Shown here in pieces: positions 1 to 42,649 of a stretch of DNA of 42,649 nt (position 1 is its first letter; each line of letters opens with the position of its first letter). The DNA lies in contig JAEINR010000054.1 of assembly GCA_016342325.1 (NCBI GenBank), forward strand, positions 1-42,649. Reading direction: 5' to 3'. The notes under the pieces were generated by a model. The model was not told the origin of the DNA. It saw nothing but the letters and a program-made list of their open reading frames with translations, and did no database searches. The position numbers and the translations under genes were made by a program. Source of the DNA: Desulfobacterium sp. (GTDB lineage: Bacteria; Desulfobacterota; Desulfobacteria; Desulfobacterales; Desulfobacteraceae).

Positions 1-257
1 TTTTGTTCAAACCTTAGGCGGATGGATTCGTTATGCACAACTTAAACTGCTGTCTTAAAACCTGGGTCCACTATATTGGGAATTGCGTCACCTTGTGTGT
101 TGCAACTATCTATGGATTTCAAGCGTGCTATCTGGATCTATCGGCACTCGTCTTCATAACATAACATATTATGAAGCGGCGTTTTATTAAAAATGCCATT
201 TGATTGTAACCGGGTTGATTTGCTTATCATAAAGCAGATGAACTGCCCTGGGAGGAA
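1..257. other. Non-coding left edge
   Basis: No convincing gene, RNA or strong hairpin is visible in these bases, which lie downstream of the leftward-reading transporter gene. The stretch is AT-rich compared with the coding DNA. A gene entering from outside the window cannot be excluded, but no open frame with family character is seen. Confidence 0.5.
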
Positions 258-1163
258 TTATGGGGATTTGTTTGTTTCCGGGGCTTTATCTTTGCCGGTC
301 ATGCCAAGGTAGATGGCCCCAAGCACAACAACAACGCCGGTCCATCCGGCCATGCCTGTCTGCCGGTTGAAAAAGAGGACATCCCATATGAATGAAAGCG
401 TCGGTTGCAACAGGAGAATCAGGCCTGCATGGGATGCTTTTACCTTTGGCAGGGCATTGGAAATCATCACCCATGCAAGGGCCTGGATGACAACACCCAG
501 GCATACAAGGGAGATCAGGCTGGTCATGTCGGGGATCGCAAAGGAGTCGTTTGAAGCATAGATCTTGCCGCCCAGGAAAAAGGAACAGGCCACAGACAAC
601 AGCATGAGATAATAAAACAGGGAAAAGTCCTTTTCATCGGATTGAAGCTGTCGTAATAACAAGAGGAACATGCTGTAAAATCCTGCGGTTGCTAACCCCA
701 GGGCAATCCCGGTGACATGGTCCCGGCTCAGATGATCGATGTCGACACCGATGATGAGAAAAAGACCGAAGAACGCCAACGGCAGGGACAATACAAAGGT
801 GAACCGGATTTTTTCCTTAAAAAACAGGAAGCCGACAAGGGCAAGGACAAAGACCTGGCAATTGCCCAGTATGGTGGCAAGCCCCGGGCCCACATATTGA
901 ATGCTCAAATGCCATACCCAGAGGTCAAAGGCGAATATGAGGCCGCAACCCACGGCCAGCAGGTTTTTTTTCAGGCTTCTTTTCTTAAACTCTTTTTTGA
1001 TAATACAGGCACCGATAAGGAAAACAGCGCCGAAAAATACCCTGTAAAAGGCGGATACCGAAGAGGAGACATGGGATGTTTTTACCAGCACGCTTGAAAA
1101 ACTGATGATGAACGCACCCATAACCAGTGCCGCAACCGGTCGGAGAACTATGCCTTTATTCAT
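258..1163 (-). CDS. EamA/DMT-superfamily transporter
   Basis: A 301-residue, very hydrophobic protein with about ten predicted membrane segments and an internal duplication, the hallmark of EamA (DUF6) drug/metabolite transporters. The N-terminal half starts near residue 10 with a membrane helix and a SSVLVKTSH stretch typical of the first repeat. The second repeat begins near residue 150 and ends with a short charged tail. Family members export amino acids, nucleosides or other small metabolites through the inner membrane; the substrate cannot be read from sequence. An AAGGA-like ribosome site lies about 11 bases before the ATG. It lies downstream of the GntR gene at 1278-1967 on the same strand with a gap of about 115 bases, so co-transcription is possible. 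The family is confident, the substrate unknown. Confidence 0.85.
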   Translation of the reverse strand: MNKGIVLRPVAALVMGAFIISFSSVLVKTSHVSSSVSAFYRVFFGAVFLIGACIIKKEFKKRSLKKNLLAVGCGLIFAFDLWVWHLSIQYVGPGLATILGNCQVFVLALVGFLFFKEKIRFTFVLSLPLAFFGLFLIIGVDIDHLSRDHVTGIALGLATAGFYSMFLLLLRQLQSDEKDFSLFYYLMLLSVACSFFLGGKIYASNDSFAIPDMTSLISLVCLGVVIQALAWVMISNALPKVKASHAGLILLLQPTLSFIWDVLFFNRQTGMAGWTGVVVVLGAIYLGMTGKDKAPETNKSP

Positions 1164-1277
1164 TCTTTTTCAATCCTTTTCTAATTCCCGGTGGTTTGTG
1201 ATGGCCTGGCGGAGTTCTGGGGCACAGGATGAAAATTCGGTTGAAAACACAGGGGAGGACCGGAAAGATCGTGATGG

Positions 1278-1967
1278 CTACTTGAGCAGCAGGTCCTTGT
1301 CCCGGGCCATGCGTTCGATGCAAATCACGGCATACTTTTTAACGTTGGAAATATGCTCCCCAAGCACTTTGCAGGCCTGGTCCACCTTTTTTTCGGCAAT
1401 GAGGTCATAGAGCTGTTGATGTTCCGTATCCACTGTGTCCATGGGGGTGATGAACAGCATGTTGCCCCTGTATTTGAGATAGAGCAGGTCAAAGAGATGG
1501 CGCAGGGTGTTCACCTGGAGGGGGCGGTCGGACAGCTCCGCCAGGGTCAGGTGGAGTTCCATGTCATTCATGAGGCGCTCTTTCAGGTAGATATCCCGTT
1601 TGGCATTGAGGTGGTTTTTCAAGGCTTTTTTCAGCCGAGCCAGGCCCTGGCGGTTGATGGTGCGGATGGTCCGTGGCAACAGGGAGACTTCGATCAGTTC
1701 CCTGAAATCATAGATCTCGGTAAGCTCTTCAAGGCTGATCTTTTCCGTGTAGTACCCCCGATTGGGTTCGTGCCTCACAAGTCCTTGGAATTCAAGCCGT
1801 TTCAGCGCCTGAATGATAGGGGTGGGGCTCATCTCCAGGCGTTCGGCAAGGTCCCGGTAGGAGATCTTCTGGCCCGGTATGATCTCGTTGATGAAGAACA
1901 TCCTTCGAATGCCCATGTAGGCTTCCTGGGTATAGTCGTCACGGCTTTTTTTTGTTTTCTTTTCCAT
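1278..1967 (-). CDS. GntR-family regulator, FCD (FadR/VanR) type
   Basis: A 229-residue transcription regulator. Residues about 10-75 form the GntR winged helix (SYRDLAERLEMSPTPIIQALKRL, recognition helix around SPTPIIQAL), and residues 80-225 form an all-helical FCD ligand domain. GntR/FCD proteins usually repress catabolic or transport operons until an organic acid or amino acid binds. The proline of the usual RTPVREAL recognition helix is kept, but the arginines are replaced. Upstream on its own strand (reading 2040 down to 2032) is TGGTATATC, a 9-mer found again at 38533-38541 in the promoter of the TRAP/ETF region, so autoregulation and control of that region are plausible. It may share a transcript with the DMT exporter downstream. 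The ligand is unknown. Confidence 0.88.
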   Translation of the reverse strand: MEKKTKKSRDDYTQEAYMGIRRMFFINEIIPGQKISYRDLAERLEMSPTPIIQALKRLEFQGLVRHEPNRGYYTEKISLEELTEIYDFRELIEVSLLPRTIRTINRQGLARLKKALKNHLNAKRDIYLKERLMNDMELHLTLAELSDRPLQVNTLRHLFDLLYLKYRGNMLFITPMDTVDTEHQQLYDLIAEKKVDQACKVLGEHISNVKKYAVICIERMARDKDLLLK

Positions 1968-2198
1968 GTGGCTCTTTCTGGTTTTCGATTGTGTCTGTTT
2001 TTGGCTCCATATGCCTCTATCCTCAACCGTAGATATACCAAAAAATACACAAAAGCAAGGGGGGGGATCCCTTGATCCAGAATGGAAGCACGTGACTAAA
2101 TAATTATTTTAATTGATTTATTCTTTTGATGTATGGATTTGGGGGAGGATTGTTTCAAGTTATCTGATTGGAAATTTAATTATATTATAGTTGGGTTT

Positions 2199-2272
2199 CC
2201 CCATGGGATCTGGGGGATTCTGTTGCACATGTCCCTGCCCATGGGGGTCATACGCCCGGGAGATCCCCGGGC
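2199..2272. terminator. GC-rich hairpins downstream of xdhC
   Basis: Immediately beyond the xdhC stop on the minus strand lies a perfect 7-bp stem, GCCCGGG/CCCGGGC (2254-2260 and 2266-2272, 5-base loop). Farther out is a pair of CCCCATGGG/CCCATGGGG arms (2199-2207 and 2238-2246). There is no clear T-run, so termination by this hairpin is only a possibility; mRNA end protection is equally likely. Confidence 0.4.
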
Positions 2273-2280
2273 CATGGTGC

Positions 2281-3318
2281 TCATTTACGGTTTTTAACGG
2301 CAATAAGCTCAGAGACAATGCTGACGGCAATTTCAGCAGGTGTTTCCGCGAGAATCTCCATGCCTATGGGGCTGTAAACCGTTTTTAAACGCGTCCCAGA
2401 GATCCCTTCTTCCATGAGATTGTCATATATTCGGTCTCTTTTTTGCTTGCTGCCGATCATGCCGATGTACCGTGCAGGGGTTTTCAAAGCCCCCCTTAAA
2501 ACGGTCTGATCATGGAGGTGGCCCCGGGTGAGGATGATGATAAAACTGGATGGGGTGACGTCCAGGGTTCCAAAGGGATCGGAAAAATCGTCTATAACAT
2601 GGATCCCCTCTGCCCGGTTAAACCGCTCCCCATTGGCAAATTCTTTTCGATCATCAATGATCACCGTGGGCAGGTCAAGCAGGGCCGTGAGTTCCGCCAC
2701 TTTTTGGGATACATGACCGGCCCCGAAAATAAATACGGTACCGGTGGCAGGAATGGGCTCGTAGGTGATTTTTCGGTTGCCGAAGGTCGTGATCACAGGG
2801 GCATTTTTAGTGAAATGGGTTTTTAGCAGATCGTCTGAAAATGATTCAGGAACCAGGTTTTTCCCAATGACCCCAAAGGAGTCAGTGATAAGACACTGGT
2901 TGAGCGCCAGGGTGCCGTCTTTTGTTCCACTTAATTCTGAGACCAGCATGCACCTTTTTCTGTCACCCATTTCTTGGGCAATCTTTTGGTACAGGCCGAT
3001 CTGCTCTCCGGCCGTGGTGTCAATGAAAACCGTGATTGCACCGCCGCAGATCATATCCAGGCTTTCTTTTAAATCCTGGTTCAGGTTGAAATCGAGAAGC
3101 ACATTTTTTTTCAGGCCGATCAGTTCCTGTCCCTTTTTGATCACCTGGGCTTCCACGAGTCCGCCCCCGATGGTTCCCCGGATGGTCCCATCGGCCAGAA
3201 TGAGCATCTTTGTGCCAGCTGTCCTGGGGGTGGAACCGGAGTGACTCAGGATGGTGGCCACGGCAAATGGGATGTTACCTTTTATCAGATTGAGTATATC
3301 CTGAATGACTGTTTTCAT
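2281..3318 (-). CDS. xdhC: XdhC/CoxI-family molybdenum hydroxylase maturation protein
   Basis: A 345-residue protein with an N-terminal XdhC_CoxI domain (VATILSHSGSTPRTAGTKML near residues 15-40, then GTIGGGLVE) and a C-terminal Rossmann XdhC domain starting at FIFGAGHVSQKVAEL near residue 205. XdhC proteins bind the molybdenum cofactor, help insert the terminal sulfur and deliver the cofactor to xanthine-dehydrogenase-type enzymes in the cytoplasm. The open frame extends 80 residues farther upstream, but that stretch is a shadow of the neighbouring gene; the ATG at 3318 starts the family homology and lies 4 bases after the neighbour's stop. Its likely client is the three-subunit enzyme at 9454-13275. 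It is transcribed with the molybdopterin-binding protein and a GntR regulator. Confidence 0.9.
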   Translation of the reverse strand: MKTVIQDILNLIKGNIPFAVATILSHSGSTPRTAGTKMLILADGTIRGTIGGGLVEAQVIKKGQELIGLKKNVLLDFNLNQDLKESLDMICGGAITVFIDTTAGEQIGLYQKIAQEMGDRKRCMLVSELSGTKDGTLALNQCLITDSFGVIGKNLVPESFSDDLLKTHFTKNAPVITTFGNRKITYEPIPATGTVFIFGAGHVSQKVAELTALLDLPTVIIDDRKEFANGERFNRAEGIHVIDDFSDPFGTLDVTPSSFIIILTRGHLHDQTVLRGALKTPARYIGMIGSKQKRDRIYDNLMEEGISGTRLKTVYSPIGMEILAETPAEIAVSIVSELIAVKNRK

Positions 3319-3322
3319 AGGG

Positions 3323-4339
3323 CTATTTCCCAAATCCGCAAACGGGGTATTTACAGGTTTTGCAATTTGAGCAATAGCCGCCATGGCCCATTCGGGTAAT
3401 GGTGGAACGATCCACGACTTCCCCTGCCATAAGCCTGGGAACAACGAGATCAAAAATACTGGCCCGGTGGTACATGACACAGCCGGGAAGACCCACCACG
3501 GGGATTCCATCAATGTGGGCCAGCATGAACATGGCTCCGGGAAGCACCGGGGCACCATAGGTCACCACTTTGCCGCCGGCGGCGCGGATGGAAGAGGGGG
3601 TCAGGTCATCGGGATCAACGGACATTCCGCCAGTGACGGCGATCATCTGTGCGCCGTCATCCATGAGGGAACGGATGGCATTGGCGGTCATCTCCATTTC
3701 ATCCGATACCAGTATTTTTTTAAACACCCGGCTTCCCAGGTCCTGGAACTTTTTCTCCACCACCGGCCCGAATTTATCCTTTATTCTTCCATGGTATATT
3801 TCGCTGCCGGTGATGACCATGCCCACCTTGAGCTGGGAAAAGGGTTTTATCTCGATGATGGGAAAATGGGCTTGGCAGATCTCTTCCACGGCTTTTATCT
3901 TTGCCTCGTCAATGGAGAGGGGAATGATGCGGGTACCGGCCAGGTCCTGTTTTTCCTCCACGGTCTGAAGACTATGGAGGGTTGCAAACATGATCTCTTG
4001 GATGTGATTAATTTTGTCGAGGGCATCTACATTGACTTTTAACAAGCCTTGGGTTTCCGCAATAAAGGTTACCTTCCCTTCCACCGGTTCCGTCAGCGTA
4101 ATTCCTTTTCCGCAGGCTGCCGAGGCAATTCTCCTGGCCGCATCATTTTCATGGATCCTGCCTTTAAAGTCAGCCACATAAATGTGCCGTTTGCCAAGGT
4201 CCAACAGCCTTGGGATATCCTGCTCGGTGATAACATGGCCTTTTTTAAATGTGGGACCTTTGAATACATCGGGAACAATTTCAGTGATGTCATGGCATAA
4301 AATCGTTCCAACGGCTTGTTCAACGGGGATACTTTTCAT
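3323..4339 (-). CDS. MoeA/MogA-like molybdopterin-binding protein with Cys-rich tail
   Basis: A 338-residue protein whose C-terminal half carries a MoCF-biosynthesis (MogA/MoeA-like) fold: VGMVITGSEIYHGRI near residue 170, then a TGGMSVDPDDLTPSSIR signature and LPGAMFMLAHIDG. It ends in a four-cysteine tail (C323, C326, C329, C334) in the context GHGGYCSNCKTCKYPVC. Such proteins handle molybdopterin, but unlike MoeA this class is found beside molybdenum hydroxylases and XdhC, so a dedicated cofactor-tailoring role is inferred. The Cys tail could bind zinc or an Fe-S cluster. ATG 4339 is preferred over an in-frame start 23 codons upstream because AGGAGC lies about 11 bases before it. Second gene of the minus-strand GntR-Mop-XdhC operon. 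Confidence 0.8.
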   Translation of the reverse strand: MKSIPVEQAVGTILCHDITEIVPDVFKGPTFKKGHVITEQDIPRLLDLGKRHIYVADFKGRIHENDAARRIASAACGKGITLTEPVEGKVTFIAETQGLLKVNVDALDKINHIQEIMFATLHSLQTVEEKQDLAGTRIIPLSIDEAKIKAVEEICQAHFPIIEIKPFSQLKVGMVITGSEIYHGRIKDKFGPVVEKKFQDLGSRVFKKILVSDEMEMTANAIRSLMDDGAQMIAVTGGMSVDPDDLTPSSIRAAGGKVVTYGAPVLPGAMFMLAHIDGIPVVGLPGCVMYHRASIFDLVVPRLMAGEVVDRSTITRMGHGGYCSNCKTCKYPVCGFGK

Positions 4340-4415
4340 TATGGCGGTCAGCTCCTGGTTGTGGGTTGTAATGGGCTTTTCGGGTCGGTGTTGACAGGCG
4401 TGTGCCATCCCAGCG

Positions 4416-5087
4416 TCATCCTTTAAACGGGGGGGGATTTCGTTTAACGGCCGCTTTACTCAGGTCCAGGTGGTCCTCTAAAAGACTCAGGGCCTTGCCG
4501 GTGTCACCCTGGCGAACGGATTGCACAATGTTTTTGTGTTCTTCAACAACTTTGTCCATGCGCCCTTCGGCGGAAAGGGCGTGGGTCCCCATGATGTGAA
4601 GAATATCCCTGATGTTCTCCATGATGGCAATGAGGCGGTGGTTGCCCACTAACCGAGTAAAGGCCATATGGAAATTTCGGTCCAGATCCATGAAGGCTGA
4701 AATGTCTCTGGTTGTTGTGGCAATGAATTTCTGGGCGGTAAGACTCTCTTCTATTTCAGTGAAATCCAATGCATCCCGCTGGGAACAAATTTTATTGAAT
4801 GTACCGGTTTCAATGATATGGCGGAGTTCAAAAATCTCTTCGATATCCTTATCTGTAAATCGTCTTACAATCACCCCTTTACGGGGGAGGAAAGTAATCA
4901 ATCCCTGGGAGGAAAGTTCCAGCAGTGCCTCCCGCACCGGAGTCCTCGATATGCCAAGCTGTTCGGCTAGTTTTTTTTCGTTGTAAATCATGTCTGTGGT
5001 TAACGTGTGGGAGAGTATGGAGCTTCGTAGGGCATCGTAGGCCATTTTTGCCAGGGGCGCCGGTTTGTTCAGTTCAGTTAGTTGCAT
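4416..5087 (-). CDS. GntR-family regulator, FCD type (paralogue A)
   Basis: A 223-residue regulator. The winged helix occupies residues 12-75 with the canonical helix SRTPVREALLEL, and residues 80-220 form an FCD domain with the metal/ligand residues D..FH (DLDRNFHMAF), EEH and EDHLDLSK. The start at 5087 follows AGGGACGATG; an upstream in-frame start would add 26 residues without family similarity. It lies head-to-head with a close paralogue at 5338-5997, and a GTGATATAT half-site occurs in opposite orientation before each gene, which suggests cross- or autoregulation. It leads the operon with the molybdopterin-binding protein and xdhC, so it probably controls molybdenum hydroxylase maturation and the divergent catabolic operon. 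The ligand is unknown. Confidence 0.9.
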   Translation of the reverse strand: MQLTELNKPAPLAKMAYDALRSSILSHTLTTDMIYNEKKLAEQLGISRTPVREALLELSSQGLITFLPRKGVIVRRFTDKDIEEIFELRHIIETGTFNKICSQRDALDFTEIEESLTAQKFIATTTRDISAFMDLDRNFHMAFTRLVGNHRLIAIMENIRDILHIMGTHALSAEGRMDKVVEEHKNIVQSVRQGDTGKALSLLEDHLDLSKAAVKRNPPPFKG

Positions 5088-5118
5088 TGTGTCATCGTCC
5101 CTATGAATGTTTGCATAT

Positions 5119-5286
5119 GTGATATATTGCACGCGAAAGTTACGGGAGTCAAGCAATAACTCCATGGATAAAAAGAACCTTAGGCCCCAAGGCTTTTAAG
5201 GGACGGGTTCTGGAAACACTGTTCTTTTAATGTGCGAAAAAAAATAAAATCGCTTGACATGTGACATTGCGTATATGATATATCAC
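5119..5286. promoter_or_regulatory. Divergent GntR promoter region with inverted GTGATATAT sites
   Basis: GTGATATAT is read on the plus strand at 5119-5127 and on the minus strand at 5286-5278. The second copy forms a perfect 10-bp palindrome, TGATATATCA, at 5276-5285. A TTGACA (-35-like) lies at 5254-5259, placing the palindrome where RNA polymerase would contact the -10 region of the rightward promoter. AT-centred palindromes of this type are typical GntR/FCD operators. The -10 element itself is not clean, so the exact promoter position is uncertain. Confidence 0.55.
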
Positions 5287-5292
5287 ATTAAA

Positions 5293-5334
5293 TATACCTA
5301 ACCAAGATAGTGCTATACCTAACAAGGATGGTGC
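5293..5334 (+). repeat. Tandem 21-bp repeat carrying the ribosome site
   Basis: Two adjacent 21-base copies (5293-5313 and 5314-5334) match at 18 positions. Each begins TATACCTAAC and ends GTGC. Only the second copy contains AAGGA (5324-5328), which serves as the ribosome site for the ATG at 5338; the first copy reads AAGA instead. Confidence 0.7.
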
Positions 5335-5337
5335 GGA

Positions 5338-5997
5338 ATGGGACTGACAGAATCGAAACAAACAGTATCTTTAACAAGAATGGCCTGCGATGCTATTTGC
5401 AGCTCCATATTTACTGATCGCTTAACCCCGGGTGGGGTCTACAACGAAAAACGACTGGCTGAACAGCTTGGCATCTCGCTGGAGCGTGTAAGAAAAGCCT
5501 TGCTGGCCCTTGAATCCCAGGGGGTGGTCGCGTTTTTGCCCTGCAAGGGCGTTGTCGTAACGGGTCTTTCAACGACGGATATCCGGGAGGTCTTTGAACT
5601 GCGGCGGGCCATTGAACTTGCATCTGTTAAAAAAATTTGTCTCACCTGTGAACCCGACGCACTCTTGCCCCTTGGGCATTGTCTCGAGAAGCAGCGACGT
5701 GCTGTGGAAGAAGGAAATAATCCCATTACATTTATGGCCATGGATCACGAATTTCACAGGCTGATCAGTCAACTGACCGGCAACCGTCGTGTGGTGACAA
5801 TCATGGAAAGCATCAGGGGGATTTTTCAAATAGCGGGGCTCCATGCCCTGGCCACAGAAGGCCGTATGGCAAGGGTTGTGGAAGAACATGCAAAGATATT
5901 AGACGCAATGCAGACGCATAATGTTGGGGAGGCTTTGATGCACATGGAGACCCATCTGGATCAAAGCAAAGAGGCCGTAAATAGTATTAAATCATAA
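5338..5997 (+). CDS. GntR-family regulator, FCD type (paralogue B)
   Basis: A 219-residue paralogue of the divergent regulator at 4416-5087, with high similarity over the whole length (YNEKKLAEQLGIS against YNEKRLAEQLGIS, similar ends). The difference lies in the recognition helix: the near-universal RTPVREAL is replaced by LERVRKAL around residue 43-50, so its DNA preference may differ. The FCD domain keeps D..FH (AMDHEFHRL), EEH and ETHLDQSK. The ATG follows AAGGA inside a tandem repeat. It is 18 bases from the cupin gene and is probably the first gene of the plus-strand catabolic operon. It may compete or heterodimerise with paralogue A; this is inference. Confidence 0.88.
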   Translation: MGLTESKQTVSLTRMACDAICSSIFTDRLTPGGVYNEKRLAEQLGISLERVRKALLALESQGVVAFLPCKGVVVTGLSTTDIREVFELRRAIELASVKKICLTCEPDALLPLGHCLEKQRRAVEEGNNPITFMAMDHEFHRLISQLTGNRRVVTIMESIRGIFQIAGLHALATEGRMARVVEEHAKILDAMQTHNVGEALMHMETHLDQSKEAVNSIKS

Positions 5998-6015
5998 TAT
6001 TAAAGGAAGGTTGTT

Positions 6016-6360
6016 ATGGCAAAGCCGGAAATTGAATTTATCGATTACGACACCGAATATGATTGGCGCCCCGTGGAAGGGGATACCTTTGGCATCAAAG
6101 AAAAAATACTAAGCCATGATCCTGAAACAGGTGATTATACCCGTATGTTGAAATTCCCTCCGGGTATAGAAACCTCGGAGACCCTGGTCCACGAATTCTG
6201 GGAAGAGGTACTGCTTATTGAAGGTACCCTGTACGATATCGCAAAGGAAGAAACCTATCTGCCGGGTTACTACGCCTGCCGCCCCCCTGGAATGCTCCAC
6301 GGACCTTACAAAATCCCCACCGGTTGTATCACCTTTGAAATTAGATATCATAAAAAATAG
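6016..6360 (+). CDS. Small cupin-domain protein
   Basis: A 114-residue protein with the pattern of a ChrR/DUF4437-like single cupin: about 20 residues of N-terminal lead, PPGIETSETLVHEFWEEVLLIEGTLYD (first cupin motif, with H and E candidate metal ligands near residues 60-66), and GYYACRPPGMLHGPYKIPTGC (second motif with H near residue 95). Cupins of this size act as small metal-dependent isomerases, dioxygenases or sensors. No substrate can be named. An AAGGAAGG ribosome site precedes the ATG. It is followed by a very strong hairpin before the next gene. Confidence 0.75.
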   Translation: MAKPEIEFIDYDTEYDWRPVEGDTFGIKEKILSHDPETGDYTRMLKFPPGIETSETLVHEFWEEVLLIEGTLYDIAKEETYLPGYYACRPPGMLHGPYKIPTGCITFEIRYHKK

Positions 6361-6365
6361 AATGG

Positions 6366-6418
6366 AATGAAGATTAAATAATGTCCGGTTCAGATTCGGA
6401 CATTATTTAATCTTCATT
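6366..6418 (+). terminator. Perfect 22-bp hairpin between cupin and DUF2848 genes
   Basis: The arms 6366-6387 and 6397-6418 are perfect inverted repeats of 22 bases with a 9-base loop (GTTCAGATT). The top of the stem is ATGTCCG/CGGACAT. A short T-run (TTTT) ends the structure at 6417-6420. It starts 6 bases after the cupin stop and ends about 19 bases before the next start, inside an apparent operon, so it may be a partial terminator, an RNase barrier or an attenuator. Confidence 0.7.
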
Positions 6419-6436
6419 TTCCCCAGGAGAAATAAA

Positions 6437-7138
6437 ATGGTGGATATAAATCTTACACTTGAGACAACCGAAGGAAGTCGCCCGTTAACCTTCAGTTACA
6501 GCAAGATGGTCAACGCCGGTTTCACAGGGAAAAATCAAGAAGAGGTGCGGCATCATCTGGACGAGTTGGCTGAAAAGGGGATTGACGTCCCGGATTCGAC
6601 CCCGACCCTATACCCAGTTGTTCCCCGGGCATTGTCAACGGATTCAGCCATGGACGTCTTTGGGGAGGAAACCTCCGGAGAACTTGAATATGTGCTGTTT
6701 TTCAAGGACGACAAGGAAATCTATGTGGGCCTTGGCAGTGATCATACCGATCGCAATCTGGAAGAGTTTCATATTCCCCGATCCAAGCAGATCTGTCCGA
6801 ATATCGTCACCACTAGCGTCTGGCCGTTGTCTGAAATCCAGGACCACTGGGATTCATTGACAATGCGCTGTTCGGTGGTGAAGGACAATGAAGAGATCCT
6901 GTACCAGGAGGGCGAGCTGGGACTGCTGTTGAATCCGGCGGAATTGATTGATTTTGTTAAAGGTAAAATTGAGGGTCCCCTGGATGGTACAGTGATCTTT
7001 TCCGGAACATTTAAAATGCTTACGGATGAGTTTGTCTTTGCCGATCGGTTTTCCGGGGAACTTGTGGATGGGCGATTGAACCGCAAACTGGTTTTCTCCT
7101 ATGACGTTTTGCCCCTTGATTATATGGACGTTGAGTAA
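6437..7138 (+). CDS. DUF2848-family protein
   Basis: A 233-residue soluble protein resembling the DUF2848 family, recognised by the central VGLGSDHTDRNLE motif (near residues 97-109), the preceding LEYVLFFKDDKEI strand and the SVWPLSEIQDHWDSL segment. DUF2848 proteins are distantly related to the fumarylacetoacetate-hydrolase fold and often lie beside amidases and hydrolases; no reaction is established. The ATG at 6437 follows CAGGAGAAATAAA. It is 18 bases upstream of the nitrilase gene and surely co-transcribed with it. The D-H-T-D cluster is a plausible metal site, but this is inference. Confidence 0.72.
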   Translation: MVDINLTLETTEGSRPLTFSYSKMVNAGFTGKNQEEVRHHLDELAEKGIDVPDSTPTLYPVVPRALSTDSAMDVFGEETSGELEYVLFFKDDKEIYVGLGSDHTDRNLEEFHIPRSKQICPNIVTTSVWPLSEIQDHWDSLTMRCSVVKDNEEILYQEGELGLLLNPAELIDFVKGKIEGPLDGTVIFSGTFKMLTDEFVFADRFSGELVDGRLNRKLVFSYDVLPLDYMDVE

Positions 7139-7156
7139 AAAAAAGAGGATTAAAAA

Positions 7157-7933
7157 ATGAAAGTCGCCTCAATTCAAATGTCGGTGGTTGAAGGAGATAA
7201 AGAGGCAACCCTTGCAAAGGCTGCCGAAAAAATCGCCCAGTGTGCCGATGCCGACCTGATTATTCTGCCTGAGATGTGGAACCTGGGATTCATCAGCTTT
7301 GATCGATATGAATCTGAAGCGGAAGATAAAAACGGCCCCACCCTTACCATGCTCCGGGGGATGGCAAAGCAGACCGGATCTTACCTCCATACCGGGAGCT
7401 TTGTGGAAAAGGAAGAGGGGAAATATTATAATTCCAGTTATCTTATCTCTCCCCAGGGTGAACTCGTTGGTCATTATCGCAAAATTCATCTGTTTGGGTA
7501 TAACTCCAAAGAAACCCAGATTCTTACCCCGGGTGACGCTGTTTCCGTTGTGGATACCCCCCTTGGAAAAATAGGACTTGCCACCTGCTTTGACTTACGG
7601 TTTCCGGAGCTTTTTCGCCGGATGGTTGAAAAAGGGGCAGAGATATTTCTGGTCTGTTCGGCCTGGCCCTATCCCCGGCTGGAGCCCTGGTTGATGCTGA
7701 ACAGGGTCCGGGCCCTGGAAAATCAGTGCATGCTTATTTCCTCCAATTCCGTTGGCATGAACCAGGGGGTGCAGTTTGTTGGGCACAGCATGGTTGTCGA
7801 CCCATGGGGTGTTATTGTGGCGGGGGGAGGAGACGAAGAGACGATTGTTCGCGCAGAGATTGACTTGAAGGAGGTGACCGCCGCCAGGAGTAATTTCCCT
7901 GGCCTTGCCAGTAAGGTGGCGTGGCTTAACTGA
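7157..7933 (+). CDS. Nitrilase-superfamily carbon-nitrogen hydrolase
   Basis: A 258-residue cytoplasmic amidohydrolase of the nitrilase/omega-amidase fold. The catalytic triad is visible: E39 (ILPEMWN), K109 (HYRKIHLF) and C144 (LATCFDLRFPE). Length and motifs match omega-amidase/Nit2-like and carbamoyl-hydrolase branches, not true nitrilases. It hydrolyses a C-N amide bond, releasing ammonia or an amine; the natural substrate is unknown. Next to DUF2848, a PreA-like flavoprotein and a molybdenum hydroxylase, it would fit late steps of N-heterocycle or amide breakdown. The ATG follows AGAGGATTAAAA. A 139-base gap separates it from the next gene. Confidence 0.88.
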   Translation: MKVASIQMSVVEGDKEATLAKAAEKIAQCADADLIILPEMWNLGFISFDRYESEAEDKNGPTLTMLRGMAKQTGSYLHTGSFVEKEEGKYYNSSYLISPQGELVGHYRKIHLFGYNSKETQILTPGDAVSVVDTPLGKIGLATCFDLRFPELFRRMVEKGAEIFLVCSAWPYPRLEPWLMLNRVRALENQCMLISSNSVGMNQGVQFVGHSMVVDPWGVIVAGGGDEETIVRAEIDLKEVTAARSNFPGLASKVAWLN

Positions 7934-8072
7934 CGTTCCATTGAAAACCCGTCGGCCACCGGTTGTTAAAGATTCCTTATCGGTTTTTGCCGATACGTTA
8001 AAAGAAGTTAAGTTAAATTTCTGGACAGGTTGTAAGTTTAATTATTAATGATCTAACGTAAGGATAAGAGTA

Positions 8073-9266
8073 ATGGCAAACTTAGAAGTAGATTTTTGTG
8101 GTGTTCGTTTTAAAAATCCCCTGGCCGCCGCATCCGCCGAACCAACCCTCAATGCCGCAAATATGAAAAAATGTATAGATGCCGGCGCCGGCGCCGTTAT
8201 TGCGAAAACCATGACCGATTCTCCTGCCATGCGGGAGCTCACCACCCGGGCAAAATGGCGATTCCTCAATGATAAGCATGAGGTCTGCCGTGGGAAGGTG
8301 CCCCGGAGTTTCAGCCTGTACAGCCGGAGCGGGCTGGCCCTTGAGCCTCCGGCTGAGTTCATGAAGGAGATCAGGGAAACAGTCAGATATGCTGAAGAGA
8401 ACAATGCCGTGGTCATCGGAAGCATTGGATCCGTTGAACTGGATGGGTGGGTGGAGCTGGGCAAACAGATGGAAGACGGCGGGGTGCCCCTGATTGAGCT
8501 GAACTTTGGTTGTCCCCACCCCAAATTGATGCCCGGGGTCAGAACCGGCATGAATGTCGGACAGGATTTTGACTATGCCTGCGAAATCACCAACGCCGTT
8601 GCCCAGGCAGTGAAGGTTCCGATCATCATAAAAGTGACACCCCAGGTGACCGATCTTGTGCAGTTTTCAGGCATGCTCAAAGATGCCGGAGCAGGCGCTG
8701 TGACCCTGACCAACCGATTCATTGGTTTTGTTCCCGACATTGAAACCGGAAAACCCCTGATCTACGGGAAAGCCGGTATTGGCGGACCATGGACTAAACC
8801 GTTGACCCTGAGATGGATTAATGAAGTGCGGGCAACCTTTGGTAACGATCTTCCCATCACAGGCACCAACGGCGCCTATGACTGGCGCGATATTGTCATG
8901 TTTATCATGAGCGGTGCCAGCGTTGTTCAGATGTGTTCCGCCGTGATGTGCTACGGGTATGAATGGCTGGAAAAGCAGGTCAAAGGTCTTGAATTGTTCA
9001 TGGATGAAAAAGGCTATGGCACCATTGAGGATATGCTGGGCATTGCCACGGATTCCGCCATTGAGTATTCCCAGATGCCCCCGGAAAAGGCAAGTGTTGA
9101 TGCTGAAGTGTGCAAGGATTGCGGTATGTGCCTGAAAGCCTGCTTTTCAGAGGCCATGCAGCAGGGTGACGGAAACGTTTATGTCCGGGAGGAAAACTGT
9201 GTGGGATGTGGCGGCTGTTACTCGGTTTGCCCGGTGAAAGGTGCCATTGAGATCAATCCGTACTAG
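8073..9266 (+). CDS. PreA/dihydroorotate-dehydrogenase-like flavoprotein with C-terminal 2[4Fe-4S] ferredoxin domain
   Basis: A 397-residue protein. Residues 1-310 form a class 1 DHOD-like TIM barrel for FMN (KNPLAAASAEPT, ELNFGCPHP, IIIKVTPQVTDL, ITGTNGAYDWRD). Residues 345-390 carry two CxxCxxCxxxC clusters (C347/350/353/357 and C376/379/382/386). This is the layout of the dihydropyrimidine dehydrogenase catalytic subunit. The catalytic cysteine of that family, in the loop before GQD, is here Val162 (RTGMNVGQD), so pyrimidine reduction by the usual acid is doubtful. No NAD(P)H/FAD partner (PreT) is adjacent, so electrons probably come from ferredoxin. The ATG follows AAGGATAAGAGTA. A ferredoxin-linked reduction or oxidation of the XDH product is inferred. 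Confidence 0.8.
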   Translation: MANLEVDFCGVRFKNPLAAASAEPTLNAANMKKCIDAGAGAVIAKTMTDSPAMRELTTRAKWRFLNDKHEVCRGKVPRSFSLYSRSGLALEPPAEFMKEIRETVRYAEENNAVVIGSIGSVELDGWVELGKQMEDGGVPLIELNFGCPHPKLMPGVRTGMNVGQDFDYACEITNAVAQAVKVPIIIKVTPQVTDLVQFSGMLKDAGAGAVTLTNRFIGFVPDIETGKPLIYGKAGIGGPWTKPLTLRWINEVRATFGNDLPITGTNGAYDWRDIVMFIMSGASVVQMCSAVMCYGYEWLEKQVKGLELFMDEKGYGTIEDMLGIATDSAIEYSQMPPEKASVDAEVCKDCGMCLKACFSEAMQQGDGNVYVREENCVGCGGCYSVCPVKGAIEINPY

Positions 9267-9295
9267 TAAACCATAACAGGCCTTTGCCTCTTATT

Positions 9296-9326
9296 AAGGG
9301 GGGGTATTTCGATATTCCCCTTTGTT
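9296..9326 (+). terminator. Intrinsic terminator with TTCG loop
   Basis: A 12-bp stem (9296-9307 with 9312-9323, including G-T wobbles) is closed by a TTCG tetraloop and followed by TTTGTT. It lies 30 bases after the flavoprotein stop and 128 bases before the molybdenum hydroxylase operon, separating two transcription units or acting as a partial stop. Confidence 0.6.
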
Positions 9327-9453
9327 CCAACCTGTTTTAAATGCCCTGTGCAATGGGTCCCCCCATGGGTTATCCCAGGAAAATAGGCGTTCCGTTTTTT
9401 TTAAAGTAAAGTGATCCATATGGGAATCTGTTACCGAGGAAAATGAGGGAATT

Positions 9454-11817
9454 ATGGAGAGTAGAGAAACTAGGTTAATTGCAGGGAAGGGTCAGTATGC
9501 CGATGATCTTGACTTCCCCGGCATGGCGCATCTGGTGTTTGTCGGAAGCCCCTATGGCCATGCAAAAATTGTAAGCCTTTCCGTTGAAAAAGCCCTGGCC
9601 GTGCCAGGGGTTCTGGCTGTTCTTACCGGAGAGGATATGGTGGCCCACACCAACCCCTTACCGGTTCAGGCAAATTTTAAGAGCCCGGGATGGACCTGGC
9701 GTCTTGCCGATGTGTATGCCATGCCACGGGACAAGGTCCGGTGGTACGGCGAACCCGTGGCCGCGGTTGTGGCCGAGGACGAGATCACGGCCCGGCGGGC
9801 GGCCGAGCTTGTTGAGGTGGCGTACAAGGTGCTTGAAGTCACGGGGAATGCGTTGGAGGCACTGGAACCGGAATCCCCAAAGCTTTACGATGACTGGGAA
9901 GACAACAAACAGGTCCATTTGAAGTTTGACTTTGGCGATCCCGAAGGGGCCTTTGCAGAGGCCGACCAGGTGATGCACATTACCAACCGGGAGGGCCGGG
10001 TCACGGGGCTTCCCATCGAGGCCCGGGGATGCGTTGCCCAATACGATACGAAAATGGACAGCCTGGAGATGTGGGGCTCCTTCCAGACCCCCTATCTTTC
10101 GCGACACAATATTGCTGCCACCCTGGGCATGCCCGAGGTCAAGGTCAGGATTAATGCCGTTGACATCGGTGGTGCATTTGGGTTGAAAATCCATGCCTGG
10201 AAGGAGAACGTGGTGGCCCTGGCATCCAAGCTGACCGCCCGCCCGGTGAAATGGTTTGAGCCCCTGAAGGACTTTATCGTGACAGGCCCCCACCAGCGGG
10301 ATGTGTTCTGGGAAGGGGATGTGGCCTTTAACAATGACGGCACCCTTTTGGGGGTGAAGGCAACGGTCACCCATGATCTTGGGGTGGAGAGCACCAATAA
10401 GGGCATTGCCGCCCTGAGCATCTTTCCTGCCTGCTCTGCGGTGCCCAACATGTACCACTGGAAGGGCATGCACATTGAAGGTATCGGTGCGGTCACCAAT
10501 AAATCTTTCTATTGCGCCTATCGGGGGTATGGAAAGGATAAGGGGATCAAGTTCATTGAACATGCCCTGAACCGCATCGCAAGAAAACTCGGCATGACCC
10601 CTGAAGCGATCCGTTTGAAGAATTATATCCAGCCCCATGAATTCCCCTATCACCAGATCAACAGTTATGTGTACGACAGCGGCGATTATCCCGGAACCCT
10701 TAACAAGGCACTGGAGATGGCCGATGTGGACCATTACCGGGCTGAAAAGGAGAAATGCCTGGAAGAGGGACGTTATATCGGCATTGGCGTTGTCTCTGCC
10801 ATTGAGCCGGCCGGCGTTGCCGTGCCCAACTGCCAGATGGGCGGTATCACCCAGGCCCGGGTTCAGATTACGGCCGACGGCACCATTGAGATTCACAGTG
10901 ATCGGACGGAGATCGGCCAGGGCAGTGAGGTCAGCCACGCCATTATTGTTTCCGATATTCTGGGGTGTAAAAGGGAAGACATTCTTGTTAAACGGGTGAC
11001 GTCTGACTACATCGGCCAGGGACCGCTTTCCAGCAGGGGGGCTGTCTATCCGGCCAGTGCCGTTGCAAAAGCTGCAAAAATGTTGAAAAAAAAGGTGGTA
11101 ACCTGCGCGGCCACCTTTCTGAAAGCTCCGGAAGAAAGCATTGTGATGGAAGATGGCATGATCTTCTCCATTGACCACCCGGAAGAAAAACTGACCTATG
11201 GCCAGCTGTCCGAAAAGGCGCTCTTTTTTCCAGGTCCCCGGGGGCTGCCGGTGGAGATGTTGAAAAACCATGACCATCTGCTGGATGTCACCACCACCTG
11301 GTACAGTCCCACCACCCCGGAATCGGGATCATCCTATACCAGTTTCTGCACGTCGGCGGATATTGCCGTTGTGGAAGTGGATATCGAGACCGGGGCAACA
11401 AAAATCATAAAGTATGTCCATGTTCACGATGCCGGAACCATCATCAATAAACAGATCGTTGATGGACAGATCCACGGGGGTATTGTCCAGGGCATTGGCG
11501 AAGCGCTTTCCGAGCGGCTGGATTACGACACGGACGGGCGCTTGCTCACGACCTCATTTTCCACCTATCTCATCCCCACGGCTGTGGAGGCCCCGGATAT
11601 TGAGGTGGCCCACCTTGAAACCCCTTCTCCGTTCACTGAGACCGGCAGCAAGGGAATGGGGGAGGCCCCCATCATCGGCAGTAAGGCCGTTATCCTGGCG
11701 GCCATCGAAGACGCCCTTTCACCCTATGATATCGTTGTTAATGATTCCCCGGCATCACCGGAACGGGTCAGGAAATGGGTTGTTGAAGCCCTGAAGAGAC
11801 AGGAGGAAGCACAATGA
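9454..11817 (+). CDS. Xanthine-dehydrogenase-family molybdopterin-binding (large) subunit
   Basis: A 787-residue catalytic subunit of a molybdenum hydroxylase. It begins close to the GKGQYADDLDFPGMAHL motif, so its N terminus is short for the family. Visible cofactor motifs are GGAFGLK (about residue 239), AYRGYGKDKG (about 355), GQGSEVSHA (about 488) and the C-terminal GMGEAP with the likely catalytic Glu near 736. These enzymes hydroxylate a carbon next to nitrogen in heterocycles or oxidise aldehydes, using water and passing electrons to the Fe-S and FAD subunits. The CO dehydrogenase signature AYRCSFR is absent, so it is not CO dehydrogenase. Its stop overlaps the start of the Fe-S subunit (ATGA). 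The substrate is unknown; neighbours suggest a nitrogen heterocycle. Confidence 0.9.
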   Translation: MESRETRLIAGKGQYADDLDFPGMAHLVFVGSPYGHAKIVSLSVEKALAVPGVLAVLTGEDMVAHTNPLPVQANFKSPGWTWRLADVYAMPRDKVRWYGEPVAAVVAEDEITARRAAELVEVAYKVLEVTGNALEALEPESPKLYDDWEDNKQVHLKFDFGDPEGAFAEADQVMHITNREGRVTGLPIEARGCVAQYDTKMDSLEMWGSFQTPYLSRHNIAATLGMPEVKVRINAVDIGGAFGLKIHAWKENVVALASKLTARPVKWFEPLKDFIVTGPHQRDVFWEGDVAFNNDGTLLGVKATVTHDLGVESTNKGIAALSIFPACSAVPNMYHWKGMHIEGIGAVTNKSFYCAYRGYGKDKGIKFIEHALNRIARKLGMTPEAIRLKNYIQPHEFPYHQINSYVYDSGDYPGTLNKALEMADVDHYRAEKEKCLEEGRYIGIGVVSAIEPAGVAVPNCQMGGITQARVQITADGTIEIHSDRTEIGQGSEVSHAIIVSDILGCKREDILVKRVTSDYIGQGPLSSRGAVYPASAVAKAAKMLKKKVVTCAATFLKAPEESIVMEDGMIFSIDHPEEKLTYGQLSEKALFFPGPRGLPVEMLKNHDHLLDVTTTWYSPTTPESGSSYTSFCTSADIAVVEVDIETGATKIIKYVHVHDAGTIINKQIVDGQIHGGIVQGIGEALSERLDYDTDGRLLTTSFSTYLIPTAVEAPDIEVAHLETPSPFTETGSKGMGEAPIIGSKAVILAAIEDALSPYDIVVNDSPASPERVRKWVVEALKRQEEAQ

Positions 11818-12302
11818 AGATGCAGGTACAGTTAAACGTGAACGATACCACCCACCAGCTTGAGATCGATGCCAACGCCACCCTGCTGGAGGTCCTGCGT
11901 AATCTCACCCGCCACCAGAGCGTACATCGCAGCTGTGAAGAAGGGGAGTGCGGGGCCTGTACCGTGCTCATGGACGGTCAACCGGTGAACAGCTGTCTTA
12001 TCCTTGCTGCATCAGTCCAGGGGAACCGGATTATGACGGTGGAGGGACTGATGAAGGGGGATACTCTTCATCCGCTGATGAAGGCGTTCACGGATGAACT
12101 GGGACTGCAATGTGGGTTCTGTACGCCGGGCATGGTCATGTCGGCCTATGCCCTGGTGAACCAATGGGAGGAAGAGGTGCTTTCCGACATGGATATCCGC
12201 AAGGCCATTGAGGGCAATCTTTGCCGGTGCACTGGCTATGTCAATATCGTGAAGTCCATCCGCCGTGCCAAAGCAGCCAAGGATGCCGGAAACTGGTGGT
12301 AG
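11814..12302 (+). CDS. Xanthine-dehydrogenase-family 2[2Fe-2S] subunit
   Basis: A 162-residue electron-transfer subunit. The N-terminal plant-type [2Fe-2S] cluster uses C41, C46, C49 and C61 (CEEGECGACT...C); the C-terminal all-helical domain binds a second cluster through C100, C103, C137 and C139 (CGFCTPG, CRCTGY). It links the molybdenum site of the large subunit to the FAD subunit. AGGAGG lies 7 bases before the ATG at 11814, which overlaps the large-subunit stop by 4 bases, a translational coupling. Length and motifs are complete. Confidence 0.95.
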   Translation: MKMQVQLNVNDTTHQLEIDANATLLEVLRNLTRHQSVHRSCEEGECGACTVLMDGQPVNSCLILAASVQGNRIMTVEGLMKGDTLHPLMKAFTDELGLQCGFCTPGMVMSAYALVNQWEEEVLSDMDIRKAIEGNLCRCTGYVNIVKSIRRAKAAKDAGNWW

Positions 12303-12378
12303 GGAGCGTTCATATGAAATGTTGTTCTCCACGGAGCCGCTTTATTGTTAAACAGCAGGAAAAGCTGAGAGGTGTCAG

Positions 12379-13275
12379 ATGAAAAATTTTATCGGTTCAA
12401 GGGCAATCCCTGACCTGGTCTACCACTGCCCGGAAAATATGGAACAGCTCATGGACTTGCTTGGGCATATCCAGGGCCATTTTAAGATCGTTGCCGGTTG
12501 CACGGATTTTATTCCGGCCGTCCGGGGAGGGCGATGGGCCTTTGACGATGGTCTTGAACTCATCGATATCAAAAAAATACCGGAACTGAAGTATGTCACC
12601 CTGGATGGCGACAGAATCCGTATTGGTGGGGCAACCCCCCTTTCCATGATCATCGGCGCACCTGCCATCAAAGAGCGTGCGCCCGGGCTTGCCCATGGGC
12701 TCACCACCATGGCATCTCCCCAGGTGAGAAACGTGGGAACCATTGGCGGCAACATCTGCATGTCGTCACCGGCGGCCGATGCGGTACCCTCCCTGCTTGT
12801 GCTGGATGCCCAGGTAATCATCAACGGAAATCAGGGGGAGGAAAAATCGCCCCTGGATCGTTTTTTCCTAGGGCCTGGCAGGAACATCATGGCCCCTGAT
12901 CAGGTGTTGACCGAGATCAATTTTCCCGCCCCTGCCGCCAATGAATCCCAGCATTTTCAGAAGGTCGGAACCCGGGATGCGGTTGTGATTTCCATTGTTT
13001 CCGCAGCATCCTGGCTGAAGGTCGACAATGGAAAGTGCCAGGGGGTTCGCATTGCAATGGGGTCTGTTGCGCCGACCCCTGTAAGGCTACCCGGGGCGGA
13101 GGCCCTTCTTGTGGGCAACTCCCTTACCCTTGACGCCATTGATGCCTGTGCAAAACATGCCTCCCAGGAGATCACTCCCATCACCGATCTTAGGGGAAGT
13201 GCCGATTATCGGCGGGATTTGGCCTATACGTTAACCAAAAGAACGCTCACCGCCTGTATGAACGATCTCATGTAA
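12379..13275 (+). CDS. Xanthine-dehydrogenase-family FAD-binding (medium) subunit
   Basis: A 298-residue subunit of the CoxM/XdhB type. FAD motifs are VAGCTDFIPAVRGG (about residues 38-51, where most relatives have AGGTDL) and TIGGNICMSSPAADAVPSLL (about 117-136), followed by the CO_deh_flav_C domain. It passes electrons from the [2Fe-2S] subunit to NAD+ or another acceptor. The gene order large-small-medium differs from the common medium-large-small or medium-small-large arrangement. A GAGAGGTGTCAG ribosome region precedes the ATG, and a terminator-like hairpin follows. Confidence 0.92.
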   Translation: MKNFIGSRAIPDLVYHCPENMEQLMDLLGHIQGHFKIVAGCTDFIPAVRGGRWAFDDGLELIDIKKIPELKYVTLDGDRIRIGGATPLSMIIGAPAIKERAPGLAHGLTTMASPQVRNVGTIGGNICMSSPAADAVPSLLVLDAQVIINGNQGEEKSPLDRFFLGPGRNIMAPDQVLTEINFPAPAANESQHFQKVGTRDAVVISIVSAASWLKVDNGKCQGVRIAMGSVAPTPVRLPGAEALLVGNSLTLDAIDACAKHASQEITPITDLRGSADYRRDLAYTLTKRTLTACMNDLM

Positions 13276-13297
13276 TATCGTTTTTTATGGCGGTTCT

Positions 13298-13325
13298 CCC
13301 CGTGGGCCTGTAGCACCCCACGGGG
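13298..13325 (+). terminator. Terminator-like hairpin after molybdenum hydroxylase genes
   Basis: A perfect 9-bp stem CCCCGTGGG/CCCACGGGG (13298-13306 and 13317-13325, 10-base loop), 23 bases after the FAD-subunit stop. It lacks a strong T-run (AACATTTAA follows), so it may only reduce readthrough into the transporter genes. Confidence 0.55.
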
Positions 13326-13514
13326 AACATTTAACCCGGACAAGCCAGAAGCAAAGAAGTTCTCTGATTCCCTTGCCAAAATAACATGAAAATCAGAGCG
13401 AAGAAGATAGGGTTCCATGATCCAAGATTTCGTTTTTTTTCAGAACACTGTTCATCGTTCTGAACTGTGCCTTTGAGTGTAATTGAAGACAATTTTAATC
13501 AAAAGGAGAGTTCA

Positions 13515-14558
13515 ATGAAGTGTGAAAAAACTGTAAAATGGATTGTAAGTGTTGTGTCGTTGGTTGTGATTTGCTGTTCCTATTCAACGGGAGCCCTGGC
13601 AAAGGAGAAGGTGTATAAGTGGCGTGCCCAGACCTATGCGGTTCCCGGGAGTGTGGGCTACAAGGCCCTTGATATTGCACTGAAGGATTTGAAAGCCGCC
13701 ACCAATGGCAGGTTGGATGTCACCCTGTACGGCGTCGGTTCCCTGGTGGGGGCCTTTGAGCAACTGGACGCCATTGGAATGGGAATCTTTGAATGCGGAT
13801 TTAATGCGCCGGCCTATTATGCCGGGAAAGATCCGGCCTTTGCCGCGCTTTTCAGCCTGATGGGTATCTGGGGTGATACCAGTGAGGTCAAGATCTGGAG
13901 TTATTATTTTGGCGGGCTCGAGCTGGCCCGGGAACTTTACGGGAAATACAAGGTGCACTATGTGGGGCCGGCGCTTGTGGGGGCTGAACCCATCATGTCA
14001 AAGGTTCCATTGAAGCAACTGTCTGATTTCAGCGGGCTCAAGATCAGAACCGCAGGCGGACTCACCTCCGAGTTGTTTAAAAAACTGAATGCCATGCCTG
14101 TAAAAATGGCTGGTGGCGAGCTGTATACTGCTCTGGATACTGGTGTTGTCGATGCTGCGGAGTTTGTAAGCCTTGCGGAAAACCATGACATTGGCCTCCA
14201 CGAAGTCACGGAATATATCCTTTATCCTTCCTTCCACGGCACCACCGCCACCTGTGATTTTACAGTGAACCAGAAGGTCTGGAACAAACTGCCTGGGGAT
14301 CTTAAGGCTGCCCTGGAAACCTGGATATTTGAGCTGGATGCCCGGTTTGATTATATGTCCTCGGCCGAGAGCACAAGGGCGCTGAAAAAGATGACGGATA
14401 AGGGGTTGGTTCATACCCGGCTTTCCGATGCAGACATGGCAAAAGCCCGGGCAATCTCCCTTGGGGTGGCCAATGATTGGAAAAAGAAAAGCCCCATGTC
14501 GGAAAAAATTATCAATTCCATCCTGGACTACCTGAGATTAAAGGGATCCATAAACTAA
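13515..14558 (+). CDS. TRAP transporter substrate-binding protein (DctP family)
   Basis: A 347-residue periplasmic solute receptor. A signal peptide is clear (basic MKCEKTVK, hydrophobic core to about residue 25, cut near GALA-KEK). The mature part has the DctP pattern: GSLVGAFEQLDAIGMGIFECG, LKQLSDFSGLKIRTAGG (residues about 168-184) and a central arginine for the ligand carboxylate (KIRTAGG). It would deliver an organic acid to the DctQ/DctM proteins that follow. ATG 13515 is chosen over an upstream in-frame start because AAAGGAGAG precedes it and the signal peptide begins there. It belongs with the molybdenum hydroxylase cluster by position. The ligand is not predictable. Confidence 0.9.
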   Translation: MKCEKTVKWIVSVVSLVVICCSYSTGALAKEKVYKWRAQTYAVPGSVGYKALDIALKDLKAATNGRLDVTLYGVGSLVGAFEQLDAIGMGIFECGFNAPAYYAGKDPAFAALFSLMGIWGDTSEVKIWSYYFGGLELARELYGKYKVHYVGPALVGAEPIMSKVPLKQLSDFSGLKIRTAGGLTSELFKKLNAMPVKMAGGELYTALDTGVVDAAEFVSLAENHDIGLHEVTEYILYPSFHGTTATCDFTVNQKVWNKLPGDLKAALETWIFELDARFDYMSSAESTRALKKMTDKGLVHTRLSDADMAKARAISLGVANDWKKKSPMSEKIINSILDYLRLKGSIN

Positions 14559-14566
14559 TCCGGAAC

Positions 14567-14591
14567 CGGGGAAGCGTGCGAACCCTCCCCG
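14567..14591 (+). terminator. Weak hairpin between TRAP receptor and membrane genes
   Basis: A 6-bp stem CGGGGA/TCCCCG with a 13-base loop just after the receptor stop. Hairpins here commonly let the receptor be made in excess over the membrane subunits. No T-run follows, so this is tentative. Confidence 0.35.
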
Positions 14592-14689
14592 TCGTAATTT
14601 CGCCATGTGAACCCGGAGCAATGAATTGCAACGGGTTTGCAACGAACCCCTTACCTGTTTAAACAGCGGATTGTTCATAAGGAGTTGCC

Positions 14690-16006
14690 ATGGGCCCAGA
14701 GTGGTTGACAATATTGATGTTTGGTTCTTTTTTCGCTTTACTGGCATTGGGAATCCCCCTGGCCTGGACCACCGGAAGCCTGGGGCTGATCTTTGCCTTC
14801 TTTCTCTGGGGACCGGATTCCATGTCCATTATCGTTCTCAGGGTGTGGGATGTCATGGGGAGTTTCAGCATGATTGCCATTCCCCTTTTTGTGTTCATGG
14901 GAAATATGCTTCAAAAATCAGGCATTGCCCATGATCTGTTCAAGGCCATCCAGGTTTGGGTGGGCGGACTCAGGGGAGGCATTGCTGCGGCAACCATCAT
15001 TCTGTGCTGTATTCTGGCAGCAATGATCGGCACCGTTGGGGCGGATGTAACGATTACCGGCCTCATTGCCCTGCCGTTCATGTTCCAGCGGGGGTATGAC
15101 AGGCACATGGCCCTGGGTGCCATCGTTGCAGGCGGGGCCCTGGGCGTACTTGTGCCTCCCAGTATCATGTTCATCGTCTACGGCGTCACCGTGGGGGAAT
15201 CCATTGGAAAGCTCTTCATGGGCGGGGTGGGGCCGGGCCTTTTGTTTGGTGCCTTGTACATTACCTATATCCTGGTGAAATGCTACCTGGACCCCTCTGC
15301 CGGACCTGCGGCGCCGATGGAGGAGCGGAATGTGCCTTTAATGGTAAAGGTTCGGATGTTCAAAGCCCTTATTCTACCCCTGGTTTTGATTCTCGGCGTC
15401 ATGGGATCCATCTTTGGTGGGGTTGCCACCCCCGGGGAGGCGGCCGGCGTCGGTGCCCTGGGTGCGATTCTCTGTGCCGCCGTCAGGAAGCAGCTGAATT
15501 GGAACAGTTTGAGTGAATCCCTGTATGAGACCATGAAAACCGTGGGGTTGATCTTATGGATTGTTTTCGGCGCCATGGTTTTTATTGCCACCTATACCCT
15601 GGGTGGGGGGGCTGACTTTGTCAAGGCGGCCCTGATTGCGCTGCCCTTGAACCCCTGGCTGGTATTGTTCATCATTCAGCTGATTCTTCTGTTTCTGGGC
15701 ATGGTTCTGGATATCATCGGCATCACGGTTCTCCTTGCCCCCATCTTTGTGCCCGTGGTCACCGAGCTTGGGTTCGATCCCCTTTGGTTCGGGGTTATCT
15801 TTAATCTTAATCTTCAGATTGCTTACCTTTCCCCGCCCTTTGGGTATTCCATTTTTTACCTGAAAGCTGTGGCACCGCCGGATGTCACCATGTCCGACCT
15901 GTACAAATCGGTTTTGCCGTACATGGGGCTTCAGGTTGTGGGCATGATTTTGTGCATGCTGTTTCCCCAGATTATCCTGTGGCTTCCCAACCTGCTGGCA
16001 AAATAA
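14690..16006 (+). CDS. TRAP transporter large permease (DctM family)
   Basis: A 438-residue inner-membrane protein with about 12 membrane segments. Typical DctM stretches are present: IPLFVFMGNMLQKSGIA (about residues 63-79), GTVGADVTITGLIALP, GGALGVLVPPSIMFIVYG (about 142-159) and GMVLDIIGITVLLAPIF. It forms the Na+-driven elevator that imports the substrate handed over by the periplasmic receptor. The ATG at 14690 follows AAGGAGTTGCC. Here the large permease precedes the small one (receptor-M-Q), the reverse of the usual receptor-Q-M order and of the second TRAP system in this window. Confidence 0.93.
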   Translation: MGPEWLTILMFGSFFALLALGIPLAWTTGSLGLIFAFFLWGPDSMSIIVLRVWDVMGSFSMIAIPLFVFMGNMLQKSGIAHDLFKAIQVWVGGLRGGIAAATIILCCILAAMIGTVGADVTITGLIALPFMFQRGYDRHMALGAIVAGGALGVLVPPSIMFIVYGVTVGESIGKLFMGGVGPGLLFGALYITYILVKCYLDPSAGPAAPMEERNVPLMVKVRMFKALILPLVLILGVMGSIFGGVATPGEAAGVGALGAILCAAVRKQLNWNSLSESLYETMKTVGLILWIVFGAMVFIATYTLGGGADFVKAALIALPLNPWLVLFIIQLILLFLGMVLDIIGITVLLAPIFVPVVTELGFDPLWFGVIFNLNLQIAYLSPPFGYSIFYLKAVAPPDVTMSDLYKSVLPYMGLQVVGMILCMLFPQIILWLPNLLAK

Positions 16007-16018
16007 AGGAGAAAAAGA

Positions 16019-16576
16019 ATGACACAACAACGGGTTTCCCATGCTATCCAGGAGGATCCATGGTTTCGGTTCATGGTGCAATGGATTCAAAAAATAGACA
16101 AATTCAGTGAGTTACAGGGGAAGGTGTTCTCTTTTCTGATTCTAATCGCGACCTTTCAAATCTGCTACGAGCTGGTGCTGAGATATGTTTTCAATGCGCC
16201 CACTGTTTGGGGGTTGGAACTGACGGTTTATCTGTGTGGCATCACCTATATCATGTCCGGGGCCTTTGCCGAACGCTACGGGGTCCACATTCGTGTGGAT
16301 GTGTTTTATAATAAATGGCCCCTGCGAAACCGGGCCTGGTTTGATCTGCTGGTCACGGATATGTTGCTTTTCTTCCTCACTTCCGTGCTCATATGGCACG
16401 GTGGCCTCTGGTTCTGGGAGGCTGTTACCCAGGGGTTGACCTCGGGCACCATTTGGGATCCGCAGATATGGCCCATGCGCCTCGTGATTGTCATGGGGGC
16501 TTTTTTTCTGATGATCTCATCGGTTCCTAAATTTTTCAGGGATTTTGCCCTGGCTGTGTGGAATGTAAAACTTTAA
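16019..16576 (+). CDS. TRAP transporter small permease (DctQ family)
   Basis: A 185-residue membrane protein with four helices. DctQ motifs are RYVFNAPTVWGLELTVYL (about residues 55-72) and the positively charged GVHIRVDVFY (about 89-98). A cytoplasmic N-terminal extension of about 35 residues precedes the first helix. The protein braces DctM and docks the receptor. The start lies 12 bases after the DctM stop behind AAGGAGAAAAAG. It is the last gene of this TRAP unit; the next gene has its own promoter. Confidence 0.9.
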   Translation: MTQQRVSHAIQEDPWFRFMVQWIQKIDKFSELQGKVFSFLILIATFQICYELVLRYVFNAPTVWGLELTVYLCGITYIMSGAFAERYGVHIRVDVFYNKWPLRNRAWFDLLVTDMLLFFLTSVLIWHGGLWFWEAVTQGLTSGTIWDPQIWPMRLVIVMGAFFLMISSVPKFFRDFALAVWNVKL

Positions 16577-16580
16577 ATTT

Positions 16581-16695
16581 GATTGGTTAATTTGCTTGAC
16601 AGATCATTTTCGAATCTGTATGAACTGAAATATCTAATCAAATATCTAATCAGATTTTAGATTAGATATTTGATTGAATATCTAAATGCTATAAT
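16581..16695 (+). promoter_or_regulatory. Promoter and TCTAATCA operator of the 2-oxoacid oxidoreductase operon
   Basis: TTGACA (16596-16601), a 17-base spacer and TATGAA (16619-16624) form a good sigma-70 promoter. Five bases downstream begins a palindromic block: 16-bp perfect arms 16636-16651 and 16660-16675 around an 8-base loop, built from repeated ATCTAATCA units. A second -10 match, TATAAT, is at 16690-16695. The same spacing of promoter and ATCTAATCA operator occurs at 29187-29248 before the aminotransferase, with ungapped similarity starting at GATTG (16581 and 29172). Confidence 0.75.
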
Positions 16696-16719
16696 GAAAC
16701 ACACAATGGAGAAAAAAAG

Positions 16720-17835
16720 ATGGCTTTGTCTTTTATGGAAGGAAACGAGGCGGTTGCAAGGGGCGCCATGGCTGCGGGCTGCACCTTTTTTGCAGGATAT
16801 CCCATTACACCTGCCACCACTGTTTTTGCCAACATGTTGAAGATGCTGCCGCCCAAGGGCGGAATCTGCGTCCAGGGTGAGGATGAGATCGCCTCCATGG
16901 GATACTGCATCGGTGCTTCCATGGCGGGACGGAAGGTGCTGACGGCCACGTCCGGGCCCGGACTCAGTCTTTACAGCGAACAGATCTCCTTTGCCGTGGG
17001 AAGCGAAATTCCCCTTGTCATCGTGGATGTTCAGCGGTTGGGTCCGTCCACGGGGTCGGCAACCCGGGGGGCGGACAGCGATATTCAGTTCATGCGGTGG
17101 GGCAACACCGGCGGTGTGCCCGTGATTGTCCTTGTTCCCAAGGATGCCCTGGATTGTTATCTGCTCACCATCAAGGCGTTCAACTATGCCGAAGAATTCA
17201 GGTGTCCTGTGTTCATCGCCTCCAACAAGGAGATCGGCATGACCAAGGAGAGCGTGGATCTTGATGCGGTGGATCTGCCGGAACTTGTGGAGCGCAAAAA
17301 ATACCAGGGGGATAACTATGTTCCCTTTGAGGCCGCACCTGATGCTGCGCCGGATTTTCTTCCCATTGGCGGTGAGACCCTGGTTCGTCAGACCTCTTCC
17401 ACCCACGGTACGGACGGCTATATCACCATTGATCCTAGGGTTATCGAGGCGAACCAGGAGCGGTTGCAGAACAAGATCCTTGCCGCAGAAGAGCGGATCA
17501 CCCTGTACGAGGAGAACCACCGGCCCGGGGCCAAGACCCTGGTGATCAGCTATGGGGTGACCTCCCGGGCGGTTGATGATGCCTGTGACCTCCTTGGGGA
17601 AAAAGGGGTGCCCGTGTCCTCCCTGACCCTGAAAAGCCTGTGGCCCGTGCCGGAAACCCTGCTTGTCAAAGCGGCTGAAAACTATGACCGCATTGTTGTC
17701 ATTGAGATGAACCTTGGCCAGTACCTGGGGGAAATCCAGCGGGTTCTTTGTGGCAAGAACATTAAATTTTACGGCCAGATGAACGGCATTCTGATCAAAC
17801 CTGGAAAGATTATGGAGGTGATTGAAAATGACTAG
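16720..17835 (+). CDS. 2-oxoacid:ferredoxin oxidoreductase alpha subunit (KorA-like)
   Basis: A 371-residue alpha subunit: an N-terminal pyrimidine-binding domain (FFAGYPITPATT, VQGEDEIASMGYCIGASMAG, TSGPGLSLYSEQI, residues about 22-90) and a C-terminal transketolase-like domain II (VISYGVTSRAV near 268, MNLGQYLGEIQRV near 333). With the beta-gamma protein that follows it oxidatively decarboxylates a 2-oxoacid with CoA, giving an acyl-CoA, CO2 and reduced ferredoxin. It lacks a ferredoxin domain. GGAGA lies 8 bases before the ATG. Position directly before glutaryl-CoA dehydrogenase genes, and a shared ancestral operon with an aminotransferase, suggest 2-oxoadipate as substrate (product glutaryl-CoA). 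2-Oxoglutarate or another 2-oxoacid remains possible. Confidence 0.9.
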   Translation: MALSFMEGNEAVARGAMAAGCTFFAGYPITPATTVFANMLKMLPPKGGICVQGEDEIASMGYCIGASMAGRKVLTATSGPGLSLYSEQISFAVGSEIPLVIVDVQRLGPSTGSATRGADSDIQFMRWGNTGGVPVIVLVPKDALDCYLLTIKAFNYAEEFRCPVFIASNKEIGMTKESVDLDAVDLPELVERKKYQGDNYVPFEAAPDAAPDFLPIGGETLVRQTSSTHGTDGYITIDPRVIEANQERLQNKILAAEERITLYEENHRPGAKTLVISYGVTSRAVDDACDLLGEKGVPVSSLTLKSLWPVPETLLVKAAENYDRIVVIEMNLGQYLGEIQRVLCGKNIKFYGQMNGILIKPGKIMEVIEND

Positions 17836-19123
17836 TCTTCTGAATGCGGAACGTCCGCCTGTGTTTTGTCCCGGTTGCACCCATGAACGCATTACCAAGG
17901 AACTTGACAAGGCCCTGGAAAAAAAGGGGATGGCGCCGGACAAGACGGTGATCGTCAGCGACATCGGCTGTTCCGGTCTGTTTGACACCTTTTTTAACGT
18001 CCATGCCCTCCATGGCCTCCACGGCCGCGCCCTCACCTATGCCCAGGGGCTTAAGCTTGCAGATCCCACCCTTAACGTGATTGTTACCATGGGGGACGGG
18101 GGGCTTGGCATCGGAGGCGCCCATGTGCTGGCGGCCTGTCGGAAGAACCTTGATATTACCTTGATCGTTCTCAACAACTTTAATTTTGGCATGACCGGTG
18201 GCCAGTATTCGTCCACCACCCCCACGGACGCCACGGTGGGGTCGGAATTTCTCAACCATGCCGAAGTGCCCATTGATATCTGTGCCGTTGCCGAAAGTGC
18301 CGGGGCCACCTATATCAGCCGGTGCTCGGGCCATGACACGGCCTTGGCAGATATCATGGTCGCGGCCATGGACCACAAGGGGTTTTCCCTTGTGGAGACC
18401 CTGGGCATGTGTACCGGCAGATACACAAAGAAAAATCAGCTCACCCCCAAGGCCCTTGATGCCATGATCGAAGCCATGCCCAGAAAGAACGGGCTGGTGG
18501 CAAAGAACCAACGGGCGGAGTACGGAGAGGCCTACCGGGAGCTTGCCCTTGGACAAACCCATTTCCCCATGCCCGTGACCATTGAAAAACAATTTGATCC
18601 CACCGCGCCTAAACGGGAGGAGATCGTCATCCTCGGCAGCGCGGGTATGCGCATCGTGACCGCCGGGGACATGGTTTGTTACGCCGGCATGGCCGCCGGC
18701 ATGAATGTCTCCATGAAGAATGATTACAACATCACCGTGCTCCGGGGCCAGTCCGTGAGTGAAATCCTGATCTCCCCTGAAAAAATCGGTTATGCCGGTA
18801 TTGAAGCCCCCACCGTGGTGGTGGCCATCAGTGACGAAGGGGTTCAGCGGCGGAAGGCCATGTTTGCCACCCTTTCCCCGGACACCTTTGTGCTCAAGGA
18901 GAAGAGCGTCTCCATTCCCGAAACCCCGGCCATGGTGGTTGAGATCGATTTCAAGGCTCTCAAGGTTAAGCGCCATGACTGGGCCTTGGCTTCCCTGGGC
19001 GTTCTGGCAAAAGAGGGCAGGGGGCTCACCCCGGATTTGCTCGCCTATGCCGTGGGCGCGCGTTTTAATAAAAAGGTGGCAGCCATTGCCATGGAAACCC
19101 TTGGAAAAATATCCGGGAGCTGA
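17828..19123 (+). CDS. 2-oxoacid:ferredoxin oxidoreductase, fused beta-gamma subunits
   Basis: A 431-residue fusion. Residues 1-250 are the thiamine-diphosphate beta subunit: cluster cysteines C14, C17, C48 and C195 (FCPGC, DIGCSG, GMCTG), the GDGG motif at 89-92 and NNFNFGMTGGQYS near 116-128. Residues about 275-420 are the gamma domain (VILGSAGMRIVTAGDMVCYAG, LRGQSVSEILIS). Electrons leave through the single [4Fe-4S] cluster to ferredoxin. ATG 17828 overlaps the alpha stop by 8 bases and has GGAGG upstream; a TTG two codons earlier is less likely. The last 45 bases before its stop (19076-19120) recur as a relic at 29288-29332 before the aminotransferase. The stop is followed directly by an aminotransferase relic. 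Confidence 0.9.
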   Translation: MTSLLNAERPPVFCPGCTHERITKELDKALEKKGMAPDKTVIVSDIGCSGLFDTFFNVHALHGLHGRALTYAQGLKLADPTLNVIVTMGDGGLGIGGAHVLAACRKNLDITLIVLNNFNFGMTGGQYSSTTPTDATVGSEFLNHAEVPIDICAVAESAGATYISRCSGHDTALADIMVAAMDHKGFSLVETLGMCTGRYTKKNQLTPKALDAMIEAMPRKNGLVAKNQRAEYGEAYRELALGQTHFPMPVTIEKQFDPTAPKREEIVILGSAGMRIVTAGDMVCYAGMAAGMNVSMKNDYNITVLRGQSVSEILISPEKIGYAGIEAPTVVVAISDEGVQRRKAMFATLSPDTFVLKEKSVSIPETPAMVVEIDFKALKVKRHDWALASLGVLAKEGRGLTPDLLAYAVGARFNKKVAAIAMETLGKISGS

Positions 19124-19125
19124 CC

Positions 19126-19209
19126 CTGCCCCAGTAGTCCGACCCATTGACTAAGCGGAAAAAGGCCAGTACCACCAAGGGGCTTGTCCAGGTGAGGGAA
19201 CTTGCCTGA
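19126..19209 (+). pseudogene. 27-codon relic of the class III aminotransferase gene
   Basis: Aligned without gaps to the 5' end of the aminotransferase at 29338, bases 19121-19195 match 29333-29407 at 51 of 75 positions by hand count. The start codon has become CTG (19126) and codon 4 is TAG. Still readable is the pattern RKKxSTxK, found in the intact protein at residues 11-18. After about 23 codons the sequence jumps to the 3' end: the stop TGA at 19207-19209 lies in frame and sits in CCTGACACGGTGA, exactly as in the intact copy (30647-30659). The relic is therefore the gene minus about 410 internal codons. It cannot encode a functional enzyme. Confidence 0.8.
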
Positions 19210-19270
19210 CACGGTGAATTTTAATATTACAACCAATAGATAATTTTTTAAAAAAAAGTGAGGAAATATA
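19205..19270 (+). repeat. Duplicated downstream leader, copy A
   Basis: CCTGACACGGTGA (19205-19217) and the following bases up to the next start codon resemble 30647-30711, the leader before citrate synthase. The distance from the repeat to the next ATG is 66 bases here and 65 there. CAATAG and the A-rich ribosome region are shared. It marks the right end of a duplicated operon unit. Confidence 0.7.
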
Positions 19271-20434
19271 ATGGATTTCAGACTCTCAAAAGAGATGACA
19301 ATGCTGCAAAAGGCCGTAAGGGAATTTGTAAAAAAGAAGATCACCCCCAATGCCGATGCCTGGGATGACGCCAACTATTTTCCCTACAAGGAGGCGGTGC
19401 TGCCCATGGGAGAACTTGGGTTCTATGGCACGGTCATTCCTGAGGAGTACGGGGGAGAGGACATGGGATGGCTGGCTGCCATGGTCGTCACCGAAGAGAT
19501 CGCAAAGGGATCAAGCTCCCTCCGGGTCCAGGTGAACATGCAGGTTTTGGGATGCGCCTATACCATTTTCCGCTACGGCACTGAAGCGGCTAAGAAACGA
19601 TACATTGAGAAGCTCTGCACGGCCGAATACCTGGGCGGTTTCGGCATCACCGAGGCCGATGCCGGTTCCGATGTCATGGCCATGTCCACCACAGCCGAGG
19701 ACAAGGGCGATCACTATCTGCTCAACGGCTCAAAGACCTGGATCTCCAATGCCGCCATTGCCGACGCCCTGATCTGTTACGCCTATACGGACAAGGACAA
19801 GGGCTCCCGGGGGTTGTCGGCCTTTGTGATCGAGCCCAAAAACTATGAGGGTATCAGCACCTCGGCCCTGGAGAAGCTCGGTTCCCATTCCTCCCCCACA
19901 GGGGAAGTGTTTCTGGACAATGTAAAGGTGCCCAAGGAAAACCTTTTGGGCAACCCCGGGGACGGTGCAAAAATTTTGTTCAGCTCTTTGAATCACACCC
20001 GGCTGTCTGCGGCCGCAGGCGGTGTGGGGCTTGCCCAGGCCTGCCTGGATGAGTCCATCAAATACTGCAATACCCGGAAACAGTTTGGTAAACCCATCGG
20101 GCAGTTCCAGATGAACCAGGATATGATCGCCCAGATGGCCGCCGATATTGATGCCGCCCGTTTCATGGTTTACCGGGCCGCCGTTGAGAAGGATAACGGC
20201 AACCTGAACAACGGCCTTGATGTGGCAAAGGCCAAGTACCTGGCCGGAGAAGTGGCCACCAAGGCATCCAACTTTGCCATGAGAATCCTTGGCGCCTATG
20301 GCTACTCCACCGAGTATCCCGTGGCCCGTTTCTACCGGGACGCTCCCACCTACAGCATGGTCGAGGGATCGGCGAACATCTGCAAGATGATCATCGCCCT
20401 GGATCAACTGGGCATTAAAAAAGCCAACAGATAG
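19271..20434 (+). CDS. Glutaryl-CoA dehydrogenase, predicted non-decarboxylating type
   Basis: A 387-residue flavin acyl-CoA dehydrogenase: N-terminal helical domain, FGITEADAGSDVMAMSTTA and TWISNAAIADALICYA (FAD contacts, about 122-175), RKQFGKPIGQFQMNQDMIAQM (about 276-296) and the catalytic base E365 in SMVEGSANI. In decarboxylating glutaryl-CoA dehydrogenases such as human GCDH a Tyr precedes this Glu (NTYEGT). In the non-decarboxylating Desulfococcus multivorans enzyme the Tyr is Val, and Val364 is present here. Glutaryl-CoA would thus be oxidised to glutaconyl-CoA, with electrons passed to ETF. Immediately downstream come the four genes of glutaconyl-CoA decarboxylase, which independently supports the call. 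ATG 19271 follows GTGAGGAAATATA. Confidence 0.85.
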   Translation: MDFRLSKEMTMLQKAVREFVKKKITPNADAWDDANYFPYKEAVLPMGELGFYGTVIPEEYGGEDMGWLAAMVVTEEIAKGSSSLRVQVNMQVLGCAYTIFRYGTEAAKKRYIEKLCTAEYLGGFGITEADAGSDVMAMSTTAEDKGDHYLLNGSKTWISNAAIADALICYAYTDKDKGSRGLSAFVIEPKNYEGISTSALEKLGSHSSPTGEVFLDNVKVPKENLLGNPGDGAKILFSSLNHTRLSAAAGGVGLAQACLDESIKYCNTRKQFGKPIGQFQMNQDMIAQMAADIDAARFMVYRAAVEKDNGNLNNGLDVAKAKYLAGEVATKASNFAMRILGAYGYSTEYPVARFYRDAPTYSMVEGSANICKMIIALDQLGIKKANR

Positions 20435-20446
20435 GGGAGGCGATCC

Positions 20447-20581
20447 GTGAACCAGACAATGGTGATTTTTCTATCCGGCATTGGCGGGGTGTTTGTCGGA
20501 ATGGCACTCCTCTACGGCGCCATCAAGCTCAATACCCTTGTGACGGAGTTGATACTCAAAAAGGGAAAGGATAAAAAGTAA
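20447..20581 (+). CDS. gcdD: Small OadG/GcdD-like subunit of the Na+ pump
   Basis: A 44-residue protein that starts with GTG (20447) behind a strong GGGGAGG six bases away. Its TAA shares one base with the ATG of the beta subunit (TAATG). It has one membrane helix ([20 protein letters not shown], residues 6-25) and a basic tail ending KKGKDKK. This matches the small single-span gamma/delta subunit of biotin-dependent sodium-pump decarboxylases, which holds the complex together. Relatives are usually about 80-110 residues, so this is a minimal form without the Pro/Ala-rich linker. The translational coupling and location make the assignment good despite the length. Confidence 0.8.
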
Positions 20582-21696
20582 TGGATTTTATTTTGTTCCT
20601 GGTCAAAACAACGGGGTTTCTCCACCTGACCCCGGGCATGGTCTTGATGTGGTGCATCGGTATCGGCCTCATCTATCTTGCCATCGCTAAAAACTATGAG
20701 CCGTTGCTGCTGTTGCCCATCGGGTTCGGAATTCTTCTTGCCAACCTTCCCCTGGCAGGGCTGATGGTCCCGGAGGAGGGCCTGTTGTGGAAATTTTATC
20801 ATTATGGCATCCAGTGGGAGGTGATCCCGCCGTTGATTTTTCTCGGCCTTGGCGCCCTCACTGATTTTGGTCCCATGCTGGCCCGGCCTTCCTTGCTGTT
20901 TCTGGGGGCCGGGGCCCAGGCCGGGGTCTACATCACCTTTTTTGTGGCCCAGTCCATGGGGTTCACCATCCATGAGGCCGCCACCATCGGTATCATCGGC
21001 GGAGCGGACGGCCCCACCACCATCTTCCTTGCAAGCAAGCTTGCCCCCCATATGCTGGGGGTCTGCGCTGTTGCCGCATATTCCTACATGGCGCTGGTGC
21101 CCATTATTCAGCCCCCGATCATGCGGTTTATGACCACGGAGGATGAGCGGAAGATACGGATGAAGAAGACCCGGAAGGTCAACAAACTGGAAAAGATTTT
21201 CTTTCCGGTTGTGGCCGCCCTGTTGATCATCCTTCTGATCCCTGCGGCCGCCCCCCTGATCTCCATGTTCATGCTTGGGAATTTGTTCCGGGTGGCCAAG
21301 GTGGTGGAGCGATTGACACATGCCTCCCAGAACGAACTGCTCAACATTGTCACCATCTTCCTGGGGCTTCCCGTTGGTGCCACCATGAATGCCGAGGTGT
21401 TTCTCCAGCCCAAGGTGCTCTTTATCTTCTGCCTGGGCCTTGTGGCTTTTTCCATCAGCACGGCCACGGGGATACTGCTGGCCAAGATCATGAATCTTTT
21501 TCCCGGGGATAAGATCAATCCCCTGCTGGGGGCTGCCGGGGTGTCTGCCGTGCCCATGGCAGCAAGGGTGGTCCACAAGGTGGCCCAGGAAGCGGATAAG
21601 AAGAATTATCTTCTGATGTATGCCATGGGACCCAACGTGGCCGGGGTGATCGGCACTGTTATTGCCGCCGGGATCTTCTTGACCCTCCTCAAATAA
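20581..21696 (+). CDS. gcdB: Glutaconyl-CoA decarboxylase beta subunit (OadB-type Na+ channel)
   Basis: A 371-residue membrane protein with about nine to eleven helices. The family signature [20 protein letters not shown] (D143 being the essential channel aspartate) is intact, as are [24 protein letters not shown] (about residues 305-328) and [19 protein letters not shown] near the end. It decarboxylates the carboxybiotin carried by the small biotin protein and exports Na+. The gene overlaps the small subunit by one base. With the CoA-transferring subunit at 22027 it forms a decarboxylase specific, by context, for glutaconyl-CoA. Confidence 0.93.
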
Positions 21697-21759
21697 TAGG
21701 GGGCAGGCTTAATTTAATAGGTATTAATTCAGGTATAAACATCCATAAGGAGAACAACC

Positions 21760-21987
21760 ATGAGCAAAGACGTTTTGCTTAGTGCGCCCATGATGGGAAA
21801 AGTAATACAGATTGATGTCAACCCTGGTGACAGGGTGGAGGAAGAAGATGAGGCCATCGTAATCGAGGCCATGAAAATGGAGACCCCCATCTATATCCCC
21901 TGTGACGGAACGATTTCAAAGGTCAACGTAAAGGTCGGGGATACCGTGGAAGAGGATGACCTGCTCCTGTCCATTGCGCCGGAATAG
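21760..21987 (+). CDS. gcdC: Biotin carrier subunit of the Na+-pumping decarboxylase
   Basis: A 75-residue biotinyl domain with almost nothing else: EAMKMETP centres on the biotin-accepting K39, followed by the GDTVEEDDLLLSI hairpin. It shuttles CO2 as carboxybiotin from the carboxyltransferase subunit to the membrane subunit. The Acidaminococcus GcdC is about twice as long owing to an Ala/Pro linker; that linker is missing here. The start follows AAGGAGAACAACC. It lies 63 bases after the beta subunit and 39 before the carboxyltransferase. Confidence 0.92.
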   Translation: MSKDVLLSAPMMGKVIQIDVNPGDRVEEEDEAIVIEAMKMETPIYIPCDGTISKVNVKVGDTVEEDDLLLSIAPE

Positions 21988-22026
21988 GAGAGGAAACTAC
22001 GATTACCACTTATCCAGGAGACGATT

Positions 22027-23760
22027 ATGAGACCGTATTTTGAAAAAATGCCTGAATTCGGCAAGGCCCTGAAAAAGGGGCAGATCAAACGGGGCGAGGA
22101 GAATGCCCTGGACCTCAAGGCCGTGGAGACGGAGATCGACGCGGCCGTTGACGTCATTAAAAACGCCGGCTTTTCCGAAGAGAAGATCAATGCCCGGGGC
22201 CAGATGACCGTGTGGCAGCGTCTTGACTACCTGGTGGACAAGGGGACCTGGTCTCCTTTGCACCTTTTATATAATCCTGCGGATAACTCCGAGGGCACCA
22301 CCAATGTGATCGACGGCCTGGGCAAGATCTCCGGCCGGTGGGCCGTGATCATCGGCTTTGATAACAAGGTGATGGCCGGGGCCTGGCTTGCGGGACAGGC
22401 TGAGAACATCCTCAGGGTCACCGATCTTGCCAAGCGGCTCAACATTCCCCTGGTCTGGCTTGTCAACTGCAGCGGGGCCAAACTCACCGAGCAGGAGCAG
22501 TTCTATGCCAACCGCCGGGGGGCCGGTGCGCCGTTCTACCGCCATGCCGAACTCAACCAGCTGGGCATCCCCGTGCTTGCCGGCATCTACGGCACCAACC
22601 CGGCCGGCGGCGGCTACCAGAGCATCAGTCCCACCATTTTGTTTGCCCACAAGAATTGCAATATCGCCGTTGGCGGCGCGGGCATTGTCAGCGGCATGGC
22701 GCCCAAGGGTCGTTTTGATACGGCTTCGGCAGAGCAGATCATCGAAAACACCCGGCATTTCAAGAGTCATCCCCCGGGAAGCGTGGCCACCCATTACGAC
22801 GGCACCGGTTTTTTCAGGCATGTGTACGAGGAGGAGGAAGGCGTACTTGACGGGCTCAAGGAGTATATGAAGGGAATTCCAGCCTATGATCCCACATTTT
22901 TCAGGGTGGCTGAACCGGCTCAGCCCCAGTTTGACGCTGAGGATCTCTATAAGCTGCTCCCCATTGACCAGAAAAAGGTCTATGGGTTTGAGGAGATCCT
23001 GGCTCGGCTGGTGGACAACTCCGAATGCATGGAGTTCAGGCCCGATTACGGTCCCGAAGTCTACACCGGCCTTTGCAAGGTGGACGGCTTCCTCGTGGGG
23101 ATCATCGGCAATCGCCAGGGCTACCTTGGCAAAGGGTATCCTGAGTATGCCGATTATCCGGGCATGGGCGGAAAGCTCTATCGCCAGGGCATGATCAAGA
23201 TGAATGAATTCGTCACCCTGGCTGGACGGGATCGGATTCCCCTGATCTGGTTCCAGGACACCTCGGGCATTGATGTGGGGGATATTGCTGAAAAGGCGGA
23301 GCTCCTGGGCATTGGTCAAAGCCTGGTCTACTCCATCCAGCAGACGGATCTTCCCCAGATGATGGTGTTGTTGAGAAAAGGGTCGGCTGCGGCCCACTAT
23401 CTCCTGGGCGGACCCCAGGGAAATGATACCAACGCCTTTTCCATTGGTACCGCCGCAAGTGAAGTCTATGTGATGCACGGGGAAACCGCAGCCGTTGCCA
23501 TGTATTCAAGGCGCCTTGTCAAGGAGAAGGATGCGGGGCGTCCCCTGGAGCCCATCATCGAAAAGATGAACAAGATTGCCGAGGATTACAAGACGTTTTC
23601 CCGGCCGAAATATTGCGCAGAAGTCGGGTATGTGGATGAGATCGTGAAGCTGTCCGATATCCGGAAGTACATGGTCGCCTTTACCGGATCGGCCTACCAG
23701 AACCCCACCTCCATCTGTCCCCAGCACCAGATGATTTTGCCACGGATTATCAAAGGATAA
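22027..23760 (+). CDS. gcdA: Glutaconyl-CoA decarboxylase alpha subunit (carboxyltransferase)
   Basis: A 577-residue carboxyltransferase with two crotonase-like halves. Several stretches agree closely with the Acidaminococcus GcdA I recall: AELNQLGIPVLAGIYGTNPA (about residue 177), GGAGIVSGM (about 218), WFQDTSGIDVGDIAEKAELL (about 409), LGGPQGNDTNAFSIGTAA and the C-terminal ICPQHQMILPR. It transfers the carboxyl of glutaconyl-CoA to biotin, yielding crotonyl-CoA. No biotin carboxylase gene is nearby, which favours a decarboxylase over an ATP-dependent carboxylase. The ATG follows CAGGAGACGATT. A strong hairpin terminates the operon, which converges on the glutamate dehydrogenase gene. Confidence 0.9.
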   Translation: MRPYFEKMPEFGKALKKGQIKRGEENALDLKAVETEIDAAVDVIKNAGFSEEKINARGQMTVWQRLDYLVDKGTWSPLHLLYNPADNSEGTTNVIDGLGKISGRWAVIIGFDNKVMAGAWLAGQAENILRVTDLAKRLNIPLVWLVNCSGAKLTEQEQFYANRRGAGAPFYRHAELNQLGIPVLAGIYGTNPAGGGYQSISPTILFAHKNCNIAVGGAGIVSGMAPKGRFDTASAEQIIENTRHFKSHPPGSVATHYDGTGFFRHVYEEEEGVLDGLKEYMKGIPAYDPTFFRVAEPAQPQFDAEDLYKLLPIDQKKVYGFEEILARLVDNSECMEFRPDYGPEVYTGLCKVDGFLVGIIGNRQGYLGKGYPEYADYPGMGGKLYRQGMIKMNEFVTLAGRDRIPLIWFQDTSGIDVGDIAEKAELLGIGQSLVYSIQQTDLPQMMVLLRKGSAAAHYLLGGPQGNDTNAFSIGTAASEVYVMHGETAAVAMYSRRLVKEKDAGRPLEPIIEKMNKIAEDYKTFSRPKYCAEVGYVDEIVKLSDIRKYMVAFTGSAYQNPTSICPQHQMILPRIIKG

Positions 23761-23767
23761 ATATGAA

Positions 23768-23799
23768 CCGGCACCCTTACCTTACGGGAAGGGTGCCGG
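23768..23799. terminator. Convergent terminator hairpin between gcdA and glutamate dehydrogenase
   Basis: A perfect 11-bp stem CCGGCACCCTT/AAGGGTGCCGG (23768-23778 and 23789-23799) with a 10-base loop, 8 bases after the gcdA stop and 28 bases before the end of the opposing gene. Suitable for both directions, although T-runs are weak. Confidence 0.65.
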
Positions 23800-23826
23800 C
23801 GAATAGGTTAGGCTAACGTCTATCTA

Positions 23827-26800
23827 TTATTTGACAGCCCGGTGAAGGGCGCGGGTCAGGTCTGTCTCAACCTCTTCCATGAATGCATCCCATTCAAGGC
23901 CGAACTTGTAAAAGGCCATGGACGCCAGTTTCTTTGTTACGATGGCGTTTCGGTAGGCCTCCATCTCTGGGGAGTTGAGGATCTCCATGATCGCTCCATG
24001 GCCGAGGCGCTGGATCAACACCCCGGGGATGTAGTGTTCCATGATCTTTTGGACAAGGTCCTCGTCTTTAAGTATTGTGGAAATCTCCTGGTCAAGGTGG
24101 GCCTGGAGTTTGAAGATCTGTTCACTTGTTTTTTCGGAAAGATCAAACAGGGGAATGGCGGGGTCCCGCTCATGGATGTTTATGAGCATTTGGGTTTCCG
24201 CTGTTCCGTAGTCTGCCACAAGGGTTATGATGTCCTTGATCAGGGCGGATCTTGTCTTTGTATCGTTTAGCAGCTTTTCCTCATAATCCTCTCCAAAGAG
24301 AAAGCCGGTCAGCACTTCTGCAATGGAGCTTGAGAACACGCCTCCCTTGTTGGCCGTGGTGTCCTTGATATGCTTGATCCCGGTGGCAGTGGCAATGTGA
24401 CGTCGTGCCGGGTCATCAAAGAAGACATTGGCCCCCTCGACAATGAACCTGAGTTCGTTGAAGAGGGTGAGGAACGCTTTGACATTGCCCTGGTTGATGG
24501 TGTCCTTGAAACCGCCGCAGGGGATAAATGCCTGGATGTTTGCCTGTTCCATGAACCGGCGGTTGTCCGGTTCCGACAGAAAGGTGCGGTGGAACATGGC
24601 ACCGTCCTCCACAAAGGTACCGTCGGGCAGGGTGATTTTCTTTGCCGAGAGGGGCACCCTGAACCCTTCAGGACTCAGTTTGTCCTGGGGAAACGCAAGG
24701 GTATTTGCCCTGGGGGAGGAGTGGCGCATGAAGGCAAGCTTCATTAATTCCGTCCGGTCCAGTCCCTGGGGATCAAACAAGATGGAGCCCCCGTCGATGA
24801 TCAGGCAGATTTTTCCCTTATAACACTGGATCTGGTTGGCACCCAGATCCCCGTCAGGGCCGCCGGTCATCATCAGGTTGAGGTCTTCCTCCTTTTCTCC
24901 ATAATGGGCGATCAGGGTTCTGAAGGCGCTCATGATGCCGGTGGTGGTCATGCCGCTGGTGGTAATGCTCTTGCCGATCTGTTCATGGATGCTGTCCATG
25001 TCGGTTGTGACGGCAACGGAGTGACCGTTGATTTGAAGATCCGTACCCTGTTCTCCTTTTTCGATCAGGCCGAACAGGTCGCCGTTCTCCAGCAGTCCGT
25101 AGGTGTCGTGGGGAATGCCAAAGCTCTTGCCGGTGGTGATGGTGCGCCAGTATTTATACCCCCGCTCCTTTGCATGGAAGGACACACCATCCATCAACGG
25201 CGCTGTGCCCTCGTCCGGCCCGAAGAAGATCATCTCGGGCTTTCCATGGTAGTCGACAATGGCATCCTCCAAAAGCATGAGGTCCATGATCCCTTCGGTA
25301 TAGTCGTACAGGGCATCCCAGCTGTACCGTGAATAGAGGGCATGGGGCACGACCACGCCCTTGGATCCGCTTTCGCAGATATCCTTGTGCTTGAGCCGCT
25401 GGGCCTTGGGACCCAGGGCATAGTTCAATAGCACGGCATTGTCGAGCTCGGTGGCGTGGTTTGCCGGGGAGACCCGGATCAGCCGCAATCCGCCCCTTGC
25501 GATGTCGTTGGCCCGCAGATGGGTGCCCCGGGCGTAGTGGCCGTTGACAAAGAAGATGCCAAAGACAAATTGATCATATACCAGGGGATCGAGGATGGCG
25601 TTGTCAAATCGAAAGGCAAACGACCGTTTTTCCGGCTTGTAAAAATTGGTCTTCAGGGTGCAGGAGACAAGCTTGAACATGAACTTGAAGATGTCGTACC
25701 CCAGCTGCTGATCCATGAACCTTGAGGCGATGATCCGGTTGAAATCGTCGAACTGTTTAGCAAGCTCGGCCCCGGTGGGGCGGTTGGTTTGATCCGGGTT
25801 AAAGCGCCGGTCAAATAGATCGTACAGGATTTTTATGAGATCGGGATGGGCCTTGACCGTCTCCTGGATGAGGGTCGACCCGTAGGTGGATTTGTTGGAC
25901 CCGTGGAGCCGTTTGGTGAACGCATCCCTGTGATCCTTGCTGGTCAGGCTTTCAAGCACCGCCATGTCCGTTGCATTGTCCTGTTCCTTAAAGATGAACA
26001 TATGGGTGAAATCAACGGCATTTCCCGCAAACAGCATCTCATCAAAGGTCAGCTTTTCTTCAAGGTAGAGGGCGGTCACCCCGCTGATGCTAAAGGAGAG
26101 AAAGGCACAAAGGACGTTTGAGATTTCCGCTTCTTTTTTCCGTGAAATCTCTCCCAGGACATAGAGGGAACAGATGGATGAGGGCACGGCGGAGGTGGTT
26201 GAATAGGGTTCCCAATAGGCGCGCACCAGCACCAGGCCGTGATCGCTGAACAACTGTCTCAGGATGGGCAGCTGGGGGGAGTTGAAGTCGCTGTTGAACA
26301 TGAGGCGGGTTTCACCGGTTTCAGGCAGGTTGAACACCTCTATCAACGGGCTCACCGACTGTTCCGTGGCTGCAAGAAAGGTTTCATAGCGCCTTCGGGT
26401 GGCACCCGGGGTCGCGGTCAGGTCGCCGGCCAGGGCAAAGAGGTAGCGTGAATCCTTGAACTCCTCTTTTGTGTAGTCCCTGACCGTTTCCGGCCGGACG
26501 ATATAGGTGTAGTAATTGCTTTCCGGGCTGAAGTAATACTCCCGCCGGTGGCCGGATATCAAGTCCTCCAGCACCTTTTCCATGCTGTCCCGGGTTTTGC
26601 CGGTGGCAATCCGCACCCGCTGTACATCGCTGCCGCTTTCAAGGTCAAAATCAACGTGGGCCACCCGGTCATAGAGGGTTACCTTGCCGTTCTGCACCTT
26701 GATGCTGGTGGCGATGGAGGCCAACAGATGGGTTAAAGACGCTTTCTTGATGTTCTTGAAGAAGTAGTTGGGAAGGCCCAGGTCATTGAGAAGGATGCCG

Positions 26801-26958
26801 GCCGCCATGTTGATGGCGTTGGCTGTGATCAGGCCCTGGGAGGACAGATCAATGACCGCTTCATATAAAATACTGGGGTCAAGGTCAAGGTTTTTGGCAC
26901 TGTTGATGATCTCTGTTCCTTTTGGAACGGAATCTGAACGGTTGAAGGGAGTTTCCAT
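23827..26958 (-). CDS. Large (about 115 kDa class) NAD-dependent glutamate dehydrogenase
   Basis: A 1043-residue protein, much larger than the 450-residue hexameric enzymes and matching the 115-kDa NAD-GDH class. A long N-terminal regulatory part (1-440) precedes the catalytic core: HLRANDIARGGLRLIRVSP (about 480-498), ESGSKGVVVPH (about 529-539), PDEGTAPLMDG, the dinucleotide region GGPDGDLGANQIQ (about 699-711) and VEGANVFFDDPAR (about 840-852). It oxidises glutamate to 2-oxoglutarate and ammonia. Beside an aminotransferase and ALDH7 it would regenerate the amino acceptor and deliver NADH during amino-acid catabolism. ATG 26958 is preceded by AAGGAGAACCC. It is downstream of the ALDH7 gene on the same strand. 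Confidence 0.88.
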   Translation of the reverse strand: METPFNRSDSVPKGTEIINSAKNLDLDPSILYEAVIDLSSQGLITANAINMAAGILLNDLGLPNYFFKNIKKASLTHLLASIATSIKVQNGKVTLYDRVAHVDFDLESGSDVQRVRIATGKTRDSMEKVLEDLISGHRREYYFSPESNYYTYIVRPETVRDYTKEEFKDSRYLFALAGDLTATPGATRRRYETFLAATEQSVSPLIEVFNLPETGETRLMFNSDFNSPQLPILRQLFSDHGLVLVRAYWEPYSTTSAVPSSICSLYVLGEISRKKEAEISNVLCAFLSFSISGVTALYLEEKLTFDEMLFAGNAVDFTHMFIFKEQDNATDMAVLESLTSKDHRDAFTKRLHGSNKSTYGSTLIQETVKAHPDLIKILYDLFDRRFNPDQTNRPTGAELAKQFDDFNRIIASRFMDQQLGYDIFKFMFKLVSCTLKTNFYKPEKRSFAFRFDNAILDPLVYDQFVFGIFFVNGHYARGTHLRANDIARGGLRLIRVSPANHATELDNAVLLNYALGPKAQRLKHKDICESGSKGVVVPHALYSRYSWDALYDYTEGIMDLMLLEDAIVDYHGKPEMIFFGPDEGTAPLMDGVSFHAKERGYKYWRTITTGKSFGIPHDTYGLLENGDLFGLIEKGEQGTDLQINGHSVAVTTDMDSIHEQIGKSITTSGMTTTGIMSAFRTLIAHYGEKEEDLNLMMTGGPDGDLGANQIQCYKGKICLIIDGGSILFDPQGLDRTELMKLAFMRHSSPRANTLAFPQDKLSPEGFRVPLSAKKITLPDGTFVEDGAMFHRTFLSEPDNRRFMEQANIQAFIPCGGFKDTINQGNVKAFLTLFNELRFIVEGANVFFDDPARRHIATATGIKHIKDTTANKGGVFSSSIAEVLTGFLFGEDYEEKLLNDTKTRSALIKDIITLVADYGTAETQMLINIHERDPAIPLFDLSEKTSEQIFKLQAHLDQEISTILKDEDLVQKIMEHYIPGVLIQRLGHGAIMEILNSPEMEAYRNAIVTKKLASMAFYKFGLEWDAFMEEVETDLTRALHRAVK

Positions 26959-26973
26959 GGGTTCTCCTTAATT

Positions 26974-27080
26974 GGGGTCAGGCCTGGCTTATTGCCCTTT
27001 TTGCCACTCTTATCATGAACGATTGGTAAAAGCACAACAAAACAATCCTGACCCCGCCCACCACAGTTGATTAAATCAAC
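26974..27080 (-). promoter_or_regulatory. Inverted repeats between ALDH7 and glutamate dehydrogenase genes
   Basis: GGGGTCAGG (26974-26982) pairs with CCTGACCCC (27047-27055), enclosing 64 bases. Next to it lies the palindrome GTTGATTAAATCAAC (27066-27080; 7-bp arms around one A), ending at the ALDH7 stop codon. The palindrome resembles a regulator site and could give glutamate dehydrogenase its own promoter. The outer repeat could form a long hairpin in mRNA. Roles are inferred. Confidence 0.45.
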
Positions 27081-28612
27081 TAAATGTCAAACTTGATCCC
27101 CTGGGCAAGGGGGATGGTCTTTCCATAGTTGATGGTGTTTGTCTGTCTTCGCATATACCCTTTCCAGGCATCTGAACCGGATTCCCGGCCGCTGCCGGTC
27201 TCTTTTTCTCCACCAAAGGCCCCGCCGATTTCAGCACCCGAGGTGCCGATGTTCACGTTGGCGATGCCGCAGTCAGATCCCCAGTGGGAGAGAAAGGTCT
27301 CTGCCTCCTGGAGGTTGTCCGTGAAGATGGAGGAGGAGAGGCCCTGGACCACGTCGTTGTGGATGTCGATGGCATTTTCAACGTCGCCTGAATACTTGAT
27401 CAGGTAGAGGATGGGGGCAAAGGTCTCCTCCTGGACAATGGCGTAGCTGTTTTCGGCTTCGGCGATGGCCGGGGTCACGTAACACCCGGATTCAAACCCT
27501 TCGCCCTCGAGGACCTCACCGCCGGTGAGGATCTTGCCGCCCTCTTTTACAAGGGACTCAAGGGCGTTAAGGTAGTCTTTCACGGCACCCTTGTCGATGA
27601 GGGGACCCATGTGGTTGGCTTCATCAAGGGGCGTGCCGATCCTCACGGAGGCGTATGCCTTGACAAGGAGATCCTTGACCTTGTCGTAGATGGAGTCATG
27701 GAGAATCAGTCGCCGGGTGGTGGTGCACCGCTGGCCAGCTGTACCCACGGCGGAAAAGACAATGCCGGGAACAGCCATTTTGAGATTTGCTTTCGGGGTC
27801 ATGATGATGGCATTGTTGCCCCCGAGTTCCAGGATCGCTTTGCCGAACCGTTTGGCAATGAGCTCTGCCCCGTGGCGGCCCACCCGGGTGGAGCCTGTGA
27901 TGGAGATCAGGGGAAGCCTTGTGTCGTTGAGCATGGTCTCCCCAACGTCCGACCCCCGGCCGACGATCAGGGAGAAAAGGCCTTCGGGCAGATCGTTTGC
28001 CTCGATAACAGGCTTAAGGATGTTCTGAACGGCAATGGCGGTCAGGGGGGTCTTGGATGAGGGTTTCCAGATGTTGACATCTCCGCACACGGCCCCGATC
28101 ATGGCATTCCAGGCCCACACGGCCACGGGAAAGTTGAATGCGGAGATGATGGCCACGGGTCCCAGGGGATGGTACTGGTCATAGAGGCGGTGGTTTTCCC
28201 TTTCCGAATGGATGGTGGAGCCGTAGAGCTGGCGGGATTGTCCCACGGCAAAGTCACAGATATCGATCATCTCCTGTACTTCCCCCCATCCCTCCTGGAG
28301 GGATTTTCCCATTTCAGCGGAGACAAGGGCCCCCAGGGCCTCCTTGCTATCCCTCAGGGCGTTGCCGATCTGGCGGACAATCTCGCCCCGCTTGGGTGCC
28401 GGAACCTTTCTCCAGATCTTGAACGCGTCCTGTGACGTTGTAATTAATTTTTCATAATCGTCCTTGGAGGCAAGGTAGACCGAGGCCAAAAGTTTGCCGT
28501 CCGCCGGCGAAATTACATCAATTTCTCCCTGATCACAGGTGCTGTTCCAATTGAGGCCGGTTGATGACCCCTGATTTTTCTCTTTGATGCCAAGCGCTTC
28601 AAGAAATTTCAT
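27080..28612 (-). CDS. ALDH7/antiquitin-type aldehyde dehydrogenase (2-aminoadipate semialdehyde dehydrogenase)
   Basis: A 510-residue aldehyde dehydrogenase. Catalytic residues are E262 (LELGGNN) and C296 (GTAGQRCTTTR); the NAD-binding region includes GSTRVGRHG. The C-terminal part (TSGAEIGGAFGGEK, GRESGSDAWK, YMRR, INY, LAQGIKF) agrees nearly residue for residue with human ALDH7A1 (antiquitin). That family oxidises L-2-aminoadipate 6-semialdehyde to 2-aminoadipate in lysine catabolism, which fits the adjoining aminotransferase and glutaryl-CoA genes. It shares 4 bases with the end of the upstream Rrf2 regulator gene (28609-28612), so the two are co-translated. Betaine aldehyde or other semialdehydes are secondary possibilities. 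Confidence 0.88.
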   Translation of the reverse strand: MKFLEALGIKEKNQGSSTGLNWNSTCDQGEIDVISPADGKLLASVYLASKDDYEKLITTSQDAFKIWRKVPAPKRGEIVRQIGNALRDSKEALGALVSAEMGKSLQEGWGEVQEMIDICDFAVGQSRQLYGSTIHSERENHRLYDQYHPLGPVAIISAFNFPVAVWAWNAMIGAVCGDVNIWKPSSKTPLTAIAVQNILKPVIEANDLPEGLFSLIVGRGSDVGETMLNDTRLPLISITGSTRVGRHGAELIAKRFGKAILELGGNNAIIMTPKANLKMAVPGIVFSAVGTAGQRCTTTRRLILHDSIYDKVKDLLVKAYASVRIGTPLDEANHMGPLIDKGAVKDYLNALESLVKEGGKILTGGEVLEGEGFESGCYVTPAIAEAENSYAIVQEETFAPILYLIKYSGDVENAIDIHNDVVQGLSSSIFTDNLQEAETFLSHWGSDCGIANVNIGTSGAEIGGAFGGEKETGSGRESGSDAWKGYMRRQTNTINYGKTIPLAQGIKFDI

Positions 28613-29043
28613 TTAAGCTCCTTTGTATCTGAAATATGATTAATGATGTGGGACAGTTTGATCTTTTTCATTTTATCTTCAATCTCAACCTGGATTTCAC
28701 TGAAAAGATCCAGGAAGTAGTCGTTGACGATGGTGGTCTCCGCCACGGTGTTGTCCGGATTGGTGCTCACGTCCATATGAAACGCTTTTCTGTCTTCAAG
28801 GGCGCAGTAGATCTCCTGGAGATGGAGCTCTGAAGGTTCTTTTTCAAGTACAAACCCGCCGGAAGATCCCTGGATGGTTTTGAGGATGCCTTGTTTTGCA
28901 AGGGCGGAAAGATGGCGACGAAGCTTTGAGGCGTTGATACCGGTATCCGTGGATATCCTGGCGGAGTTCTGGGGTACAGGATGATGTTTGGCCAGGAAAC
29001 ATAGCGCCTTGACCGTGTTTGATAATTTGGATGATGCTGACAT
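28609..29043 (-). CDS. Rrf2-family regulator lacking cluster cysteines
   Basis: A 144-residue winged-helix protein of the Rrf2 type: KLSNTVKALCFLAKHHP (residues 6-22), ISTDTGINASKLRRHLSALA (recognition helix about 38-49), the wing TIQGSSGGFVLEK (about 56-68) and LHLQEIYCALE. Iron-sulfur sensing members carry three clustered cysteines near residues 90-105; here only C15 and C80 are present, so it probably senses a small molecule or acts without a cluster. It is divergent from the aminotransferase and overlaps the ALDH7 gene, making it the best candidate to bind the TCTAATCA operators at 16630 and 29221. That link is inference. Confidence 0.82.
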   Translation of the reverse strand: MSASSKLSNTVKALCFLAKHHPVPQNSARISTDTGINASKLRRHLSALAKQGILKTIQGSSGGFVLEKEPSELHLQEIYCALEDRKAFHMDVSTNPDNTVAETTIVNDYFLDLFSEIQVEIEDKMKKIKLSHIINHISDTKELK

Positions 29044-29061
29044 GGAAGCTCCTTTCTGTTT

Positions 29062-29080
29062 TGTTACAGTAAGGGTAACA
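29062..29080 (-). promoter_or_regulatory. Palindrome upstream of the Rrf2 gene
   Basis: TGTTAC and GTAACA (29062-29067, 29075-29080) are perfect 6-bp arms around a 7-base spacer, 19 bases before the Rrf2 start. Position and size suit an autoregulatory operator. It does not resemble the TCTAATCA sites, so it might be bound by a different protein. Confidence 0.45.
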
Positions 29081-29171
29081 TACGGAAGGAAATTTCAAAT
29101 TGCAACAGGTTTTTTATTTTTTTTCCCGGCTGAATCCAGGAGGGGGGCGGGGGTGAATAAATATTTATTTC

Positions 29172-29248
29172 GATTGAAATTTTCTCTTGACATCTGGATT
29201 TGCCCCCGGTAGATAACAAGAAATCTAATCAAATTTCTGATTAGATTT
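29172..29248 (+). promoter_or_regulatory. Promoter and TCTAATCA operator of the aminotransferase
   Basis: TTGACA (29187-29192), 17 bases, TAGATA (29210-29215), then after five bases a perfect palindrome: AAATCTAATCA (29221-29231), a 6-base spacer, TGATTAGATTT (29238-29248). Position just after the -10 suggests repression. Over 28 bases it matches the operator block at 16630-16657 at 24 positions, with identical promoter spacing. Confidence 0.78.
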
Positions 29249-29287
29249 GTATGGGCTCCGGCCATGTGACGTTGGAAAAAATACACT

Positions 29288-29332
29288 GTGGCAGCCATTG
29301 CCATGGAAACCCTAGAAAAGATGTTCAGGAGC
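29288..29332 (+). pseudogene. 45-base relic of the 2-oxoacid oxidoreductase beta-gamma gene 3' end
   Basis: These bases match 19076-19120, the last 15 codons of the beta-gamma gene, at 39 of 45 positions, including 26 identical bases at the start. The stop codon found in the intact gene is gone. The relic ends in AGGAG, which now serves as the ribosome site of the aminotransferase 6 bases downstream. Upstream similarity to the beta-gamma gene fades within about 25 bases and then joins the operator, so a deletion appears to have fused the ancestral promoter to the tail of the gene. Confidence 0.8.
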
Positions 29333-29337
29333 GGATC

Positions 29338-30651
29338 ATGTCCCAATTGACCGAATCATTGATTGAGCGAAAAAAAGAAAGCACCCCCAAGGCCCTGGCC
29401 AACCTGAATCCGATCTTCATAAAGGAGAGCCACGGGGCTGAGATCCTGGATGTGGAGGGTAACCGGTTCATCGATTTCACCTCGGGCATTGGGGTCAACA
29501 ATGTGGGCAACTCCCACCCGGCCGTTGTCAAGGCCATCAAGGCCCAGTCGGATAAGTTCCTCCACTCCTGCTTCCATGTGGTGATGTACGAAGACTATGT
29601 CACGCTTGCGGAAAAGCTGAACCAGCTGGTGCCCGTGGGGGGACCGGCCAAGACCATGTTTGCCAATTCCGGGGCCGAGGCCGTTGAAAATGCCGTCAAG
29701 ATCGCCCGGTGCCACACGAAAAAACGGTCGGTGATCTGCTTTGACAACGCCTTCCACGGCCGGACCATGCTCACCATGACCATGACCAGCAAGATACGGC
29801 CCAACAAGATGGACACGGGGGCCTGGGCCCCGGGCATCTTCAGGGTCCATTTTCCCTACTGCTTCCGCTGTCCCTGGAACCTTGAGAACCCCTCCTGCAA
29901 CATGTACTGCGGCAGCGAGTATTTTGAGCGCTATGTGTTCAAATACCAAGTGGATCCCGACGACACCGCAGCCATTATCCTGGAGCCTGTCCAGGGGGAG
30001 GGGGGATTCATTCCCGTTCCCCAAGGCTACCTTGACCAATTGAGACAGATCTGTGACAGCCATGGCATCGTCCTCATCTATGATGAAATCCAGTCCGGCT
30101 TTGGCCGCACGGCAAAGCTGTTTGCCGCCGATCATTTTGATGCAAAGCCCGATATCATCGTGAGCGCCAAATCCCTTGGCGGCGGCCTTCCCATTTCGGC
30201 TGTCACCGGGAAAACCGAGATCATGGATACCGAGAACCTTTCCGTGGGCGCCCTGGGAGGCACCTATGGGGGCAATCCCGTGGCCTGTGCCGCGGCCCTG
30301 GCCGTGCTCGAGGTGTTTGAAACAGAGAACCTTTTGGACAAGGCCCGCCAGCGGGGAGCGATCATCCGGGAACACTTCCAAGGGTTCAAGGAGCGGTTTG
30401 ATTTCATCGGGGATGTCCGGGGGCTCGGTGCCATGCAGGCCATGGAGATCGTGACAGACAGAAAAACCCTTCTGCCGGACGGTGAGCGTACCGGCCGGTT
30501 TGTGGCGGCGTGCCGGGACAAAGGGCTTTTAATCCTTTCCTGCGGAACCTTTAAGAACAACATACGAATGCTGGTTCCCCTAAGCGTGGATCTTGATCTT
30601 CTGGACGAGGGGCTTGCCATCATGGAGAGCGCCTTTATCCAAGTGTCCTGA
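29338..30651 (+). CDS. Class III (GABA/omega-amino acid) aminotransferase
   Basis: A 437-residue PLP enzyme of fold type I. Visible are ANSGAEAVENAVKIAR (phosphate site, 109-124), FHGRTMLTM, EPVQGEGG (216-223), D249 (IYDEIQSGFGR, pyridine N contact) and the Schiff-base lysine K278 (SAKSLGGGLP). A cysteine-rich insert, PYCFRCPW with two more Cys near 187-191, resembles archaeal-type omega-aminotransferases. Context suggests lysine 6-aminotransferase or an enzyme of the 2-aminoadipate step; 4-aminobutyrate or 5-aminovalerate activity cannot be excluded. ATG 29338 is preferred over an upstream in-frame ATG because AGGAG lies 6 bases before it and homology begins here. A decayed second copy lies at 19126-19209. 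Confidence 0.88.
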   Translation: MSQLTESLIERKKESTPKALANLNPIFIKESHGAEILDVEGNRFIDFTSGIGVNNVGNSHPAVVKAIKAQSDKFLHSCFHVVMYEDYVTLAEKLNQLVPVGGPAKTMFANSGAEAVENAVKIARCHTKKRSVICFDNAFHGRTMLTMTMTSKIRPNKMDTGAWAPGIFRVHFPYCFRCPWNLENPSCNMYCGSEYFERYVFKYQVDPDDTAAIILEPVQGEGGFIPVPQGYLDQLRQICDSHGIVLIYDEIQSGFGRTAKLFAADHFDAKPDIIVSAKSLGGGLPISAVTGKTEIMDTENLSVGALGGTYGGNPVACAAALAVLEVFETENLLDKARQRGAIIREHFQGFKERFDFIGDVRGLGAMQAMEIVTDRKTLLPDGERTGRFVAACRDKGLLILSCGTFKNNIRMLVPLSVDLDLLDEGLAIMESAFIQVS

Positions 30652-30711
30652 CACGGTGACGCTTAACGGTGCAAACAATAGTGGCTTTAAGATTCTTAAA
30701 AAGGAGGAACA
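30647..30711 (+). repeat. Duplicated downstream leader, copy B
   Basis: CCTGACACGGTGA (30647-30659) includes the aminotransferase stop codon and is identical to 19205-19217. Similarity continues patchily (TTAA, CAA.CAATAG, A-rich ribosome region) to the citrate synthase start. It defines the right boundary of the duplicated unit. Confidence 0.7.
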
Positions 30712-32022
30712 ATGAAAAACAGCCCCCAGACCATTCAACTCCTATGGAAGGGCCAGTGTTTTGATTTCCCCCTGGTACAGGGGTCTGAAGGAGAAACGGC
30801 CATTGACATCAAAACCCTCCGGCAAAGAACAGGCCTTATCACCCTGGACCAGGGCTATGCCAATACCGGGAGCTGCACCAGCAGCATCACCTTCATGGAC
30901 GGAGAACGGGGCATCCTCAGATACCGGGGGATTCCCATCCAGGAGCTGGCCCGGGGGGCAAGTTTCAAGGAGACAGCCTTTCTGCTTATCTACGGCACCT
31001 TGCCCACCCCGGGAGAGCTGGTCCGGTTTTCCGAGCAGCTGACCGACTATTCGCCGGTCCACGAAAACATGCGGCTCTTTTTCCAAAATTTTCCGCCCAA
31101 TGCCCACCCCATGGGGATCTTGTCCTCCATGGTCAACAGCCTTCGCAGCTTTTATCCGGAATTGGCCAATGCGGATGAGGAGATCCAGGTGACGGTTCCC
31201 CGGCTTCTGTCCAAGATTCGCACCCTTGCGGCCATGTCCTATCGGATATCCATGGGGTATCAGGTGGTCTATCCGCGACCGGATCTTTCCTATTGTGCGA
31301 ATTTCCTCCACATGATGTTTGATTCAACGGTAAAACCCTATGAATTGAAGGAGGAAGTGGTCCAGGCCCTGAGGACGATCTGGATCCTCCACGCCGACCA
31401 CGAGCAGAACTGCTCCACCTCGGCCGTGCGGTTGGTGGGCAGCGCCCGGGTAAACCTCTATGCCGCCATCTCCTCCGGCATCACCGCCCTTTGGGGACCC
31501 CTCCACGGCGGCGCCAACCAGGCGGTGATCGACATGCTGGAAGGGATCAGGAATAACGGGGGCAATGTCGACACTTTTGTGAAACGGGCAAAGGACAGAA
31601 CGGATCCCTTTCGGTTGATGGGGTTTGGCCACAGGGTTTACAAAACCTATGACCCCAGGGCGCGGATTATGAAAGGGGTGTGCCACCGGCTGCTTCAAGC
31701 CCTTGACAGGGAGGACCCCCTCCTTGACATTGCCCAGGAGCTGGAAAAAACCGCCCTGTCGGATGACTATTTCATCTCCCGGAACCTCTATCCCAATATC
31801 GATTTCTATACCGGCATTGCCTTTCGTGCCATGGGCATCCCGACGAACATGTTTCCGGTGATGTTTGCCATTGGTCGGCTGCCTGGATGGATCGCCCAGT
31901 GGCTGGAGAGTATCAAGGATCCCCATTGGAAACTCAATCGGCCGAGGCAGATCTATGTCGGCCCTGGAAAAACGATGTACCGTCCGCCGACAAAGGGTCT
32001 TGACATGGAGCAATATTCGTAA
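30712..32022 (+). CDS. gltA: Citrate synthase (Si-type, GltA family)
   Basis: A 436-residue type II citrate synthase. Active-site residues are H265 (GPLHGGANQAV), H307 (GFGHRVYKTYDPRA) and D364 (NIDFYTG), and the conserved HADHEQN is at 227-233. The N-terminal beta-rich domain of type II enzymes is present. It condenses acetyl-CoA with oxaloacetate. Its place behind the aminotransferase suggests that acetyl-CoA from lysine/crotonyl-CoA breakdown is fed into the oxidative TCA cycle. 2-Methylcitrate synthase activity is possible but length and sequence favour GltA. AAGGAGGAAC precedes the ATG, and no promoter is seen in the 60-base gap, so it is likely co-transcribed. Confidence 0.9.
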   Translation: MKNSPQTIQLLWKGQCFDFPLVQGSEGETAIDIKTLRQRTGLITLDQGYANTGSCTSSITFMDGERGILRYRGIPIQELARGASFKETAFLLIYGTLPTPGELVRFSEQLTDYSPVHENMRLFFQNFPPNAHPMGILSSMVNSLRSFYPELANADEEIQVTVPRLLSKIRTLAAMSYRISMGYQVVYPRPDLSYCANFLHMMFDSTVKPYELKEEVVQALRTIWILHADHEQNCSTSAVRLVGSARVNLYAAISSGITALWGPLHGGANQAVIDMLEGIRNNGGNVDTFVKRAKDRTDPFRLMGFGHRVYKTYDPRARIMKGVCHRLLQALDREDPLLDIAQELEKTALSDDYFISRNLYPNIDFYTGIAFRAMGIPTNMFPVMFAIGRLPGWIAQWLESIKDPHWKLNRPRQIYVGPGKTMYRPPTKGLDMEQYS

Positions 32023-32028
32023 TAAGCC

Positions 32029-32092
32029 TTGACAGGGAATGTGGTCACTGATATGTCACACATGACCCTTAAGAATTCTTGTGGTATACAAG
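32029..32092 (+). promoter_or_regulatory. Promoter and TTGTATACCA-type site before racemase gene
   Basis: TTGACA (32029-32034), a 17-base spacer and TATGTC (32052-32057) suggest a promoter seven bases after the citrate synthase stop. CTTGT/ACAAG arms surround GGTAT at 32078-32092. Read on the minus strand this gives TTGTATACCA, identical to 38385-38394 in the etf promoter. Confidence 0.55.
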
Positions 32093-32101
32093 GAGATGAA
32101 A

Positions 32102-32842
32102 ATGACCATTTATTTTGCAAATGACTCAAAGAAATCCTGGTACGGGGAAGCGATCGGTATCCTTATTCTCGATGCCACCTATCCCTGCATCCCCGGCAAT
32201 GTCGGCAACGCCACGACCTACGATTTCCCTGTGCGGTACAAGGTCGTCAAAGGCGCTACCATCGAACGGCTTCTCACCCAGCGGGATCCCGCCCTGGTAC
32301 AGCCGTTCATCGATGCGGCCAGGGAACTTGAGGCGGAAGGGGTCAAGGCGATCACCGGCGCCTGCGGGTTCATGGCGCTATTCCAACAGGAGATACGGCG
32401 CTCGGTGGGCATTCCCGTGTTCATGTCAAGTCTTCTCCAGGTCCCTTTTATCCAGCAGATTATCACCCCGGGGAAAAACGTCGCCGTTATCACGGCTGAT
32501 GCAACGGCCATCACCCCCGACCATTTCTTAAATGTCGGCATCAACCCGGAGACGCCTCTCATCCTTGCGGGAATGGAAAACTGCCCCGAGTTCAGCGAAT
32601 CCGTTCTCAAGGAAAAGGGCTCCCTTGATTCAGACAAGATCGAGGGTGAAATCGTTGGCGTGGCGCGGCAGCTTGTTCAAAAGCACCCGGATATCGGAGC
32701 GTTCCTCCTTGAATGCAGCGATCTTCCTCCCTATGCCGCAGCCGTGTTCAAGGAGACCCATCTCCCCGTGTTTGACTTCATCACCATGATCAAGCATGTT
32801 TACACCACATTGACCCCGACGCCCTATTCGGGTTTCATGTAG
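32102..32842 (+). CDS. Aspartate/glutamate/hydantoin racemase-family protein
   Basis: A 246-residue protein of the Asp/Glu racemase superfamily. The two-cysteine catalytic arrangement is present: C88 (ITGACGFMALF) and C205 (LLECSDLPPYA). The N-terminal segment ILDATYPCIPGNVGNATTY and the TPGKNVAVITADA strand are typical of a hydantoin-racemase-like branch of unknown substrate often found in amino-acid catabolic clusters. It would invert the alpha carbon of an amino acid or related acid, or act as a lyase of the maleate isomerase type. ATG 32102 follows AAGGAGATGAAA; an upstream in-frame GTG at 32081 lacks a ribosome site. Followed by hairpins and a convergent operon. Confidence 0.78.
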   Translation: MTIYFANDSKKSWYGEAIGILILDATYPCIPGNVGNATTYDFPVRYKVVKGATIERLLTQRDPALVQPFIDAARELEAEGVKAITGACGFMALFQQEIRRSVGIPVFMSSLLQVPFIQQIITPGKNVAVITADATAITPDHFLNVGINPETPLILAGMENCPEFSESVLKEKGSLDSDKIEGEIVGVARQLVQKHPDIGAFLLECSDLPPYAAAVFKETHLPVFDFITMIKHVYTTLTPTPYSGFM

Positions 32843-32876
32843 CTGTGCTTTAAGCCACCGCCCTACAGTCGTTTGT

Positions 32877-32953
32877 ACCCACAAATCGTGGGTTTCCAAG
32901 TTCCGACCGGGCAGGGTGCCGGAGTCGCATTTTCCGTAGCAAGCGACTCCGGC
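32877..32953. terminator. Two hairpins between convergent racemase and usp genes
   Basis: ACCCAC/GTGGGT (32877-32882, 32888-32893, 5-base loop, followed by TTCC) and an 11-bp perfect stem GCCGGAGTCGC/GCGACTCCGGC (32918-32928, 32943-32953). Both lie in the gap between opposing operons and probably act as terminators for one or both directions. Confidence 0.5.
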
Positions 32954-33026
32954 GGATCGGTTATGATCTACAGGTATGGTTGGAAGGTGACGCCTGAACC
33001 GGTCACCATGTGTTTCAGTCGACCGG

Positions 33027-33431
33027 CTATTTAACCGTTACAACCGGGCATGGCCCACGGAGGATGACGGCCTGGGCGGTTGAGCCGAAAATCAGCTTTC
33101 CCACTTTGGACCGGCTTTTGACGCCGATAATAATTTCATCCACCTTTTTTTCCTTGGCGAAATTAATGATATCCTCCCCTGCTTCAAATCCCCTGACAAG
33201 CAGATGATCTTCGGATTTTACCCCCTGTTCATCAAAGTATTGTCTGGCTTTTTCAAGGTTTTCTTCCGCCTCGGTGATTTTTGCCTTCACCTTTGACTGT
33301 TCCGTTTTTTCGCCGCCCTTCATTGAGGTGACAATCAGGACTTCGCCATGAAATGCTTTTGCATGAATTGCGGCAAGCTTCAGCAATTCCTTACCCACAT
33401 TCACGCCTTTGTAACCCACCAGAATTTTCAT
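33027..33431 (-). CDS. Universal stress protein (UspA family)
   Basis: A 134-residue UspA-fold protein. It begins KILVGYKGVNVGKELLKLAA and ends with the ATP-binding pattern G-x2-S-x5-G-x4-GST (GVKSRSKVGKLIFGSTAQ, about residues 104-121), suggesting a nucleotide-binding subtype. A charged insert (KAKITEAEENLEKA) lies mid-protein. Usp proteins modulate stress and energy responses; the exact role is unknown. It is the last gene of a minus-strand unit after the FAD oxidoreductase (gap 128 bases). Confidence 0.88.
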   Translation of the reverse strand: MKILVGYKGVNVGKELLKLAAIHAKAFHGEVLIVTSMKGGEKTEQSKVKAKITEAEENLEKARQYFDEQGVKSEDHLLVRGFEAGEDIINFAKEKKVDEIIIGVKSRSKVGKLIFGSTAQAVILRGPCPVVTVK

Positions 33432-33559
33432 TATTTCGCTGTCTCCATTGAATCAAAACAAATTTTAAATTCAGAATAGCCTCCTTTCCAATAAACAATT
33501 TTGCTTCCATGCACAAGGAAAAACAGGCCATATTCGGATTGTTATGATTCGGTTCGGGG

Positions 33560-34732
33560 TTAGAAAATCCCGCTTTCGCGGATGGGTTTGTTCGCAATAA
33601 TCCTTTCAGGTCCGAAGATGGACAGGTCCAGGGTCGGGGTGGCGCCGGTGATCAATTCGGTCATATACCGTCCCACTGCCGGGCCTTGCTGGAGGCCGTG
33701 GCCTGAAAAGCCGTTGGCCAGGTAGAATCCTTTGAGATCCGGCCACTCGCCAAGGATGGAATTGGCGTCTTTGGTGTTGACCGCATAGAGGCCGGCCCAC
33801 CCCCGGATCAGTTTCAGAGACTCAAAGGCGGGGACGAACTCGGCAAGCTCAAGCCAGAGGTTTTCAAGGAACCGTTTCTGATCCCAGTTGAAGTCATAGC
33901 CAACCGGATCCTCATCCATGGATTTACCCAGGAGGATCAGCCCACCGGTTTCGGTTCTGAAGTACAAGCCGGACGGAATAAATGTCAGGGGCAGGGCTGT
34001 GGCGGGCTTGATGGCCGGATCAACGGCAAAGCACTGGCGTTTTGTGGGCTCAACGGGAATGGAGATGCCGGCTTTTGCGCACAGGTCCTTGGCCCATGCG
34101 CCTGCACAGTTGACGATGGTTGATGAGGAAAGTGCTTCACCCGAGGCCAGCTTGACCCCTGTGATCGCCCCATTGGCGGTGATAAGATCCACCACTTCGT
34201 TTTCCATGTATTCGACACCCAGGACTTTGGCCTTGGCCTTGTATCCCATGAGAACGGCATAGGCATCAAAGTGCCCGTCTTCCGGGCCAAAGGTGCCGGC
34301 CACGACCCCATCCATGTTGTAAAGGGGGTAGGCCTCCTTGATTTTTTCCGGGGACCACCACTCAATGGCGCAACCCAGCTCCTTCTGCATCTCATAGGCC
34401 TGGCGTGCCGCAGGTTCTGCCTTTTCATCGAGGATGACAAGATTGCCCTCCCGCCGGTAGACGATATTGGGTTTTACACCGTTGACTTCCATCTCATCTT
34501 CAAATTCGTCGAGTATTTTCGCGGCGTACTGGGAGATCTGGACGTTTTCCTTCAGGCTGTACTGAATTCTGGAATTAACCATGGAGAGGGTTGTCGAGGC
34601 TTTGGCATAGGTTTCGTCCTTTTCTATCACAACCACCTTGAGGGTGTTGTCGGCCTTCATCAGGTTATACGCTGTTGAAGATCCCATGATGCCGCCGCCG
34701 ATGATGATAACGTCGTAGGTATTATTACTCAT
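33560..34732 (-). CDS. DAO-family FAD-dependent amino-acid oxidoreductase
   Basis: A 390-residue flavoprotein. Residues 7-25 hold the Rossmann motif (DVIIIGGGIMGSSTAYNL), E36 the ribose-binding acid (VVVIEKD), NCAGAWAKDL (about 212-221) the second FAD motif, and GFYLANGFSGHGLQQGPAVG (about 337-356) the C-terminal one. It resembles glycine/sarcosine/D-amino-acid dehydrogenases of the DAO superfamily. Its position 56 bases after ETF-QO in an etfB-etfA-ETF-QO-dao operon indicates electrons go to ETF or directly to quinone and not to oxygen. With two racemase-family genes close by, a D- or N-methylated amino acid is a plausible substrate. Start ATG 34732. Confidence 0.85.
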   Translation of the reverse strand: MSNNTYDVIIIGGGIMGSSTAYNLMKADNTLKVVVIEKDETYAKASTTLSMVNSRIQYSLKENVQISQYAAKILDEFEDEMEVNGVKPNIVYRREGNLVILDEKAEPAARQAYEMQKELGCAIEWWSPEKIKEAYPLYNMDGVVAGTFGPEDGHFDAYAVLMGYKAKAKVLGVEYMENEVVDLITANGAITGVKLASGEALSSSTIVNCAGAWAKDLCAKAGISIPVEPTKRQCFAVDPAIKPATALPLTFIPSGLYFRTETGGLILLGKSMDEDPVGYDFNWDQKRFLENLWLELAEFVPAFESLKLIRGWAGLYAVNTKDANSILGEWPDLKGFYLANGFSGHGLQQGPAVGRYMTELITGATPTLDLSIFGPERIIANKPIRESGIF

Positions 34733-34788
34733 TATGATGCATCCTTATACTCGTTTGTGGGTTAGGGCCTGTTAGGGCCTGAAAACGC

Positions 34789-36459
34789 CTATAAAACCGC
34801 ATAATTGGGTCCGTCACCGCCCTCGGGACATGTCCAGAGAATATTTTGAAACGGATCCTTGATCTCGCAGGTCTTGCAGTGAAGGCAGTTGGACGGGTTC
34901 AGCTTGAGACGTGGCTTGCCTGTTTCCGCTTCCATCTCCATTTCATAGACATTGCCCGGACAGAAGCGAACGCAGGGATTCCCGTACTTTTCATAGCATT
35001 CGGTCACGCACACGGCCGGGTCATGGATGACCAAGTGGCAGGGCTGATCCTCCCGGTGCAGGGTTTTGGACAGGTAGACACCGGTGAGTTTGTCTACATA
35101 AAGTTCGCCGTCATAGGTGATTCTGTCCACCGCCTTGGCCCGGTGGGTGCCATTTAATACGTTCATGGCGGTGTGGTCCTCTCCATGGTGGGCCATGGGA
35201 TCAAAGATGCCCCGGCCCTGGGTAACGGTCTGGGCACCCAGATGAATCAGTTTGGAAAGCCCTTTTCTTGCGAGGGCCTGGGCAAAGTTCCGTCCTTTAT
35301 ATAGCTCCCCATTGACCCAGCTCTTTTTAAACAGCTCGGTGTAATGGTCCAGGGATTCCCGGGTAAAGTCCTTTTCCCCGGTGGCCTTGATGGCGGCCTC
35401 AGCCGCCAGCATGCCCGATTTCATGGAGACATGGATTCCCTTTAACGACGGCAGGTCCTGGATCGAGGCACACCCCCCCGCAAACAGGGCACCGTCAACG
35501 GCAAGTTCAGGAAGGGAGTAGTATCCGCCGCTTGCAATGGTCCGGGCGCCCTGTTCCACTACCTTTCCTTCTTTGATGATGCCGGCCACCAGGGGATGGG
35601 TCTTGAACTTCATGAATTCGTCGTAGGTATCCAGCATGGGGTCTTCGTAGGAAAGGCCCGTGATGAATCCCAAAGCCACCCGGTTCTGATCCATCTCATA
35701 GATGAACCCGCCTCCTGGGGTGTTGATCCCAAGGGGATAGCCCATGGTGTGGATATCGTTGAACTCAGATGTTGAAAAGAAGTTATCCTCGGGAAGCTGG
35801 ATCACTTCCTTGATGGCTGTTTCAAACACCTGGGGCATATCCTTGGGAAAGATCCCCAGCTTTCTGTCGATCTCTCCCACCAGGCTTCCCCGGGGCCCTT
35901 CGCCGAATATCGTCACATTGGCCATGAGGTCGATGCCCGGCTCGAATTTTTTCTTTGGCTTGCCTTCCCGGTCAAGGCCCTTGTCCCCGGTTCTTACGCC
36001 CACAACGGTTTTGCCGTCCTTGGCAAAGAGTACCTCTTTGCCGGCAAACCCCGGAAAGATGGACACCCCCAGGGATTCGGCGATATCCGCCAGCCACCGG
36101 GTGAGCCGGGCCAGGCTCACCGTGTGGAACCCCTCATTGTGCATGGCCGGCGGGCTCCAGGGCAGGGCATGGTACCCGTTCTTTGTGAGATAATAGAGCC
36201 GGTCCCCCCGGACCTTTTTTTCCGAGGGAAATCCCTTGTCCAGATAGTCCGGCATCAGCTCCTCAAGGGCCCTGGGGTTGAAAACCGCCCCGCTCAGGGC
36301 GTGGGCCCCGATTTTTTTTCCTTTTTCGATCAGGGCCACTTCAAGTTCCAGGTTCTTTTCCGCCGCAAGCTGCATGAGGTGGATCGCCCCTGCCAGGTTG
36401 GCAGGGCCGCCCCCGACAAAAAGCACATCAAAGTCGATCTGGTCACGTTCAGGACTCAT
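34789..36459 (-). CDS. Electron transfer flavoprotein-ubiquinone oxidoreductase
   Basis: A 556-residue ETF-QO with the usual order: FAD Rossmann segment VLFVGGGPANLAGAIHLM (residues 14-31), the long middle quinone/FAD part (GAHALSGAVFNPRAL, FAGKEVLF, GCASIQDLPSLKGIH), and a C-terminal ferredoxin-like [4Fe-4S] domain (CVRFCPGNVYE and NCLHCKTCEIKDPFQNILW). It sits on the membrane and transfers electrons from reduced ETF to quinone. It lies 7 bases downstream of etfA. It would serve both the amino-acid oxidoreductase and the acyl-CoA (glutaryl-CoA) dehydrogenase. Confidence 0.95.
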   Translation of the reverse strand: MSPERDQIDFDVLFVGGGPANLAGAIHLMQLAAEKNLELEVALIEKGKKIGAHALSGAVFNPRALEELMPDYLDKGFPSEKKVRGDRLYYLTKNGYHALPWSPPAMHNEGFHTVSLARLTRWLADIAESLGVSIFPGFAGKEVLFAKDGKTVVGVRTGDKGLDREGKPKKKFEPGIDLMANVTIFGEGPRGSLVGEIDRKLGIFPKDMPQVFETAIKEVIQLPEDNFFSTSEFNDIHTMGYPLGINTPGGGFIYEMDQNRVALGFITGLSYEDPMLDTYDEFMKFKTHPLVAGIIKEGKVVEQGARTIASGGYYSLPELAVDGALFAGGCASIQDLPSLKGIHVSMKSGMLAAEAAIKATGEKDFTRESLDHYTELFKKSWVNGELYKGRNFAQALARKGLSKLIHLGAQTVTQGRGIFDPMAHHGEDHTAMNVLNGTHRAKAVDRITYDGELYVDKLTGVYLSKTLHREDQPCHLVIHDPAVCVTECYEKYGNPCVRFCPGNVYEMEMEAETGKPRLKLNPSNCLHCKTCEIKDPFQNILWTCPEGGDGPNYAVL

Positions 36460-36466
36460 CCGCCAC

Positions 36467-37447
36467 CTACCCGTTTGCTTTGATGGTTTGAATTCGCTCG
36501 GTGATCAAGGGCACGATGTCGAACAGGTCGTCAACGATGCCGAAATCGGCTTCGGAAAAGATCGGCGCGTCTGGGTCCTTGTTAATGGCCACCACCATCC
36601 GGGAGGAATTCATGCCGGCCAGGTGCTGGATGGCCCCGGAAATACCGCAGGCAAGATAGAGGGTCGGAGAGACCACCTTACCGGTCTGCCCCACCTGTTC
36701 GGCCAGGGGATGCCACCCCTCGTCAACCGCAGCCCTTGATGCGCCGACCGCTCCCCCCCATGCCTGGGCCAGCGCCTCGAGAATATCATTGGCTTTTCCG
36801 GCGGTGCCGTAGCCGCCAGCAACCACGGTGTCGGCTTCGGTGAGATCCACCTTGGAGGTGTCGATCTGTTTACTCACAAAGGTCAGATCGATGGTGCCGG
36901 TTTCCACATCCAGCACCTCAAGGTTCAGCGCTTTTTGTGCTTCGACAAGCTTGATGGAACCCGGCCGCATCACGGCGATGCCCGGGGATTGTTTGAATTT
37001 CAAGTTCTCATAAATTTTGCCGCCATACACAGGCCGCGTGAAAACAAGTCCATCGCCCTCAACACCGATCTTCAGGCAATCCATGGCAAGGGGGGCACCC
37101 ATTTTTGCACAGAGCCGGGCCGACATGTCCCGGCCCCTGGCGGTGGCTCCCAGCAGGATGAGACCCGGGGATTCTGTTTCAATCACAGCGGATAAAACGT
37201 TGGTCAGGGCATCGGGCATGACCTCGCCAAGCTCCGGGTTCTTGCCTGCAATCACCTTGTCTGCGCCAAACCGGGCCAGGGTATCGAAGATTTCGTCATC
37301 CAAGGTCTCTTCACTGCCGGCCACCACCGCAGTCATGGTGGTTTTCATCTCTTCCGCCACTCTTCTTCCCTGGCAGACCGCCTCCAGGCTGACCTTCTTC
37401 AGTTTTCCATCCAGGTGTTCCGCAAACACCAGTACGCTCTTTGCCAT
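36467..37447 (-). CDS. etfA: Electron transfer flavoprotein alpha subunit
   Basis: A 326-residue ETF alpha. The N-terminal half has the ETF fold ([17 protein letters not shown] near 97-113). The C-terminal FAD domain carries [20 protein letters not shown] (about 236-255) and [20 protein letters not shown] (about 261-280), ending with [20 protein letters not shown]. It binds the FAD that collects electrons from dehydrogenases. Gap to etfB 38 bases with AGGAGG before the start. Confidence 0.95.
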
Positions 37448-37485
37448 ATCGTGTTTCCTCCTTAAATTTTGACTGTCACCAAAAA

Positions 37486-38259
37486 CTAAATGAAATTTGC
37501 GTCCTGAAGGGCCTTGACCAGAAGATCCGCCTTGGCTTCCGGGGTATCGCCTTCCAGGATTTTCCCGGCCCGTTTCGTGACAGGTAATTCCATGGCAATG
37601 GTCTCTGAAACCGCCCCAGCCGGTGATGGGATCCCAAGGTCGGCCAGGCTTTGGGTATCGATCTTCTTCTTTTTGGCCTTCATGATCCCGGGAAGAGAGG
37701 TATATCGCGGCTCGTTAAGGCCCCTCTGGGTGGTGAGAAGGGCTGGAAGAGCGGCTTCCACAAACTCGGTACCGCCGTCAATGGTCCGTTCGCACTGGAT
37801 CTTGCCGTCGGATAGGGTCTGTTTGGTGACAAGGGTGATGCAGGGAATATCAAGATATTGGGCCACGGCAGGCCCCACGACATAGCTGTCATCATCAACA
37901 GCCCGTTGGCCCGCGAGGATGAGGTCATATTCCATCGTCCCAAGTGTTGCCGCCAGAATTTTTGCCGTGCCAAGGCTGTCAGCGCCAAGGGCCTTGGGAT
38001 CATCGATGAGCAGCCCCTTGTCCACGCCCATTGCCATGGCGGTTCTTATGGCATCCTGGGCCATGGCCTGTCCAATGGTGACTGCCGTGACACTGCCTCC
38101 GTGGGTCTCCTTGATTCGGATGGCTTCCTCAAGGGCCAGTTCATCATAGGGATTGATGACCCAGTTCAGGTCCTCTGTTTTTATGGACCTGCCGTCCTGG
38201 GCGATTTCGATGAACGATTCCGTTGCCGGAACCTGTTTCATGAGAACAATGATCTCCAT
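37486..38259 (-). CDS. etfB: Electron transfer flavoprotein beta subunit
   Basis: A 257-residue ETF beta: MEIIVLMKQVPATESF start, LNWVINPYDELALEEAIRIK (about 32-51), LILAGQRAVDDDSYVVGPAVA (about 114-134; family motif LxxGxxxxDxxxxxxGP) and LTTQRGLNEPRYTSLPGIMKAKKK. It is the first gene of the etf operon. Whether it is bifurcating cannot be judged; no FixX/Bcd partner is adjacent, while ETF-QO follows, so simple electron transfer to quinone is expected. Confidence 0.95.
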   Translation of the reverse strand: MEIIVLMKQVPATESFIEIAQDGRSIKTEDLNWVINPYDELALEEAIRIKETHGGSVTAVTIGQAMAQDAIRTAMAMGVDKGLLIDDPKALGADSLGTAKILAATLGTMEYDLILAGQRAVDDDSYVVGPAVAQYLDIPCITLVTKQTLSDGKIQCERTIDGGTEFVEAALPALLTTQRGLNEPRYTSLPGIMKAKKKKIDTQSLADLGIPSPAGAVSETIAMELPVTKRAGKILEGDTPEAKADLLVKALQDANFI

Positions 38260-38839
38260 TCTGCTACTCCCTTCTAAAATTTAAAAATCCAGGGGATAAG
38301 CCCAAAAAAATCTTATCCCTTTAATTAAGAAATGATTTAGTTAGAACTCTATATGCATACTATGGGAAAGACCAAAATATTCTTGTTGTATACCAATGGC
38401 ATATGTCTGTGTCAATAACTAAGTTGCAAATTTAACAGTCTGTTTTCTTCATGAAAATTAAGATAGGTAAAGGTATTGATATATTATTGAGATAACACTT
38501 GACAAAACGGAAAGCGCGTTGTTAGATACCACTGGTATATCACTGATGCCATATATGAAATTAAGCATATTAAGTTTTGACATAACAATGTAAGTTTGAT
38601 GATTTGTTATTTTAAATATAGGGAAGTTAATATGACGATTTTTTTGTTCCCATATCAAAGCAGGGCCGGATTTGCGAATGGCATTGCCCTGGGGTGCGTC
38701 CGGCCGAGATATCGGTAGCCATACATGAAATCATATAAACAAAGAATAACGTCCCCCCAAAAGGAGGTGAGGTGAAGTTCAGGTTCACTGTTAAGCACCG
38801 AAAATGTTTATACACAAGAACTTATTAAAGGAGAAATAA
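38260..38839. promoter_or_regulatory. Divergent regulatory region etfB / TRAP-2 with two GntR-like operators
   Basis: This 580-base AT-rich gap holds two good promoters. Leftward: TTGACA (38415-38410) and TATACA (38392-38387) with a 17-base spacer; a TTGTATACCA site overlaps the -10. Rightward: TTGACA (38499-38504), 17 bases, TTAGAT (38522-38527), and the palindrome ATACCA-C-TGGTAT (38526-38538) over its -10/start. TGGTATACCA-type palindromes are typical GntR/FCD operators. The remainder is a long leader of about 300 bases before the receptor gene without an evident ORF. Confidence 0.7.
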
Positions 38840-39892
38840 ATGAAAACTCGATGCAAGTTTACCCGGGGTCTGATGGTCGTGCTGATCGGTGCGATTCTGG
38901 TGGTTGCTTCTTCCCTGCCTGCTGTTTCTAAAACCTACAGATGGCAGCCCTCATCCTGGGCCCCTTCCGGGGTCAGTTGGGATTCAATTGCCTATGTGTC
39001 CGATTATGTTAAGCGGATGTCCAACGGACGCCTGATCCTGAAACCAAGCGCCCCCGGGGCAATCGTTCCCGTGTCGGAGCAGTTGGACGCTGTGGGTATG
39101 GGTGTCATGCAGGCAAACTTTATCTGGCCGGGATATTTCCCCGGACAACTCCCGGTTGGCTTCACCCATGGGGACTGCATGGCTGTTCCGAAATCCATCG
39201 CCGAGATGCGCTACCTCTATGAGGAGTATGAAGACGGTCGCATCATGAAAATTTTGCGGGAGGAATATGCCAAGCACGGCGTGCATCTTGTGGGCAATGT
39301 ATATTGGACCCTGGACAACTTGATCGTTTCAAAGAAGCCCATTCGGGGTATCGACGACATCAAGGGCTTGAAGTTCAGGTCGTCAGAGTTGATCGCCCTC
39401 CAGCTTGCGAAACTGGGTGCAGGAACCATCTGGACCCCGGCCAATGAAATTTATACCATGCTTTCCACCGGCGGTGTGGATGCCATTACCTATTCACATG
39501 CAGCCGATATGGTGGACATGGGATTCCATGAAGTCACCAAATACTGGATCAAGTACCCCACCGCCGTTGGGCCTGCCGCTGACGCTTTTATCGTAAATCT
39601 GAAAACCTGGAATTCTCTCCCCGATGACCTCAAGGCCATTTTGGAATCCGCTTGCGAAATCGCAACCGCAAGAAACAAGTTCGAAGCTGAATTGACCATT
39701 GCCAAGGCCTGGGACCTTGTTGAGGGCAAAGGCATTGAAGTTATTGAATGGTCAGAGGAAGACGCCCGAAAATTATCTGAAATGGCCAGTGAAGTTGTAC
39801 CTGAAAAATACTTTAAAGATCCGGCTTTTAAAGAAGTTTTTGAGATAACGCAAAAATGGGCCGTTGAGAAAGGGTATTGGGAGAAAAAATAA
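38840..39892 (+). CDS. TRAP transporter substrate-binding protein (DctP family), system 2
   Basis: A 350-residue periplasmic receptor: signal peptide with basic MKTRCKFTR and hydrophobic residues 10-30 (cut near AVS-KTY), then DctP features GAIVPVSEQLDAVGMGVMQANF, GIDDIKGLKFRSSELIALQL (about 173-192, with the conserved Arg for a carboxylate) and STGGVDAITYSHAADM. The ligand is presumably an organic or amino acid. It differs clearly from the first receptor (13515-14558) despite common fold. GGAGAAATAA precedes the ATG. Confidence 0.9.
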   Translation: MKTRCKFTRGLMVVLIGAILVVASSLPAVSKTYRWQPSSWAPSGVSWDSIAYVSDYVKRMSNGRLILKPSAPGAIVPVSEQLDAVGMGVMQANFIWPGYFPGQLPVGFTHGDCMAVPKSIAEMRYLYEEYEDGRIMKILREEYAKHGVHLVGNVYWTLDNLIVSKKPIRGIDDIKGLKFRSSELIALQLAKLGAGTIWTPANEIYTMLSTGGVDAITYSHAADMVDMGFHEVTKYWIKYPTAVGPAADAFIVNLKTWNSLPDDLKAILESACEIATARNKFEAELTIAKAWDLVEGKGIEVIEWSEEDARKLSEMASEVVPEKYFKDPAFKEVFEITQKWAVEKGYWEKK

Positions 39893-39910
39893 TTTTTTTC
39901 CCTGTAAAAG

Positions 39911-39938
39911 AACGCCGTTTGCACTTTCGGGCGGCGTT
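39911..39938 (+). terminator. Attenuating hairpin between TRAP-2 receptor and permease genes
   Basis: AACGCCG/CGGCGTT arms (39911-39917, 39932-39938) extended by AAG...CTT with one bulge, then TTCTTTC. It lies in the 91-base gap and would allow more receptor than permease. Confidence 0.5.
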
Positions 39939-39983
39939 TCTTTCACTGATTAAATTTCAATTTCTATTAAAAAGGGAAATACA

Positions 39984-40487
39984 ATGAGACGTGTCTTGGC
40001 CATAATAGATTCTGTCAGCGAGGGGAGCGGAAAGCTGATCAGTGGTTTGATCTTTTTGCTCGCCTTTCTTCTGCTGTATGATGTTGTCCTGAGGTTTGCG
40101 TTTAACGCTCCCACCATCTGGTGCCACGAGCTGGCTCTGCACGTTTTCGGTGCCTATGCTGTGCTTGCCGGGCCCTATGTGCTGCTGCATGGTGAGCATG
40201 TAAAAATAGATATTGTTTATAATCTTTTCTCCCCCAGGGGCCGAGCCATTCTCGACTGCTTTACCTACCCGCTTTTTTTCATGTTCATCGGCTTGCTCCT
40301 ATGGCATGGGTCTGCCATCGGGATGCGGGCCTTAGAATTGAGACAGTCGGTATCCCCTTCCCCTTGGGCGTCTCCACTGTGGCCTGTCAAGTTGACCATT
40401 CCACTCGCGGCTTTTTTGATGTTGGCCCAGGGGGTGGCGCAATATATTAGAATGCTGAACCTTGCTTTTACCGGGAAGGAACTATAA
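39984..40487 (+). CDS. TRAP transporter small permease (DctQ family), system 2
   Basis: A 167-residue four-helix membrane protein with the DctQ motifs RFAFNAPTIWCHELALHVF (about 34-52) and GEHVKIDIVY (about 71-80). Its TAA shares a base with the DctM start (TAATG), giving translational coupling. AAAGGGAAATACA precedes the ATG. Confidence 0.9.
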   Translation: MRRVLAIIDSVSEGSGKLISGLIFLLAFLLLYDVVLRFAFNAPTIWCHELALHVFGAYAVLAGPYVLLHGEHVKIDIVYNLFSPRGRAILDCFTYPLFFMFIGLLLWHGSAIGMRALELRQSVSPSPWASPLWPVKLTIPLAAFLMLAQGVAQYIRMLNLAFTGKEL

Positions 40488-41797
40488 TGACGGATTTACT
40501 ACCTGTTCTGACGCTTATCGGCGGTCTGGGGTTCGGCCTCACCACGGGATTCCCCATGGCTTTCACCCTGGCCAGCAGCGCCATCGTCACTGCCTTTCTT
40601 TTTTTCGGCCCCCAGACGCTTCCGTTTATTGCCACCAACATTTTTGGCATGATGTCCGGCATGGTTTTGATTGCCATGCCCCTTTTTGTCTTCATGGCCT
40701 GTGTGCTGGAAAAATCCGGTGTCGCCGAAGACCTCTACGCCTTCATGTTCCAGGCCCTCGGTCCGGTCCGGGGCGGATTATCCATGGGAACGGTGCTGAT
40801 TTGTGCCATTATTGCCGCCATGTCCGGCGTCAGCACCACCGCGGTGGTCACCATGGGCATCATCGCCCTGCCCATTATGCTGAAACAGGGCTACCACAAG
40901 AGTATCGCCATCGGACCGATCCTGGCCGGGGGGGCTTTGGGGCTTCTCATCCCCCCCAGTATTTCGCTAATTGTCTACGGCATGGTTGCCCGGGTGTCCA
41001 TTGGCAAGCTTTTTGCCGGCGGGGTCGTTCCCGGCATCATCCTTGTCATTTCGTTTTTGGCCTACATCGGCATACGGTGCTATTTTCAGCCGCTTTATGC
41101 GCCGGCTGTGCCCAAAGAGGAAAGGGTGCCCTTCAAGGAACTGCTCATGCTCTCCAAGGGGTTGATTCTTCCCATCGGAGTGGTTGCCGCGGTTTTGGGA
41201 ACCATCTTCACGGGTATCGCCTCCCCCACTGAAGCCGCTGCCGTCGGGGTCGCCGGTGCGTTGGTCAGTGCAATGATCAACCGCAGGCTGACCTGGGCCC
41301 TCCTCAACGAGGCTGCCGTGCGTTCCATGTCCATTACCGGTATGGTCATGTGGATTCTTTTCGGTGCGGCCTGCTTTACCAGCATTTTTTTCCGAACAGG
41401 CGGTCAAGACATGATCGCCGATCTTCTGCTGGGGCTCGAGAATCCTGCCTTGATTTTTGGCTTCATACTTGTCACCATGATTGTCCTTGGCTTTTTTCTG
41501 GATGAAATCACCCAGGTGATGATCACCGTTCCGGTTTTCCTGCCCATCATTGTTCAGCTCGGTTATGATCCGGTTTGGTTCGGTGTCTTGTTTATGACCC
41601 AGGTGCAGATGGATTACCTGACTCCCCCCTTTGGGTTCACGCTGTTCTACATGAAAGGGGTCGCTCCTCCCGAGGTAAGCATGGGGGATATCTACCGGTC
41701 GATTATACCGTTTGTCCTGATACAGTTAGCGGTTGTCATCTTTATTCTGCTGTATCCCGGGGTCGTCATGTGGCTCCCCAATCTGCTCTTTGGATAA
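40487..41797 (+). CDS. TRAP transporter large permease (DctM family), system 2
   Basis: A 436-residue permease of about 12 membrane segments; motifs MPLFVFMACVLEKSGVAEDL (about 64-83), GVSTTAVVTMGIIALP, GGALGLLIPPSISLIVYGM (about 143-161) and LTPPFGFTLFYMKGVAPPEV (about 379-398). It completes the receptor-Q-M order usual for the family. A terminator hairpin follows at 41833. Confidence 0.94.
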   Translation: MTDLLPVLTLIGGLGFGLTTGFPMAFTLASSAIVTAFLFFGPQTLPFIATNIFGMMSGMVLIAMPLFVFMACVLEKSGVAEDLYAFMFQALGPVRGGLSMGTVLICAIIAAMSGVSTTAVVTMGIIALPIMLKQGYHKSIAIGPILAGGALGLLIPPSISLIVYGMVARVSIGKLFAGGVVPGIILVISFLAYIGIRCYFQPLYAPAVPKEERVPFKELLMLSKGLILPIGVVAAVLGTIFTGIASPTEAAAVGVAGALVSAMINRRLTWALLNEAAVRSMSITGMVMWILFGAACFTSIFFRTGGQDMIADLLLGLENPALIFGFILVTMIVLGFFLDEITQVMITVPVFLPIIVQLGYDPVWFGVLFMTQVQMDYLTPPFGFTLFYMKGVAPPEVSMGDIYRSIIPFVLIQLAVVIFILLYPGVVMWLPNLLFG

Positions 41798-41832
41798 CCC
41801 TGGATTGAATTTGGGCCCATGGATAACAGGGC

Positions 41833-41880
41833 ACATAAAAGGTCGAATACGCGATGTCCCAGGTATTCGACCTTTTGTGT
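41833..41880 (+). terminator. 18-bp hairpin after TRAP-2
   Basis: Arms 41833-41850 and 41863-41880 pair over 18 bp with one G-T wobble and a 12-base loop; the stem includes AGGTCGAATAC/GTATTCGACCT. It lies 35 bases after the permease stop and is a convincing transcription stop or barrier, 52 bases before the proline racemase-like gene. Confidence 0.7.
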
Positions 41881-41932
41881 CTAAGCGAAGAAGTTAAAAT
41901 TAACTAAAAAACGAAACCCGAAACAGGTAACG

Positions 41933-42580
41933 ATGAATATAAAAAAGATGGTCACCACCGTGGATGCCCACACGGCAGGAGAACCCACTCGGATTGTCAC
42001 GGGGGGGATTCCCCATATTCCGGGTAAAACCATGGCTGAAAAAAAAAAGTGGACCCAAATGCACTTGGATGATCTTCGCAAAATGCTCATGTGGGAACCC
42101 AGGGGGCATGCGGACATGTTTGGTGCCATTTTGACGGAACCGGTATCGTCACACGCCCATTCCGGCGTGATTTTCATGGATGCCGGGGGCTATCTTGACA
42201 TGTGCGGACATGGGTCCATGGGGGCTGCCTCGGTCCTGATCGACACGGGTATGGTTTCCCTGGACGGGCTTGAACCTGGGGATGCAAAGACGATTGTGCT
42301 TGATACCCCTGCCGGCATGATCACTGCCCGGGTCAATGTTACGGACGGATCTGCCGCTAGCGTTACCATTTGTAATGTCCCGGCCTTTTATTACGATACC
42401 GTCTCCATTTATTTTCCCGGTGTCGGAAAAATTTCTGTGGATATCGCCTATGGTGGTAATTTTTTTGCCCTGGTCAATGTTAATCAGCTTGATATCCGCC
42501 TTGACCTGGCCTGCCTGGATGAATTAACGGCTGTGGGCTTTGAGATCAGAAGGCTTGTTAATAAAGCCATTTCCCTATGA
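41933..42580 (+). pseudogene. Truncated proline/hydroxyproline racemase-family gene
   Basis: The 215-residue reading frame begins like proline racemases (TTVDAHTAGEPTRIVTGGIP) and carries the first catalytic cysteine C91 in DMCGHGSMG. Full-length relatives have about 330 residues and a second catalytic Cys (CGTGT type) near residue 250. Here the frame stops at 42578 right after EIRRLVNKAISL, and neither other forward frame of the last 69 bases continues the family. The product would lack one of the two active-site cysteines. A run of ten A (42039-42048) lies inside the gene but the frame is intact across it. Either a pseudogene, cut by an insertion or deletion at about 42580, or a sequence error. 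Confidence 0.75.
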
Positions 42581-42649
42581 TCACAAATAGTAGTTGGATG
42601 TAATAATATCAATCGGTTACCATCACAACAATGCAATACTTTATCATGT

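Follow-up and report, generated by a model that had tools for sequence, protein, structure and literature searches.

In the tandem duplication-random loss (TDRL) model of mitochondrial gene order, the new order shows one descent, gene orientation is kept and remnants stay in the spacers. The routes that reshuffle bacterial gene order are usually inferred without traces. The abstract of Brandis and Hughes (2020; PMC7055797) presents the SNAP hypothesis, in which a segmental duplication is followed by asymmetrical loss from the copies and a new gene order is fixed; it reports that duplications form and diverge among natural isolates, and it asks for additional tests. PMC10531765 argues against SNAP in the case of tfd clusters. 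An earlier published account of operon rearrangement also proposes duplication with asymmetrical loss, but its author calls the precise mechanisms indeterminable. A literature search at the level of abstracts and passages returned no bacterial case of duplication and loss with relics of both copies, and no paper describing the cluster treated here.

The window, the whole 42,649-nucleotide stretch of Desulfobacterium sp. DNA analysed here (contig JAEINR010000054.1), is best read as a natural example in which the duplication-and-loss route of the SNAP hypothesis has reached its end state. As in that hypothesis, segmental duplication appears to have been followed by asymmetrical copy loss and fixation of a new order; the difference is that the window displays the end state, with scraps of both copies remaining. 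SNAP also has positive selection act on gene dosage in a new niche; the likeness concerns the duplication and loss route only. The relics point to one mechanism, unlike the earlier account of rearrangement. The window also has the single descent, kept orientation and spacer remnants of TDRL, but it concerns a bacterial chromosome and a catabolic operon cluster, whose duplicated operators are probably still in use. Tandem duplication of the whole cluster, possibly amplification, followed by complementary loss is the best explanation, with a probability of roughly 0.8.

An earlier note on this DNA had described two half-decayed copies of one operon, and the observation of relics shared by its loci A and B is confirmed. 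Locus A, on the forward strand, contains a promoter and operator (16596-16666), the alpha subunit of a 2-oxoacid:ferredoxin oxidoreductase (16720-17835) and an intact fused beta-gamma subunit (17828-19123). Locus B, also forward, has its own promoter and operator (29187-29245) and an intact class III aminotransferase (AT; 29338-30651). Local alignment of 16400-19500 with 29000-31000 pairs 19076-19180 with 29288-29392 without gaps, at 82 of 105 identical bases (E = 8e-20). This match comprises 48 bases of the betagamma end, a relic in B (29288-29335) whose last bases carry AGGAG six bases before the AT start, and 57 bases around the AT start. The second aligned piece covers the AT stop and leader (27/35; 30647-30681 in B), and the 3' relic scores 20 against a maximum of 14 in 1000 dinucleotide shuffles. 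The AT relic in A (19126-19239) is made of a 5' piece (19126-19180) and a 3' piece (19205-19239) that includes the stop and leader; between the two, some 410 codons are deleted. Its start codon is now CTG and a stop stands at codon 4; the translated relic, LPQ*SDPLTKRKKASTTKGLVQVRELA*, aligns with the AT start of B, MSQLTESLIERKKESTPKALAN. When the gap after betagamma is compared with the two AT ends, the 5' end scores 27 (shuffle maximum 15) and the 3' end 19 (maximum 14), again with 1000 dinucleotide shuffles. The AT-stop motif CCTGACACGGTGA occurs in the window at 19205 and 30647 only, 66 bases (A) and 65 bases (B) from the next start codon.

The genome is a draft of 205 contigs, the window being one entire contig, and an assembly artefact or a dispersed intergenic repeat might be suspected. 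However, the two copies are 22% diverged, not identical, and the homology runs gene by gene, with relics in a relative as well. Across the 6.67-Mb genome, a 251-base query matches nowhere but at A and B, and the segment is therefore not a dispersed repeat. An explanation of either kind is scarcely credible.

A search of relatives for the undivided order operator-alpha-betagamma-AT, as the earlier note had suggested, finds it in G078 (67% identity), whose AT falls together with the window's and that of G004 (support 100/100) in a tree of 72 rows. G058, of the same genus, has a single unsplit cluster: P6Cdh Rrf2 reg, operator, alpha betagamma at' Acd gcdB bioD gcdA CS rac. Its betagamma-Acd gap holds both AT ends, with scores of 18 (shuffle maximum 16, a thin margin) and 25 (maximum 14), and B aligns with G058 across the betagamma end and AT start with a score of 43 (shuffle maximum 18). 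Because the G058 relic, cut at other points, retains AT sequence missing from A, its AT deletion was separate from that of A. A search for AT relics in six other gaps (G059, G057, G050, G002, G004, G006) was negative. From G059 come the flanks, EamA-GDH-P6Cdh on the left and USP on the right. The ancestral order and its outer flanks are present in G058 and G059 in pieces; all 13 genes occur in no single relative. None of the three genomes of the genus examined carries two intact copies, and a two-copy intermediate need not survive.

The AT clade is rare: identity above 54% is found only in the window, G078 and G004 among the matches listed for the 86 genomes searched, and hits at E<=1e-165 in 2 of 389 genomes of a class sample, the window's own included. 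This would suit an import of the B segment (operator, betagamma stub and AT) from another species, with later deletion of the native AT. Yet A and B are closer to each other (82/105) than either is to G058 (57/88 for A, 65/88 for B), the first 26 bases of the betagamma stub are identical to A, and the ancestral gap in G058 carries a native AT relic. Horizontal import as it stands is disfavoured, and we consider it very improbable. An AT scan of genome contigs found no relative above 53% identity among 80 kept of 131, a set that may lack records lying very close to the window's genome. Oxidoreductase homologues near AT were seen at L103 and L104 only (32-39% identity), among 28 family loci (L049-L076, with about 1.5 kb of flank) and the 80 scan loci.

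Duplication with reciprocal loss, the history offered in the earlier note, is strongly supported by the undivided G078 order and by the unsplit G058 cluster with its own AT relic, but the proposed unit, operator-alpha-betagamma-AT, is too small. The relics, the operator copies and the gene orders of relatives are observed directly. Three things indicate that the whole cluster, from GDH to the racemase, was duplicated and sorted: the way genes are ordered in G058 and G059, a fragment of Rrf2 and a third copy of the promoter. Set against these two genomes, the window falls into two ascending runs of a single reconstructed 13-gene order, with orientation and outer flanks kept. The first run contains a GntR/FCD-family regulator (reg; 1278-1967, reverse strand), alpha, betagamma and, all forward, glutaryl-CoA dehydrogenase (Acd; 19271-20434) and three decarboxylase genes, namely the sodium-pump decarboxylase beta subunit (GcdB-like; 20581-21696), the biotin carrier protein (bioD; 21760-21987) and the carboxyltransferase (GcdA-like; 22027-23760). 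In the second run, a large glutamate-dehydrogenase-like protein of 1043 amino acids (GDH; 23827-26958), L-piperidine-6-carboxylate (P6C) dehydrogenase (27080-28612) and an intact Rrf2-family regulator (28609-29043), all reverse, are followed by AT and by the forward genes for citrate synthase (CS; 30712-32022) and an Asp/Glu racemase-like protein (rac; 32081-32842), both kept in the right copy. The 13 genes show one descent, and at most one descent occurs in 8179 of 6.2e9 orders, the ancestral order used for this test being itself inferred from G058, G059 and G078.

Between EamA and the GntR/FCD regulator lies a fragment of the Rrf2 gene (1205-1232, forward strand), probably a relic of the left Rrf2 copy, which matches 28957-28984 at 27 of 28 bases; the genome has no third place of this kind. 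The fragment is short: beyond the 28 bases the match in register is weak (26/70), and 1164-1204 has no match anywhere in the Rrf2/P6C region. Remnants are present in both copies, of AT and Rrf2 on the left and of betagamma on the right. A third, decayed promoter-operator copy (2090-2187, no strand assigned; core 2126-2187) stands upstream of the regulator. Its core matches B ungapped at 36 of 62 positions; within the window only A matches B better, and none of 2000 shuffles scored as high. With the G058 core it agrees at 26/62, a value reached by 75 of 2000 shuffles; the stretch just upstream matches G058 well. An alpha remnant after the third promoter and a regulator remnant in B were sought and not found. 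The Rrf2 fragment and the third promoter sit where whole-cluster duplication or amplification with complementary loss would leave them. Two copies account for two promoters, not three.

Every relic in the earlier note could also come from a smaller event, in which operator-alpha-betagamma-AT was copied upstream of citrate synthase, both copies decayed and the GDH-P6Cdh-Rrf2 block moved separately. This would, however, require a second, independent copying of Rrf2, yielding the intact gene and the fragment, which would have to land next to the first insert, ordered and oriented as expected of a whole-cluster tandem copy; the third promoter would be left unaccounted for. We hold this history to be unlikely. 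No clear CS, rac, Acd or gcd relics were seen at the junctions tested, nothing is shared at the AT-CS junction, and no direct repeats were identified at the duplication ends. The gcdA-GDH spacer has only a terminator-like hairpin in common with the gcdA-CS spacer of G058 (5 of 1000 shuffles as high).

According to the whole-cluster reading, the ancestral order would have been EamA(-), GDH(-) P6Cdh(-) Rrf2(-) reg(-), operator, alpha betagamma AT Acd gcdB bioD gcdA CS rac(+), USP(-) DAO(-). The AT-Acd adjacency is suggested by just the G058 relics and locus A, and the inclusion of GDH in the unit by G059 and the window. The entire cluster would have been tandemly duplicated in this genome's lineage, probably after the split from G058; since three promoter copies remain, amplification past two copies is possible. 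We infer both the tandem mechanism and any copies beyond two. Each gene would then have been lost from every copy but one, the left part retaining reg, operator A, alpha, betagamma, Acd, gcdB, bioD and gcdA, and the right part GDH, P6Cdh, Rrf2, operator B, AT, CS and rac. In B, the operator would have been fused to AT by a deletion running from the alpha leader as far as about betagamma codon 416, which left the AGGAG ribosome-binding site within the betagamma stub; a probable remainder of the alpha leader (29246-29284, forward) aligns with that of G059 (1 of 1000 shuffles as high). In A, the deletion would have taken the roughly 410 AT codons. An insert of about 14.4 kb, probably acquired (2188-16577; molybdopterin dehydrogenase, PreA-like protein, amidase, TRAP transporter), now parts reg from operator A; its dehydrogenase is absent at E<=1e-200 from both same-genus relatives. 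One operon would have become two, each with the same inherited operator, and the two are therefore probably still co-regulated.

The scraps of both copies, together with an unsplit relative bearing its own scrap, make the path readable. Bacterial gene order can change without single genes moving, and an operon split by duplication and loss can leave its parts under one operator type, a simple origin for a multi-operon regulon. We would give even odds to the fullest statement, that amplification of a catabolic cluster with at least 13 genes gave three or more tandem copies, which complementary loss then sorted into a new order, one operator giving two working ones and a decayed third, so that operon fission made a multi-site regulon in one step and left a natural, relic-bearing SNAP end state.

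The identical promoter-operator spacing claimed for A and B holds, with a refinement. The -35 box, TTGACA, lies at 16596 (TTGACA-17-TATGAA) and 29187 (TTGACA-17-TAGATA), and the first TCTAATCA follows 37 bases later at both, at 16633 in A. The perfect 22-base palindrome starts there in B (29224-29245) and 12 bases further on in A (16645-16666), operator A consisting of overlapping sites. The exact N8-spaced operator is matched genome-wide only at A and B; with up to 3 mismatches there are 82 matches, not above the control (86). A pattern spaced TCTAATCA-N5-TGATTAGA, allowing up to 3 mismatches, hit 7 sites in the genome against 3 for the control; none of them lies in the window, N8 being the correct spacing. 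The exact operator was found in none of 85 other family genomes searched. A degenerate form, TYTRATC-N8-GATYARA, drawn up after the regions had been viewed, fits at 12 or more of 14 positions in 30 of 34 alpha-upstream regions (shuffles, 67/1700), so that the lack of the exact operator in relatives is a matter of pattern. The GntR/FCD regulator is divergent beside alpha, 170-311 bp away, in 23 of 30 family loci; in the window it is about 14.6 kb from operator A. From this adjacency and the conservation of the motif, it is the predicted regulator of both operators.

The earlier note took the relics as direct evidence that oxidoreductase and AT serve one pathway. That the two once shared an operon supports a single pathway, in line with the annotation, in which the route leads from 2-aminoadipate via 2-oxoadipate to glutaryl-CoA; the relics themselves testify to shared transcription, not to biochemistry. 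Acd passes the curated cut-off of NF045552 (754.5 bits against 470), as does the P6C dehydrogenase that of NF050084 (795.6 against 730). AT scores 408.6 with the 2-aminoadipate transaminase model NF049976, below the cut-off of 650, and 506.7 with TIGR00700 (4-aminobutyrate), barely over its cut-off of 506.65; these family models do not settle its substrate. Gene context suggests that AT probably acts on 2-aminoadipate, and lysine or 2-aminoadipate would be the substrate of the cluster, whose role is probably lysine breakdown. Glutaryl-CoA dehydrogenase adjoins the oxidoreductase in just 5 of 30 family loci, most being without it. In G058 the Acd-gcdB-bioD-gcdA block is present a second time, nearly identical, apparently through an event of its own.

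Loci A (16581-19270) and B (29172-30711) share an ungapped stretch of 105 bases, 82 of them identical (E 8e-20, local alignment), which runs from the 3' end of the oxidoreductase betagamma gene into the beginning of the aminotransferase (AT) gene, as the earlier note had it. Across the whole genome (6.67 Mb in 205 contigs, the window being one entire contig) this stretch is present at these two loci only and is thus not a dispersed repeat. A second common stretch lies at the AT stop (27/35), and the only two copies of CCTGACACGGTGA in the window are at 19205 and 30647, 66 and 65 bases 5' of the respective next genes, in agreement with the claimed stop motif and leader. The claim of identical promoter-operator spacing holds for the first TCTAATCA, 37 bases from the -35 box in A and B alike, but not for the perfect palindrome, which begins 12 bases later in A than in B. 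The B leader up to AAAAAATAC resembles the alpha leader of the same-genus genome G059 (score 17; 1 of 1000 shuffles as high), and the betagamma stub follows. This stub holds AGGAG six bases 5' of the AT start; a deletion in B thus joined the operator to AT while retaining a ribosome-binding site for AT, a possible reason for the survival of the stub.

The betagamma gene is found in 67 of the 86 family genomes (E<=1e-60) and AT relatives in 36 (E<=1e-130). Identity above 54% is reached only by the AT relatives of G078 and G004, which form one clade with the window AT (100/100 support, 72 rows). The undivided alpha-betagamma-AT order sought in relatives exists in G078, where the AT match begins 14 bases past the end of the betagamma match, with alpha and an operator-like site (12/14) upstream. 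In G004, AT and betagamma lie on different contigs. The AT-like gene of G058, another same-genus relative, is distant (51%). The G058 cluster reads L-piperidine-6-carboxylate (P6C) dehydrogenase(-), Rrf2(-), regulator(-), then operator, alpha, betagamma, a gap, glutaryl-CoA dehydrogenase (Acd), gcdB, bioD, gcdA, citrate synthase and racemase-like gene, then DAO(-). Its gap has both AT ends: the 5' end scores 18 (shuffle maximum 16) and the 3' end 25 (shuffle maximum 14); betagamma end and AT start together score 43 with B (shuffle maximum 18). Therefore AT formerly stood between betagamma and Acd in G058 also, and because the 3' piece aligns over 67 columns with AT sequence absent from A, it was deleted by a different cut than in A. 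No AT ends were found in the gaps of G057, G050, G002, G004, G006 and G059.

Other changes affect related clusters. G059 has EamA(-), a large glutamate-dehydrogenase-like gene (GDH)(-), P6C dehydrogenase(-), an Rrf2 remnant, alpha, betagamma and Acd, then USP; its betagamma match stops at residue 422, and operator, regulator, most of Rrf2 and AT are gone, which may represent another decay route of the same cluster (locus L079). In G009 (L086), betagamma and Acd are separated by a GDH gene 69% identical to that of the window, a further insertion at this junction. G058 carries a second Acd-gcdB-bioD-gcdA block (L078/L087, flipped coordinates 14435-19948), 96.7-98.7% identical to the first. This block is preceded by a 3' segment that looks CoA-transferase-like (named by eye) and followed by a repeat of that segment, 83% identical and apparently broken. 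It represents a further duplication in this genus that left a decayed remnant.

The relics in A and B, the G078 order and the AT relic in G058 support duplication with reciprocal loss, as first suggested, but the unit was probably larger than noted, comprising 13 genes. The window order is EamA / regulator ... alpha, betagamma, AT relic, Acd, gcdB, bioD, gcdA / GDH, P6C dehydrogenase, Rrf2 / AT, citrate synthase, racemase-like gene / USP, DAO. Relative to the inferred ancestral order, in which AT-Acd adjacency would follow from the G058 relics and locus A, these 13 genes form two ascending runs; the old orientation and outer flanks are kept. One tandem duplication with complementary loss would give two ascending runs, orientation and outer flanks unchanged. 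At most one descent is found in 8179 of the 6.2e9 orders of 13 genes, a figure that is no probability since genes move in blocks. A-B identity (82/105) exceeds that of B with G058 (65/88) and of A with G058 (57/88), so the duplication probably postdates the split from G058. No genome with two full copies was found in this genus of three genomes, nor were clear remnants of citrate synthase, racemase-like, Acd or gcd genes at the junctions, or of the regulator in B.

The SNAP hypothesis, as presented in PMC7055797, proposes duplication, asymmetrical loss and fixation of the new order; the first two of these steps are reported there from isolates, and further tests are called for. PMC8046335 applies SNAP to operon rearrangements, stating that precise mechanisms are indeterminable. 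As regards duplication and loss, the window looks like an end state of this route.

Two further features, both absent from the earlier note, fit the larger model. Between EamA and the regulator gene, an Rrf2 fragment matches at 27 of 28 bases, the genome having two such places in all; its surroundings match weakly (53/98 in register, 27 of these in the 28-mer). A third promoter copy, in matching register, adjoins the regulator gene; it agrees with B at 36/62 (0 of 2000 shuffles), and its operator has decayed (11/14). No alpha remnant was found 3' of it, and its core matches G058 at 26/62, within the shuffle range (75/2000); the stretch upstream does match G058 (score 70, shuffle maximum 33). 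As two copies explain two promoters, the third suggests either amplification beyond two copies or a separate event tied to the 14.4-kb insert (2188-16577) that separates the regulator gene from operator A. The insert encodes XdhC, GntR/FCD regulators, DUF2848, an amidase, a PreA-like protein, a molybdopterin dehydrogenase and a TRAP transporter. It was probably acquired, since 11 of 86 family genomes have the dehydrogenase and the version in G057, of another genus, is 86% identical, yet none was found in the same-genus G058 and G059 at E<=1e-200.

Loci with an alpha match starting before residue 5 yielded 44 alpha-upstream regions, 34 of them distinct. TYTRATC-N8-GATYARA, a motif composed after the regions had been viewed, matches at least 12 of 14 positions in 30 of the 34 (shuffles 67/1700) and lies 36-39 bases after TTGAC in 23 of these 30. 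Among 30 loci (L017-L046, up to 1.5 kb flank each, from 30 of the 67 betagamma-bearing genomes), 23 have a GntR/FCD gene divergent from alpha, 170-311 bp away; the other seven include the window, and some stop close to alpha. The GntR/FCD protein is likely the regulator. In G059, no regulator relative was found at E<=1e-40, and no operator exceeds shuffle level upstream of alpha.

Lysine breakdown can proceed from P6C via 2-aminoadipate, 2-oxoadipate, glutaryl-CoA and glutaconyl-CoA to crotonyl-CoA. By family models, the gene set of the window suits degradation of lysine/2-aminoadipate as far as crotonyl-CoA: P6C dehydrogenase and Acd score above curated cut-offs, accompanied by a class III AT, 2-oxoacid:ferredoxin oxidoreductase, sodium-pump decarboxylase subunits, citrate synthase and a racemase-like protein. 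The AT barely meets the 4-aminobutyrate model and falls short of the 2-aminoadipate model, and most of the solved structures closest to it in sequence bear the name 4-aminobutyrate aminotransferase; the gene context suggests 2-aminoadipate as its probable substrate. Acd adjoins betagamma in 5 of the 30 loci, the oxidoreductase often occurring in the family without partners. P6C dehydrogenase of at least 75% identity occurs in six genomes (the window's own, G059, G058, G002, G057 and G050), and in all six betagamma is followed by Acd. G004 and G006 (72-74% complete) have this adjacency but no P6C dehydrogenase match at E<=1e-180. Near the contig end, a proline-racemase-like frame (41933-42580; 215 residues) is truncated, matching only positions 1-211 of a 335-residue model.
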